A stretch of 64,000 nt of DNA from Polytrichum commune (Eukaryota > Streptophyta > Polytrichopsida > Polytrichales > Polytrichaceae): NCBI GenBank assembly GCA_950295325.1, contig OX485804.1, forward strand, positions 39,556,001 to 39,620,000. Direction: 5' to 3'. Shown here in pieces: positions 1 through 64,000 of the stretch. The translations under genes were made by a program, and so were the position numbers. How positions within the stretch are numbered: the stretch's first letter is position 1; each line of letters starts with the position of its first letter. Under the pieces are notes generated by a model, which saw nothing but the letters and a program-made list of their open reading frames with translations, searched no databases and was not told the origin of the DNA.

Positions 1-931
1 TGCTGCTCGAATCGAAAGATTCGTTCGGCTTCTCTTACCATGACCTCAATTCCCTCCTCCGTAGATGTGGACCGTTGTGCCCCTTGACCAAAATCCTTTG
101 CCCCCAGAGACAACATTTGGTCACCATGATGTCGTTGCAATGCAAGGCATAAACCAACAGTCCATACCATGGTATGAAGATCCATGGCTTGGCCCAATAC
201 GAAGCGTCGTTGGCCCTCAGAAAGGCCAAAAGTTGCGGTGGTGCAAGTGCGGAATCCCATGGCACACTCCCGTTCGTCAGCCAATGGTTCAGTGTGGGTT
301 TTGGTGTGAGCATCCCACACCATACCCGGCCCCCGATCGCGGAAAGTGAATGACTGTGGAAACGTCATAAAGGTGGGAAAGGCCCGCCGTGGTGCCCCCA
401 CTTTGTTGACCAATGCCAACGGGGGTAAATCATCTCGAACAACCGGCAAAGAGGTCCGGTTTGGATCCAAGATATCATCCACCTTCTGATCAAAAGGTGG
501 AGGCACTGCAGAAAATGCTGCAGCTAAAGTAGATGACGGTGCGAGGTTGGTCCAGATCCACCGAGGCTGGTGGGCATAAGAACCAATGCTCGTGGCATCC
601 ACAAAAATGGATCTCCATAATGTTGACGAATATAATGACCGCCTTCCAACACCTTGTCCCGAGAGTCGCCCAACAAAATTACATTCTCGAAGATATACCA
701 TGGAGGGGAAGGTTGGTGGAAAAACCACCACTGCATGAGGCGGATGAGGTCCCAAAAATAGATTAGACCTGGGATCCTCTAGACCTTGGCATGCTCTAGC
801 ACGTGAATGGCCTTGGCATGACCATCCCGCAGTTACCATATCCACCGGACCCAAGTGTCGTAAGTCGGCCTCAGTGATGAGTGTGACATCACGAGGGAGA
901 CATGAAAAACACCCATGAATGGCAGTCGGGT
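1..931 (-). pseudogene. C5 cytosine methyltransferase, C-terminal half (retrotransposon-encoded)
   Basis: Minus-strand translation carries the ordered marks of a C5 DNA methyltransferase. A motif IV segment reads GWSCQGHSR, so it keeps the catalytic Cys but has Ser where PCQ has Pro. Motif VI reads IFENV, a motif VIII-like stretch reads QPRWIWTN, and a motif IX/X-like end reads LADERE, then GLSEGQRRFVLGQAMDL. A frame stays open from about 618 to the window edge. Two single-base shifts lie in A runs at 754-758 and 603-607. The first residues after the MULE (QLHPT) follow directly from the last residues before it (YPQQL). The enzyme would methylate cytosine in DNA, but this copy cannot make it. 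Family assignment is from motif order and spacing read by eye. Confidence 0.75.
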
Positions 932-940
932 GTAACTGTT
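932..940. repeat. Left 9-bp target site duplication of the MULE (GTAACTGTT)
   Basis: GTAACTGTT lies immediately outside the left terminal inverted repeat and is repeated exactly outside the right one. Nine base pairs is the usual duplication size for Mutator-like elements. Confidence 0.92.
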
Positions 941-1102
941 CGCTTTGGCAGGATATCCCCCACGCTGGGACTTACCACGCCCCCTGCGTGGATGGATGTC
1001 GTCAGAGCCCAAGTCCCAAGTCGAAGTCCCCCCGATTTGCAATACCTGCCGCACAATATTTGCCACGCCAATTTTTTTTATAAAAGTTTTTTTGGGCCGC
1101 CC
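941..1102 (+). repeat. Left terminal inverted repeat of the MULE
   Basis: This stretch matches the reverse complement of 11045-11208 with scattered substitutions and small indels, from the outer edge to the shared TTTTTTTGGGCYGCCC block. It contains one copy of the TGCAATACCTGCCGCA motif at 1038-1053, which recurs inside the element. Confidence 0.88.
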
Positions 1103-4100
1103 CCACCCTGCCCCTGCCCGCGCTCGCGCTCGAGAGGTGTGGGAGTTCCCGCCTCGACCTCTCTCCCGTCCCTTGCACTTCCTCCTCGTCTGGCACCTCT
1201 TTCTGGAGCGTTGGTTTGAAATTTGGGATGCTTGTGAAAGTTTGAGCTTTGAAAAGTGTTGCAAACTCCAGAACTTGATCGTCATCTTGATTCTGCTGCA
1301 TCCACTTGGCTTCTAGAAATTAGGTAAAGAAACTCCGCTTCTCCATCGCCTCCTTTGTCTTCTTCACACATCTATATGAGCTCGTCGAAAATTTCAATGC
1401 TAGTTGAACACAAGGGAAGCAGGGAGACATTTGAGCATTTCGTCCGTATTTTGATGATGAATACAAATTGAAGAATGAAAATAAGATATCCTGGTGAAAT
1501 GATACAATCGATGCTGCCGAACAGAAAGCCAGAAAGGAATAGTTTAGGGTCATATGAATACTAAGCCTCTTAGACAGGAGATAGTAACCAGCTGTCAAAA
1601 CAACGTCCTCATCCGTCAGGTTCTTCTTTATCACACAAACGCACAAACTTTCCGGTGCTACTTTCAAAAACAAGGCGCCAGTTCACAGAGAAAAAAAACC
1701 AAAATAACAATGCTATAAATCTATACCTGTTCACAAAGATAAGTAAAACAAAAATTCAATTCTCGATGTACAGAAGGGAGCAGGGAGCTATTCGAGCAGG
1801 TTGAACAATATTAATGTGAAATCCTAATTAAATGAAAAAGTCGATGTCGTCGAACAGAACGGTAGAAAGGAATATTCCATTATCAACAAAACCCGGCCAA
1901 TTGCTCACATTAACCTCTCACTTAGACAGGAAAACAGTAACCAACTGCCAAAACCTCGCGAATCATGACTAAGGGTTTAGGGTTCCTGATGCTACTTACT
2001 TTTCAAAAATAAGGCGCCGTTTCACCGAGATAGGAAATTTGCATGTGCTTGTGTCATTCTGAATTTGAGAAGTAGCCTTCAGTGTATTTTTTGAATGCTG
2101 GAGGTAGTTTCTTCATCTCGTGGAGAGTTTCTGGTTCGAGATGTTTGCTGGATTGTAAGTGGCATCTTTTGATTTAACCTGTTGGATTTGGGGTTGTGGT
2201 GCAGTGTATTCTCACGGGGGTTGAGAGAGGTGGAGGCATATGCTGCAGTTGTTGTGACAAAGAGGTGAGATACACACATGCAAACAAGGAAGGTTAACTG
2301 GTCTTCCTCTGATTTGATGCAAACAGAATTGAAATAGTTGTGTCAGATTCTCAGGAGCCTAGCACTTGTTAAAGTTATTTAGTTTTGTGGTCGCAACGTT
2401 TCCTGTCGCTGTTGAGAACTGTCGAGAATCTGCGACTGGGTAAGCAAATTGTGAATGCTTCCAAGCTGGTGAAGGTCTTTTGGGCGTCTGATGAGCGTTG
2501 AGCAATAGAAATTGTGTGGGTTAGACTGTCTTTGTCAATCATTTCAAACCGTAAATCCTAAAGTGATCGCTGTATATTTAGGATAAAGGAGGTCTAAGCT
2601 GTGTCTTTCTACAATTCGTCTGAAATGTATGAAGTTTGAGGACAATGCAGAGAAGCGATCGCGTATTTAAAGTGAGCAAAAGATAGATGACATCTGAGAA
2701 GCCGAGAGGAGACATATATAGGGGTTTGGGCGTAATTTTGCAGAAATGATGAAAAAAAGCCAACGTTGATTGATTCCAATGGCTTCGAAGTAACTTAGGA
2801 ACCACTAAGGAAGTGATCAACAGCAACCATGAGCACAGACAAATTCTGACATTGGTTTGTGATGCATCAAAACAATACCAATATTTGGCTCTCACTATTC
2901 ATATTTGTTGCTTCCTTCCATTATGGGGATCATATATTGTCAGCTGGAGTATTTCATCAATTTGCACGCACAAAGTCAATGTTGTTAGCTAGTGTGTAAG
3001 AGAACACATTGGATATGGAGGTGTCTTGTGTCACGTCATGAGTAAGAAATTTCAGTGCTTCTGAATAGGAAGGAATCTTTAATCAAATTGGTAAGAGAGC
3101 CATGGAGCCAGTGCATACTAGCTACCTCTGCATGGAATCTCTGAAGGATGGCGATGTTTAAGCACCTCAATCAAGAAGATGCAACATAGCAAAGATAGAC
3201 AGTTAATTATAGGGACTAAAGTTTGTGTAAATTGCAGGGGCATGGACTAAAGACCATCACAGTGGTGTCCACCGACTTTGTTCGACACATGATGCGTGGG
3301 CTTGCGAGAGGTAAAAACCCACTCCCTTGGGTTTCAACATTCCATGCTGGGGAGTTTCTTGATCCTATGGCTCTGTCTGAAGCTTATCATAAAAGAATGA
3401 CGAGAAATGGTGATGGACAGTCTTGATCAATTGATCAGGTCTTGGGAGACCAAGAAACAGTCAGTAGTAGTGGAGGGTGTCTCTCCGAGTTTGAACTCTT
3501 TGGTAAGTTCTAAAATTGACTCTCCAGATCTGTCTGACTCATCCATTTATACAGTGGAAAGAAGATGGTAGTAACGTTGATTATCAATGTACATGTCTCC
3601 TTGCAGCTCATTGAAGAACCAGAGGTTTAAGGTAGTGACGAGGAAATGGAAGAAGAGAAGGAGAGATCAGCGGATCTGAACTAGAATCTGTTCAAGAAGA
3701 TGAAGTGAGAATTCTTCACTTGAACTCCCTCTACATCTTTTTTGGGCTCGTTATCAGACATATTTTCAAAGGATTCAAATCTTCCGCCCTCACTTGTGTT
3801 GCCAACTTTGTTGATCAGCTCAAACGTAAACTCTGATATTACAAGTTCGTACTTGATTGAGGATATTATTGCCATAATTATATCACCCACATGTGTCAAG
3901 GAGTATTTTCCTGATGATATGACTGCATATCTATTGTAAACATATGGAAGTGGTATGTTGATGATGAAAGTGGGCATTCCAAGGGAGAAGAGAAGTTTGT
4001 GGAAGGTGAAGGAGCCCTTTTCACTGGAATAGTTCTGTCAGATTCTCAGGAGCCTAGCACTTGTTAAAGTTATTTAGTTTTGTGGTTGTTTGAAATGCTG

Positions 4101-5710
4101 GTTTGTTGGTTTTTACTGCAGCTTTGTTCAAAAAGCATAAGGTGGATGAGCACTGATGAGAGTTGTTCTTATTAAGTATGTCTCCTGTCAAGAAGTCCTT
4201 GTGTTGTTTGCAATAGTTGGTGATGAACTTTTCCTGGCCAAAGATACTATTGGAAGTGGTTCCAAATGTAATAGCTTAGGTTTTGTGTTGTATTAAATAG
4301 TGATTGCTTAAGCCTGCGACAGTGGCTGATGTTGGTTGTTTTTGGTCTCTTACAGATTAGTTGCTCAGCATTTGAGCTGCATGCTGGTTGTGAGGCTCGT
4401 CAAAATCCGTAAGTCATCTGCTTTATTTCCGTGGAATACCAGTAGGCAGGGATGTCATCTATTCATATGTGTTGGAGTTTTAAGAGCCTAGATAGTGACC
4501 TTGTGCATTCTAGGGTAGAGTGGCAACCAAACGATTGTTCTAGATACTTGACATGGAGTATCAAGAGACTTCTAAGTTTAATTCTTGATATGAATAAATT
4601 AGAAGGAGATCAACTCAAGCACTAGAGTTGTGAGTAACTGTGTTATGTAGAGAGTAATTTACTTGTCTTTAGATTTCTAAAATGTCATGTTGATTGCTTG
4701 AATCTTGTTAATCAAATATCTGTGTAGAGATTTCTGTACGTTGAGGAAACTCTTTTAGATAAGTTTAGATCTATACTAGCATATCTAAAAGTATCTTCTT
4801 ACTCCTATCCATCGCGGAGAAAATATGATTGATTCAGGTGTTGCACAAAATAGAAAATTCATGCAGGCGTTTTGTTGTACTCCTGCTGATTTGTGCAGGT
4901 GCCGAAAAAGAGTTTGATAAGTGGTATTTCCGTATTGGTAAGAAGGCTAATGTGGCAGTTTTGAAAAGTGCACAGAAAGTATCAGGCAGGTCTGTCAATG
5001 GAGGAAACATTATAGTAGGTGACGATTGAAACCGTTGTGTGCAGCACTTTCAAGCACCTGATTCTGTTGGTGGGTGTGCTATCTGCAAGTAAGTTCTCAT
5101 TTTCTGTTTACTATGAAAAAAAATTTCAAGGCAGTTTGTAGTTAGCTGGTCATCAGGCTTGATTTCCTCCACAGTGTTGTGGTTATGTGGAGACAGTAAT
5201 CTTTGTGAATTTAATGACCACTGGCTTAAATAAGGAAGCTCACATCAGATTTGCATGAAGTTTACAGCTCGATTGCTCTACATATAGGACATTATAGTAC
5301 AAAGGAGTTTAATTCTCATTCGAAGTGTCTTTAACACAGAAGTCTAGTGAGCTGGCAAGGGGATTCAAGTCCTTGAGAGTGATTTAGGTTTGGTAAGAGA
5401 GGGCCTGACACGGGGTAGTGACACACTCAATTAAAAAAAGAACTAGAGTATACTTAAAAAAAGTGTCCGCAAAATCTGTTGTTGTACTCATGTATTGGAC
5501 TGCCCAGCTAAGAACTTGAAGGTTGTGATGTTAGAAGCTCGTTTGGAAGATGGGTGAAACTCATAAAACATTGTTTGTCAGGAGCAATCATTGTCACTTG
5601 CAAATATCAGCACTCTAGTATGGACGGTATGTGATTTTTCTTTCACAATCTTCTTCTTTGAAAATGTGCATATTCAATGTTGCAAAATTTGATAATTGTT
5701 GACTACTTAA
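1103..5710. other. Left interior of the MULE: no intact gene, internal duplications, candidate captured exons
   Basis: No long reading frame is convincing here. Two blocks, about 1408-1695 and 1766-2030, are diverged direct copies that share the order of short blocks such as CGAACAGAA, TTAGACAGGA and AAGGCGCC. A 51-bp sequence starting TGTCAGATTCTCAGGAGCC is present identically at 2341-2391 and 4036-4086. Possible plus-strand exons with AG/GT-like edges occur near 3238-3310 (preceded by TTGCAG, followed by GTAAAA) and near 4900-5028. Their translations match no family I know. They may be captured host sequence or parts of an accessory gene. Confidence 0.4.
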
Positions 5711-5728
5711 TTCATATTGTGAAACCAC

Positions 5729-6991
5729 ATGTATGCAGTGCAACCCATTTCGGTGCGTGAAGTTGTGGATTTAGGGTCGGACAGTGAGCAGATGGATTTA
5801 AGGTCGGACAGTGAGAAGATGGATTTAGGGCCGGAGAGTGAGATAACTGATGCTGAGCAATCACAAATGCATCTTCCTCCAAATATGAGGACAAATGGTA
5901 CTAAATATATATAATTTCTTTGACCAATTTAGCTATAATGTTATAAATTTTTTTGTACTTGAATTTTTAACATGTCATTTTTCAAAATATGTGGTGATGT
6001 ATATTTTCTAAAATTATATTTTATTTCTTATATGGTGTAAAGGATGGTTTGCCCCTTGCAAGCTTCGGGACTCATTATTGGTTTCCACAAAGCCGGGAGG
6101 ACTGGGAAGGCATTTTCCAAACCTTTGAATGTCGCCATGGAGAGTGTACTTGCAAATTCAAGAATTTGAAGAATCTCCGTGGACACATGAAGAAGAACCA
6201 CAAGTTTTTCATAGAGAAAGGGGACTTGGGAAGACCAAGAAGAAATTATCGCATTCGAAATCAAGATCATAAGAAAATGAATTCGAAGATCATGGGAGAT
6301 GTGGAGAAACGGCTACAAAAAATTCATAGCCGACAAGTAGATGTTTAGAAACAAAAGACATTGGCTTCGTGGAGTGATATTGAAGTGAATGCACGAAATC
6401 GTGAGCCGCTCCCGAAACCTCTTCTTTGTAGCTTTCTTTATTCAAAGAAGGTTGAGATTTTCGGAATTAATGAATGGGGGGTGGGCTTGATTAATTCCCA
6501 AAAATTGAGTTCATTGGAGACAAATCAAGTTTTTCGTTGAAAAATTACAACTATGAAGGCATCGAAGTATGCAAATTTGGTGAAGGCATTTTCGAACAAT
6601 CAAATTTATCATGAGTGCAAGATATTCAAGGAGGAGTTATTTGCGTATCACGAAGACCAAGAAGTTTTTTATTGGTATGTTCCTTTTGAATGATATGAGT
6701 TTGAATCGTTAGGCCCAATATTCTTTTATGTTATTCTATATATGTATATTTTTTGTTTATTTTTTTTTAACATTCAAATATTTGTTTGTTTGTTTAAGGT
6801 ACAATCTTGGATGGGAGAAGTATGAGCAAGATATGCTCAATATAGAAGAAAGTTTGTGGAATATGAAATCCACGTCAATTAGGACTAAGGTTGAGGAGAA
6901 AGTAGAGGATTATCGTACTCGATATCCCTGTTATTTCCGTGAGTACAGGCAAGATGAGCAATGCCTCGTACATGTGAGCCAACGTTTTTAG
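5729..6991 (+). pseudogene. Broken C2H2 zinc-finger gene inside the MULE
   Basis: A first piece (5729-5914) holds an acidic nonapeptide repeated three times. A second exon from about 6040 encodes a C2H2-type finger, C-X4-C-X12-H-X4-H (starting CRHGEC), followed by a basic stretch. The same frame continues to 6681 through two stops, TAG at 6345-6348 and TGA near 6538. A clear intron follows (donor G^GTATGT near 6675, acceptor TTTAAG near 6800), joining residues FYW to YNLGWEKYEQ and ending at 6991. DNA or RNA binding is plausible from the finger alone. It is unclear whether this is captured host cargo or a MULE accessory gene. I recognise no specific family, and the copy is not functional. Confidence 0.5.
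5767..5847 (+). repeat. Three 27-bp repeats encoding acidic nonapeptides
   Basis: Three consecutive 27-bp units encode DLGSDSEQM, DLRSDSEKM and DLGPESEIT. The repeat keeps frame and is acidic and Ser-rich, as in disordered regulatory tails. Confidence 0.8.
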
Positions 6992-7246
6992 TGAATAGTA
7001 TTGTTATGGATTGTATTTTAGATGAATATTATCAAGATGAACAATGCCTCCTAAATCTTTTGTCCCCACCAACTTGAATTATGGTATTGCTTCATTATGA
7101 TATTGGTCTAAATCTATATATGTAATCTTGGAACAAGCATTGCGAGGATCAAAGGGACCCAAATAATGTTGCATCTTTTTAGTGAACCTTAGACACGCGT
7201 GGACTAGCCATGATCTTAGAATGAATATGAATATATGATGTTCCAA

Positions 7247-7605
7247 CCAATGTGGCAAGAAAAAGTGCGGCAAGTATTGCAGACTCGCGGGACTTATTTG
7301 CTAAAATCAATATGACAAGAAAAAGTGCGGGAGGTATTGCAAACTCGCGGTACTTACTCACACAAAACCAATGTGGCAAGAAAAAATGCGGCAGGTATTG
7401 AAGACTCGCGATACTTACTCACCCAAAACCAATGTGGTAAGAAAAAGTGCGGCAGGTATTGCAGACTCGCGGTACTTACTTACGCAAAACCCAATGTGGC
7501 AAGAAAACATGCGGCAGGCATTGCAAACCCGCGGTACCTACTAACCCAAATCAGCGAGGCACAAAAAATGTGGCATAAATTGCAGACTTTCGGACTTGTT
7601 TGAAT
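7247..7605 (+). repeat. 61-bp tandem repeat array inside the MULE (about six units)
   Basis: Six diverging units run head to tail with the pattern ATGTGGCAAGAAAAAGTGCGG, a GCAGGTATTGCA core, then CTCGCGG and TACTTACTCAC. The TGCGGCAGGTATTGCA core is the one found in both terminal inverted repeats (1038-1053 and 11095-11110) and at 10702-10717 and 10788-10803. The array lies just past the 3' end of the transposase gene. A transposase-binding or regulatory role is inference. Confidence 0.85.
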
Positions 7606-7705
7606 ATACTCAAAATGATTAAATTTGAATGGTAATCATAAATATGTCTATTAAAAAATGCATTCAATATATAACTGATCTTAAGCGTCTAGTATGTATA
7701 CTTTA

Positions 7706-10369
7706 CTATTCACCCTTAATTCTTCTTCTTCTTTTTTGTTTCCTCTCTATATAGATCTCCATATGGTCTCTAATCCATTTGATAAATTTTGAAATGATAT
7801 ATGTCATTGCTTCAAAATGTACATTTGGATGGAGAGAATCAATGGCATTCGATCTTCGTAAATTTCTCACATCATTATGTAGTCTCTCTAAAATTGCATT
7901 TGTATATTGCATCAACATCATTCCTCCACTAAAAAACTCTTCTTGTATCCCCTCCAAAAGTTGTTTCGTCCTCAATGCAATTCCTTTCAGTGTTGGACCT
8001 GTCAATGTATCTTCAATTTCCTCATCATCAGTATCACTATTTTTTTCTTCTTCTCTACATCTATGTCTGCATGCGTCTTCATCCAATTATTCTTCAAAAT
8101 CACTAATGTCATGTAGTTTTGAAAATAAACACAAAGCCTCCAAACCTCCACGTTGAGTGTCATAGTAAGTTCTACAATATTCTAATATAGAGCTTTTACG
8201 GCAATCTAGCAAAAATTTTAGAAGAATAGCAATCTGATATTTGTAAAAATTGCCTCTCAATGCATGTTCATAAGAACAACAAGCATAGTCTACGAATGGA
8301 TTACCTCTAAAGCAATACCATTGAGTAAGAATTGTAGGGGTTTGAGACTTCACTTTCCATCTATTGTCCAAAAATGTAGGTTGTAAAACATCATCATTGG
8401 GAATATTATGGGCTTTTTCAATACCCTTACCCACAATTGCTTCAACTTTTTTGTTTGGAATGAAGCCTTTGAACTTCTGTTCTTCAATGTGCATGTAGTG
8501 AGAAACAATAGATATTGTCAAACGCCACACTAACCAATCCAATCTTCTTCCCGACGCACCTCTTATGAATTCACTAAGCCATCTCTTTAGAGCACCATGG
8601 TAAGACTCAATATTGTTGTTTGTATCTTGATTTGCATGAGGTAAGCGACGCAAACCAACCAACCATAATTCTATATAGAAAAAATAATTTAATTATTAGA
8701 ATTTAAAATACATATAGGACAAAAATGAAATAAAATGTAGCAAGACTTTTCATATACAAACATAACTTTTAAAATGAAGATATTAAATAAACTTACCATA
8801 TATTTTAGCATAGTGTTCTTCAAATATTTCTTGATAGCGGGTACGTCATACTCTTCAAATATCTTATTCATAGCATTCTTAGCACGTTCAATAAAATGCT
8901 CCTCCGTTTCGTTGTATTCAATGGTAAGGTAGAGAACTTGTTGCATTTTCCAAAATACTTCCCACTTCGCAAATTTGTCACCCAATACTCTTTTTTTACA
9001 TTTTTCTTTCCAATTCTTCAAAACATGGAATGCACATAAATAAATTTTTGCATCACTCCATACCCTCCTACAAAATCAATATTATAATGTCATTGTCAAC
9101 CAATAGAACATTATATCTTAAATGCAAAAAAAACAATTAGCAATGGCATACTTACTTGATTGCCTCTCGTTCTTGTATTGCATCATCTACAATGAAGTAC
9201 GATGGTTTCCAATCTAAGTCCTCGTTGTTGACAAACAACTTTAGAGCCCATAGCCAATCATAAATATCATCTTCTTTTTGTCGTGAAATAATAACCCATG
9301 CAATTGGGATTCCGTTGTGCCACTCATCAAAAACCACCAGAGTAAACAAATGGTATATCAAATCGTTTGTACCAAAAGTTGCGTCCATAGAAATGCATCC
9401 ATCTTTTCCATATTTCAAAAGTGTTGTCTTTTGCCATGGAGTTTGAATACCAATGGTGAAAGGAACACCTCCAGTAGCGTCACCATTTTGATAGTAGAAG
9501 ACTATATTAGGATTCTCCAATTTCCACATATTCACACTCACCAATGCATTTTTGTGTTTGTACTAAATTTTTTTTTTTCCTTTGATACTCATAGTAACGA
9601 ACATGCTTAAGAAGTAAAGAGTTGTCTTTTGAATGTTTCGTATTTTTTGTCCAACCTTCATACCATACCTTCTTATATTCTTCAAAGACTTGTCTAGCCG
9701 TGAGTCCCTCATCCAAACGCTTAATAAGCCATCTCTTCAATTCTTCAGATATTCGAGGAGCTACCTCACTTCTCCTTGCTATTGAATCGGGATCCATTAC
9801 TCCATGTGCAACTTCACCATTCTCCCTGGTATGCTTACTATGGTAGTAGATAACCTCACCAAATTGAGGATATAATTGCAATTGTCTTACAGCAAATTGT
9901 GCTAAACATCCTTTTATTTATTTATTTTTTATGCTTAGGATCGAATCGGTGATCTTCTTTCCCATAAGGACAATAAAACCTAAAAAAATACAAGTAGTTT
10001 GTTTTAATTTCAATTGTAAAACCATATATATATTTTTCCTTCAATGGAGTACTAAATGGTAAACAAACAAATAAATAATAAGATTACATACCATGTTTGA
10101 ACAATAGATGAAGTCAGTTGTATACGTTTGAGCTCTTTCTTGTTCTCCTTGCTATCTTCCTTGGCCCATTCAACTGAAGAACCGTCGTCCATGACTTGCC
10201 CTTTGATAAAGTCGTTTATTCTTTCCCACAAAATATAGGCTGTCATCACTGTACAAATAGAGGAGTCCTTTGAACACCGCCTCATCCCTTGAGTCCATAT
10301 CAAATCTTGGTAATTAATAGGACCCTCACTTGGATATTGAATATGTGGTACCTCCTTTTTTCTGCCCAT
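7706..10369 (-). pseudogene. MULE transposase, decayed, multi-exon
   Basis: In coding order, an N-terminal exon (10369 to about 10094, donor GTATGT) is followed by a short Cys/His segment (FYCPYGKEDH). Next comes a helical stretch (9881-9507) and the MULE catalytic domain (9544-9152), with SMDATFGTN supplying the first Asp and FIVDDA the second. The usual C-x2-H segment (LCAFHVLKNW) appears near 9050-9000, and the catalytic Glu lies in NNNIESYHGAL near 8600. A SWIM-like tail follows (about 8360-8230), in which Tyr residues replace expected Cys and His. TAA at 8087-8089 interrupts a frame that continues to 7706. A frame change in an A run near 9570 also breaks the gene. Such enzymes cut and join DNA at terminal inverted repeats. 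This copy is inactive. Confidence 0.78.
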
Positions 10370-11044
10370 GGCTATTGTCTTACCTTAACCAACCAACAAA
10401 AAGATTTAATCTTAATTGATATATCAATACAACCAAAAAACCAACATGACTGTCAATTCTACACTATACTAAATTGATCCATACAATAGACCCTAAACAT
10501 TCACATTCATGGAAACTATAAGGAAATGAAGTGTGATAATGAAAAATGAAAAAATGAAATACAAAAATTAATAAATCGAACTAAATCATGCAAAGAAGAA
10601 ACATTTTATATGTGAGCCATAGCCTTATAATTTACTAGACCTAAACAAATGAAACTCAATTACTTCTACAAATACAACATGAAAACAAATCACAACAACC
10701 ATGCAATACCTGACGCAACATATATATATACCGTACGCTCTTTGGACACCTTCCACCTAAACCCTAAATTAAGAGTACGGAAGAGAGTGCAATACCTGCC
10801 GCAACATAAATGTGCCACAAATCTCATTTGATGCTCCACAAACTAAGTGAAAAAGATAACCCTAAATCTTTACAAACACATTATATAGTTTCTTTCTTAG
10901 TATTGAATGAAAACCTCACATCCAAGGGCCCACATTTCAAATTTGTTGAAACATTCATCCATTTCATGAAGGAAAGAATGTTTAGGGGAGGCGGAATGTT
11001 TAGAACCCGCACTTTATATCAAACCCTAACCTCGTTCAAAATTT
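10370..11044. other. Right interior of the MULE, promoter side of the transposase
   Basis: No gene is visible. The stretch is AT-rich and lies between the transposase start and the right inverted repeat, so it should hold the transposase promoter. Two copies of the end motif (10702-10717 and 10788-10803) lie here in the orientation of the left end. Confidence 0.5.
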
Positions 11045-11208
11045 GGGCAGCCCAAAAAAATTTTGATTAAAATTTTTGGCCGTGGTAGGTATTGTGCGGC
11101 AGGTATTGCAAACTGAGCGGCACTTCGACTTGGGACGTGGACTCCGATGGCATCCATCCACGCAAGGGGCGTGGTAAGTCCCAGCTTGGGGGATGTCCTG
11201 TCCTATCC
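11045..11208 (-). repeat. Right terminal inverted repeat of the MULE
   Basis: This is the reverse-complement counterpart of 941-1102, with the shared motif at 11095-11110. The outermost ~10 bp differ more between the two ends than the blocks further in. Confidence 0.88.
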
Positions 11209-11217
11209 GTAACTGTT
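11209..11217. repeat. Right 9-bp target site duplication of the MULE
   Basis: GTAACTGTT is identical to 932-940. Confidence 0.92.
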
Positions 11218-11548
11218 GGGGGTACAATACCATCAACTGATGAAGATGGTGACGAGCCACACGGGTGGATACTTGAGAGTTGCCCACATAAACATACCGT
11301 CTGACCATGAGGCCATGCTCCAATACAGCCGCTAAGCCCGTGCCGATGCCCCCAAACAATTCCACCAAAGTGATCCCCACGTTTGGCGGGCGCCACAAAA
11401 TGGGATGTACCAACGCCGATGGGCTATCAGGTATGACCGGCGTTGTAGAGGCGAGAGAGAGGGTAGCGGGCGCCTCGAACGCCACAGGAATAAGTTTCCT
11501 GCGGCCATCCCCAGTCGACCAACCTGGTCAAATTCACGCCTCCTCAAT
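11218..11548 (-). pseudogene. C5 cytosine methyltransferase, N-terminal half (retrotransposon-encoded)
   Basis: The minus-strand frame carries the S-adenosylmethionine-binding motif I as LVELFGGIGTGLAAVLEHG, followed by RRYVYV, consistent with strand 2 and motif II. It ends at YPQQL, where the MULE is inserted. It is in the same frame as the protease upstream, joined by a linker with three stop codons (TAG, TGA, TGA) between 11551 and 11520. Each stop is one G-to-A or C-to-T change from Trp or Arg. The layout suggests that protease and methyltransferase were parts of one polyprotein. Confidence 0.75.
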
Positions 11549-11908
11549 CTAGTTGTCCAAACCAAAACCAAGAGGATAAAGTATTTGTTGACCAACTAAA
11601 ATGTCATAGTTGGTTGCATCCGTCACCGCACACCTAAGAAGAAGAAGTGCGGGTGGATCTCCAGGCTTCATGCGGAAGCTAAGTTGTAATGGCTCCCGCG
11701 TATAACATGTAACTCGCTCCACATGGCCAACCGATGTGACGATGGTAAATGGGCAATGAGCCAAGTCGTCGGCCGTTAACCGCAATTCTTGTGCAAACTT
11801 TTTGTCAATCATAATGCAGTTAGTTTTTGCTATGGCTTAAAATAACAAAACCCAGGGAACAAAATTTCCAGGAAGACTGAGCTAGTGTCTATAAGGGTTA
11901 TTGTCACA
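11549..11908 (-). pseudogene. Retropepsin-like aspartic protease of the retrotransposon
   Basis: Minus-strand translation of 11812-11549 resembles the second part of retroelement proteases, with FAQELRL, a flap-like middle and NYDILVGQQILYPLGFGLDN at the end. About 66 bases upstream, near 11895, the sequence reads VTITLIDTSS, which fits the catalytic DTG/DSG loop with Gly changed to Ser. The intervening bases do not fit the fold and contain a stop, so a small insertion seems likely. The protease would cut the element polyprotein. This copy is dead. Confidence 0.6.
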
Positions 11909-13928
11909 TTGGATTAAGGATTTTATTAACAACTTAAGACTTTGCCTTTTTCGTTCCTTCCTTATTCCACTTATCCCACCTTCTTATGATTCTTTTGTGC
12001 ACTTTCAGTAGTGAGTGATTCCGTCCTTTCATAAGGTAATTTTCTATCACTCTATGGTTGTGACCTATATCAGTCGTGAAGCTCAAAAGCTTGGCAAGTT
12101 GGCAGGGCAATTTGTCAGAACCGAAGTCCGGGTAATGTCTTTTAGTAACCACATCGTCTTGAGTATGCCAGAGATAAAACTTGCAAATTCCTTAATTAAC
12201 TCCTTGTTATCAACTTACCAGCCTCATACATGTCTTCATGTGCTCAAGTCACCACCTTAGTCTTCAATCATCTGGTGACTCATCTCAACAACCATTCACT
12301 TGTTAATACAAAAGTCATGCATTCACAGCTAGGCGATGTTCTTCCTTAAGGCTTTAGCCCTCTATAGACTAATCAATCAACATACAAAGGGTAAAGTCTT
12401 ACTCCAGTAAGATATTCTTTCCTTCAGGGGAAGGTACAACTTTGACAGCCTATAGCCTGCCTCTAGCCCTTCCATCTTTTCAGCTGACACTTTGCTTAGC
12501 TCTTCTCTTCTTTCCCTCTCTGACACACTAGCTAATGGCTGTGAATTTGGGGCGCTAGCCCAGGCGATAGCCTCACTCTAGCCTCTCTGCATGTCTCTCT
12601 TTCTAAGACTATTGCCCTTCTCGGCTGGCTACTAAGCAGCCCCTCGGGACCTCTCAGTCCTCTCTACAGACTATGGCCATTATCTTTTCTTGACTTGGCC
12701 CATGGCCTTATCCCATTGGTCTCGGCTACTAGTCTTTAGCCAAGTCTATTGCCCTTCTTGCTTCCTATCAAGCCTTTTCTTACTTGCCTTCTTCACGACA
12801 GGCGGTATGTATCCGTCAAACTCTCTCTGACCAGTTGCCTTGCCACTCTCTGGCCTTTTATCAGACTATTGCCTGTCTTAGCCTTGCTCTCGGCCACTTC
12901 TTGATCTTTCAGACCATTGCCTCACCTCAGTCACACTCCATATCTCTCAACCTCTTTCCGTCTCATCTCTGAACCAATCTCTACTCTTCCGAATGCAGAT
13001 TTCCTCTCTGACTACTTGCCTGATTTTGTCATTACAATGCTATGTCAGACTACTTGCCCAACCTTACTTCCAAATATCACTCACAACATTTCACATAACT
13101 TACTTCAACAATCCTCTTCACTCATAAGACAAACAATTTCACATAATACTTCACTCATAATCATCTCATTAACACAAAAGAGATAAGTCCACTTCAGGGT
13201 CCAAGTTTTTCGGCCCTTTAACTTCCTAACATTGTCATTCCAAGCTTCCTGCTTGTTCAAGACTATTGCCTGGTTCAATCACTGAGCTACAGACTTCTAC
13301 GCCTATTGCTAATCTGAGACTATGTAAGATCTTGCTGCTTGCAAATAGCCTGTCTTCCTACTTGTCTGGCTCCTTCTTAATGTCGGGAGAGAAGACCAGG
13401 TGGTTAGCCGTCGTAACCACTTCTTAACGGCTATTGCCTGTTTTCATCCCTTTGGATGGCTACTGACTGCCTATAGCCGAATGAAAGACGTTAAATTTCA
13501 AGAATTGTCCTTTTCAGACAGGCGATAGCCAAAAAATCAGTTCTACACATAACATGTTGTGCTCTCGAATCTATCATCACACACTAGGGAGCAACTCGAA
13601 TAGTGTTGCCCCCAGCCTGACTGACCACCAAAATGCCAGAATCATTCATCATCGGGGTTGGACTTGATGGTTGATTTGAATAGTTTTTTATCCATCCCCG
13701 GATAATTCCCATGTCGTTCTCTGGCATAGAGGAGAGGCACGTGACCTATTTGGAAAATGTTATGTCACTTAAAAAGAAAGAGAATCGTCACTTGGACCTC
13801 TCAAAATTTGTGCATCTCAACTCTTATTCTGAAACTAAGAATGACAACCATGGTGATTTGAATGGTCAACTCTTGATCAAAAGTAATCGCTATAATTGTT
13901 TGCAAGAGCTTGAAGCTCCCACAAAAAA
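11909..13928. other. Non-coding, pyrimidine-rich region with a recurrent CTATTGCC motif
   Basis: No supported gene. Between about 12450 and 13535 a short degenerate motif close to AGACTATTGCC, with variants CTATAGCC and GCGATAGCC, recurs at least twelve times at irregular spacing. The stretch lies where the gag gene or LTR of the retrotransposon would be expected on the minus strand, but I could not define LTR ends. A weak 87-codon open frame at 13711-13974 has no recognised similarity. Confidence 0.4.
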
Positions 13929-14620
13929 GGTCACACACTTTAAAATCATAATGAACACTGCTATAGCCACTTGATCATGCACATCAAGGTTGTTTTATTT
14001 TGCAACAAGAGCCATAATCTCTCCAATTGTCTTCTGCTTGATGATTTGGAAATCACCTTATGAAAGGAAGGCATATTCCTTGTTGTGAAGCTTGGTAAAG
14101 CATGATTAGTGTAAAGGAGACTAGTCTCCCATTCACGCAGGTGTAGCAGAACACTAATGTTTACTTTATTTACAATAGGGACACACACCTTAAAATCATA
14201 GTGAACAATACTATAGCCACTTGATCATGCACATCAAGGTTGCTTTATTTTGCAACAAGAGCCATAATCTCTTCAATTGTCTTCTGCTTGATGATTTGGA
14301 AATCACCTTATGATAGGAAGGCATATTCCCTGATGTGAAGATTGGTAAAGCATGTTTAGTTTAAAGGATACTAGTCTTCCATTCACGCAGGTGTAGCAAA
14401 ACATTGATGTTTATTGTATTTACAATAAGGCCACACACCTTAAAATCATAGTGAACAATGCTATAGCCACTTGATCATGCACATCAAGGTTGTTTTATTT
14501 TACAACAAGAGCCATAATCTCTCCAGTTGTCTTCTGCTTGATGATTTGAAAACCACCTTAAAAAGGAGATTGGTCTCCCATTCACGCAGGTGTAGCAGAA
14601 CACTGATGTTTACTTTAGTT
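13929..14620 (+). repeat. Tandem repeat of ~248-250 bp, 2.8 copies
   Basis: Copies start at 13929, 14177 and 14427, each with ACACCTTAAAATCATARTGAAC or a close variant. The third copy lacks about 50 bp. Each unit carries a GGAGACTAGTCTCC palindrome or a mutated form of it, and a TTCACGCAGGTGTAGCA block. No coding content is seen. Confidence 0.88.
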
Positions 14621-15849
14621 TATTTATAAGCTCGATGATGGATGACCGCTTCCCTCATATCTTGGGCTTTTGAAATCCCCTTCTGCCGCTTTGTTGCAAG
14701 ATGATTCAATGGGCCTAGTTGCAAGATTTTTGAAAATTTCCCCACTTTCGCAGTTGCACTCCTTGCACTTGGTGCAGAGACAAGTTCAACACCCTTTGAT
14801 AATGCCCTCTTTGATTAATACTTACATTGGAGGTCCTGTCACCTTGGCAAAGGCATTAACAAGTCGCACCAGAGGTCCTCCTGTGTTTACATGTTCAGAA
14901 AAGACCTGCATTTTAATCAGCCTAGAATGAGAGGAAGGAGTGGTATACAAATTAGTGACCAACACTAGGTACAACTTTCCATGCAATTTATCGTGGGAAG
15001 GGATTTGATTTTTGCATGATTTGGAGTAACAGGTTTTTGTTTTTATTATTTATTATTTATTGTTTTATTTTCAAGGGAATGAATCTGTTTAGAAATAGCA
15101 TAGCCCAAATTACATCCACTACCATAAGGTGCTTCATGATTCCTCCTTTTTTTTTGCTGCCAAACCGTAATTTCCACATGGGATCTAAGTGGTCTTGAGC
15201 AATGTAAGATTGCCAAGTCTTTGATGAACCTGAAGCATGAAGCAATCTACAGGACTAACTTGGACCCGTGTTGTCTCAGCATGTTGCATCTTTGCATGTG
15301 AGTTAATATTCTGGGCTAACCCAATCTCTAAGTTCATGCAACCATATGTCCTCATGCTCATGTGTACCAATCATTCGCATTTATGCCCATGACATATCCA
15401 TGCCCATAAGCCCCCCCCCACCCTTGCCATGTCTACCACCTTGGTTTCATCCTTGCCACCTCTCTTGGGTTCCCTTCACCATATCCACCTTTTGTGCTAA
15501 TATTCCCTCCACCTTTCCACCATTTTTATCATTTTTTTGGTCACATGTTTGTTTGGGATGAGGGCAAATAGGGGTCTTTTGCACGTGACCGAGCTTTTTA
15601 TTTAGTAGGCACGAATAATGGAGAGTGGCAGGGCGATGGTCTCACCACCACCACAACCACATCTTCCATTATATAAATTTAATGTAGTTTAGCCTCCAAT
15701 TGAAAAGTTGGGAATGTAGGTGAATAGGTGATAAACCTATTGTTCATGCTATATATGTTATTGGAAAACAATAAGTTAACTAATTTTTATCAATTTACTT
15801 ACTATTTATGTAGTGTCCATTTTGAGGGCCATAGGATGAGGGTCAACAA
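14621..15849. other. Intergenic stretch, nothing recognised
   Basis: Only short open frames without a recognisable domain. No clear terminal repeats were found. Confidence 0.4.
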
Positions 15850-16085
15850 GGGGTGCCAAGGGGAATTATCGCGTACAAGTGTAGGTCTCACTCATCCAAC
15901 ATAAAAGCATGGCATCAATATGCACTTTGGAAGGCACTTTTTGAGGTTGATTTGGCACCGGAATTAAACTTAAGAACCCTTCATCATTCTAGTCTAAATC
16001 ATTTGCAATGTTTCGGCCACAAACTGATAAGGGATCAAGTTTTATGATGAGATGCATGCTCGTATTTGATAATTCCCTCTTGCCA
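15850..16085 (+). repeat. Dispersed repeat, copy 1 of a three-copy family
   Basis: It shares block order with 19620-19860 and 41530-41830: GTTGATTTGGCA, AGTCTAAATCATT, TCGGCCACAAACT, GGGATCAAGTTTTATG and a final TTCCCTCT. Ends were not defined here. At 41530-41830 the ends are inverted repeats, so it is probably a MITE. Confidence 0.5.
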
Positions 16086-16477
16086 ACAAGGGGCTATGGC
16101 CCTCATGTGTAAGGTAGACATGCATGTTTCGGCGACTTACATTAACTCTCAAAACTTAGTTAATCAACAAAACATCAAATTTCGGGAAGCCATATCTGAA
16201 AGAGTGTTGATCTTTTTGCCAAATTTTAAATTGGGTTAGATGAGCAACCAAGTTAGCTATCACTCTTCCAAATTTCAGCTTGAGCGTTGTAGCCATAAGA
16301 GATAAATTGCATATCGAATGAACTTTGGTCTATTGATTCAATTTTTGGATTGTTTTCATCACTCGCCTTCAATTGCAAGAAAAAGTTCACAATGCCACAT
16401 AGGGTTCTTCCTCTCATTTTTGGTTAGTAGTGTGGTCTCTTAGGACATTTTCTCTTACAGATGTGAAGGTTATCTTT

Positions 16478-17491
16478 GCCCATGAGACCATTACCAGAGG
16501 AGAAGAGGTTGAATGCTATAGCCTATCGCAACATGGGCATAGCACACATGAAGTGTCACAATTGTTGGGTATCTCTCAATCTACATGCTCTAGGATTTGT
16601 AGAGAGTGTGTTCCTCATGTGGAGCCTTGAAGAGGGGGGCGCCCAAGAAGCATCATCCCTGCTCAACGACAAGCATGTGTAAGAGCCATCATAGTTGATG
16701 GACTAGATAATGTTGTAGATGTTAGGAATGCTTTGAGTGAGCACTTGAATGTGGTAGTCAACATTAACATAGTGAGGCATGCACTTCATTAAGAAGGTCT
16801 TGGGTCATTAGAGAAATAGATGAAGTTGTTGTTCACGGCCAAGAATATGCATTGCAGGTTGGAATTTGCTCAACATCATCAAGATTGGACTATCCATGAT
16901 TTTTTGTGATGAGACTAAGATCAATCGATTTCAATCTTATGATTGCACTTGGTGTTGGGTGGGGATGGAGAATCTCAATTAAAAGCTCATCATATGAGTC
17001 GGACAATTAAATATGGAGGTGGTGCAATTTTTGTGCGGGGTTGTATGACTTCCCATGGCATGGATAACATATGTAAGATAGAGGGGAAGATGACATTAGC
17101 TCTGTATCTTAACATTCTTCAAGATGGGGTCAAGAAGACGATTGAATGGTATCATTTCAACCCTTCTCGTGTCATATTTCAGCATGATAATGATCCTAAA
17201 CATACTGCAAATTTAGCCAATCAGTGGTTGTCAATACAAAATATTAATGCACTTACTTGGCCTCCTCAATCACCTAACCTAAATTCAATTGAGCATGTGT
17301 GGGCACTTGTGACACGAAAATTAAATGAGTATCCAACATCATCCAAAGGAATGTTTCAATTGTGGGAGTGTGTGCAAGCTTCTTTTCATTCTATCATTCA
17401 TGAGCAATGTCAAAAGTTATATCATAGCATGCCCAATTGTATTCAAGTTGTTTTAGCTTCTAAAGGAGGTGGAGAAATTATTGATCTATAG
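16478..17491 (+). pseudogene. Tc1-type (DD34E) transposase, decayed
   Basis: The start encodes MRPLPEEKRLNAIAYRNMG, and after a frame shift EVSQLLGISQSTCSRICRE, a helix-turn-helix pair typical of Tc1/mariner enzymes. Stops follow at TGA near 16628, TAA near 16790 and TAG near 16816. The catalytic domain shows IFCDETK (first Asp) and, in the open frame 16943-17491, FQHDNDPKHTA (second Asp) and PPQSPNLNSIEHVW (Glu). From the Asp of HDN to the Glu there are 34 residues, the Tc1 signature. Terminal inverted repeats and TA duplications were looked for and not found by eye. The enzyme would cut and paste DNA at TA sites. This copy cannot. Confidence 0.85.
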
Positions 17492-18048
17492 GTAGATGTA
17501 GGTTACAAAACTGAGTCAATGTATATAGTTCTCTTCGACTCATTATTTCTCCATGTGTAATTTTACAATAGAGGTGAGACTTTGAAAATGATGTACTAGA
17601 CTATGACTATTAACTTACATAAGTGAAAGTTTGTATGTTCTTGATTATATTTGGTTAGCATTGTGTGTGAAAATTGATGAAGAGAGTCATTGACTCAATT
17701 TTGAAAGTGAATGTATGATAACCATTCTAAACTCAATATTCAACATGATTGGAGGGACCTATACGACCATTTACTGAACACACAAATGTTAACTTTGATA
17801 ATTAATATGGTATTCATACGAGCTTTAAAAATCATGAGGAAAGTGGCTATGGCTTTGATTTACATTTGCTAAGGAGAAGCGGGCTTGTTGGAAAAGGTAA
17901 CCATTTAAGACACATCTACCTGAATTTGGAGATTGTAAAAAGTGTGATTCAAAAAGGATCTTGCTAGCCTTGAATAATAAAACCACATATTCAAAAGTCA
18001 CATTCAATGGATGGTACAGATTCTGGAACCAAAAGTTTGTGGGTACTA
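17492..18048. other. Flank of the Tc1 gene; contains a dispersed repeat
   Basis: About 17715-17880 resembles 59330-59520 in the same orientation. Shared blocks include AACCATTCTA, CTCAATA, TATTCATA, GAGCTTT or AAGCTCC, ATCATGAG and TTTGCTAA. No gene is seen. Confidence 0.5.
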
Positions 18049-18520
18049 GAGTTATCCGTAAAGTGAGCTGAAGAGAGGGTTTTGGGCCTGGATTTGAGAA
18101 AATTGTGTGACAGGCCCTAAAAGTGGAGCAGGTGTCTGTAGCTATAAAAAAACACAGGCACAAATCTTTTGAGGGACCGGAAATGGTGAAAAAAATAATT
18201 TGCTCCTGTGTTGCGAGCGCACCCCGGTAATTTAGCGTCGCTTTGTCAGAGGGCCCTCTCCTGTTTCGCCAACAAAGAAGATCCACTAACAAGGCGGGGC
18301 GAAGTCCGCGGGGACAACCCCAAATTTGTCGCAGCCTAAATCCGGAAAAACTAAAGGACTGCAGACTAGCTCCAAAAACAAGCAGACTAGCTCTGACCCT
18401 AAACCCTGGCCTTGTGTATTATGCCCCGGAATTCAAGAGCCTTACTTTGCGTTTCCATGGGTTTGTGTGAATAGTGCACTCAAAATCTGTCAAAACACCA
18501 GCTTACTTTACGGATAACTC
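18049..18520. mobile_element. MITE, 472 bp, TIR GAGTTATCCGTAAAGT, TSD TACTA
   Basis: Inverted ends of about 22 bp start GAGTTATCCGTAAAGTGAGC on the left, with one mismatch on the right. TACTA is directly repeated outside (18044-18048 and 18521-18525). If only TA is counted the element would be mariner-like, so the superfamily is open. The interior from 18200 to 18345 is unusually GC-rich for the locus. Confidence 0.75.
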
Positions 18521-19093
18521 TACTATGTGCAGCTTTCAGCAGGAATGCTTGTTTCTATGATTATTCTACTTTGAACTTTGCATCTTTATATATTTCATGG
18601 TTGAAAATATGATGAAATGCTGTCTCAATTTGGAAGTAAAAAACCCCATCATACTTAAGGTAGATATATGGAAAACGATTTTAAGCTGATTCAGCCAAAA
18701 GGAGTGGCTTGAAATTTGTGCAATAGATTTCATAGATGGAGTTTAGGAAAATGATGAGGAATGCATAATTTTCATAATTTTATTTCATGTCAATAATTAG
18801 TACATTTTCTCAACGAGTCAGGTAAGTCGAACCCTCCTACTTGTATAGTAGAATCTCCCTAATTTGAGCATCAAATTATCCTACTCTGCATACAATGCAC
18901 ACAAAACGGATAACTCAATGGCACCCAAAAGTGATCGCAAGTGGTGTGAAACATCACCTATCTAGTCAATCAATGCATCCTTTTCGGGCTACCACTTTTA
19001 TAGTTCGCCATTTTGGGTCCACACAAGAATCATTCTACCCCTAGTCTAGTGCACCAGTAGTGGTCATTCACCATTTTCAAATTTTCTACCTTA

Positions 19094-19480
19094 GGCCCAA
19101 TTTAGACAAACGCTTGGACAAAAGCTTGTCAAAAGTTGTTGGCTAAAATAACAACTTTATCCAGTGTGTGGTTTAGACCTTGGGTTTGTCCACTTCACCA
19201 ACCCACCATGTCACCAATAGATGTAGCCAACTCAATAGACAAGATGGAGAAGTTTTGGGTCTTGCTTGGGGGGTGCTTCCAAACTTCTCCAGTGGGGGGC
19301 AACATCAAGTCATGCATGTTTTTGTTAAGCCTTAGTTAGGGTAGCTGGCAAGTTTGGAGCCGTATCTATGAACTAGATGGCACACAAAACCGCATGTTGA
19401 CGTGGAAGCACTTTGGGGGGACGAAAGTGACTAGGGTGTCATTGTTCACGCTACGTTTGGGCACTCATCATAACTGGGCC
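19094..19480. mobile_element. Tourist-like MITE, 387 bp, TSD TTA
   Basis: It starts GGCCCAATTTAGAC and ends AACTGGGCC, with TTA at 19091-19093 and 19481-19483. A three-base TTA duplication with GG-starting ends fits PIF/Harbinger. The inverted ends are short and imperfect. Confidence 0.5.
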
Positions 19481-19619
19481 TTACTTATTACAACAAGAGT
19501 AGGAGGCATAGTTCATGAGCAATCAAAAACATGGCAGAAAATAAGATTATTCCTATGTTAAAAACCTAGTGATGTCATCCACCAAACTGCTATTAAAATA
19601 TTTGAGGGAGACAAAATTA

Positions 19620-19860
19620 TCATATATGAGCTTACCTCTTATTCATTTAGCATAAAAATCTTGAAGTAATATGCGACCTAGAAGTCATTATTAGTTGACT
19701 TGACATTGGAACTAGCTTTAAAGACCTCAAACTAGTCTAGTCCAAGTCATTCGAGATGAATCGGCCCCAAACTTAAAAGGGATCGAGTTTTTAGGTTGGA
19801 TGGATGAGAGGTATGTTTGAGGTATAGTATTTGTATGCAATAGTTCCCTCTCTCCGAAAA
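19620..19860 (+). repeat. Dispersed repeat, copy 2 of a three-copy family
   Basis: Related to 15850-16085 and 41530-41830 through GACATTGGAACTA, ATCGGCCCCAAAC and GGGATCGAGTTTTTAGG. Confidence 0.5.
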
Positions 19861-22542
19861 TATCTTATGTACTTAATCCCCAATGTAAAGAAACTAGACC
19901 CTTAAAAAAGTTTAAATTAAAAAACAAGGCCTAGTCAATCATTTCTAAAGCAAACCAAGCACTCTCCCCCTGCTCCAAGAAGGGGGAAAAAAAAGAGCAA
20001 AAGAAAAGAAAAGAAAAGAAAAACCAACTTCATATCTCAAGGAGAGCACTCCCTCTTGGAATAAGTATGCACACGCGATAACATAGCATGTTAGCTATTT
20101 ACCTACTAGAAAGAGTATGTCTAATGATAAATTGATGTGATTATTGGCACCCTACGGGTAACTCTAAATTATTGAATGATTGATATAATGGTATCTTTCA
20201 TATATATATATATATATATGAAATTATAACATAACAATGTTCTTCAAGTTCAAGTGCATGCATTTATTATGTTATGAAGTTCTTGGACAAAGGAAGATAC
20301 AAACTTCATGTGTAGATTGAAGATAGGGAAAATAAGGACCCATCTTGCATTGTTTGAACATCATTGACCCCACATAACACAAGTATCATCTTGAAGAATG
20401 TTATACACCATCGAGAATGTTTTCATCCATGTGGGTCAGTTCCATGACTGTGGAATACGTCAATTATATTTTATGGGCCCCCGAACAAAGTAAGCATGTT
20501 TGTTTATTATTCACACATTCATATTGAACTTGGAAATTTGAGTGGAGTCTTATTCCTGGCATTATGCATGATTCATTGTTCATCCCGATAATATTCGTAG
20601 GACACATTGTTCATCTTAGTATTATTCCCTGGAAATACTATTCATAACAACGCTATCATGGAAAATACCGACACTAATCATAATATTCTCACTATTCATA
20701 TAAGAACTATTCATTATTCGTATTGGGGTCAGTTTCTTCCTATTTTCTAAGTTTCTTCCATGAAGGTAAGATAGTGGAGACCCATGTCAGATGCTAAGTT
20801 TAGAATGCAACACAACCATGCAATTGAATAATGTTATGGGAATGCATTCCCATATCCCCATAATGAAAAATTAACCAAAGTTCTCTTGCGAAGTAGGTTT
20901 GTAACATAGCTTTATTTTTAAAGAGTAAATACATGTCTAAGGACATAAATTTTTAAAATTTGCCCTCAAAATGCATCAAGAAAGCAAAAATTTCTATTTT
21001 TGAACTTCTTAAACTACATCTAAAACTTCATCTAAAACCACAAGTTGTTACTTTCATAAGAGCATTACACCTCATGCTTCCTCACCCATTCTAAATATAA
21101 AGAGATGTCATGTTCCACGAGGACCTTGCCTCAACACTAAAGTATGTGGGTGTTAGTTGGTTCTTTTTTCATGTTCTCCAACTTCTACCAATTATATTTA
21201 CACAAGAAAAACTCATGTTGTATCAGCATATCTATGATGAAACATCTGCAAAAACCGGATTGAAAATCGGACCTCTCCTTATTTAAGTTACAGTCATCTG
21301 AAGTGCATGTTTGTTGATTTCTTAACTAGATACATATGCCCTCCCAATTATGTTCACTATCGGATGTAAAGTAGTTATTAATATTTGAAAACGTAGTCAA
21401 ATTTCTTTTAAACACATGTCTTTACAATGTTTGCTCTTTGATATATGTGTTCACTGCAAAAAATTTCATATGGGAAATGAGCAATTTCTAGATATCATGA
21501 CTTTTAATACTTTTAGCTTGAAACATGAATAACTCATCATGTACAACTCCATGAGGCTCATAAAGGGTCTCTCGGGCCTTTACTAAAGGTTAAGCTTCTC
21601 TCTCATACTATACTACCCACCATGAACAATGGTACTTGGTCTAAGTTCCAACAAGTCGCTCGGGCGAAGGCTATACTTCAAATAGTGTGTTTGATGATCT
21701 AGATACGAAGAAGCATAATCAATGTATGGAAATCACCCTATGCAACCAAGTCAAGAATATGAAATATATCATCTCAACCTACAAATATGGGTAACCTATG
21801 ATTAGATTTGGTGACTCTTACAAGTCACATACTACTACAAAAGTTGTATTCTATCTAATGGAACAAAATACTACTACAAAATGATTGTACCAAAACATGG
21901 CGCCATTATTCCATGCATACTATATATGTTGTCCTCCTACACTAGTACAACTCCTTGCAACAAGCTGAAATTGTGGGTTACGAATCCCACGACTTAGTGA
22001 TTTGAGATTAAATTCTATGTTTCTCATGAATAAGAGGATGATATAATATTACTGTATGTTCGGCATTAAAAAATGCACCTACATGGACTCGGGATCGTGC
22101 AGTTATACGAAGAACCCAATGAGTAAGTTAGCCAACCCATTCACAACCACCATCCCATTTTCGCAGCTTAAGTCAACCTATTTTTGTGCAGCACAATATC
22201 AATATGTGATCAGTGTTGACATGTCATGGTCGAAATCCATCTTGGTCAATTGTCAGTGGCTAAGTGGACATCTTGGTTTAGATTGCAAGTATATCTAGGT
22301 GCCATAATTAACGATTACGGGGATCAAGCGTTCTCCAATCGGAAATAGGGTAACTTATATCACGAGTATAGGTCAAAGAGAATATGGACTCAAAAACGTT
22401 CATACTAATTTGGTTATTTATGTGAAGATATGAATTGTTTCTTTTTCATGTTTCTCTACATGGGCAATTTTTTTCCCATATCATACCTAATCCGCAAATA
22501 TGCCTAAGTGCTAAACTGATTGGGAATGGGTCGACTACCTTA
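19861..22542. other. Intergenic, AT-rich; simple repeats only
   Basis: It contains an AAAAG/AAGAA microsatellite near 20000-20025 and a (TA) run near 20203-20220. A stretch at 20560-20720 is rich in TATTCAT. No gene recognised. Confidence 0.5.
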
Positions 22543-23306
22543 GGGCCAGTTCACATGGGGTCCCAAGTCCCACTCATGTTAACGAGTCACAACATGGAGT
22601 CAAAGTCCTAATTGTTGAGCCTCATGAGACCATTAAAATGTGGTTCATCGTCATTGAAGTTAGATCTTGATTATTTTATACGAAGATATTTGTGAGACTT
22701 ATTTTGAGAGTTGGGTCTAGCTTTTTGCTTGATCCGGCCCTTAACACATGTCCCAAGCAGTGTTTCAAGATTGAAGCCCTCATATGAGTTTCATTTTGAA
22801 GGGCTCTCAAATTTTAGCCCTTCAGTTGAAGGGTTGGTTCAAATCCAAGAATACATAAATGAAATACAAAACTCATGTTAAACTTGTGCATGAATTATAT
22901 GGTACATGTTTCCAATACAATGTGAAGAATTAAGAATCAACCATGTAACTCCATTCCTTTCAGTGACAATGCCCTACACTTGTTGGTTCTTGTGGCGGGC
23001 ATGTTATATTGAGGACTTCAAGTGACGTCTTCGTTTTCAATTTGGGGTTGCGTTTTGGAGGGTTGTTTTGAGAGAGGTATATTTTGAAAGGCCAAATCAC
23101 AGCTGAAGGGCATTGAAGACTTCAATCTTGAACATTGGTCCCCAGCCTCGCCTCCAAAAAGTGTTGCCATGTAGATATCCATGTCATTCCTGGGACTGAG
23201 GACTTGGGACCCGTGTGAGGTGGTACGTCCCAACTTCCGTGCTCTCAACGGCTGAGATCGCATGGATTGACCTCAACAAGTGACTTGGGGACCGTGTAAC
23301 GGGCCC
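22543..23306. mobile_element. Tourist-like non-autonomous element, 764 bp, TSD TTA
   Basis: The left end GGGCCAGTTCACATGGGGTC and the right end, inverted GGGCCCGTTACACGGTCCCC, are diverged inverted repeats. Both sides carry TTA (22540-22542 and 23307-23309). A second, inner inverted pair (TTCAAGATTGAAG near 22765 and 23125) gives a nested fold. No coding capacity. Confidence 0.7.
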
Positions 23307-23309
23307 TTA

Positions 23310-23826
23310 GGGCATCTGTAGTGGATCTAGGTAAAGCTCACTGCAAACCAAAACCTATCTTTTGACTGACCTAAAATTAGAAACTGAAATTACCATCATT
23401 AGAAGCACACCTAAATAAACGTGAGATATTTCTCAAGAAAAAAGAATTGTAAAAATTTGACGTAGGTGAAATCCCTCATTGAAAACACCACATTTTCAAA
23501 ATTTAGAGGGAGTGCACCAAATCTTGCTTAAAAATGGAAAGATCCTCCCACACTCCCTCTAAATGTCAAAAATTTGGAGGGAGTGTGGGAGGATCTTTCC
23601 ATTTTAAAGCAAGATTTGGTGCACTCCCTCTAAATTTTGAAAATGTGGTGTTTTCAATGAGGGATTTCACCTACGTCAAATTTTTACAATTCTTTTTTCT
23701 TGAGAAATATCTCACGTTTATTTAGGTGTGCTTCTAATGATGGTAATTTCAGTTTCTAATTTTAGGTCAGTCAAAAGATAGGTTTTGGTTTGCAGTGAGC
23801 TTTACCTAGATCCACTACAGATGCCC
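23310..23826. mobile_element. Near-perfect hairpin MITE, 517 bp, TSD TTA (Tourist-like)
   Basis: Two arms of about 256 bp are almost exact reverse complements, joined by a spacer of only a few bases near 23568. Ends are GGGCATCTGTAGTGGATC. TTA lies at 23307-23309 and 23827-23829. GGG-starting ends and TTA duplication fit PIF/Harbinger (Tourist). A transcript would fold into one long double-stranded RNA. Confidence 0.9.
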
Positions 23827-24265
23827 TTAGACGTTTAGAAACATGTGGGAAATGAACTGTTGTAGAAGGCAGAAAATAGCCTCCTCATTTCCATGCTTGA
23901 AATACAGTTCCTCAAATAGACTTCCCCAAGGAGCCAGTGGGGCCAACAACCACTTAAATCATGCACACTTTTGTGAGCAAAAATAGCGATTAGTTGACTC
24001 TCGTTGTCTGCAATTGTGATAGAACCGAATTTGTTTCCCGAATCATGAATCCGTTTTTTGAATCTTCACAGTACATGCATACGGCTTTACATCGCTAAAT
24101 AGAACGCTTATCCGATGGGTACATGTTTTAACATGTATCAGATTGGGATGTGAAAATGGCGGTTCTTGTATAAATATATATAGCCCTAGGTTATTATTGG
24201 TTGCCAAATTGATATCTAAATCAGGTCAAATTAATAGTCTATTGAGATTGATACAATATGAATAA

Positions 24266-24764
24266 GGGCCACTTCACACACGAGCCAAGAGCCGTGACCA
24301 TGAAATTGTGATAGCTCAAAAGAAAGTGTTCAAAGGCCGTCTCAAGACACCTCCAAAATCATGTGGCGTGGTCACGAACCCCCAAGTGTAGTGTGAAGTC
24401 ATATGTGACCGGGCCCTCAACCAAATGCTATTTCAATGAATGTCTATTCATGCGGGTCCTCACACATGATAAAATAGAATAAATCAATGGTTGTGAGCAT
24501 TTGGAGTGCCATGGTCTCATGGTTTTGTGTTAGGCCTACTTCCAAGAGGTGGATTATGAAAATAGTCCAAGTGACCATGAAACATGATCCATTCAATGCC
24601 ATGTAAATATCCATGTAGACTTTACATCCATCTTGCATTTACATACTCCATTGGTCCCTCAAGCATAGTGTGAAGCAACCTTTGACCGGCTCCGCCTTTT
24701 CCACCAATGAGAGTGCTTGAAGTGTAATGGTCATGGGCTCTCAGTCTCGTGTGTGAAGTGGCCC
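24266..24764. mobile_element. Tourist-like MITE, 499 bp, TSD TAA
   Basis: Ends are GGGCCACTTCACACACGAG and its inverted form, flanked by TAA at 24263-24265 and 24765-24767. A second full copy in opposite orientation lies at 51142-51634. Confidence 0.85.
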
Positions 24765-24879
24765 TAAGCAACAAAGTTCATGTAGGGGCATAATTCTACT
24801 ACACCTTGTTTGGTAGGTGTTGGGAAAATTTTAAATTATTTAAAAAATTATTTAAAAAAAACGTTGATAAGATTGGTGA

Positions 24880-25265
24880 TGGTTTTCACTGCACTAAGAA
24901 TGATAATTAGTGTCATATGGTTTTTAATGTCAATAATGGTAACTTTTCATATGACACTTCTTATGAATAAGTGAAAAAATATTGTCATGGATGATGGATG
25001 AGTTCATCCATTGGCCAAAATCCTACCTTCTCTTGTCAACAACTTGTGATGAAATATTGTCATGGATGATTGAAATTTGGATGAAAATTTGGTAAGTAAC
25101 AGTAATTGCAACACTGTGAATCTATAATCCCCCAAAATCATTTACAAGGAATGATAAATAATGTTGGGTTAACACTTAGTGTTGGTGACACTATACCACG
25201 GTTTACAATTAGTATTGAGCAAGACAATTAGAGTTGGTGACACTAAATGTCATAATTAGTGTAGC
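24880..25265 (+). repeat. Dispersed repeat related to 43862-44250
   Basis: Shared blocks in order: TTGTCATGGA, TTGAAATTTGGATGAAAA, GACAGTAATTGCAACACTGT or close, ATAATCCCCC, TTAGTATTGAGCAAGACAAT and CACTAAAT. A third, shorter relative lies at about 42870-42970. Confidence 0.65.
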
Positions 25266-25843
25266 TATTTCACAACCTCTCATTTATTCAAGGTAGAACT
25301 TGTCTCCATAGGTTTGTGGTTAATCCATCTCAAACACATTTCATCGTAATAATTGCAGTCTTAAAAGCTAATTTTAGTGTCAAATCAACAATATAAAAAA
25401 TGACATTGGGACTACATACTATTTCAATGTGTTTTTGTGGGAAGAGCACATTTTCATATGGAATAATGCCCTCTTGCCATCATCATGGTGATTGTTAAAT
25501 TTGCTCAAGACTTGATGCTCTTGCAATTGACACTAGATGTGCAACTCCATACCATCATGTGGTCGTTTTGAGCAACACATGTTGTTATTGTTATTGGAGA
25601 TTTTGTAAGACTACCACATTGATAGCTTTACATAATGTTCAATGGCATTAGCCGTGTGGCTTGGGACTCGCTTGGTAGTAGTTGTAAACTTGACTTTGAA
25701 TGTTTTAGAAGTTGGAATTCCCTACTTTAGGGCAAATTTTCATGTGCTAGGCACTAAAGTGAAAGTGAATATACACATGTGCAGCTTTGGACATGCTTTT
25801 TCAACATTTTTATGGGCATTGTAGAAAAAAGGAGAATACAACA
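25266..25843. other. Intergenic flank of the LINE insertion site
   Basis: No gene or repeat ends recognised. The sequence was contiguous with 40342 onward before the LINE inserted. Confidence 0.5.
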
Positions 25844-25854
25844 TCATGAAGGTA
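25844..25854. repeat. Target site duplication at the LINE 3' end (TCATGAAGGTA)
   Basis: This 11-bp sequence is repeated exactly at 40331-40341, at the other end of the element, as expected for target-primed reverse transcription. Confidence 0.82.
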
Positions 25855-25872
25855 GATAGATAGATAGAAACT

Positions 25873-25896
25873 CCGGTCCCTAAGGCTAGGGGCCGG
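25873..25896. other. Terminal hairpin at the LINE 3' end
   Basis: CCGGTCCCTA, loop AGGC, TAGGGGCCGG: ten-position stem with one non-Watson-Crick pair (T-G on the plus strand, A-C in the element transcript). It lies 4 bp from the TAGA tail. A role in recognition by the element's own reverse transcriptase is inference. Confidence 0.65.
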
Positions 25897-26098
25897 CGTG
25901 AATAAAGTGTCCGTTCGTAATGCCAATGAACCGATGCCCACAGGACAAAGGAAAATTGGGACAGTACTACTCTCCCCTTTCGAGGATGGACACTATAGTA
26001 GCCAGTAACCGAGTAAAGAAGGCTTGCTGCAGTTATCAGCACGCTAGGTTGTTAAGTTGATGGTATAAGGTGTGAGTTTACGGCTTTGGTGATTGCTA

Positions 26099-26170
26099 AG
26101 TCATGATTCCTCGGTTGGTTGAGGGAGGGTGTTAGATTGGGAGACGTTCCGGGTTCGATTCTCGTTGAAT
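26099..26170 (+). other. tRNA-like segment (A- and B-box-like) within the LINE 3' UTR
   Basis: The plus strand shows a possible D arm, CCTC then GGTTGGTT then GAGG. About 35 nt later comes a T arm with the B-box-like GGTTCGATTC closed by CGGG and CTCG. The anticodon arm and acceptor stem do not fold well, so this is a tRNA-derived remnant rather than a tRNA gene. It is antisense to the LINE. Confidence 0.4.
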
Positions 26171-26339
26171 GTGTAGTTCATGACTTGGTGATGCTGTTGT
26201 GTTTTTAGAGGCAGGAATGTGTTACCAACCAACCGGCTCTTATCCCTCCCCTGAGCTATTAGTTTAACATGCTTTTGACTTAGTAGGTTAGTTAATTTAT
26301 TAGTATATTGGTTTATTTGTTTGCGTTGTTTTAGCTTAT

Positions 26340-27003
26340 TTACTCTGTGGGGATTGCTTGGTTATTTTCTATACGTCTCTTGTGTAGGAGAATTGAGCTA
26401 GCATATTGTATGGCGATAGTGTTTATTGCTTTGAATGTGTTTTTGACATTGTTTTCGGAAATTTTAAATGATTGTTCAAGTTGTTTTATTGATGGGATGT
26501 GCGTGGTGCCTCTGGCTCCTGCTGTAATGACTATAAGTGGGTCTACTTTCCATCCTTGTTGGGTGATGTCGTTAATTAGTGGTTGGTATTTAAGGGTTTT
26601 GTTGTCAATTGTCTCTTGTGAGAATCTGTCGTTAGTGTATGTGAATTCGATGAATTGTACCGTAAGGTTATTTGATGGGTATGGTGGGGGGGATGCTTTG
26701 GTGTGGGAGTTCTTTAATACATAGGAGGTCAGGTTTGAGTCTAGCATTGCATTGGCATCTTTGTTGGGCAAATGTACAAGCTAATAGCCATGTTGGAACT
26801 GTATTTTCTTGTGGGTTGTTGTTAAATGTCCCTGCATTCATTAAGGTGTAGCATCTTGAATTTTGTGATGATAGAATTAGTTTTCTGATTTCCCATACGG
26901 CTTTGTTGTGTCTTTTGGTTCTAAGGGCGTGTATGTGATGTTGGTTACATTTTAGTAGTATATGTAGCCATGTGTCTGCATCCGGTGAGTTACAGATTGG
27001 GCA
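26340..27003 (-). pseudogene. CCHC finger and restriction-like endonuclease domain of ORF2
   Basis: A CCHC finger, C-X2-C-X9-H-X4-C, lies at 27003-26947 (starting CPIC). It is followed by KRHNKAV (26905-26913) and KPDLL (26728-26736). After the G7 frame change come FIEFTYTNDR, KTLKYQPL and a VITAGARGTTHIPS segment. This matches, in order, the CCHC, RHN, KPD, D/E and K-rich motifs of the R2-type restriction-like endonuclease. Glu stands where Asp is usual. In R2-type elements this domain nicks the target DNA. Here it coexists with an AP-type endonuclease in the same protein. Confidence 0.78.
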
Positions 27004-27364
27004 TGTATTGGATGGGAATCTTTCTCTGCCAAAAAAATAGTTGTTTTCTAGCGTTACCCATGTATTGACCGGTGCGGAATTTTAGGAGACTAGTCTTTTG
27101 TGAGTCTGTTATTATTGGGTTAGACCAGAAGTGGTTAGATATTTCGTTGTCTATGTCCGGGTTTGTTGTCCATTTGTTAATGTTGGGAAATTGTATTGCC
27201 AATTTTTTTAGGTTGTTGTCTCTATCATATTTAGTGAGGTATGTTTCTAGACATCTTACGGGGCCTTTATCTGGTCTTTTTTTTGGTCCCGGCCATGTGT
27301 CTTTTTGGAAGTAGTATGGTGTGGTATGTGCAAATTCATATGTTTTGGCCGCAAATCTGTATCT

Positions 27365-27800
27365 CTTTTTAGTGCCTTGCTTTGCGAGTTGGTCGGCTTG
27401 TTCATTTCCATCAATGTTTATGTGTGCTTTTACTTTATATATTGTAGTGGGTTGTGTTCGGTTTTTTATCATTTCCACTATAGATGTTAGTATAATTTTG
27501 TCAGCATGGTTGTTGTGTTGAGTTGGGTGTTTGATTTGTGTGTTGATTACGTATATGCAGTTTAGGCAGTCTGTAAATATGTGTGCGGGTTCATTCGGGT
27601 ATTTGGTTGTAATTATTTTAAGTGTTTTGTATATGGCCATTAATTCTGCCCTGAAGATGGTTTGTAGGCCGGGTAGTCTTTTTGATATACGTATTTCTGT
27701 TTTGGTTGGGTTATAGATTCCATAGCCAGCTTTCTCTTTTTTCCAGTGTCCGTCATTAGCTTTCATAGGTGGGATAAACGAGCCGTCGGTGTAGTAACTG
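27365..27800 (-). pseudogene. RNase H domain of ORF2
   Basis: In order: YYTDGSF (first catalytic Asp), GYGIYN, RAELMAIYKTL (Glu), HIFTDCLNCI (Asp), KVKAHINIDGNEQADQLAK (final Asp). All four acidic residues of RNase HI are present in this 610-codon open block (28822-26990). It would remove RNA from RNA-DNA hybrids during element replication. Confidence 0.92.
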
Positions 27801-30099
27801 TATTGTGGTGGAAATTTTAATGTGGTTTGTGTTTCGTAATTTGGTATTGGCGGTATGTTTGTAATTGATGGGTTGGTATGTGGTGGGTAGATTAGTTTAT
27901 TCCATTTAGTATTTTTGTTTACGGTTGTATGGTTTGGTGTGGGTGGGGTCATTTGTATATGGTATTGTGTTATCTGTAGGTTTTCTAGTGTTGTTTTAAT
28001 TGTGTCTATTTGGTTGCGGGTGCCGAAGTTATTTTGTCTGTGGTGGATGCAGAGGATGTGTATTGCTAATGGTTCTGTTAGTGGTTTATTGAGGTTATGG
28101 GAGTTTGTTGGTACATCGTATGTAATGGAATCTGCAGCGAAATGTGCTAGAACATGCGTGTCTGGGAATGGTCCTATATGTGGCGAGTAATTTTGGTACC
28201 AATTTGCGTCTGGTGTGACTATTAATGTGGTGGTGTTCGGGTCATTTTTGGCTGCTAAACGTGCCCAGTGTATTGCTTGTTGTGTCATTTCTTCGTTATG
28301 AGGGTGGGCATATCCTATTCCTTGCCATTTGTGTTGGAAAGCGGTGCCTAGTGATCCAAAGATTTTATCTCTTGTGAATGGTGAGAAATATTTTGTAATG
28401 TGTGTGGAGCATGTTATTGGTGAAGAGAAGTATGAGTGTGAAATGTTAAATGTTTTTGTAATGGAGTCAAGGAGGTTTTGTGGGAGAGTATGTTGTGATA
28501 CTTTTAGTGGGTCTTTTTTTGGTATGTGAGAGTGGTATCTTTGATATAGCCATACTATCTCCGTTTCGAATGGTTGTGGGGGTGGTATTAGGTCGTATGT
28601 CCTGTAGGGGTCTTTGTTGTATTGTTGCCACAGCCATTTTAGTCTGGTGGTTGGGATGGTGATGAGGTGTCTACCTGTGTCTTCGTATATGTGTGTTATT
28701 TCGTTTTGTGTTTGTATAGTGTGGTTTGTTGTGTTAATGTCTTTTTCTGGGTTACATTCTATTATTGATAATTGGGTGTGCGGTGTTATTGTAGGTGGAG
28801 GTATGTATCTTGAATCCTTCATTTGTGGGGGAGTTACATGGGTGTGTATTAGTTTTTTGTAATGGTTGTGTTGTTGTTTTGTATAGTATTATTTTAGTAG
28901 GTTGATGTTGTGTATGATTACTGAGGGATGGTTTTGTGGGAATAATTCCCTTTGTGCCATCCACTTGTAGTACGTTGTGTTGTTTTGGATTGACCATTCG
29001 CATAGGTATGAGTTGTATTGTTTTGTGATTTTATATTTGTCTTTCGTTGCATTTGATTTGTGGCTTAGTATTTTGTGTATAGGAAATTTTATGAAATTAT
29101 TTTTTATGTTGGGGTTGTTGGGGTTGTTGGGGTTGTTGTGGTGTTGGTAGGTGTAAGGGATTGTCCGAAGTTCTGGGTAATATTTCACTATTGTCTGATA
29201 TGTATTTTTCGTGAAGTGTGTGGATTTGTGGGTGACTATTACATTGGTTTGGGCAGTTTTGATTACATCTTCGTTGGCAGAATAGTTGTTCTGCTATGTG
29301 TAATGCGTTTTTTATTAATTTTGTCGGGGTTTTGTAGTAGGTTTGGAAGTCTGTAGGTGACATTAATTGTGTGCCATTTGGGAGGGAAATGTGTTTTATT
29401 TTACTTATATTTTGTGCTAGGAGTTTATATAGGAGCTTGAGAGATAGCTCGTTGTTTAGTTGTGGTAGTATGGTTGTGGCTTGGGATTTCCATTCTGTTT
29501 CGAGCTCAGATACGTGGAGTTGGAAGTTTGCTTCTATGCTCTTGAGGTGGGCCCCTCCTTCCTTCTTCATAAGAAATAATGTTCGTGTTGTAGGTGACCT
29601 TGTACAATCGTGGTATTTAATTCTATGTATGTCTTCTGTTCCTCCGTATTTTGCCAAAATGTGTTGTATGAGTCCTTTGTAAATTATGCCAAGTCTGCCG
29701 GGGTCATTGAGTGCATTTCTAAGTTGTTCACTGATACATCTCAAATAGGCATTTTTTAGTGAGAAGGCTTCTAATCCGAATAAATTGTGTGGCAGTTGGG
29801 TTATTATGTTTGCTGTATATTTGGAAAGGCCACATATTGTTTTTTGGATTCCAGTAATTTTTTTGTCTAGCTTTATGATGACTGGTATTGAATATGAAAC
29901 TGCGTAGAAGCTATAGGCTATACTGGCTCTGATAACAGTGTCTACCATACTTATTTTTTGTTTGATTGTTGCTGGGCAATTTGTTAATAGTTTGCATTGG
30001 TTTATCATTTTGGTTGTGGTGATGTGTGTTTGGAGTTTCCATTTTAATGATGGTACTAGTTGTATTCCTAAGTATACATATGGTTCATTTTGGTGTAGA

Positions 30100-31090
30100 A
30101 CAAGTATTGGTTGGTTCCTGTAGTTGATGTTATAGGATTGGATTATGGCTTTGAATATTTCAGGTTTTATTTTTGATTTGTTTGGACAGCCCGTGATGGC
30201 GCATTTAGGCACTCCCAGGTCCATTCCGGCCCATTCGCAATATTTGTCGAGTCTGTGTAGTTGGGTCTGTATTGATTGGAGATTGTTTGTGATAGCTGCT
30301 AGGTCGTCTGCGTATGCTGCAAAGCTAATTGTTAGTTTGGATGTTCCAAATGTGTATCCATTATGTCCTCTCTGTAGCCAGCGTAGTAGTGGTTCTAGGA
30401 ATATTAGGAAGAGGTATGGGCTAAGTGTGTCACCTTGTATTGTGCCTCTTTGTATTGGTATGAGTTTTGTTTTTCCAAAGTGTTCCCCTGTAAATATCGT
30501 ATTGGAGTTTGAGTAGATGTTTCCTATTAAAAATACGGCATCTTCTGGATATCCTAAGTCTTTAGTTACTGCTAGTAGTCTTGCATGGTCAAGAGATCCA
30601 AATGCGTTTTTGAAATCGATATATAATAGGTAGATGTCTTGGTTTGTAAATCTTGCGTCTTCTAGTGCAGCTATAAGGAGTTGAAGTTGTCTGGATGTGC
30701 TTCTTTCTGCTCTGAATCCTTCTTGGCTGTCGTGTAGGATCTGGTATTTTTCTCCGTATGCTGAGAGTATGGATGTAAGAGTGCTCGTAAAGAGTTTTTA
30801 TACTGTATTTGTGAGTGCAATGGGTCTATGATTTATTAATTTTGAGGGATCTCCTTTTTTGTATAGTAATATGGTTAGGCTTATTTTCCAGGAAGTTGGT
30901 ATTTGTTTTTGTTTGTAACAATGAGAGAAAAGTAAGAAAAGTAATTTGTGGAAGCTTTCGGGCATATTTTTTAGGATTATGTTGGGAATTCTGTCGGGGC
31001 CTGGCATTTTGTTGCTTGCTAGATTTTTTAGACACATGTCGTATATTGTTCTGTCGAAGTATTCGTGTAGTGGGGTTTTAGGGTTCCCTC
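30100..31090 (-). pseudogene. Reverse transcriptase domain of ORF2
   Basis: Motifs in order: KMPGPDRIPN, LLYKKGDPSKLINHRPIALTN, EGFRAERST, YIDFKNAFGSLDH (motif A), QRGTIQGDTLSPYLFL (motif B), FAAYADDLAAI (motif C, YADD at 30303-30314), then a YLGIQL-type palm end. A TAA at 30798-30800 lies directly before KLFTS, where Tyr is common in relatives. Otherwise the domain is open. Confidence 0.95.
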
Positions 31091-31949
31091 TTTTATTGAT
31101 GACAAATCCGTCTAGGTCATGCCACGGATATTGTTTAACACCACATGTGCATTTTGGTGTGTGTACTGGTTGGTGATAACATGTTGGTACAGTGGGCCTG
31201 TTGCTAATAGATTGTTGGTTGTGTATTTCGTTGGCTATGTCGGTGGGATTTGTAAGTATGGTGTTGTTTGCATATTTAATGCAGTCTAATGGGGGTGTGT
31301 CTTGGTTTTTGAAGACTCTTTTGTTAATTTTCTTGGGACTTTTGTCGTAAAGTAGTCTGTACTTAGATATGGCTTTTTTTATACATTCTTGGGTGTATTT
31401 TGTGGTGATTTTACGGGCATTTTTATGTGCGGTTTTGGCGATTTGGGCTATGGTTGTTATCTAGTCTATTTGATTAGGGTCTTGGTTGGGGGGGGGGTGG
31501 GATGGGAGTTTGGGTATGATTCCTTAGTTCTTCTATTATGGGGTGTGTTTGCCAATTTGGTACATTTTTTACTAAGTAAATTACTTTCCTGATTAGGTGG
31601 TAAGTGGAGAGGTGGTTTTTCCATTTTTTTTGGAGTTTTCTTGGTAGAAAGCCTCCTTGTTGTGATGTACGGTTTGTGAGGTCTGGGAGAGGTGGTGCAC
31701 TGCATGTATGTTGGATTTTATCTGAAATTTTTTGTATTAGATGGTCAAACATTGTGCATGTTGTTAGCCATTGTTCTTTGGTTAGTTGGTTTTGTTTTAA
31801 AGTGTTTGTGAGTTCATTTAATTCTGGTGCATTTTCTTCGAAGAATTTTGTTTTGAATTTTTCTATATTTGTTTGGGGGATGGGGTTTAGGATCCTCGGG
31901 GGTTTATCTGTAGTTGGTGGTAGACACCGGGCTAGTAGGGTGTTTGGTG

Positions 31950-32735
31950 GGATGTGTAGTGTTACTGGGGAGTGGTCTGAGTTGAGATTATGGGCGTTAT
32001 TTGTTGTTGATGTGTATAAGATATTGTTGGGTGTTTTAATGTAGTATCCGTCAATTAGGCTAGTTTGGTTATAGTCTTGACCCCCTTATCTGGAGTATAA
32101 GCTATTTGTGGGGATATATGTGAGTTGAAGACTATTCATAAATGTACGCCATTCTATATCTTCTGCATGTGGTGGTGTTGTGATATATCCGTTTTGTCGC
32201 CCGATGAGGGCTATGTCTCTGTTGAAGTCTCCGCATAGGATGTGTGTGTGGTTTGGGTGGTTAGTAGTTTGTTGTGTTATGTTTTGTTGTATAATTGGTA
32301 TTAGTCTTGTATCTTCTTCGTGTGATGGCATGTATATGTTTATTATTAGCCATGGTTCAAGGGGTTGGTTATTTAATTCTATTATTTGTAGATATGGTGA
32401 TATCGCAGATGGGGTGGGGATTTTAGTGATGTTGCCTGGGTATGCGTATTTTTTGTTTATGAATGTTATGAGCCCTCCTCTTGCAGGTGTGTATGGCATT
32501 CTTTGTTGTATACACCTTGTTAATGTATGTGTATTGTTGAATATTAGTTTGTATTGCGGGAATAAGTTTTGTATGTATTTTGTGGATTTTGTTGCGGTTA
32601 ATTTAGTTTCTTGTATGGTGATAATTGCCGGGTTGTTTGGTGTGTTTGATATGAGTTGGTGGAGGTTTGGTAAGGCTGTGTTCAATGAGGAGGCATTCCA
32701 TGTGATTATGTGTGTGCTGTGATTTGTTGTTTGGT
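31950..32735 (-). pseudogene. AP-endonuclease (EEP) domain of ORF2
   Basis: Motifs in order: IITWNASSL, ITIQETKL (catalytic Glu), ARGGLITFI, WLIINIYMPS, THILCGDFNRD, the SLIDGYYI segment and NLNSDHSPVTLHI (SDH at 31972-31980). A single TAA (32086-32088) interrupts the frame just after YSR. The full set of apurinic-endonuclease-type motifs is present. In LINEs this domain nicks the target to prime reverse transcription. Confidence 0.92.
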
Positions 32736-33348
32736 TTGTTTGGGGGCGTATTATGGGATAGTTAGGTGGTGGTGGGGGATGTGAATATTCGTGTAGGGGT
32801 TCATTATATTTTAGGGATTCTGAGAGTAGGTTTGTCGGTAGGAAGGGGAATTTATCTGTCAACATTTGAATGGTTAGGGGACCAATGCTTTCTTGGATAA
32901 AGGTGTAAAGTTCTTTGTGGATGGTGTTGGATGGGTTGACAATGCTTTGGTTTGTTTGCAGGAATTGTGTATATGGGTGTGTGGGTGTGATGTGTCTTTC
33001 TGGTGGGTTTTGAAGTGATGCCATTTTTTCTAACACCTTTGTTGTCCAATCTGGTACCGGGGGTTGTATTAGTATGTGGTTACATGTCTCTATACGTGGG
33101 CTAATTGTGGTAATAAGTGCATATAATATACGTGGGGGTGGGTGGTGTTGGTTTCTATGGATGTAACTAGATAGGTATGGATATTTGTCACTTGCGTCTT
33201 GGTGGTTTGGGTGTGTTATATTTATGATAGGAGAGAATTGTTTTGCGAGGTGTTGGTAGTCGGGTTGTAATTTTATTGTGCATTCAATGAAATAACTTTT
33301 GCATCTGTTCCTATGTGTGGGTGGGTGTGTTTGTAGGATATTGGGCAT

Positions 33349-33414
33349 GGGGCCTGGGTTGGTTTCAATATCTCCGCTAAGTAGTAATAGTAAGTGTTCG
33401 AAAGATTTTTTACT
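33349..33414 (-). other. 2A-type ribosome-skipping site in ORF2
   Basis: Minus-strand translation reads FEHLLLLLSG followed by DIETNPGP, with the final Pro codon at 33349-33351 and a Met directly after it. DxExNPGP after a Leu-rich helix is the 2A consensus, in which the ribosome omits the Gly-Pro bond and continues. It would release the first 837 residues and begin the endonuclease-RT product at Pro838. 2A-like sequences are established in trypanosome and sea urchin non-LTR elements. Activity here is inference from an exact consensus match. Confidence 0.88.
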
Positions 33415-33554
33415 TATGGTGTGGTTTGTTTGTTTTTTGGGAGTTTCATGTCTTAGTATTTTATTATTATTTCTTTTATTGCCTATGTTGGTTTTAGTGG
33501 TGTTTTTGGGTGTTTGTTTGGTATGCGTGGTTGCATATATGAATTTGTGTTTAA

Positions 33555-33577
33555 GGGCGAGGCCGGTAGGCCGAGCC
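33555..33577 (-). repeat. ARPTGL element, copy 3
   Basis: Plus strand holds GGCGAGGCCGGTAGGCCGAG, encoding ARPTGL in the ORF2 frame. It is the GC-rich exception in a stretch that is otherwise G/T-only. Confidence 0.85.
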
Positions 33578-34541
33578 TTTTGGGGGTGGCTATTATGAGT
33601 TGTATGATGTATGATTTTGTTTTGGGTTTTAGGGGAGTTGGTTGGAGGTGGGGTGTTGTTGTGGTTTGTTGTTTTAGGGGTGGTGTAGGGTGGATTTGGT
33701 TGTTTGTTTGTTATTATTTCTATTTTGTATGTTTTTGGTTTTTTTTTGTATGTGTTTTTAGTTCTTTGTAGTTGTTTTATGTTTATTTCTATCTTATGCT
33801 TGTTTGTGCCTTTTTGGTTTTTTTTTGGTGGGTTAGGTGTTTTGTTTTTGGTTGAGTTGTTTGTAGGTTTTTTGTTTTTTGTAGATTTGGGTGTTTGTGT
33901 TTGTTTAGAGAGTTTCGATCTATTGTTGTTTGGTTTTGGGTTATTCGTTGTGTGGTTGTTTTTTGTTTTTTGTTTTATACGAGTGTAGGTGGTATGTATT
34001 GTTGTGTTGGTGATTTTGAGTTTGGGTGTATTTGTTTTGGGCCCTTTTTTCTTTGTTTTTCTTAGTGCTAATATAATTTGTGTGGGGGTTTTAAGATGGG
34101 GCAATTGTATGGGATATGGGTTTAGATTAAGGGGTTTTATAGGGTTGTGTTCTTGCATGCGTTTGGTAGGTTTTTTGGTATTGTTTTTGGGTATTATGCT
34201 TTGTTTTTTAGGTGTTTTCGAGATGTTTTTAAGGCTTTGGGGGCGTGATATGGGTATGTATGTCTGTGTTTTATAGTTGTTTGTATGTTTTAGTTTATTT
34301 TTCGGTAAGGTTGTGATGCTTCCATGTAGTGCTATTGTTTGTTGTAGAAGGGGTGTGTGGATTGTGGGAGGATTTTCTAGTTTTTTGGGGTTAGGGTTGT
34401 ATTTTGAATTATGTATTTTGGTGTAGTTGAGTGTTGTAATATATCTTAGGTGATTTGTGATCTTTTTTAGTGGTTGTTTGTTGATATATGTGGTTTGGTT
34501 TTTTTTATTTTGTCTTGTTTGTATTTTGGTTGCTTTGTATT

Positions 34542-34564
34542 GGGCGAGGCCAGTAGGCCGAGCT
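34542..34564 (-). repeat. ARPTGL element, copy 2
   Basis: Differs from copy 3 by A for G in the centre and T at the last base. It lies 987 bp from copy 3 and encodes RARPTGLA. Confidence 0.85.
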
Positions 34565-35531
34565 CGATTTAGGTGTTTTATGTTGGTTTTTTGTGTTTGG
34601 TGTGGTTGTGTATATTGGTTTATGATAGTACTTCTAGAAAGGGATGTGGTGTTGTTAGTCGTTGTATGTTTGGTTGTGTGTTTAACTAAAATGGTGTAAG
34701 ATGTGTTGGGTGTATTTATTCTTAGTTTGTTGTATTTTTTTGGTTGGTTGTATGTTTGTGTAGCCTTGAGAGGGTATGTGTTGGTTTTGTTTATTCCTTT
34801 GTTTGGGTGTTTATGTGTATGTGGTTTTGGGGTTTTGTATGTTGTGTTGTGGGTTTGTGCGTTTATATTTTTGTGTGTTTGGGTTTGTTTGGCGGGGTTT
34901 AGGTTTACTTTGTTGTGATGGTGTTGATTTTTTGTTTTTTGTGTGGTTTGTATAAGGACATGTGGTGGTGTTATTTTTTTTAGTATTATTTTGTATGTTT
35001 GTTTTAGTTTTATTGGGTTTGTTTTATGGATAGTATTTTTGTTTTTTATTTGTTCTTGTGTTTTACCGTTGATAGTTGACCATACCGTTTCTAGGGGGTG
35101 TGGTTCGTGTATTGTGGGGTGTGGTTCTAGTTGTTTATGTGGAGGGTAGTTATTATTAGTGGGTTTTGTGTTTTTTAGGTAGGTGTGTTGTTTGGGCTTA
35201 TTTTTGTTTTTCTTTTGTGTATGGATGGAGTTGGTTTTTGTGGTTTCGTTTGTGGTTCTTATTGTGGTTTTTGTGTTTTTGTGTTTGCTTTGTTTGTTTG
35301 CTTGGTGATTGTTATAAGGTGACGGGATGTATGTCTTCTTATGGTTAGGTGTGGGTTTGGTTTTTAGTTTAGCTAATTTTGTTTTGAGCTTGTATATTGT
35401 ATATTGTGGGGTATGATTGTTATGTTTATTTGTATGTTTGTTGTTATATTGTTTGGGTGGTGTTGGGATGTGGTTTGTATTTTGTGAGTTTGATGTTTTT
35501 GTTTTTGTGTGTTTATATTGGCTTTGTCTTT

Positions 35532-35554
35532 GGGTGAGGCCGGTAGGCCGAGCC
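35532..35554 (-). repeat. ARPTGL element, copy 1
   Basis: Differs from copy 3 by T for C at the fourth base. It lies 990 bp from copy 2 and encodes RARPTGLT. GGCC-N4-GGCC can form a short hairpin. Confidence 0.85.
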
Positions 35555-35897
35555 CTTTTTAGGAGATAGGAGTTTTTCCATATTGCCTTTTGATGTGTGT
35601 TTTGGAGTCTTATTTTGTATCTTTTGTGATGTAGGGTGTGTTTTATTGTATTGGGTTTGTGTGGTTTGGGGTGTGTTGGTTTTGAGTTTGTTGGGTTGTT
35701 GTCTTTTGTTTTGGGTGGGTTTTTTTGTTTTGGTTTTGGTTTATGTTTTTGTGTGGAAGCATTTAAGAATGCTTTATTTGTTATTGTTTGTTTTGTTACT
35801 TTAGCATTTCCAAATGCTATTGGTTTTGTTCTTTTTTCTTTTCTTTGTGTGGATACACACATTTTTGGAAGGTAGGCTATGTGGTTGGTTTTCCAAC

Positions 35898-37676
35898 CTA
35901 GTTTTCCAATTGGGGTTGTGATGGGGTGAGGATGGAGTCGAGTGCTTTGGTTGTCATGTTGACCGCTTGGGATGTTAGTGTTAGTTGCTTTCTTATTTCT
36001 TCCAATTGTTGTTTGACGTGTGTTGTTAGATTCCGGGAGATTCTTTCTTCCCGGACATCCGCCTCCAAAGTGACTTCTTTCTTGAACTCTCCCATTTCTT
36101 TATGTATTTCCGCGGTGAGTTCTGCTTTGAGTTCGGTTATTAGTTGTCCGTTCCGTTTGTCTATGGCGGTTTCGACTAGAGTATCTAGGTCTTTAGGTGT
36201 AAACATGGCACTTTTACCTTTGCTTTGAGGTGCATTCCGGGTGGCTTCAAGGGTATCCGCAATTGCGGTGGTGATGTCACAAAAGCCTAGTTTCTCTTGC
36301 TCCTCCTTGGTGGGGGGGATTGCTCCTTGAAGACTTTTTGGGTGGGGCACAAAGCTAACATGCTTACCAAATATTTCAACGGTCTTGCCTACCCATTGTC
36401 TATAGACAATGGCGTTAAGGCATTGAACATTGGCCGTACCTTTGTGTAGCTCTCCTACTTGACCCGGGAAGTAAAATGAAACTACATTTAATCCCCCTAG
36501 TACGGCTTTAATGGAATCCTTTGTGTCCTCTATTTTTTTCATCTTATGGAGCCCATAGAGACATAACATGGTTGCATTTTTTCTTTTGATTTCATCCTCC
36601 GTGAGCCCTTCTCCACGGCTTCTCCTTTCCGCTTTGGCCGCTTGAGGCGTGATTACTTGCATGAGTTCATGCTTATAAGGGACTAAGTATTGGATGATCC
36701 TATTCGCTTGTGTGGGTGTGGTTGAAATGAGCCAACCCCATGTCTCCTCCTTGACCTTTTGGACGCTTGCAATTTCGTAATCATAACCACGCCTAAAGCT
36801 CTCAATTAGAACGTCTCTTTGTAATTCACTTGCGGAAATGAGATGGAGTTTTGGGTTCTCAATTTTGGTGGAAAGCAAGGTGTTCCTTGCTATTGAGTCA
36901 TAGCACTTGCAAGTTTTCCCTAGGGTTTGAATGTTGTCAAGTGTCAAGATAAAGGGGCGTAGCCCCTTTAACATGCCAATGCCATCAATTCTTGGATGTT
37001 TAAGGTGAATTTTAATTGTCCCCGTCCAAAATTTGATCTTGCTATTCCTTTCCTTCTCCTTGCAAGGTATGTAGATAGGCTCAGCTAGTCCCATCCCTAA
37101 TTCAATGCTCATGAGTGCAAGTCTAGTGTTAGCCATTGTAAGTATCTCATTGTGAGTGTAATCCTTTGATGGTCTCTCAAAGTGAATGGCTATATGGTAA
37201 TCAAGGGAGAGCCCTGTACCTGGGTCAACTTCCATTTCGATGGGTAGTTGCGTTAGGTTGAAATGCTGCCCTCCTTTCCCATCCGGTCTCTCTAGAGGGT
37301 AAAGGAGTTGCTTAACGTGTGGGAATGCAATCTCACCAAGATGGCTCAACTCTTCCGCTTCCACCTCCGATATGCCGGATTTGATAAGGTCCTCCTTCTT
37401 CATGGATGGCCTACAATCTTTTGGTTTGATCCCTTCATCAATGGCAAGTTACTCCATGGCCATGATTCCGAGCCAAAAGTCACGGGGTGTCTCCTTCAAT
37501 CCGGTTGAGAGTTCCATGTTCTTCTTCCTCTTGCTTGAGCTACCTCCCTTCTTAGTTTCTTGTGTTCTCTTGGGTTGGTTAGGCTCTATCACCATAGTAT
37601 CCTCGGTGTCTTCCATGTTGGTGTCCGTAGGACTTCTCATGATCGCTTCGTGTACGGCTTTACCTCTGTTCGCCAT
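35898..37676 (-). pseudogene. LINE ORF1 protein, 592 codons with one in-frame stop
   Basis: The start ATG at 37676 opens MANRGKAVHEAIMR. TAA at 37449-37451 (codon 76) lies between MAME and LAIDEG, one C-to-T change from Gln (CAA), and the frame then stays open for 501 codons after Met 37403. Base use is balanced, unlike ORF2. The last ~100 residues are rich in Glu, Lys, Leu and Ala in heptad-like order, so a coiled coil is likely. I recognise no RRM or CCHC motif. By position it should be the nucleic-acid-binding ORF1 protein of the element. That role is inferred from place alone. Confidence 0.7.
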
Positions 37677-40330
37677 CTGTTGATCACAATTAATTCCAAT
37701 GTAAGTATTGATGCTTTTGTCTCCTCCTCCCTTTTGCGCGTGCAATCGGGCTTTGTAGAGGAGACTAGAGCTTTTAATTGTGTGGGTGCAAGTGTTAGGT
37801 ATTATATGCGCTATTGTATGGTGATTTTTAGTTTTCTTTGCTGGTTTGATTAGAGGTATGTGGTTATGACGGGAATGGGTATAACCTGTGTTGTTCTTAT
37901 TCGTTAAGTTTGCTGAAATTGAGAAGCTGAAATGATGGCACAATGAGTTAGGGGACTTACCTGTAGTGTAGTCTTGAGGTGTTGTCGTGCTTTGTATCTT
38001 GGTGTAGGTCAGTGCTTGCATGTGTTGGTGTTGATGCGGTGATGTAGATGAGTTTGCTCCAACTTGTCGTAGTGGTGGGGTGGAGGGGCTCAAGCTGTTT
38101 GGTTCGAGGAGGTAGAGCCGGTGTGCTCAAAGACAGTTTCGTATGATGTGGGAATTCGGAGATTGTAGCACCTCTTGATTTGCCAAACACACACTCTTAA
38201 CCCATCCAGCACGCTCAGTTATGGGTTGGGTACTTACAGTTCCGAGGACCACACATCATTACTCAGTCGGTCTTTGATACACTCCATGCTTGGGTGTAGT
38301 GTGTTCACGCTGATAGCAAGGCCAACCTACTCGGTGTCCATGAATTCTAAGTGATAGAACCAATGCTATGTTCCTACACTCTGCCGAATAACCCCCCAGC
38401 TTGCTCAGTTTGGGCTCTTGGTTCTATTACACTTGAATTACACACACACCTGATGTAGTATCAATCTATGCTGGCACAAACAACTCTACTGTAATCTATC
38501 CTAGGCACACAGCGGGGAATCACCCCCTTTGCTTGGGTTAGTCCCAAGCAGCTTGACTAAGAGACCTACTCCTGAGCAGATTGATTGCACGGTTTGTTGC
38601 AATAGGCTGTCGGTTTGTAATTGGGTAGAGTTTGGGCAATTCGGTGAAGTGGATCAGCTGTTCCGGCTGAGATTTGGTATCGGGGCAGAGGAGCGAGCCG
38701 CGTGAGCAGACTCTGTGGGACAGACTTCGTGATCGGCCTTCAGCAGAGGCCTCGATACCAATCTCTGTAGGTGCTCTACCATGAGTCACCTACTGTTGTC
38801 CTCTTGTCTGCTACCAGGTCTCCTCGGAGGTTGTCTCCGTGGACTCTGAATTTCTTCTTAGGCACAAACTACACATTGATCGAAAATACACCGCAAGCAA
38901 TCAGCAAGGAAACTGGTTCCTAGAGATCTTACAGGGTGGTTGTCGGCAGTGAGCGTTGTATGTGTCCTCCGAAGTCCAGACTCCACGAGTGTGCTCCGAG
39001 AAACACCGCCGAGGGTTTCTTCCCGGTTCTGCGATGTGATCCGGAGGTGAGTTCTCCTTGGGTGTTCTCCGTCAGTGGGCGCTCTCGGGCTCTGCAGTAG
39101 GCTTCGGGGTGATCTTCCCTTGGATGCTCTCCCAGGACTCAAATGCTTCAGGTTGAATCCGAAGATTGGACTCCTTGGTGTTCTCTGGGAGACACCGAGT
39201 TTGTTCTCCGTGATCTATTACCTTCGATCAATCAGGTCCTGGGAGACTCTCCTGTTGGGGTCTCCGAAATTTCTCGAGCGCTCTCTGAGAGTCTCGTGAG
39301 GTGGCCTCTTCGAGTAGCCAGCTTGAGCATTCTTCGATTTTGTCGAAGGATCTGCTTGGGCGACTACGCTGGGAGGTATCTCTTCGGTATCCGTGAGCGA
39401 GATCCGTACTGCAGAGGAGTTACTCACTGGGTTACACTCCGAGGGCCTCCGGGGAGACCTTTGTGGGTGATGGGTCTTCCACGATCGTTCACCGAGAGTC
39501 ACCTTAGGTGGTCTACTAGAGCTACCCTTGAGCACTCTCTTAGATTGTCTAAGGTGATCTGTGTAAACAAGCTTCGGGGCTCTATGAACCAGGGAGTGTG
39601 GTCCCTGGTCGAACTGTGAAGGTCATGGTTCTACAAGAGATACCTGCCTCTGTATCCGTGATCGATGCCGTGGTTGTGAGCACAGATCCCTTGACTCGGG
39701 CAGCCGAATTGCACACACGTGGTCTCCAAAGTGTTTCCCGTGGGCGGTGAAGTTCCAAGATCTCCCGGAGATCTCTCGGGTAGTCCCAGTGCACTCGTTT
39801 AGATTGCCGAGGGCGATCAGTTTGAGCGGCTTAGCTTCTACCGTTGGGTGGCTACTCTAGCCGATTCGTGGTGTGCCGTCCGGATCCCCGAGTTGGGCTT
39901 TGTGGGTCGCTACGTTCGACGTCGATCACGGTGTTCGGTCAGCTCCACACTCCTGGGTTCCTTGTAGAAGCCCCCGTAAGCATCCTTCGAGGGCAGCCTG
40001 TTACGGTGTCCACTAAGATTCGCCGGCGGTCACCAGCATCGAGTTGAGAAGAACTCCAAAGGGCGATCTACATCTATTCCGACAGATCTAGAGTGTTTGC
40101 AACTAACGCGTCCTATCTGCTGCATTCGGTAACTCAGTCTAAGCTGTTCATACTTCTACGGGTAGCTTGAATATGCACACACTGCTTGTGTTTGGTATTG
40201 ATGAGATTGGGATCACCCACATCGTCTGTACTCTTAACACAACGTGTTTGCAGAAGCTCAAACGGCTATCACGGCACCTCCTCCCACCCTCCGCACTTTC
40301 AGAGCTCTCTCACGGCCATCCTTCTCCCAT
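37677..40330 (-). promoter_or_regulatory. 5' UTR and putative promoter of the LINE
   Basis: About 2.65 kb upstream of ORF1, GC-richer than the surroundings. Between 38500 and 40050 it has loosely repeated blocks (for example CTCTGAGAGTC, CACCGAGAGTCACC, CCCGGAGATCTC; TTGAGCATTC, TTGAGCACTC; CGTGATCGAT, CGTGAGCGAG) at about 200-280 bp intervals. Such tandem 5' monomers drive transcription in several LINEs. No TATA box or start site could be fixed. Some stretches are open in one frame but show no protein features. Confidence 0.5.
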
Positions 40331-40341
40331 TCATGAAGGTA
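40331..40341. repeat. Target site duplication at the LINE 5' end
   Basis: TCATGAAGGTA, identical to 25844-25854. Confidence 0.82.
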
Positions 40342-41529
40342 CCTTTACACATGAGAAACTCGAGCCTCAAAGCAATGATCACATGGCGCTATGGTGAACT
40401 TTCTAGACTATCCATAAAGTCCATTGTTGAGGTCTCACCAATCCCAATTGATAAAGTGCATATGCCCAAAATCACATTTTTGGGGGTTTCAAATGTATGA
40501 TATCAGTCCATAGTGTTGGCTTTTGGTTTTAGGTTATGTGTTGGTTTTGAGTATGTTTATCTTAGACACCAATTTATTAAAAATCAATACAATCGTTCTC
40601 TTGGATTATCATGGCATGCTTGTATGGCTTTTGCATATAGTCATAAACCAACAATGAACCTGAAACATATATTATGTACCTTAATTGAAGATATTGGGGG
40701 CTTTCAATGTACGACGATGACACATGTTGCGAGTTCGAGGTTATGTGTTGGTTTTGGGTATGCCTATCTTGTAGATATCAATTTATTGGAATTCGATGCA
40801 TCCGTCCTATCAATGCATGCCTCATTGGCTTTTGTAGGTGTAGAGTCGCAAAACCAACAACAAATCTAAAACTAATGCCGTGAATTGGATTTGTACATTT
40901 CAGGGCTTCAAATGTATGAAAATGATACACAAGGAATGCCTTGTTTGGTTATTTATCTTAATTGGACACCTGTATTTGAGTGGTGTGTGGTTAGGTTAGC
41001 AAGCTAAGAACGGAACCCAACAAAATGTATAAGGGTTTGAACATAGATCGGTCTAGATGCTCAATGTCTTTAGACCACTCTAGACACAATAGCCAACACA
41101 TGTGGGGGATCTAGGTATTCATTTAAATATCAACACACATGCACTTTCGACAATCGTAAAAAGAAGTAGAATGGGGAAAGCCATTTTTTGTTGATGCTTC
41201 ATCATAAAATTTGCTAATGTAACACAAGAAATTTGTTGTGTAGATCTAACCAATTGAGGTTAGAGAATATGAAAAAGGAATCAAATAACACCTTAGTGTC
41301 AGTTGTGGGTTATGTTTTTGGTTTTGGGTGTTAGACATAAGTTTCTCATAAAGTGGATACATCCATCCTATCAATGTGCAAGCGCCAAGTCCGGAGTGGC
41401 AATAGAACAACTAAGCTTAACCCCTAAGCATCTGAGAGGACCAAACTGGGCCTCTCCAAGCCAAATTTTGTACAAAATTGTAGATTTAAGCTACATGCTT
41501 CCAATCTTTAGCTAATCATGTGAAGAGAA
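40342..41529 (+). repeat. Diverged ~205-bp tandem repeats, otherwise non-coding
   Basis: Two units (about 40470-40680 and 40690-40930) share GGTTATGTGTTGGTTTTGRGTATG, a TATCAATTTATTGG-like block and GGGGGTTTCAAATGTATGA-like ends. A further partial copy lies at about 41300-41400. No gene. Confidence 0.6.
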
Positions 41530-41830
41530 CCGGGAGGGGGGGGGGTATACATACGAGTGTACTTCTCATTCATCCCACATAAATAAATAAATAAATAAAA
41601 TTTTAAAAGCCCCGAAATACTATGCATCCCAGAGGAGGCTACTTGTTGTAGTTGATTTGACATTAGAATTACATGTAACGGCCCCGAATTAGTCTCCTCA
41701 AGGTGGTCAATTGAGACGAAATCGGCAACCAGTCTAGAGGGGGTTGAGTGTTTTATGTGGATGGACCAAAGGTACACTCGTATACAACAATCCCCTCTCT
41801 CTGCTAGGTTGCTATCACTAGTACCAAGGT
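41530..41830. mobile_element. Probable MITE, copy 3 of the family at 15850 and 19620
   Basis: The left part (GTATACATACGAGTGTACTT, then CATCCCACATAAA) and the right part, inverted (GTATACGAGTGTACCTTTGG, then CATCCACATAAA), form inverted ends. A target duplication was not fixed because the left edge is a G homopolymer. Confidence 0.55.
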
Positions 41831-42253
41831 AAAAGGGGTCTCGTACTAACATGATTTCCATAGGTTTGTAGTTTATTCATTTCAAGTGGGTCCCTCTAGA
41901 CTAATTTGAAGCCTCTAATATTCATTTCGGGATCAGATTTACCAAAATTAAAAAAAACCTCTATGCTATAATAGAAGTACATGTGTTTTCACCTCAGGTA
42001 ACAATGGTAGGTTCAAGCCCAGCTCAAGGAGGTGGGCCCTTGTACAAATACTTGCACGTTGGAACATCTTGTCACAGTACTCTGACGGGGGATGAGCTGC
42101 TTCCAATTTAGAAGTATGTACTTGTAACCTTCTTATTGTCTAAAGGCTGTCCTTACCACAGACACTCTAGTTTCTCTTGACCAGAAACACTTGAATTTTT
42201 GCAGCTCACATGCTTGAATTCCTTGTGTCACATTTTATGATGATCATATGTAA

Positions 42254-43388
42254 GGGGTGGTTTACACTATGGACCATGAAGTTGGACCAGGGCTCTGCAA
42301 GGCAGTTGATTGGCTGTTGAAGTTGTCCCGGGACAACTTCGGTTTACACTAAGGAAAAAATGGCAGAGGGACCATGGAGGTCGAGGTCCCCAAAATATAA
42401 TTTTTAAGGCCTAATAAATGCACTGACATGGTCCAACGGGTTTTGCGTTGAGAGAGGCAAGAGAGGTGGTCTGGTAGGAAAAGGCAAGGGCCCATGTCAG
42501 AGAAATACCATTTCAATAAATTTTTAATGAATCTACCTTTTAAGCGCCCTAATTATATCATAGCCCATGAGACATACCAGCACTACCTTGCCCTACCCCT
42601 TAAACCGGCTCACACGTGTTTCACCAAACAACGCGGGACATCTAGAACTCAAGAATTCAAGTGCAGATTTGTTTTTTTGGTCTACCAAATGTAATGTTTG
42701 GAATTTTGGGTCTTGTAATATACCGTTGTAAAGGTCTTGAAAATACCTTTCCAATGGTATATTACACACCCCAATATTCTTACAAAATGCAGTTGCAAAA
42801 CAAAAAAGAAAAATCTGTAGTGGTTTAGTGATTGTAGATCAGGGTAGTCAAAAGAAGTGCAATGGGAAATCTTCTAACATTAATTATCAAAGAATTGAAA
42901 ACTAGTGTTGAGCAAGGTAGGGTGGTAACAACATTAGATATAATCAAACACTAAATATCCTATTTAGTGTAGTGACACCACAAGGTACATGTCACATGTA
43001 AATTACATGTCACATGTACAAATTAAATTGCTCATTTTATTTTATTTAAAAAAAATTGTTGTGAGAAGATTTGCAAGCCACATCTTCGACACATTTAACA
43101 AGAAGTGAAGACAAGTGAAGCCCAAGAGAAGACAAGGAATGATCAAACTTAATTTTTTTTTCAAAATTGCCCTTTTTGGGCATGTATTAAAAAAATCAGC
43201 ACCTCCACTTTTTGGTGCATGGTCATTCTTCATGGTCCACATTTGGTTTACACCTAGTGAAGGGCCCATGAACCATGGAAACTAATATTTTAGTAACTCG
43301 GACCATGGAAGTCATCCCATGAAGTCGTCCCACGCAAAATAGGCCTCTTGCGTGGGACGACTTCATGGTCCATAGTGTAAACCGCCCC
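42254..43388. mobile_element. Tourist-like non-autonomous element, 1,135 bp, TSD TAA
   Basis: Ends are GGGGTGGTTTACACTATGG on the left and inverted GGGGCGGTTTACACTATGG on the right, flanked by TAA (42251-42253 and 43389-43391). Near the right end a perfect 21-bp inverted repeat (43317-43337 and 43348-43368, CCATGAAGTCGTCCCACGCA) forms a second hairpin. It contains a relative of the repeat at 24880-25265 (42870-42970). No transposase is seen. Confidence 0.85.
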
Positions 43389-43699
43389 TAATTCTCTCGT
43401 GGCAAGTTTTGGAATGAACACCAGAAAATTGGTTGTTCTGACCTATCAAGATCCGGATCCTGGTATAACCTAAAGGCAAAGGGTGTTAAAACAACCACTT
43501 TAAGAGCTGAGTGTATTTGTTATGTTTAGAATGACAAAAAACAGCTAGATGTTTCTCATTAGCATTTGACAAGTGGCTCCACAATTACATCTATTATTAA
43601 ATGGCCACATGATTTGGAAGAGGAGTACCTACCTATTGCGAATCTAAAGCGTTCCTTCCCAAATGCAGGATTGGAAATCTGAGAGTTGAGCACCTTCTT

Positions 43700-43860
43700 C
43701 AATGAACAGGGAGAACTGACCGCAAAGTTACAGATGAACCTGTTTAGTTTGAGGAATAATTGACTTGAAGTTCAAGACTTCAGGATACTTGCCCATCATT
43801 TTTGAAGAATCTATACCTCAAGATAACAAAGAAAACCCGAAAGATTCACAACATGTAACA
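43700..43860 (+). mobile_element. CARTG-ended MITE family, truncated copy
   Basis: Starts CAATGAACAGGGAGAACTG and matches the first two thirds of the 228-bp family. It is cut off near 43860, where another repeat begins. Confidence 0.65.
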
Positions 43861-43861
43861 A

Positions 43862-44250
43862 CACTACACGTAATATTGCTTTTAGTGTCATAAGGTATTA
43901 TATGTTACTGTGGTAACGTTTCTAGTGACACTATTTATGTGGAAATTTACGAGTACTGTCATCCCAACTTACTTTTCATTCATCCAAATGCCAATAACTG
44001 AAACAAATTTTGGTTTAACACAAATCTATGATGAAAATTTGTCATGGAGGGTTGAAATTTGGATGAAAAACCACTTAATAAATGACAGTAATTGCAACAC
44101 TGTAAACCTATAATCCCCCCAAAAAATTACAAAGAATAACAAATAATGTCATGTTAACATTTAGTATCAGTGACACACTACACCAGGATCTACAATTAGC
44201 ATTGAGCAAGACAATTAGAACTGGAGGCACTAAATACAATATTTAGTGTA
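43862..44250 (+). repeat. Dispersed repeat related to 24880-25265
   Basis: The same block order as the 24.9-kb copy, including GACAGTAATTGCAACACTGT and TTAGCATTGAGCAAGACAAT. Confidence 0.65.
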
Positions 44251-44981
44251 ATATCTTGACCGACCCTAAACCCTAAATCTCCCCAGACACTAACCTACTT
44301 GACTCCAATGGATCATCTTTTAACTTGTGCCTTGTAATGAATGATCTCATTCAACAGATGTTTTACACGGCTGGTTAGATTCCTGACTCCTGACTCATCC
44401 TGACGTATCGGTTACACACGAAACTGAAAGGTGGGATGTTGCAGATCGCTGAGGAAAACATTAGTACATTATCAGGACTGACTATATATATATAAATAAT
44501 GCAATCACACATATAAACATAAATTGTTCCGTGTCAGAGGCGGAGTAGGGATTTGTGAACGGCCACTGATTTTGGAGCACCTGGCAAGTACAGACTGAGC
44601 TGTCTTTACAACCTCCAGGACAAATCTGGCCGACCAGCGCCGATCACACTACCCTACCAGTTATTAATATATGCGTGTCGACACAACATTAGGAATTATT
44701 AGAAGATACATTCCATCCATGACCCAAAGAATTTGATCATCACCAAAGCATAAAGATCGACAGGAGGGAAGATCATCGTATGTGAACTCACTGATACAAT
44801 TTTTCAAAACTCATAGCCTCTCTCTCCACACGCAAACTAGTCCCTCACACTACAATGCATGTCTTGATGAGCATGAATAATGGCTCCCGGCTTCATTCCA
44901 GTTGGGAGACATTCGATCGTGGAGTTGGGGAGTGGAATTGTTGGATTTGGTTGTAGAGTGTCGGAATGGAGTGGAGTAGAG

Positions 44982-45208
44982 CAGTGAATGGGGGAGAACC
45001 GGCTGCTATTTACAGATGAACCGGTTGAGTTTGAGAAATAACCGGCTGAAATTCAAGACTTCAGGAAAATTACCCATCGTTAAAGAGGAATCCATGATAT
45101 ATGCCTCAAATTAGTGAAGAAAACCCGAACATTGTTAATACGTAACCGGTTGGACTTGGAAGCACTAGGGTATCAACCAATTATGCCCAAAAATCTCCCC
45201 GGACACTG
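44982..45208 (+). mobile_element. CARTG-ended MITE family, full copy (227 bp)
   Basis: Begins CAGTGAATGGGGGAGAACCG and ends AAATCTCCCCGGACACTG, an imperfect inverted pair. The interior includes AACCGGTTGAGTTTGAGAAA. hAT-like by end shape, but an 8-bp duplication is not convincing here. Confidence 0.7.
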
Positions 45209-46072
45209 GAAGAGTGGAGTGGTAATTCACCACCATCGACATAATGAGGGCAGACTATTATATGTGTTTACCGATCATCGATCTGGCCGGCCAGATATGT
45301 ATGTGAGAATGGGTTGGATACATATACACTCTCCCTCACATTGCAAGGTGCCGATGATTACCATGCCCTGCTTCCTAGGGAGACAACATTCGATCCGCCC
45401 AGCAGATGGATCACAGATTCCTTGGGAGACATTCCATCGTCGAGCGTTCTTGGATCAATGTTCCCTGAAGTGACTTTCTCAGACCCTGGTTTCTTTAATA
45501 GTTGGAGATGGGCTGGTAATATTGCATATCCATTAATTCATCAACATGAGGAAACACTCTTTTTTGAAAGTGGGCACTTTACATCACAATTGCCGGATGC
45601 AAATGTAAAACATATACATCTAACTTGGCGGATGCAAATACTTGGTAGAAGATACTTGGATCGTGGAGCAGGAGAGTAGAGCTTCTCAAACCAATCTTTG
45701 TTGAACCAATCTAGTTGCTTACAAGTCGGAGGAGATGAGGGTAAGATGCATATAAGATTGATTCATCGACATAAAATCATAGACACGAAGGGGCGCATCA
45801 TGACTTGTGAAAATGGGCACTTTACATTACAAAAGTAGACGAATTATGTTTACTAATACAAAACATATACAACTTGGCGGATGTAGCAGCAGCAGCAGCA
45901 ACCTCGCTCCCTTGTTCCGGCTGCCGCCTCTTCACATGCAAATCCCTCACATTACAATGCCCTGCATACTTGGTAGACATTGGATCGTCGAGCAGGGGGT
46001 AATTAAACTTTGTCAGGCTTGTGTGACCAATCTTCTTCTTCCTGAGCAAACTCGATCGGTCGAGTGAGTTGT
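45209..46072. other. 3' flank of the TIP gene with degenerate duplications
   Basis: No separate gene. A block close to CCCTCACATTACAATGCCCTGC followed by a GGAGACATTCGATCGTCGAGC-like block recurs in variants near 44850-44930, 45330-45440, 45630-45675 and 45945-45995. A (CAG)5 run lies at about 45884-45899. The poly(A) signal of the TIP gene should fall here but was not fixed. Confidence 0.4.
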
Positions 46073-47844
46073 TTAGAAGTCGGAGGAGATGGGCTGGTGG
46101 GGGTGAGCGGGGGCGGGGGTGAGGAAGACCCCGTCGTAGATGAGCGCGGCAAGGGCAGCACCGATGAAGGGGCCGACCCAGTACACCCAGTGGTTGGTGA
46201 AGTCCCATGCGACCACAGCGGGTCCGAAGCTGCGTCCGGGGTTCATGGATGCACCGCTGAATGGTGCTCCGACGAAGATGTTGGCCAGCACGGTGAATCC
46301 GATTGCGAGAGGAGCGATCACTCCCACCGTGCCCTTCTTGGGGTCCACGGCGGTGGCAAACACCACGAACACCAGTGTGAAGGTGAGCACGATCTCCATC
46401 AACACAGCTCCCCATACCGACATGCCGGCTCCGATCGCGTGGCGAGCGACATCCTCTCCGGTGGTCACAGTCTTCAACACCCACGCGCCTGCAAGGAAAC
46501 AATCAGATCAAAATAATCCTTTAAAAAAGGTTGTCCTCCTCCACCGAAGTCGTCTTCACGTCGTTAGGCACTAACTTGCTTGAAGATCAAGCTACATCAT
46601 GACTAAGAATACTACGAAATCAACTAGGTAGACGATTAGTAGAATACGTGGAGAAATTAGATGCCCCTGGTAATCCAATAGAATGCATGCAAGCAAGCTC
46701 AACTCATCATCCCCAAACCTGTACAACAGAGCCCTGCTTCCTCCAAATATTATTGTGTCACTAATTAACAATCCAATTGGAGAACTGGTCCACTCTGTTG
46801 AGAAATTACATGACCTCTTCTTCTCGAACAACACTAGCAAGACAGGAAAATCATCCTGCGTCTGTACTACTCAAAACAGCAGAGTTGAGGCATCTGAGGT
46901 AGATGAGAACTAAGTAGGTAACGTTCTACGAGCAAGGAAGATAATACGTCCCTGGTAATCCAATACTATGCATGCAAGCTCAACTCATCAGCTGGAACTC
47001 TTTGGAACAGAGTCCGTCCTCCACCGGAGACTTGTTATGCGACCACCTAACACTTGTACGCCTAATCAATACGACGAGAAATCGGATGACGTCTGCTTAC
47101 AAGACAACACTACCCGAACACGAAATCCTACAACTACACTAACCAAACTCGTGGTTGAGTCACAACAATTATGACAGAGTTCAAGCCTTTGAGGCAGACG
47201 GAAACAACAAATCGTACAACAACTTGCTCATCTTCAGACTTGCTCAAATTACTGGTTCATTAATGACAGTGGACTCTGAATTGAGACCTCTGAGGTGGGA
47301 AGAAAACGATTGAGGTGGACATTGTTGCTGTGATGATCCAAGGGCTATCATCCCTGCTATGGGTTGACAGCCCAAATGCAATTTGCAACAACGGTGATGA
47401 TGATGATGAATATTGGTGATACGACTGTATCTATGATTTGGTAATCTTCGGGAATGAAGTCTGTCTCATTTCACTCTTGCAAGGTGGGAGAGATTTAATA
47501 GTACCTGCAACGGCACCCAAGAGCTGAGCGATCCAGTAGAGGATGAGTCTGACGACTGTGATCTGGCCAGCCAGAGCGAGACCCAAGGACACAGCGGGGT
47601 TGACATGGCCTCCACTGATGTTAGCGGTGGCAGCCACCAAGATGACGATGGCCAACCCATGGGCGATGGCAATCATAAGCAACCCTCCAGCTTCCAGATC
47701 GCCTGGGTGGATCTTCTCATACGACATCACGGTTCCCACTCCGATGAACACGAACAGGAACAGTGTGATGAACTCCGCCAACGCTCCTTTGAGAGCATCG
47801 GGGCTCGAGGCTTCCTCGGTATCACCAAACGCCAACTTCGCCAT
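46073..47844 (-). CDS. Tonoplast intrinsic protein (TIP-type aquaporin), two exons
   Basis: Exon 1 is 47844-47505 and exon 2 is 46488-46073. The intron (47504-46489, 1,016 bp) has GT and AG ends and splits a Gly codon after GAVA. The product is 251 residues, the usual TIP length, with six membrane spans. The first pore motif is HVNPAVS (NPA at 82-84). The second reads MNPGRS (196-198), with Gly in place of Ala. The predicted selectivity filter is His62, Ile184, Ala193, Arg199, the HIAR type seen in TIP3/TIP4-like proteins. The NHWVYWVGP segment and SSDF tail also fit TIPs. It should move water, and perhaps small neutral solutes, across the vacuole membrane. The start MAKLAFG is chosen over an in-frame start 15 codons upstream because TIPs begin this way. 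Confidence 0.95.
46640..47310 (-). repeat. Internal ~290-bp direct duplications in the TIP intron
   Basis: The block CCTGGTAATCCAATA, then ATGCATGCAAGC and CTCAACTCATCA, occurs at about 46664 and again at about 46951. A second block, TTGAGGCATCTGAGGTAGA-like, recurs near 46885, 47180 and 47285. The intron therefore grew by local duplication. Confidence 0.7.
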
Positions 47845-48090
47845 AGCTACAAATGCACTGCAACACAGACACAAGAATAGGCACAACAACCTCGAGCACA
47901 GACAAATACAAAACCAGCTGCCCTTCCTCTAGATCTTCCTCCTCCTTGTTGTGGAAGCTCTAACTGTGATGAGAGAAGAGTTGTTGTTGCAAGGTGGAGA
48001 TGATGAATGCGAGGAGGGGGGCAGGAGTTTTAAGATGTGGGGAACCCTGCCTCATCCCCTTCTCTTTTAAAACAACTAGGGGTGGGTGAT
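47845..48090 (-). promoter_or_regulatory. 5' UTR and core promoter region of the TIP gene
   Basis: On the minus strand a TTTTAAAAGAG stretch (about 48065-48076), about 220 bp before the start codon, could act as a TATA-like element. The sequence between is rich in short AC and CT runs, as in plant leaders. The site is a guess from position and composition. Confidence 0.3.
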
Positions 48091-49544
48091 TTTCTCTGGA
48101 TACCTTCCAATGGGAAAACTTACAACAACGACAACAACAAATAAATCCGAGAAAAGATGTTATTTTTTGGTGGGTTTTTTGGGGGCCTTCTGGATGGTTT
48201 CACTTTGGTAAAGCTGCATGCGTTGCTGCCGGTGCAGATTGTCCCATACTCTTCATCCATCATACCTACCTAGGTGAGCAGAAGTAGGCGTCCGCATCTT
48301 ATTATTACTTGAAAACTGTACCAAATGATGATGCTGATGCTTCGGAGATTCGTACACCCAGTGTGGCACTACTTTCAACTCTAAGCTTATTAATTTACTT
48401 CCTTACTTACTTACTCACAGACATCAATCGGCCGCTGAGTCAGACAGAGATGTCCTTTGACAGAAGCTTTCGGAAGATGAAGTTTGTTGTAAACCATCAG
48501 AAACCGAATCGAGCAATCAGCTTTTGGGCCTCCTCACTGTGCCAATTCAGTGGGTGTGCTTATGATAATTGATTGATTAACTTATTAGAGGATTTGCACT
48601 AAGTAGGGAGATTTTAACATAGTACTGTAGTTAGCAGGAAATCGCTGGGTTAAGGCCTGTAAATGGCCCTATGTGGTCAATCTCAGTCAAAGGAGTTTTC
48701 AGAAACACAAGTTAGCAGGTGTCAAGTGTTCAGGTTCAACAAGAAACTTGCCGGACAACAACACTCTCATTATGAGACGGTATTATGTACTGGGCAGGTG
48801 GAGCACTCCTAGCTGGCTGAAAAGTTGTGTGATCAAAAGCTTCTATGAATCCAGTTAACCTAGATAGATCTTGAATGGTTACTTTTTCAGACTACCCCAC
48901 CCACTTCTCATAGGATTTGAAACATGCGATTAGTACAAGATGGTTAGCAAATCTAAATCAAGGCCATAGCCATTTCCTTGTAATTTTCAGAGCTCGTATG
49001 AGTATCTTATTCGTTATCGAAGCAAAGATTCTTGTGTTCATAAAATGGTCATATAGTCTCCGCCCCCCCCCCCCAAATTATGTTGATTATTGATTTTAGA
49101 ATGATTATCATATTTTGAGCACATAGTCCAATCTATTTTTAACACAAGTCTTTTGAGAGTTGTTCTTGGAGCTACACCTAAGTCCATACCACTCAAATTT
49201 AGGTGCTTGATTTAGACGGTGATTGAATTAGGCATATCTACCTTCGAGCAAGATCACACTTTCCCGTTACACATAACTTTGAACAATTTAGAGGTGAATA
49301 TCAACAAAGTAGGTGCCCACTTTTTCTCATCATCGTCAATTTAGAGGTGCTCTCTCCTCTTTGAGTTCTTCCTCCCTATCAAATTCATAACTTACATAGG
49401 GAGAGTTTTGACACCTCTTCGAGGCAATCAACTATTACTGTATCACAACCTTTGACCAAACATAATCCTAGCTTCAACCTTTCTTTTTATAGAGGCCTAT
49501 ATATTGTAAGATGTCGATTTTGATCATGGGACCCACCAATTAAA
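48091..49544. other. Intergenic, no gene recognised
   Basis: Only short open frames. A C14 homopolymer lies near 49062-49075. Confidence 0.5.
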
Positions 49545-49800
49545 GAGATTATATATAGTGAACATGTGGAATTCATAGAGGGACTCGTCTCCTCTAAACT
49601 ATAGCTACCCAATTTAACACCTCTTTATGTTAGTGCTTGGTGTACAATGTGTGGTGATGTTGTTACCACAATATTGGGAGCTTTCATGATCACATGTTGA
49701 ACACCAAACACTAATACAAGGGGTGTCAAATTGGGTCACATTAACTTAGAGGGGATTAGTCCCATTGTATATCCCACATGCTCAACCTATATGAGCACTA
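49545..49800. mobile_element. Hairpin MITE, ~255 bp
   Basis: Imperfect arms of about 110 bp pair around a short centre near 49675: GGGACTCGTCTCCTCTAA, CCCAATTTAACACC and AGTGCTTGGTGT pair with matching blocks inverted on the right. A partial relative of the right arm lies at 54433-54560. Confidence 0.65.
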
Positions 49801-50812
49801 TAAACATTCATTTCCATAACATGGCCTACACTATTTCTAAGTATTTGTGGCTTGAAATTGACCTGGACCATATTGTTTATAAGATGAACCTCAATTTTTG
49901 TCTATAAAGAACTGAAATGTATCAATGTGGACCACTCAAAACATTTTGCTACTCACAAGATTATGGTGTATTGTGAAGTCAATCAATGTAAATAATGAAA
50001 TGTGTGTGTCACGTGGGCAATATTTTTGTCAACATTGTGCATTCTAAATTACTTGCATAACATATACATTTCATGTACAAACTAAGATGTATTATGAGAT
50101 CAATATATGAATATGCTCTTGTCCATTTGTTGTGTGGCACTACCTTTATCCTTGTTGTACATCACACAATGCCACTTGTCTTTATCACACCTTCATCATG
50201 TCCAAGCATGCGACACGTAATGCAACAGGTGGTTTTGTTGGTATGGCACTAGTAGACGTGGTCCACTCTAATTCTAAAAGCATTTGACAAAAGATGTGGT
50301 CCACTCCAGTTATTAGCCACATTATTCTAACATGTGGTGCAATGTATTTAATCTTTCGAACGGGCATTTCAATCATGCTGATCCTACCAGGGGTCATCGT
50401 TTCTTCTCTCTATTTAATCTTTCGCCCTTACTAAGAAAATCATGAAAACGTGGCAACAACAATATTTGCATTAATGATGGTTGTAGACAAGCCCTACCAT
50501 AATAGAAAAGAAAATCGGATGAGTGTGTAAAAACACCAAACTTTGATGTCCTTTCACCATCCTTACCCCCATACTTGTGTGGGTACGGGTGCATAATGTT
50601 AAGGTGGTGGATAATATACCACTCTTGTACAAGTGTACTATTACCGAGAGTGATCACATCGTACTTAGACACACACACACCTCAAAATAGATGGTGATAA
50701 AATGATCAATACCCCTCCCAACACCAACACCTTGAAATCTTACACAATAAATACACCTAATTTGATTATGGAAATCTAATCACCACCTTAACATCATGCT
50801 CCCATGTTGGTT
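49801..50812. other. Intergenic, no gene recognised
   Basis: AT-rich; short open frames only. An (AC) run lies near 50670. Confidence 0.5.
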
Positions 50813-51040
50813 CAATGAACGGGGAGAATTGGCTGCTAATTACATATAGAACGGTCGAGTTTGAGAAATAATTGGTTGAAGTTCAAGACTTCAAGAAAAT
50901 CGTCAATCACTTTTAGATGATCTTCTAGAATGCACCCCAACATAATAAAGAAAACTGGAATTCACGTCAAGATGATATCGGTCGAACTTGAACACACTAG
51001 GATATCAGCCGATTATGCCCAAAAATCTCCCTTGACACTG
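50813..51040 (+). mobile_element. CARTG-ended MITE family, full copy (228 bp)
   Basis: Starts CAATGAACGGGGAGAATTGG and ends ATCTCCCTTGACACTG. Flanks TGTTGGTT and TGTCGTTT agree at six of eight positions, as for an old 8-bp hAT-type duplication. Confidence 0.7.
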
Positions 51041-51141
51041 TGTCGTTTTGGTTCATCTAACGAATGCAACTTTGAATCCTCATAACCGTTGCGTGCAGAA
51101 TTCGGATAAGACATACTTGGATTCATTGGAATCCTCTCTCA

Positions 51142-51634
51142 GGGCCACTTCACACACGAGACTGAGAGCCCATGACCAATACATTTCAAGCACTCTCATT
51201 GGTGGAAAAAGCGGAGCCGGTCCAAGTTCGCTTCACACTATGTTTGAGGGACCATCGGAGTATGTGACTACAAGATGGATGTAAAGTCTACATGGATTCC
51301 TACGTGGCATCGAACGGATCACGTTTCATGGTCACTTGGACTATTTTCAAAAACCACCTCTTGGAGGTCGACCTAACACAAAACCGGGAGACCATGGCAC
51401 TCCGTACACTTAGAACCATTGATGTATTCTACTTTATCATGCTTGAGGACCCGCATGAATAGAAACTCATTGAAATAGTATTCGGTCAAGGGCCCGGTCA
51501 CATATGACTTCACACTCCACTCGAGGATCCGTAACCACACTACATGATTTCGGAGGTGTGTTGGGACGGCCTTTGGACACTTTCTTTTGGGCTCTCACGG
51601 TTTCATGGTCACGGCTCTTGGCATGAAGTGGCAC
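51142..51634. mobile_element. Tourist-like MITE, 493 bp, second copy, TSD TCA
   Basis: Reverse-complement relative of 24266-24764 over its whole length, with GGGCCACTTCACACACGAG at the left end. TCA lies on both sides (51139-51141 and 51635-51637), so it moved independently of the other copy. Confidence 0.85.
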
Positions 51635-51637
51635 TCA

Positions 51638-53528
51638 ATTACTCGTGTTGATATAATGACACCACATATCCTCAACGCCATCTACCTTACCATCATTTAC
51701 GCCCAAGTACCTACTTATAAAAAACCGACGTCGAGTGTTTTACTGCAAGCAGCAATGCCACAAAGTCCACAAGTTACCACCAGAGTTCTGTTCCCAGATG
51801 CAAGTCAAACGGACCACCACCACGACGGCATCTCCAATGCGTTGTCAGGATATATATATATCGTATTAGTACATTTATTAAAAAAAACACGCACACACAC
51901 ACACAATATATCCCCGAAAGTCGACTCCACTACTAGTACTCGAGCCTCGTGACCTTATATACTGCAGTAGTAGTAAAGTATGGACTTATTAGGATCCTTT
52001 AGTGCGTGAACAAGGTTCCACGCTTCACCATGCCGCAAACGACCCAGAAGAAAGAGAAAGAGAGAGAGAGAGGGGGAAAAAAGAAGGAAAAAAGTATACA
52101 TTCTGAGATGCCCATTGGCAGAGGAGGCCCCACCCGAAGCATGGACCATTTGTATGGATTGGAGAATAATAATACATAAGATAGGATGGAGACTGCCCCG
52201 TGGCGAGCATCCGACCCAGGTGTCGGAAAGGGGCTGGATTGGAATCAATTGTCGGCCAGCTAAGTTATCTTCACACGACCACTTTATGTACTGTGTCTTC
52301 CTTCATGCATTGACGTTGCCAGGGCCAGGGCCAATGCTCACCCCTTTCGTTTGGTACGCGGGAGATATATGTATATATATATATACATATACATATATAT
52401 ACATATGTGTGTGTGTGTGTGCATAAGGTATGTGGGTGTTATTTGGTTTGTTTCTAGAAAAAACGTTTTTCCACTTCTACCGATTAGAGTCACACAACGG
52501 AACTCGTGTTGTTGCATCATTAGCAACTCTAAAATGAAGTATTGACATAATCATGCTTCCCATGATTTAGTCGTGGTTATCGGAAATGCATGGTTGCTTA
52601 TTCCTTATCTAAGTACAGTGGTCCTCCTGATTGCTTTTCGTAATTGAGTGTGAAGTAGTCCGGAGCAGTTACCATATTTTGGAGATGTGGTCCAATCTAT
52701 TTGAAGAATGTGCCTTTTGTGGTGTTTGTTCTTGGGTCGTCACCTAACCTCACACTTTGGTACCAAATATAGGTGTGTATTCAAGAAAAGCAACCAATAA
52801 CACATGCATGTACGTTAGCATTTTGCCTTCTCCTTCGAAGAATCCAACGATTTGCAATTGTTTTAGCTCCTAAAAGTCAAAGTGAAATCTACCCAAAATC
52901 GTCCTAAAGGGTTCATCTCAACCCAACAACTTATTAAAGAGAATGTGTATCTCTAATGGTGGCTATGATTGCATAGATGGCAACTTTGTAGAGTTTGGAT
53001 TATAAAGGTGAGCAAACCTCGATCTTAAGTTCACTCATCTTCCAAGACATCAAAGCATGTCTTATTCAAACTTGACAAACAAAAGCTATAAGGGTTCAGG
53101 GTTCAGGGTTTATCGGTAGTGAACCCTAAACCGACATGGCATCGTGAGTTAAGGTGGTGGACATTCTCCGAACCAAAATTTAAGGTGTTGAGAGGGGGTA
53201 GGGGGTGCAAGCTTTGACAAAAAAGAAAAGCTCGTCTCAAAATAAACTACTAGAGCGTTGATATAATTAGACCATGTTTTGCTCACCCTTTTCCAATGGG
53301 AAAGAACCTAGTTGCACTAAGGTAGCTACCAATGGGTTAGTTGCTAATATAGGTAGATGATGGTGGTGGAATGCATCCGATTTGGAGTCAAGAAGCGTCC
53401 CATAGCCCATTATTCCCGGGCACGTGGCTTTGATGTATCGGGAATGGGTCCTTCAACCTGAGCTTGAACAATGCTACAAGATGCTCTGAGAATTCAGTGG
53501 TACTTCACCCCACACTGAAAGTGTGACT
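51638..53528. other. Intergenic with simple repeats
   Basis: An (AT)/(ATAC)/(GT) compound microsatellite lies at about 52363-52421, an (AC) run near 51890 and a purine-rich (GA) run near 52050-52090. No gene. Confidence 0.5.
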
Positions 53529-53955
53529 CGATGAATGGGGAGAACCAACTGCTACATTTGAGAATGACCGGTTGAAGTTCATTTTTAATAGATTTAGATA
53601 ATATAATGGTCCAAGATGACCCTAAACTACCGGATGATAGTGGAGAGGTACCCATTTCCGAATGAAGTGGTTGGCGGTTCGGTTCCTGTTGTAACATCTT
53701 CTCTCTACTTAACGGAAAAAAACTAGTTAAGCAGGTAGGAAGTCAAGAAGCCACCCGCCGCAGGAAACCCCACCCTACACCAAGAAGATTCTTGAACATA
53801 GTAAAACCAACATGCTCAAATCCGCGTTGAATTGCCTAACGTTGGTTATGTATTTACTTATTTAGATAATATAATAAAGAAACAATGAAAAATGTGAACA
53901 TGTAACCGGATGGACTTGGAAACACTAGGGTCTTGACCGATTACGCCCAGACACT
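53529..53955 (+). mobile_element. CARTG-ended MITE family, copy split by an insertion
   Basis: The left part (ATGAATGGGGAGAACCAAC) and the right part (AACCGGATGGACTTGGAAAC to CCCAGACACTG) belong to the family but are separated by 53608-53860. Confidence 0.65.
53608..53860. mobile_element. Putative retroposon, 253 bp, 15-bp target duplication
   Basis: TTTAGATAATATAAT occurs at 53593-53607 and again at 53861-53875, exactly bordering the insert. A 15-bp duplication is typical of LINE-mobilised sequence. The insert has no clear A/B boxes or poly(A) tail, so its type is open. Confidence 0.55.
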
Positions 53956-54432
53956 GGTGTGAATGCATCAGCTTAGCCATGTTCCAGTTGATCCTGTTAA
54001 TTCAACTAACTTCCTGTAGTAAACTTTTGAACTTATTCTCAACTTGCAAGAGAGCACCAGGGCAGGCAGTACAGTAGTGAATAATGAAGGGTGTGAGTAC
54101 TCTTTGTCTAGAGAATCAGTGCGAATAATTATAAGTAAGGAAATTTGGAACCCTGTTACGGAGTTAGCTAGACTCTAAGATATATGTCTTCAGATGCACT
54201 CCTTGTGACTTGAAATGACCCCACCCAGTGGCTAAGTAGAGGACAAGGAAAGTGAGTTTATAAGGTGCCGACACTTGCCGCCCTCTGCCGCCCCTACCAC
54301 GGTCACCTCACTTGCTAGTAGGCTTCACCGAAAAAGCAAGCGAAGCCGTAGTAACTAAAGCAACCACCGTTGTGGTTTTGTTTTGTATTGTATTGTTAAC
54401 CATTTATTGTCCAAGGGTTATATACTTATTAG

Positions 54433-54560
54433 AGCACGATCACACGTTCGACACCAATCGTGAACCCAAAGGCGTGCTAAAACGGGTAACGATCGTTTGA
54501 GGGGGGAGTTAGTTTCGTTATATGTTTCACACGTTCACTCTATATGAGCTTTGTAAACTA
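54433..54560 (+). repeat. Partial relative of the hairpin MITE at 49545
   Basis: GATCACACGTTCGACACCAA, AGTTAGTTTCGTTATATG and TTCACTCTATATGAGC match blocks of the right arm at 49.7-49.8 kb in order. Confidence 0.5.
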
Positions 54561-54710
54561 CGGGTCATGTGATCAGAATTAAAGTCTTATAATACACAAG
54601 GCTTTACATCAAAATAGTTGAAGCTAAGATTTTGTCTGGTAAAAAATTACGAGGTATTGATAGTTGGTTCTTTTATCAAGGAGTTGAAAGCTAAGGGGTA
54701 ATATGATTAC

Positions 54711-54917
54711 CTTTGCTCGGGAAGTTTTTGGGCGTAGTCGATCAAGATCCTAGTGATTCTAAATCCAACCGGTTACATGTCGACATCTTCCGGTTTCGCT
54801 TTATTCCTTTGAGGATGTATATTTTATAGATTCCTTTATATTTCTATAAATCTCCTGAAGCCTCAAACTTCAACCGGTTCATCTGTAACTAACCGCCGGT
54901 TCTCCCTGAGCATTGAT
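54711..54917 (-). mobile_element. CARTG-ended MITE family, reversed copy
   Basis: Inverted relative, with GAAGTTTTTGGGCGTAGTCG at the left, AACCGGTTACATG in the middle and GGTTCTCCCTGAGCATTG at the right. Confidence 0.6.
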
Positions 54918-55491
54918 GTATATCCGTTTGAACGAAGAACACTCTATATCGGTTCATTGGGGTCAAACTTCCGTTGAACAAAACTTGACATGCTAAAATG
55001 AGTTGAACACTCAATGAATCAATCAATATAACAAAAAACTATTCACCCCAACCTCCCACACCCACTCCAAGAATACATGCACCAAACATGAACCAACTCC
55101 CCACCAAAACTCCGGTTGAGTTAAAAAACAACTCTATGCACCCACATATATTCTCTCTCTCTCTCTCTCTCATGTGATAAGCTTACAGCTTTCGAGGGAC
55201 CCGAACAAAAGTCGGGTGTTGTTCTGCCAAAATCATCACACGGGACGCAATGAATGAGGTGAGAAACTTTACGGTAGGTAGCCCAAGGACCTCATGCAGG
55301 AAAATTATGAACTTTTGGGGCAAAAGCTGTGAGAAGGGTACAAATATCCGACGTACTATCATCACAATGTCGATTTAAAAGGGAAACGGATCAATCGTGG
55401 AATGCGTGTGTGTGTGTGTTTTTGTGGAGGGGGTAATATGCGAAAGTGCCCAGACTGAAATTACTTCCAATCGCAGAATCAATTTCTACAC

Positions 55492-55640
55492 CAATGAATG
55501 GGGCAAGCTGACCGCTACTTCCAGATGAATTGGTTGAGTTTGAGAAATAACCGGTTCAAGTTCAAAACTTAAGAATTTTAATGATGAATAAAGACAATCC
55601 CAAAAGATCACAATATGTAACTGGTTGGACTTGGAAACAT
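55492..55640 (+). mobile_element. CARTG-ended MITE family, truncated copy
   Basis: Starts CAATGAATGGGGCAAGCTGA. It is cut off after AACTGGTTGGACTTGGAAAC. Confidence 0.6.
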
Positions 55641-55820
55641 ATAGACTTTGATTCATGCTTACTTGAGGTAAAAATGGATCTTAAACAACTCATTTTTCTC
55701 ACTCGGACCCTTATATTTGAAGGGTATGTGGTACGGTGAGGATCAAAGAGCAAAACATCATAAAGACATGTGTCGAAAAGGGATTGGACTACATCTTCAA
55801 ACATTACGAATAAAAAACTA

Positions 55821-56238
55821 CTCCCTCCGTTTCAGAATAAAAGTTACGTTTTAGAGAATCCGTGGGCATAAGGTCATTTTTCGCGCTTTTAGCACAAAAT
55901 TGCGTGCGTTGCATATATAGCTCTCACTAAGCGCTTTCCGGCGAGCTAGGGGTGTCCATAGTAACGCCTGTTCATCGCCATTGACAATTGACACCGATTG
56001 ATCTCACACGTAAAACCACGTTGATGCGCGTCGACGCCGTCGAGTCCAAATATCAATTGTTAAACGAGTGTAAACTGCTATTTGACTTGGTAGTTCATCA
56101 ACAACAACATTTACATTGTTTATGGCAACATTCCAATTCGTTTGGCGAAGTTTGAGAGAAATTTCACCAAAGGTAACTTTTATTTCGTAACGCAGTTGAT
56201 GTCCAAACGTAACTTTTATTTTGAAACAGAGGAAACAC
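55821..56238. mobile_element. Stowaway-like MITE, 418 bp, TSD TA
   Basis: Starts CTCCCTCCGTTTCAGAATAA and ends as an inverted AAAATAAAAGTTACGTTT-type repeat, with TA on both sides (55819-55820 and 56239-56240). CTCCCTCCGTTTC is the classic Stowaway end. The interior is GC-richer than the surroundings. Confidence 0.85.
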
Positions 56239-56950
56239 TACTCTACAATCAACAATGAACTACAGTAGTTGGGAAGACCTACATATCCAATCAAGAAATC
56301 ACCAACGAAACATGCACTTCCGATAACCGTAACTACATCATAGAAAACCCAATTTTCACTCCAGTTTTTTGCATATGTTTCATCGTAGATTTACTAATGC
56401 AACACGAGGGTGGTTTTTTTTGTTCCTTGTGTGTAAATATTAATATTAAAGTTGGAGAGCATGCAACAAACGTACCAAATAACACCCACATACAGTACCT
56501 TATGCCCAAAAATCTCCCGGACACTGCCCTAGACACGGGTCGAAAGCAATTAATCTTGACCCACTGACTATACTTACACATCATCTGTTGAGAGCAGGCA
56601 GTACTAGAGTACCAGCCAGCCAGCCAGCAAGCATCATTTAAAGCCACGTGGCACAGCATGGCGCTAAAGAGGAGCTGGAAAGCCTGCCCAATTGTCATAC
56701 CAACTTGATAAGACGCCACGTCACCTCATGCTAGTTGGCACTGCCGTAGTATGAGTGGTATATTGTTTTATTTGTTTTAATTTTAATTTTAATCTCCGGG
56801 CAGGGCCCTGCCTTGCCTTGGATTTATCAAAGAAACGATTCCAACAGGGCTCCCGATCGGAGCTTAGGGAAGTTGGAACTGGTCCAACCTCCTACTACTA
56901 TACAGTTTACATGATACGTTATAATTTCATTACCAAACAAGAGTTGGTCT
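56239..56950. other. Intergenic, no gene recognised
   Basis: It contains an isolated family end, ATGCCCAAAAATCTCCCGGACACTG, near 56508-56527, the remnant of another CARTG MITE. Confidence 0.45.
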
Positions 56951-57209
56951 CATTGTTCGGGGACGTTTTAGGGCCATTTGTAAGCTCGGTCGAGATCCTA
57001 GTGTTTCTCTAAGTCCGACCGGTTTCGTGTTGTGATTTTATTTTTTTATTTTTTTGGGTTTGTTTCTTTGGTATTACTTTGGAGTATATTCTGTAAACTA
57101 TTCTAGAATGATCCGGAAAGTTTCCTTCCTCAGGTCTTGAACTTACAAGCGGTTGATTCTCAAACTCCACCACTTTGTAACAATTGGTCGGTTCTCCCCG
57201 TTCCTTGGT
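56951..57209 (-). mobile_element. CARTG-ended MITE family, reversed copy
   Basis: CATTGTTCGGGGACGTTTTA at the left, AGATCCTAGTGTTTCTC inside and GGTTCTCCCCGTTCCTTGG at the right. A fragment of another copy follows at about 57232-57300. Confidence 0.6.
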
Positions 57210-57954
57210 TGTCATCTTTTGGTTTTCTTTATTGGTTTGAGGTATATTCTCAGATTATTCTAAAACAACCGGTAATTTCTCAAATGCAACCACAATCAAT
57301 TATCCTCGTGGAATGAATATGGCAATCAATGTGTGCCATGTATCAGAAACTTCAGACCGTCTGAGAGTAATTTGATTGTATTGTTCAGGTTTGTTGGAGT
57401 TGGAGGATTAGATTGTGTTGAAAATAAAGCAGTAGGTTGCTCGTAGTCTTAGGATAGTAGTTGTTAGAGTTATAAGAAATAATCAAGTTTGAATAAACCC
57501 ATATGTTTTGTGGGAAGTGGGAGTTGAGATATCCCATATTCATTGTGTGAGCCAAGGAGAGAAAATACAATAAAGGGCAAGGCAACGGGCGAGGGTGACC
57601 ATCTCACTCCAAACATTGTTCATATGCCTTTGTGTATGTGTATTTGCTTATTCGATCCGATCTCTAGTCCTATTGTGCTTTAATAGGTTATGCGCCCACT
57701 CACGCGAGTTCTAGAATTAGAGATTTGGTTAAGGAGTGGATCTCGCGAGGTTTCAGTGTTTGCAGGAGCTTTTGGGGTGCTTCTTGCTAGAGGTGCATTG
57801 GTGCATGTTTAAGGCATCAGTTGGTGCTTGAAGGCTTGAAGTGTTGGAGATTGGAACATTGGAGGCGTAGAAGTGCACTTTTGGAGGTTGCAAGTGTCAA
57901 TTTGAGTGTGTTGTATTCTTTGGATGCATATTTGATGCATTCGAGTGGTGGTTT
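57210..57954. other. Non-coding; LTR-like composition but ends not found
   Basis: The part from TGTTGGAGTTGG (about 57393) has the look of a copia-type LTR, but no matching partner, terminal CA or target duplication could be shown. Confidence 0.3.
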
Positions 57955-58490
57955 GAGTTGGTTTTGCATTTGAACATCTTTGAATGTATCGAAGGTCATT
58001 TGAGTTGAGGTTGTGGAGTGCAACTGTGTGCATTCGAGGATATTCAAGTCATTTGGGTTCAATAAAGCTTTGTTTGAGGGTATTGAGTGCAAGTTGTGCA
58101 CATTTGAAAGTATTCAGGTCATTTGAGGTCAAGATGACGTGATTTGAAGGTGTCGAGTACATGTTGTGCACGTTTGGGTGTATCAAGGTTATTTGAGTTC
58201 AATAGGACCTTACTTGAGGGTGTTGAGTGCAAGTTGTGCACATTTGAGTGTATTAAGGACATTAGAGTTGAAGCGGACCTCATTTGATGGTGTTAGATTA
58301 AAGTTGAGCATATTTGAGGGTATTGAGGTCATTTGAGTTGAAACGGATCTAACTTGATGTTGTTGAGTGCGACTATGCACATTTGAGGGTATGAAGGCCC
58401 TTTGGATTTAAGAGGACATGAATTGAGTGGTTGAGTGCAATCGTGCACATTTGAGAGTATTTGAAGGTCATTGAGGCTCTTGAGGGTGCA
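57955..58490 (+). repeat. Minisatellite, ~70-bp unit, about 7-8 copies
   Basis: Units follow TTGAGTGCAAGTTGTGCACA, then TTTGAGGGTATTGAGGTCAT and TTGAGTTGAAGCGGACCT. Copies diverge by substitutions and short indels. Most units carry TTGTGCACA. Confidence 0.85.
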
Positions 58491-59074
58491 AAGACACATA
58501 TGAGTTGAAGAGGGCTGATGTGAATGTATTGGGAGGCAAAGACACATTTGAAGGTTAGAGGATGATATTCATGAGCATATTAATTCCAAATGTCATTTGT
58601 GTACACTTTATGTCAACTTGTAGACCATTGTGTAGCATTGGCATAGTGGGGGATATCCGGGTGAATTGAATATCTCTCAACCAACCATGTAGGAACCTAG
58701 GGGCTTACCCTTTGGGGAGATAGGCGCTAGCCAACTTGTTTGCTCGCATTCAAGGTGTTCACCTTTGAAAGAAGGTGATAGTCATGAGGGCCCCTCTAAT
58801 CTTGGTAATGTTTGTTTCAGGATTACATAAAGATTCAAACCAACTCGCACATGAAGCAACACTGTAATTCACGTTGGTGCCAACATCGGAGTTGTCTTTC
58901 TCATCTTCTTTCTAACATATGTATACACCTCGTAACAATACCGAACATACTCATGCTAAAATATTAATAAGTGCACTTGAACGCCAAGCGTCATGAGGTG
59001 ATACAAATGATGAAGTTTTTGATCATTAGTGTAACCTAGGCATATGCCTCAAAATAGGGTAAGTGACACTATTA

Positions 59075-59122
<48 letters not shown>

Positions 59123-60049
59123 GCTAGTTTTGTGACCCTTTGTGGAGATTGAGCTTTCTATTTGGTTGCAATTACATGTACGCTCATGGAAGACCATATA
59201 AGGTAGACGTGTGTTAATCAACATAACAGTTATACATACACTTGTATTTGAGTGATATTTGACTAGTTGTGGATTTAAAAAGAAACATAAAAAAGACATT
59301 GTTTAAAAAAAGTTGGACTAAATGCTTAAAATATGCTAACCATTCTAGACTCAATACTCAACTAAAGGGGGGGGGGGGGGGAGGAGAGACATGTATGACC
59401 ACTTCATATGCATAGAAATCGTTGTTTTAACATTGAATAAGATATTCATATAAGCTCCAATATTCATGAGAAAAGATGACTATGGACACGGTTTGGATTT
59501 GCTAATTAGCATGCACTAGTTGCATGTTTCATATCCTACAAGAAGTGGGTGAAAAGAGGAAAAATATGCGAATAACACACGTTTAGTTCCGTAAGACTAG
59601 AATCGGCTCGGACATGAGCCAAGTTTTTGGGCACCTGCTCACAAAGTTTTGGGATCATTGTAAAGGACATATATAGCCTACCAAGAGCATCAACGTTGCA
59701 AAATAGTACTAGCGCCAGTTTTTTATAAGATTATAAGTAAGCTAGCTGGGAGGCTCACCAGGTGCTCTGCAAGTGTGCTGAGGACAAGATACTTCAGAAC
59801 TCGGAGCCGTACGTGCCTTGGAAGGTGTGGAGTAATGTTGTTCCTTGTTGATCCGGTGCTTGAAGTCACTTGCTTCACCAAGTTGACACCTAACTTATCA
59901 TAGCATACAATTGTCACTTGGTAATTTTGGAGTCCAGGTTTTGGAACTCATCCATTATATCATACTATACATGTTCTGGAGCTCATACATGTGAGGAAGT
60001 GGTCTACTACACGGTTATAGTCGAAATTGTGGGGCATAAAGTGACTTTC
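58491..60049. other. Intergenic with simple repeats and a dispersed repeat
   Basis: A (TC) run of about 40 bp lies at 59078-59120 and a G17 run near 59367-59383. About 59330-59520 is the relative of 17715-17880. No gene recognised. Confidence 0.5.
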
Positions 60050-60231
60050 AAAAGTAATGCAACACCCTTTACAAACATACAAAATTGACATTTTCTAAAA
60101 AATGGGAAAAGTTTACGTCACGCGGTGCCAACGTAGTCTGAATAAAGCACGTGTCCACGTGTCCTCATGTCGCACTCACATGCCAACAGTAAATGATAAA
60201 AATGTTAGTTTAGGGTGTTGCGTTACTTTTG
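60050..60231. mobile_element. Short MITE, ~182 bp
   Basis: Inverted ends of about 28 bp start AAAAGTAATGCAACACCCT, and on the other side AAAAGTAACGCAACACCCT. A target duplication is not clear. Confidence 0.65.
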
Positions 60232-60777
60232 GCACTTTTGACATTATTATGTTTCAAGATACAATGAACCTCGTTGGATGATGTTGAAAGCATTGCAAAA
60301 ACATATGGGGAAAATGTAGTATGTTTGTATTCATTTTGTATCAATGTTATGCTACTTGGCTAGTATTTGGAGTATCCTCCTTTCTATGACCATATGACAA
60401 CAATGGATGAAAACAAAAATTGGATGAAACTAACACATCTATTGTCAATTTTTTCTCTAAACCTTAGGGACTTCTTTTGTACATCTACCTTTACTCGCCC
60501 CCCCCCACCCCCCCCCCAAAAAAGGCCTTTCTAGATGTACACACTAGAGAAAAATAGTACCTCTCCCTTCTGTATACTATGTAAGTTAATGCCTCGAATA
60601 ATACCCCTTCTTACACTCACGCTAGTTCGTATGTGGCATGAAGAGTCCATCCCCAAGGATGATACCTATCACGAGGGATGCAATAAAAACATGTTCCTCC
60701 CAAATTTGTTGTTCTTACTTCGTTTCAACTAGGCTTCACTAGACTAAACCAAGATTAATTGATAGAACCTAAAGTTT

Positions 60778-61197
60778 ATGAGGCTATACAACGCTTATTT
60801 GTTGATTCACCCTTCCCATGGTAGGTGTCGGGTGTCTCAAAACCTCATCCATCATGTGGCATTCGGAACTTCTCATAGTGTTAAGGTAAATTTTAAAGAA
60901 CAAGTCATCAACTTACTTACTTTCACCGTAGAGGGAAAATGTTATATCATAGCACTTGGAGGTGGACCCAGTGCCGGGTTGAAAATGCTCTTTCTCGAAC
61001 CATGTGCTCAATGTGACTTCAAGTATGTAGGAGGACGTGGGTTGGAGATGAACCCTGTGTGTGTCCAAGTTCGCCAATTGGATAAGTTAAAGGGAGCTTG
61101 TAGTATTCCTACCTTGAAAGTCATGGTGCTACAGAGAGACCACATTTTTTTAAAACCATGCCGACAAAGTGCCAACAACTTTGGTCGGCACGCTTAG
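60778..61197 (+). CDS. Unrecognised open frame, 139 codons
   Basis: Open from MRLYNAY to GRHA, with no recognised domain, no evident promoter and no splice signals. Composition is ordinary (Gly, Leu, Val, several Cys). It lies between MITEs and may be chance or a remnant of an element. Confidence 0.2.
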   Translation: MRLYNAYLLIHPSHGRCRVSQNLIHHVAFGTSHSVKVNFKEQVINLLTFTVEGKCYIIALGGGPSAGLKMLFLEPCAQCDFKYVGGRGLEMNPVCVQVRQLDKLKGACSIPTLKVMVLQRDHIFLKPCRQSANNFGRHA

Positions 61198-61420
61198 CTT
61201 TAGAATTTGCCCATAAATTATAAGTTAATGGGCTAAGTAGCCATGTCACTCAGGCGCTCTGTGGTTGTGGGCAGATCATATCCAAGTCATTCATTTACAA
61301 AGTCCCATCCTACGGTCTACGAAACTGTTCGGGTAGTCTGGAAAAAAAGACTTTCGATGGACGAAGTTTTGGCGGATGAAGGATGTTTGCAAGATGAAGG
61401 GGTCGATTATTCATCCCATC

Positions 61421-61577
61421 GTATCAGAGCATTTGTGTGGGATTTTGAGGGTTACCATAGGGTTCACTAAGTTCCCAATGGAGTTCCCCTAACTTTGGAG
61501 AGCTTTCAGGGGAACTCCGTTGATATCTTAGGGAACCCTATGGTAACCTTCAAAATCCCACATAAATGCTCTCATAC
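61421..61577. repeat. Imperfect hairpin, ~70-bp arms, 17-nt loop
   Basis: GTATCAGAGCATTTGTGTGG, ACCATAGGGTTC and GGAGTTCCCCT pair with inverted matches ending CTCATAC at 61577. Size and shape fit a small hairpin MITE or a MIRNA-like precursor. Confidence 0.75.
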
Positions 61578-61952
61578 AACCGGTTAAATTTGATTTTATT
61601 TCAAGATTGGTCATCAAAATGGGCTTGGAGTTGATGGCTAGTACCCTTGGTTCTACCTTTCAAAAGGAAGATGGAGGACTTTGAACTCCCCCAGTTGGCA
61701 TCATCTCCTCCGCAAGTCTTTTTAATGAAGTCCGACTTAGTTTGAAAATTTTCATCCAAGATTCATAAGTGGATAGAGGTGGAGATTTCATCCAACGTGA
61801 AGTTTTTCAAGCTCTACACAAGGGGAAGAGAAACCAAAATCTTGGGCAACATAGGAGCCTTTAGATATGTCATATTGCAATCATATTGAGATCTTCCTAG
61901 CCCCCAACCACACGGGAGACGTCCACAACGCCTCAATGACGCGGGCTCCGTA

Positions 61953-62515
61953 GCACGGGTAGGTCACTTAGTGCATTTTAAAAACGACGTGCGGCATAAT
62001 ATAGAGAGGATTAAAATCATTTGAAATAAAAATTTTAAAGGAATTCCAAATAATGAAGGGACCATTAAATGTAGACAATCCCATTATAAGTAAGTTAGAT
62101 GGACATAAAACGTGGGCCATTATTTTTTTGTAAAATTAATATAGGGGCTAAAGATAAGGATCCTAGAAGGTATGTTTAGTATGTTTGCTATGGTCTCCTA
62201 TGTGTTTTCTTCATAACTTTGTTTGCAATGATATTACTGTTTGCACCCTTCTTTGTTTCCATGGTTTCCCTTAACACTTGTCAATGCTTTAGGAAGTAGA
62301 TTAGCTTTTATTACTTAAAAGGAATATAGAGTACAAAAAATTGCAGTGACTTGGACAATATAAGTAATGGAAGGGTGCAAACAAATGGGCCATTTTTGAA
62401 ATTTAAGTAATTATAGGGAGACTTTAATTCAACCCTTGAAGGTAAATAGCCCCAAAACAAAAAACCCCCAGCCACACGTGGTGCACAAAAATGCCTTAGA
62501 GTGACCTACCCGTGC
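61953..62515. mobile_element. TIR element, 563 bp, TSD TCCGTA
   Basis: Ends are GCACGGGTAGGTCACT and its inverted form, extended by a shared GCATTTT and CGTGYGGC. TCCGTA lies directly outside both (61947-61952 and 62516-62521). The superfamily is unknown. Confidence 0.75.
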
Positions 62516-62521
62516 TCCGTA

Positions 62522-64000
62522 GTAGTCCTACACAGAAGCAACATCCACTTCAATTTGGTCCTTAAACTATGCACTGTCAAACTTTTAGTCTTGTGATGTG
62601 AGAAAACTGTAGAGTTGTGGTAGGTTTCTAAGCTGATGAAAGGATTCATGTGGCTCCTTCATTGCTTAACTCCTAACTGCTCAAGGCTTCACATTCCATT
62701 TTCAGGCACCTCAAACACCAAGTGCTTAAAATTTCCATTATGTAGGACCCTGTTGTTTTCAAGTTCAACTGTACCGATGTGAACTAGACTCACATACATT
62801 CTTGCTAGGGAAAATTGAAGTCGACCGGACCACATTTTCTAGGTCAGTTTGACATATAAACATGGGCTTCATCTAGGGGGCAACTAGAGAAAACTTTGGA
62901 ATGTTTCGTTTTATGACCATTTTGGTCATGAAACAAATTTTAGAAAGTTGGCAACTTTGCCATAATATTTTATGTGGATGACAAAAAAGCTACTCCCCAA
63001 AAAATGGGTCTTTTTGAGCAAATTTAGATAAAGTCCATCACCCTCAAAGTTGGAGGGGCCACATGAGGTCATTTTGGGATATTTCCCCTTTTTCATGGTG
63101 CAAGAAACATGTGCACTAAGTTTTTTTCCCAAGTCCATTAGGTCAAATTGTGCACAACCATCACCTTGTCCTAAGGAAACAAAACCCCACCCAAATTGGA
63201 CATCATGTGTGAAAGATATTGGCTCCCAAATTTGGCTCCTACATTTGAGTAACATGTGGAACCACCTCTCAAAACAAGCAATGCCAACCTAACCAAAAAA
63301 ATCCTACATGCTTGGAATATGATTTTTTTTATATGTTATTATGGCCCACATGTTAGTGGGACCACCCTACACCAGTGGATACCTTTCCATCCACGTAGAA
63401 TGCCACCTAGTGGGTCGCAAACCCTCATAGAATATTAGGTGGTGACCCATTTTGGGTTGCTTGAGCATTTAAGGGCTAAGTTACACGCAAGTTGCAAGGA
63501 TATTAGGTATTAGGGTGCATCACTAATGGTGTCTAGACTAAGGACTAATTTAGACTACAATGAAGAAGTGTACTTGTCGGTCAAGAATTTCAGCCCAAGA
63601 CAAGGTTATTTGAGTCAATTGTTGGTATGGTAGACACGATGGAAAAAAAGTTAAAAAAGTTAAAAAAAAAACCTCAAGTTGGAGCATTATGCATGCTAAG
63701 TTGTTGGTCCAAGGGTTTGAAATTGCCCAAGAAACTTGACCTCCGGAGAACTCCCCAGTATATTGGCAACCATATCATTTTTTCATACATGCTTGGAGTA
63801 CTCCACTAGAGAAGTCTTGGCCATAGTGTAAACCCTAGCCAGTGAAGAGCCCATTTTGTAGCTAATCATGTTACTCCGTTCCCCTAAAGTTATGAAGCGG
63901 TGCACTTCTTCACCGAAGTTTAATCCGGCCCTAACTTCCATGTCACAAATATGTTGCACCATTTAGGGAACCTTTCATGTTAACCCCTTTATGTATTTGG
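62522..64000. other. Intergenic, no gene recognised
   Basis: Short open frames only. The right edge gives no recognisable feature. Confidence 0.5.

Follow-up and report, generated by a model that had tools for sequence, protein, structure and literature searches.

The window, meaning the whole 64,000-nt stretch of DNA analysed here, contains one LINE of about 14.5 kb on the minus strand, at positions 25855–40330. It is flanked by an 11-bp target-site duplication (TSD) and ends in a (TATC)n repeat, and its limits are exactly those given by a first-pass annotation: TACCTTCATGA stands on both sides, and the terminal (TATC)3 ends at 25855 (Table 1). The annotation had also named a 2A site, an AP endonuclease (APE), a reverse transcriptase (RT), an RNase H, a CCHC finger and a restriction-like endonuclease (RLE), all of which are present on the minus strand. 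Its statement that ORF2 holds these domains in order holds for the order; as the copy in the window is decayed (in-frame stops and frame changes number at least four each), it offers no single ORF2. The layout it described was right in the parts listed and incomplete, missing a PF12237 domain, the behaviour of the leader and the RNA hairpins. The 5′ UTR evolves fast: a query spanning 39500–40345 matched only itself in the genome, and the part down to ORF1 gave three weak genome matches (69–70%).

Table 1 Features of the LINE in the window, from the 5′ to the 3′ end of the element
Feature	Position	Strand	Basis and remarks
5′ TSD copy TACCTTCATGA	40331..40341	-	sequence match with 3′ TSD copy
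5′ UTR	37677..40330	-	fast-evolving; genome queries
ORF1	35898..37676	-	start codon assumed; in-frame stop 37449-37451 in window copy
ORF2 leader	33376..35897	-	A/C-rich, 841 codons stop-free in 2A frame
Hairpin motif copy 1	35533..35553	-	21 nt
Hairpin motif copy 2	34543..34563	-	21 nt
Hairpin motif copy 3	33556..33576	-	exact sequence copy; hairpin predicted from the match
2A/StopGo site GDIETNPGP	33349..33375	-	motif
APE endonuclease domain	31960..32710 (approximate)	-	Pfam, motifs; in-frame stop 32086-32088 in window copy
Reverse transcriptase	30060..31010 (approximate)	-	Pfam; YADD 30303-30314; in-frame stop 30798-30800 in window copy
PCIF1/CAPAM-like domain	28208..28576	-	PF12237, E 2.9e-11
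RNase H	27371..27802	-	PF00075, E 2e-15
CCHC zinc knuckle CX2CX9HX4C	26947..27003	-	residues, aligned rows
Restriction-like endonuclease RHN..KPD..E..KX2KY..GW	26340..26913	-	residues; frame change inside, window copy
3′ terminal stem-loop CCGGCCCCTAGCCTTAGGGACCGG	25873..25896	-	sequence and 3′ ends of copies
3′ tail (TATC)3	25855..25866	-	tail end at 25855
3′ TSD copy TACCTTCATGA	25844..25854	-	sequence match with 5′ TSD copy

Two relatives from the same genome each encode all domains without interruption, in frames of 2919 and 2924 codons, with the order leader, 2A, APE, RT, RNase H, CCHC and RLE, and a PCIF1-like methyltransferase-fold domain between the RT and the RNase H. Pfam searches of the 2919-aa frame returned RVT_1 (3.9e-27), RNase_H (1.5e-14), PCIF1_WW (2.9e-12) and Exo_endo_phos (1.3e-5). 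Other copies were collected from the genome, as the annotation had advised, and the still-readable motifs keep the same order in 16 of them at other loci (stray three-letter matches aside) and, where covered, in 14 relatives. TSDs of 11–14 bp, at unrelated sites, were found in all six copies for which both ends were fetched; their flank reads G or A, then T. TATC repeats stand at 16/16 of the 3′ ends read, with a query that itself included the tail. The family is large and has moved recently, since near-identical copies exist (one pair is 99.64% identical across 9.6 kb).

The APE lies upstream of the RT in ORF2, where 11 rows were aligned; in the window it retains TWNAS, IQETK, GDFN and SDH and matches Exo_endo_phos (E 3.7e-8). 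The RNase H of the window copy carries DGS, RAE, TDC and EQAD, and its zinc knuckle reads CPICNSPDADTWLHILLKC. The CX2CX9HX4C of this knuckle and the GW of the RLE depart from the forms described for LINE-type RLEs, CX2-3CX7-8HX4C and GXW, but are near misses. The RLE reads RHN, KPD, IEF and KTLKY in the window, and has the RH, PD, E and KX2KY residues listed for LINE RLEs in PMC5678591. R58, H59, N60, D119, E146, K162-X2-K165 and Y166 are invariant in 16/16 aligned rows, which were selected for an open frame in that region, and a distant lineage, 43% identical (104/241), retains the residues. Excess change at third codon positions points to purifying selection on both the RLE and the PCIF1 core, in a comparison of eight pairs from which the PCIF1 value uses seven and the RNase H value L017–L027 only. 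The annotation had further proposed a profile search of the C-terminal domain against RLE models, which did not bear out the assignment: the aligned rows had no convincing Pfam match (best 0.015), and a PDB search with their profile picked up no R2 chain, its sole match being a cadinene synthase, by chance. The RLE call therefore rests on literature-defined residues and on selection.

The window RT matches RVT_1 (E 2.3e-22) and retains YADD. In an unrooted RT tree of 21 rows, which sets it against human L1 and six L1-like elements from the host genome, the group forms its own clade outside L1 (supports 100/99 and 100/98). Searched against the PDB, the RT profile found R2 at the top (1.4e-29), with L1 (5.9e-17) ranked below four R2 sequences and ahead of one more, 8ibw (1.8e-16). 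Scanning viral_contigs with RLE, PCIF1 and RT queries gave no relative.

Two unrelated LINEs, one APE-type and one RLE-type, could in principle lie side by side or nested at this locus. The split of the window copy into several frames would suit such an arrangement, as would the extra sequence between 2A and APE in copies L002, L006 and L011, but the uninterrupted frames of the two relatives, at independent loci, refute it. A single TSD pair also encloses the whole element, there is one RT clade, and the readable motif order recurs across copies and relatives; we consider this explanation next to impossible. Two elements joined by chance, the outcome that the annotation had named as fatal to its reading, are excluded by the same frames, and both endonucleases belong to one element because the relatives read through. 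Scarcely more credible is a diverged plant L1 in which the RLE is a chance set of motifs. It draws on the APE and RNase H that PMC9033089 also records for plant L1, and on the missing profile match for the RLE; against it stand the separate RT clade, RLE residues that are invariant and persist in the distant lineage, and a (TATC)n tail in place of poly(A). The claim that one element in a plant combines 2A, APE, RT, RNase H, CCHC and RLE is supported. The window very probably holds a decayed representative of an autonomous LINE with two endonucleases and a Dualen/RandI-like architecture, from a large, recently moved family in a probable land plant. The proposed Dualen/RandI assignment fits this architecture, the likeness being drawn from published descriptions of Dualen and not from RT placement. 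The retrotransposon is most likely non-site-specific and target-primed.

PF12237 is described in PMC7641849 as a CAPAM-like methyltransferase family, not a WW domain. It was matched in 15/15 aligned rows (best 1.6e-13), and the distant lineage scored under the cut-off (28.5 of 31.1 bits). Like the PCIF1/CAPAM cap m6Am methyltransferase, the domain has a PF12237 core whose SPxxC and FGSxG blocks align with 6irv, a weak match in the PDB profile search (E 0.099). Unlike PCIF1/CAPAM, it sits in a LINE polyprotein, lacks the catalytic NPPF motif in every aligned copy and has no WW domain beside it in the 2919-aa frame, searched with a limit of E 0.1. The NPPF position reads AHPHN in the window (AHPH at 28298–28309); A-H-P is invariant in all 15 aligned rows of the main group, the next residue being H or P (Y in L015), and the distant lineage has AFPT. 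A genome search for a host PCIF1 gene with NPPF returned 58 weak matches (best E 0.0036), several of them known LINE copies. A structure prediction of the window PCIF1 region made without relatives (pLDDT 33.5) was set aside. Among the matches listed from open-licence literature, none described a LINE with a PCIF1-like domain; within the literature searchable here, this would be the first case of a PCIF1 fold in a LINE polyprotein.

ORF1, which matches no Pfam family above its cut-off, is 72–81% identical over its first part in 21 other copies. From the ORF1 stop to the 2A, the leader has 0 stops in the 2A frame versus 50 in each other frame, an openness matched by 0/2000 dinucleotide shuffles; G makes up 5% and T 13% of it. 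The frame is kept open and the amino acids drift freely, with 227/283/276 mismatches by codon position, and the leader before the 2A spans about 270–840 codons among copies. Within these leaders a 21-nt RNA hairpin recurs in differing reading frames. The L020 leader is also stop-free and begins at the L020 ORF1 end; the openness of the L017–L020 leaders is partly selected because those copies were picked for long frames, and the window was not so picked. In L004, L014 and L015, old copies with frame changes, the 2A frame is broken by 25, 36 and 42 stops, respectively. Indels between the window copy and these three are mostly multiples of three (20/31, 23/30 and 22/36, respectively). They are not mostly so in the other four of the seven pairs (window–L017, 5/28; L018–L020, 4/10; L004–L014, 2/9; L015–L004, an intermediate 13/22).

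The 2A motif (D/G/C/N)(V/I)ExNPGP given in PMC12846837 is fitted by 12 of 14 readable rows, window included. L018 and L019 read GDIKPNPGP and fall outside it, and no site can be read in 7 of the 21 stretches reaching this region. The relatives share no conserved ORF2 start codon, and the frame of ORF2 relative to ORF1 varies, being −1 in the window, L017 and L020, where ORF1 ends were checked by alignment, and +1 in L018. The L018 upstream frame aligns to the L017 ORF1 end with a score of 68 (shuffles ≤46) and to that of L020 with 45, within shuffles. These data do not support a programmed −1 frameshift between the two ORFs: the offset of L018 is +1, and the four ORF1/ORF2 overlaps (window, L017, L018 and L020) contain no XXXYYYZ heptamer.

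The PCIF1-like domain might still methylate the element's RNA or cDNA, with HP[HPY]N or FPT serving as a rewritten form of NPPF. Purifying selection on the domain, the invariant AHP of the main group and the other methyltransferases known in retroelements (PMC5890265) would accord with this, but the catalytic Asn is replaced by His in 15/15 rows and by Phe in the distant lineage, and PCIF1 mutants of Asn553/Phe556 are reported inactive in PMC10544176; we regard activity as unlikely. Without the catalytic Asn, the domain is probably a binder of the capped 5′ end or of RNA, not a methylase, which is the least certain step of our reading. A similarly unlikely alternative holds that the leader is an untranslated A/C-rich spacer, open merely from lack of T and G. 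Its base composition, the weak amino-acid constraint, the hairpin that is conserved across different frames and the four pairs with other indel lengths all suit a spacer; its freedom from stops, unmatched by the shuffles, and the triplet indels against L004, L014 and L015 argue for a translated leader instead. Our fuller proposal is tentative, possible rather than likely as a whole: in a land-plant lineage, these dual-endonuclease LINEs may have taken up a cap-methyltransferase fold that, now catalytically dead, acts as a cap or RNA reader within the replicase, and a translated leader of free sequence may have evolved solely to hold ribosomes in frame to the 2A and carry packaging hairpins.

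For such an element, we envisage that the ribosome would get into the ORF2 frame close to the ORF1 end and translate the leader, whose product the 2A would free; the enzyme would be what is made after the 2A. Once this enzyme has bound the 3′ stem-loop and tail, its APE would nick the bottom strand on the 3′ side of an A (between G and T on the top strand); base pairing of the new 3′ end with the U of UAUC in the tail may then prime reverse transcription. RNA would be removed by the RNase H, and the second strand would be cut by the RLE, 11–14 nt off. Both cuts could also fall to a single enzyme, either the APE or the RLE.

The Dualen/RandI LINEs of green algae were reportedly described by Kojima and Fujiwara in 2005. 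As presented in PMC4640811 and PMC3636483, Dualen combines APE and RLE and has an RNase H; (ATT)n and (CTATTT)n are given as 3′ repeats of algal RandI. Both endonucleases in one element, the RNase H and a non-poly(A) simple-repeat tail are thus common to the window element and Dualen/RandI. Relative to those descriptions, it adds a 2A, a long stop-free leader with hairpins and a PCIF1-like domain and, unlike the algal elements, resides in a streptophyte with LEAFY genes. The RH, PD, E and KX2KY residues after a CCHC knuckle, as well as the top rank of R2 in the RT search, recall R2-type LINEs, whereas two ORFs, an APE, an RNase H, TSDs of 11–14 bp and no shared target site in the flanks read set it apart from them. 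Two ORFs, APE, RT and RNase H are shared with plant L1, which differs in RLE, PCIF1-like domain, 2A, (TATC)n tail and RT clade. APE-type LINEs with a 2A, reportedly described by Odon et al. in 2013, likewise carry it within a non-LTR polyprotein, whereas here it follows a leader of hundreds of codons. Captured DNMTs under purifying selection are described in PMC5890265 from a Symbiodinium LINE and DIRS and a Klebsormidium Gypsy. Those retrotransposons resemble ours in having a methyltransferase domain under purifying selection; theirs, as described, are C5-cytosine DNMTs, encoded in the LINEs by a reading frame that precedes the RT ORF, whereas ours lies between the RT and the RNase H.

Elements with both APE and RLE are named from green algae only in the literature cited, and PMC4640811 cites them in support of a replacement scenario in which RLE LINEs gave rise to APE LINEs. 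Among the matches listed from open-licence literature, we found no paper on a dual-endonuclease LINE in land plants. The 2022 review of land-plant transposable elements PMC9033089 names L1 and RTE as the sole LINEs in its scheme, and annotation built on that scheme may therefore miss such elements. A leader that keeps its frame while its sequence is free is unusual as an arrangement for translation. With a plant family that has near-identical copies and 11–14 bp TSDs, which endonuclease makes which cut becomes testable, and the element could reveal how two cutters divide the work of insertion.

The LINE on the minus strand of the window runs exactly from 25855 to 40330, the limits set by the first-pass annotation, with the target-site duplication (TSD) TACCTTCATGA on both sides. 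Read 5′ to 3′, it comprises a 5′ UTR, ORF1, a leader, a 2A ribosome-skipping site, an AP-endonuclease (APE), a reverse transcriptase (RT, with YADD), a PF12237 domain, RNase H, a CCHC finger and a restriction-like endonuclease (RLE), and closes with a short 3′ UTR, which carries the terminal stem–loop, and (TATC)3. The order 2A, APE, RT, RNase H, CCHC and RLE noted at first holds in the window, but PF12237 had been overlooked. This copy is dead: its frame is interrupted by stops at 37449, 32086, 30798 and 28889, and it shifts near 31465, 29100–29290, 27000–27080 and 26670–26780.

Features of the element in the window
Feature	Position or length	Strand	Remark
TSD TACCTTCATGA	40331-40341 and 25844-25854	minus	flanks element
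5′ UTR	2.65 kb	minus	5′-most part of element
ORF1	37676-35898	minus	
Leader	35897-33376	minus	between ORF1 and 2A
2A, GDIETNPGP	33375-33349	minus	
PF12237 domain	28576-28208	minus	between RT and RNase H

The 5′ UTR portion at 38900–40330 has a GC content of about 52%. The terminal 846 bases of this UTR match only themselves in the genome search. Four of five 5′ ends fetched from other copies resemble one another and differ from that of the window, which points to turnover of 5′ ends between subfamilies. The 3′ UTR is of two types sharing a single terminus, that of the window and that of the 88% group of copies, which carry roughly 0.9–2.3 kb of additional sequence between ORF2 and the common 3′ end (compared with window 25855–26330).

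A 3-kb DNA query gives at least 49 matches in the 407.8-Mb genome, a lower bound, as scoring covered 40 of the 1482 first-look candidates. Sixteen copies of 10 kb each were taken from these matches; many frames are broken, and the readable domain motifs, stray three-letter matches aside, stand in identical order in all 16, with additional sequence between 2A and APE in three (L002, L006 and L011). A PF12237 search yields at least 150 matches (697 candidates), every listed one above the curated cut-off, and none in 14 control genomes. Fourteen of the 150 listed places were fetched, picked mainly for long open frames, and two hold leader through RLE in a single uninterrupted frame (2919 and 2924 codons). 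Over 9.6 kb, two copies lying on separate chromosomes share 99.64% identity, so the group has moved recently. The uninterrupted frames and shared motif order bear out the initial view that the domains form one element and refute a chance join of two.

Our RT tree of 21 rows covers nine of the group, eight other RTs of the same genome (two from a distant lineage), three R2 and human L1; drawn on these references, it speaks neither for nor against a Dualen affiliation. Group and distant lineage fall together in a single clade (100/99), which is separated from the L1 side (100/98) and, in this unrooted, long-branched tree, closest to R2 (95/93). The RT profile ranks R2 structures above L1, bar one R2Bm entry that ranks below. 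The distant lineage (L061, L057 and L060, at 33406900–33415400 of contig C5) has the domain order of the main group. Compared with L017, a relative from the PF12237 search, its identity is 35% in the PF12237 region and 62% in RT. It has two 2A-like sites, GDIQPNPGP and GDIHPNPGP, which do not share a frame and are separated by about 0.4 kb; the canonical E is in neither.

PF12237 is, in an excerpt of PMC7641849, a misnamed Pfam family that is actually a CAPAM-like methyltransferase. The domain scores above cut-off in the window (E 2.9e-11) and occurs in 15 of 15 aligned rows, picked for open frame (best E 1.6e-13). The family profile ranks PCIF1 structures first in the PDB, weakly (6irv, E 0.099; 6irx, 0.16; prefoldin next, 0.17). 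Human ANPPFCEEL, which holds the catalytic NPPF, aligns to AHPhNEE of the element, with Asn replaced by His in all 15 rows; the distant lineage has AFPT in place of NPPF and scores 28.5 bits (E 1.4e-6), under the curated cut-off of 31.1. The core shows a third-position excess ratio of 2.4 to 4.7 (seven pairs) and is under purifying selection. PCIF1 altered at Asn553 and Phe556 is described as inactive in part of PMC10544176, and a title cited there reports a catalytically dead PCIF1 in Drosophila. Because of the lost Asn, these precedents and the purifying selection, we read the domain as a conserved, probably non-enzymatic binder, whose ligand may be cap or RNA.

For the RLE, searches against Pfam and the PDB gave no convincing match, and the claim stands instead on an invariant residue set and third-position excess. 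The LINE-type RLE, as described in an excerpt of PMC5678591, is marked by a CCHC knuckle, then RH at the first helix and a PD-(D/E)XK variant, the catalytic K being the first of KX2KY. In the element, R58, H59, N60, D119, E146, K162, K165 and Y166 are invariant in all 16 aligned rows (taken from 31 sequences, picked for open frame across the RLE region). It differs from that description (PMC5678591, same excerpt) in its knuckle, CX2CX9HX4C rather than X7-8, and in having GW rather than GXW. Third-position mismatches are 2.6 to 5.3 times the mean of first and second (eight pairs), and the RLE is thus under purifying selection. The distant lineage retains it at 43% identity, with the RLE residues present and KHAKY.

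The window leader (841 codons) is stop-free in the 2A frame, and the other two frames have 50 stops apiece; its dinucleotide shuffles average 38.9 stops, with 0 of 2000 stop-free. Among relatives picked for long frames, stops in the 2A frame number 0 in 547 codons (L017), 0 in 549 (L018), 0 in 277 (L020) and 1 in 549 (L019). Indels are often multiples of three between the window and L004 (20/31), L014 (23/30) and L015 (22/36), and less so or not elsewhere (L015–L004 13/22, L018–L020 4/10, L004–L014 2/9, window–L017 5/28). Leader mismatches between window and L004 are nearly even across codon positions, the first slightly lower (227, 283 and 276 of about 747), against 71, 38 and 174 of about 559 in RT of the same pair. 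The leader therefore keeps its frame and hardly its amino acids. The 2A frame holds few ATG codons (two in the window), and no conserved ORF2 start codon appears across the leaders compared. The offset of ORF2 from ORF1 is −1 in three copies, against +1 in L018, and none of these four overlaps holds a slippery XXXYYYZ site.

The leader also carries a hairpin motif, GCTCGGCCTACYGGCCTCGCC, with 85 exact occurrences in the genome and 0 for the reversed control. At least 52 of the 85 have a LINE copy on the same strand no more than 20 kb downstream, and one has such a copy on the opposite strand. This pairing used 137 LINE places among the matches listed for the 3-kb query and PF12237 search, so the 33 partnerless motifs are no evidence against the association. 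Between one and three hairpins stand in 12 of 16 leader-bearing copies and relatives among L002–L020, plus the window, and their frame relative to 2A is 0, 1 or 2. A search of L001, L005, L008, L012, L013 and L016 found none, and the sequence read from the distant lineage, which reaches just 0.8 kb or so beyond the 5′ side of its first 2A, showed none either. In the two uninterrupted relatives the hairpin lies in frame 0 (L017) and frame 1 (L018), so it is kept as nucleic acid and not as peptide. Mean pairwise identity over 15 places is 0.957 for the motif versus 0.483 for 36-nt flanks, a contrast partly by construction, as places were found by motif likeness. The predicted fold (GGGC/GCCC, 2x2 internal loop, GGCC/GGCC, UACC loop) reaches −15.9 kcal/mol, a value attained by 0 of 200 shuffles. 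Four variants, of which the window supplies two, fold more weakly (attained by 3 to 10 of 200).

All 16 3′ ends (15 fetched and the window) have TATC repeats after GC-rich, potentially stem–loop-forming sequence, partly by construction since the query held the tail. Two of three terminal stem–loop forms fold well (equalled or bettered by 6 and 7 of 200 shuffles), the third does not (78/200). Six copies with both ends have TSDs of 11, 11, 13, 14, 12 and 12 bp, all with T first; the base before it is G in five copies and A in the sixth, and no shared flank sequence is visible. With the TATC tail, this pattern agrees with target-primed reverse transcription that uses no fixed site, in which the primer A would pair with U of the tail.

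The host genome has seven large contigs of 42 to 78 Mb. Its LEAFY-family genes give six exon matches at three places; one place (L051, contig C1), where an exon lies, is informative for the host's position among land plants. Together with a plant-type aquaporin gene in the window, these features make the host a streptophyte, most probably a land plant and perhaps a moss with n=7. Neighbours in the window include a pair of exons with NPA boxes, presumably from a plant tonoplast-type aquaporin (46073–47928, minus), fragments presumably like a plant MULE/FAR1-type transposase (8087–9917, minus) and a frame presumably like a Tc1/mariner DDE transposase (16943–17491, plus; HDNDPKHTA, WPPQSPNLN). 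A tandem array lies at 13927–14567 (250-bp unit, 2.6 copies, 91% matches).

Plant LINEs are given as only L1 and RTE in an excerpt of PMC9033089, and RandI is listed for green algae in a table of PMC3747384, likewise an excerpt. Among the literature matches listed, none places a PCIF1-like domain in a LINE. We rate the element as a dual-endonuclease LINE in a plant, with a pseudo-methyltransferase fold, a 2A site, a leader of free sequence and leader hairpins added.

Follow-up and report, generated by a model that had tools for sequence, protein, structure and literature searches.

LINE architecture and domain content

The window, that is, the whole 64-kb stretch of DNA that was analysed, carries on its minus strand a mobile element that is, by its domain content, a two-ORF, APE-type LINE. 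An earlier note on this DNA had already assigned the locus to a LINE, and rightly so, as endonuclease, reverse transcriptase (RT) and RNase H are all found downstream of the 2A motif that is the main subject here. The features, in the direction of the element, are the following:

35898..37676, minus: ORF1, with its ATG at 37676-37674 chosen by eye and its TAG at 35900-35898; no Pfam match
33352..35862, minus: A/C-rich leader of ORF2, 837 codons, from the ATG at 35862-35860 to the 2A glycine; no Pfam domain
35533..35554, minus: GC-rich element, third copy, 1 mismatch; no match expected
34543..34564, minus: GC-rich element, second copy, 2 mismatches; no match expected
33556..33577, minus: GC-rich element GGCTCGGCCTACCGGCCTCGCC, the copy nearest the 2A site, 0 mismatches; no match expected
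33349..33414, minus: putative 2A/StopGo site, SKKSFEHLLLLLSGDIETNPGP; backed by the DxExNPGP rule, homologues and siblings
32707..33351, minus: N-terminal helical domain of the downstream product, its first residue is the proline that follows the predicted break, and its inner boundary is approximate
32089..32706, minus: APE-type endonuclease (Exo_endo_phos), Pfam PF03372, E 4.5e-08; ended by the TAA at 32088-32086
29100..31460, minus: reverse transcriptase region, interrupted by one TAA; Pfam RVT_1 at 29100-30797 (E 2.3e-22)
26990..28888, minus: PCIF1-like domain, then RNase H; PF12237 E 2.9e-11, PF00075 E 2e-15
26340..27081, minus: C-terminal part of ORF2 in two frames, with a zinc-knuckle-like CPICNSPDADTWLHILLKCNQHH; Cys/His pattern by eye

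ORF1 is counted as part of the element because 28 of 34 siblings also have it upstream of ORF2, and the ATG that opens ORF2 stands 35 nt past the ORF1 TAG. The reading frame that holds the 2A site is open from 36099 to the TAA at 32088-32086 (1337 residues), and beyond this stop the same frame continues to 31477 without a Pfam match. The helical domain is conserved in the alignment of homologues and appears as helices in an AlphaFold model (mean pLDDT 61.9), while the endonuclease model matches TDP2, exonuclease III and APE1 in Foldseek. When compared with the PDB, the RT profile finds R2 as its best match (E 5.8e-54) and L1 ORF2p at 2.2e-29, with other RTs in between. Endonuclease and RT belong to one ORF2, which is broken between them in the window copy; in the homologue P0014, the endonuclease, the RT and the 2A site all share one frame.

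The window copy of the LINE is dead. Its ORF2 contains in-frame TAA codons at 32088-32086, about 30798 and about 28889, and frame changes near 31470, 29100, 27000 and 26700, and ORF1 is interrupted once, by an in-frame stop at 37451-37449. The fact that all three in-frame stops of ORF2 are TAA raised the question of TAA recoding, which was set aside because the frame changes elsewhere in ORF2 make ordinary decay the simpler account. The regions 25851-26420 and 35401-39800, chosen without mapped element ends, share no 11-mer that could mark a target-site duplication.

In addition, the surroundings of the element show several features of their own. Between 26000 and 36000 the sense strand of the LINE is A/C-rich (plus-strand GC skew 0.37-0.69), an extreme strand asymmetry from which ORF1 is exempt. 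At 26100-26270, beside the 3' end of the LINE, tRNA-like promoter boxes are seen by eye, perhaps belonging to a SINE, without an Rfam match; Rfam finds nothing in the 64-kb window at gathering scores. The neighbouring genes are plant-like in appearance, and it is on them that the plant assignment rests: they include a MULE-type transposase and an aquaporin that is closest, among solved structures, to TIP2-1 (1.8e-44) and next to animal aquaporin-0 (5.7e-27). A DDE_3 transposase fragment at 16943-17491 (plus strand) is, judging by eye, presumably Tc1-like, and a Tc1-like transposase is unusual in a plant.

A further peculiarity of ORF2 is a domain resembling PCIF1/CAPAM, the cap-adenosine methyltransferase, which lies between RT and RNase H (26990-28888, minus) and is conserved in relatives. 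It matches PF12237 at 43.7 bits against a cutoff of 31.1, and PF12237 or RNase H is annotated in 64 of 65 relatives retrieved with this region, both being annotated in 20. The top Foldseek matches of the modelled domain are PCIF1/CAPAM (E 8.6e-08 to 6irw), but at low TM-scores of 0.21 and 0.27 and from a model of mean pLDDT 51. Unlike PCIF1/CAPAM, however, the LINE domain sits inside ORF2 and apparently lacks NPPF, the catalytic motif of that enzyme: in a weak PDB alignment (E 0.028) AHP-H stands opposite ANPPF, and A194, H195 and P196 are invariant in 13 sequences of the domain. The catalytic motif has thus apparently been replaced, which makes catalysis doubtful. None of the papers listed in the literature search was seen to describe a PCIF1-like domain within a LINE.

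The probable 2A site and the ORF2 leader

The earlier note had claimed an exact 2A ribosome-skipping consensus in ORF2, separating a leader from the enzymatic part. The motif is real and its coordinates are right. Minus-strand positions 33414-33349 encode SKKSFEHLLLLLSGDIETNPGP, the next codon is an ATG (33348-33346), and the whole lies in one open frame, whereas the plus strand has four stops across the same interval. The core DIETNPGP occupies 33372-33349, and the predicted break falls between glycine (33354-33352) and proline (33351-33349). The domain order bears out the claimed place of the site between the 837-codon A/C-rich leader and the endonuclease part, and coding sequence lies on its two sides in one frame, whose translation is supported by sequence evidence.

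The core agrees with the StopGo rule (D/G/C/N)(V/I)ExNPGP. The upstream context agrees as well, since the leucine-rich lead that had been pointed out before DIETNPGP ends in LLLLSG, a known StopGo hexapeptide class to which it is assigned by sequence match; according to PMC12846837, the classes include LLLLSG-like ones, and leucine-rich motifs end in (A/S/C)G before the aspartate. If the site works, ribosomes would enter ORF2 at the ATG after ORF1, by reinitiation or leaky entry, and would translate the A/C-rich leader. At NPG^P the leader would be released, ending in glycine, without a stop codon, and the ribosome would continue to make a separate enzyme beginning with Pro-Met-Pro-Asn.

The leader (33421-35900) consists of about 53% A, 30% C, 12% T and 5% G, and over 817 codons (35862-33412) it contains no stop in the 2A frame, as opposed to 49 and 48 in the other two frames. 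Openness by chance in a T-poor sequence was rejected, as 300 dinucleotide shuffles of the leader give a mean of 36.5 stops (sd 5.0, minimum 21). Across 35 copies (the window and its 34 siblings), the frame of the 2A site stays open upstream of it for a median of 107 codons, the other two for 6 and 3. Start codons were compared in 15 copies, namely the window and 14 of the 28 ORF1-bearing siblings, chosen because their match reaches the end of ORF1 or nearly so and this end resembles that of the window (the offset of L021 was set by eye). An ATG lies 35 nt past the ORF1 stop (38 nt past the last sense codon) in 12 of the 15 and 34 nt past it in another, and the same position is GTG in L013 and ATC in L027. 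The runs from this ATG extend over 744 codons in L017 and over 25-73 codons in L014, L026, L029 and L034, and only the window, alone among the 15 copies, has a leader that is unbroken from the ATG through the 2A site.

The leader therefore looks translated, yet its protein sequence is not conserved in the subfamily of the window. On internal branches of the sibling tree, 103 replacement changes and 24 synonymous ones fall in the 24 codons at positions 7 to 30 ahead of the core, a ratio that may be inflated by noise in the alignment, and beyond that stretch in the upstream direction the homologues cannot be aligned with the leader of this subfamily. As the frame is kept open while the protein is not conserved, the leader seems to be selected mainly for openness, and because it also changes fast, a 2A site would allow the enzyme to be made free of the leader product.

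A different role for the leader deserves some weight, although it seems unlikely: it could work as a protein in its own right, disordered and highly basic, such as a nucleic-acid chaperone acting beside ORF1p, in which case 2A would make two working proteins. Lysine and arginine make up 20.5% of the leader in the window, and aspartate and glutamate 1.8%, and the leaders of the homologues P0006, P0008 and P0012 have alignable starts and hydrophobic segments; however, A/C-rich DNA by itself yields such an amino-acid composition, and the lack of protein-level conservation noted above argues against such a function in the window's subfamily. As a separate observation, the hydrophobic segments of P0006, P0008, P0012 and also P0015 are possibly membrane-spanning, the leader of the window being basic instead.

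The leader also contains repeated copies of a GC-rich element, a 22-nt near-palindrome spaced at 987-990 nt. Allowing up to 4 mismatches, 34 of the 35 copies contain it, with 74 instances on the sense strand, and there are none on the antisense strand of the 35 copies and none in two shuffled sets; an 18-nt pattern of the element was not found in viral contigs. It is read as an ARPTGLA-like string in the window, P0005 and P0010, and SAYRPR-like strings, which are what the next frame of the same DNA would give, occur in the protein sequences of P0001-P0004, P0007 and P0009; both are absent in the other five of 13 homologues. Because it is apparently read in different frames in different subfamilies, the evidence points to an element that acts at the nucleotide level. 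It can be folded as a hairpin, GGGC-TC-GGCC-TACC-GGCC-TC-GCCC, but in the 74 instances a two-sided change is seen at just one of the ten pairs (G-C to A-T, 3 instances), and the changes at other pairs are one-sided or break the pair, such as 20 A-C at one pair. For this reason, a DNA or protein-binding site is considered as likely as a conserved RNA hairpin. The regular spacing, together with a degenerate copy of the 2A domain in P0010, had also raised the idea that decayed 2A-domain copies lie behind the repeats; these do not explain the spacing, because the leader of the window gave no match to the 2A domain.

The apparent change of frame within the GC-rich element and the excess of replacements before the core would also fit a leader that is untranslated, with ORF2 beginning near the 2A site by internal initiation, so that skipping would remove a few tens of residues. 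Further in favour of such late initiation, the runs from the ORF1-proximal ATG fall short of the 2A site in 14 of the 15 copies (two of them without an ATG). On the other hand, 0 stops against 36 expected in the window, a 2A frame that is open far longer than the others in 35 copies, and an ATG 34-35 nt past ORF1 in 13 of 15 copies all speak for a translated leader, which leaves late initiation improbable.

Translation of the leader followed by skipping would make a 'transit' leader possible, in which hundreds of codons are selected only for the passage of ribosomes and carry repeated GC-rich RNA or DNA elements, the resulting peptide being discarded by 2A; some relatives with a doubled site would then give three products. 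This extension is put forward tentatively and is somewhat less likely to be right than wrong.

Conservation of the 2A core

Conservation of the motif in sibling copies had been proposed in the earlier note as a check, and it is borne out. The genome search covered 407.8 Mb, and 40 of 425 candidates were scored; without the match to the window itself and five others that begin only beyond the 2A site, 34 siblings remain for the counts. NPGP is kept in 29 and the full D(I/V)ExNPGP core in 25 of these, and D12, N16 and the methionine that follows the core are present in all 35 copies when the window is included. The core is lost through NLGP (2), NPRP (2), NPGS (1), K at position 14 (p14; 2), a stop at p14 (1) and T at p13 (1). 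Over the 458 codons from the 2A site through the endonuclease, ten siblings are without a stop or frame change, and eight of them keep the core (L023 with R instead of G at p11). The disrupted siblings keep it in 17 of 24 cases, and hence the share of losses among the open ones (2/10) is about the same as among the disrupted ones (7/24). The earlier note had named loss of the motif from otherwise intact siblings as evidence against the site. No such loss is seen when intactness is judged over the 458 codons and the follow-up beyond them, because the two open siblings without the core are broken further downstream: the match of L020 ends after 61 residues of the RT region, and in L031 the endonuclease part is hit by a stop plus a frame change and the RT region by a further stop.

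Selection was followed by simple parsimony on a tree of the 35 copies, where both the tree and the counts are small. The eight core codons show 16 synonymous changes and at most one replacement on internal branches, the single replacement, at the glycine, being a tied assignment between L022 and L023, as compared with 16 synonymous and 11 replacement changes on terminal branches. The internal branches of the endonuclease carry 315 synonymous and 189 replacement changes, and those of the helical domain 272 and 268. The internal branches of the core differ in Fisher tests from those of the endonuclease (p = 0.008), from those of the helical domain (p = 0.0003) and from its own terminal branches (p = 0.015). 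A caution comes from the nonsynonymous fraction taken by itself, in which 47 of 451 eight-codon windows do not exceed the core. As internal changes are nearly all synonymous while the terminal ones stand at 16 : 11, the pattern marks the core as held by selection in moving lineages and lost through decay after insertion.

Distant homologues extend this picture. With the 2A-endonuclease region as query, a search of 5.8 billion proteins returned 15 relatives, of which 13 have NPGP and two (P0011 and P0013) start downstream of the site. A profile of the region was also run over 196 fetched proteins, which combine three protein searches, one of them contributing the best 120 of 210 matches: NPGP is present in 13 of 13 homologues that cover the site, and none of the 196 covers the site without it. 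It should be kept in mind that the queries for homologues and for genome siblings included the 2A site, which may favour matches that keep it. The 13 homologues are 36-76% identical to the window in the alignment, and among 438 eight-residue windows GDIETNPG and DIETNPGP rank highest in conservation. Together with the window, these 14 sequences contain 16 NPGP sites, since P0006 and P0008 have two each and also repeat part of the domain that follows; in P0010 the leader contains a complete but degenerate duplicate of the 2A domain. Read from the table of these sites, p11 is G and p12 is D in 16 of 16; p13 is I in 15 and V in 1, and p14 holds E at 12 sites, H at 3 and Q at 1. Position 15 is free, NPGP is fixed, and the upstream stretch is leucine-rich but variable, with S, C, G or H ahead of the p11 glycine.

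This position-by-position constraint, which follows the StopGo rule, also bears on the idea that the NPGP region owes its conservation to a structural role, as a joint leading into the N-terminal domain of the enzyme, without any skipping. The domain just after the motif is likewise well conserved, as a joint would predict; however, the model is disordered here (residues 1-34, pLDDT < 50), and H at p14, which PMC12846837 describes as over 95% active in its natural context, would be a coincidence for a joint. The same source cites 26-56% activity for a p14 Q mutant. A purely structural joint is thus quite improbable. A chance match, for which nothing speaks except the shortness of the motif, is ruled out by the selection on the core, by NPGP in all 13 site-covering homologues and by the expectation from ORF composition of 6.8e-6 occurrences of DxExNPGP in the ORF, and correspondingly the motif occurs in none of 2000 base shuffles of the ORF DNA (NPGP alone in 14), with just one further NPGP (SNPGPKP, without DxE) in the six frames of the window.

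Outside this set, viral contigs searched with the 2A-endonuclease and RT alignments gave no relative, nor did genome contigs searched with the 2A-endonuclease alignment; the RT alignment found two genome contigs, filed as bacterial MAGs. One of them, the partial contig L001, has the endonuclease and no NPGP in three forward frames, a weak hint that the wider RT group may be without 2A. The other, L002 (PUOC01000032.1), is filed as a Clostridiales MAG and has a related RT, as well as PHD-finger-like and PCIF1-like stretches by eye; it is probably a misbinned eukaryote. P0133, a piece of the LINE family that is recorded under Candidatus Nitrosocosmicus as an RNase H family protein, is probably misbinned too.

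Taken together, the sequence and selection tests place the motif in the StopGo family and support the 2A interpretation with which the analysis started: the site is very probably a working one that frees the ORF2 enzyme from a fast-changing leader. Some caution is due, as not all D(V/I)ExNPGP sequences are active according to PMC11512398.

Relation to known 2A systems

A plant LINE family in many copies whose 2A is under selection would represent natural use of StopGo in plants. Such a family offers many 2A variants already tried by evolution, to which its wider relatives add H and Q at p14, and it suggests how a LINE keeps its enzyme free of a quickly changing N-terminal region. It would also be a direct test case for whether selection can act on a reading frame for its openness alone. 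In the titles and abstract openings of the open-licence literature, no description of 2A in a plant LINE was found; a plant case may be included in Odon 2013, because its title reportedly speaks of multicellular organisms. The presence of 2A in LINEs is itself known, and what appears new is the host setting and the anatomy.

According to the cited sources, 2A occurs in LINEs of trypanosomes, the purple sea urchin and 'a range of other species' (PMC4981915, PMC5972666), and in non-LTR elements in general (PMC11512398). These LINEs resemble the present family in having D(V/I)ExNPGP in frame with the proteins of the element (PMC4981915, PMC11512398, PMC5972666). The family described here differs in its plant host, its 837-codon open leader with GC-rich elements and its PCIF1-like domain, a comparison that is made through the cited descriptions and not by homology.

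The closest likeness in the motif itself is to the RNA-virus StopGo sequences of the leucine-rich class 2/6, which share the hexapeptide ending in G, D at p12, NPGP and an occasional H at p14, as described in PMC12846837. In contrast to these, the present site belongs to a cellular mobile element, and the residue before the glycine is S, C, G or H in this family. The same source describes natural StopGo as rare in cellular genes and plant viruses as being without natural use of it, even though it works in plant cells (PMC12846837). Finally, the 2A of sea-urchin NOD-like receptors is also found in a cellular gene, near the start of the useful protein; however, its 26 residues themselves form an N-terminal signal sequence, whereas the plant LINE 2A follows a long open leader (PMC4981915).
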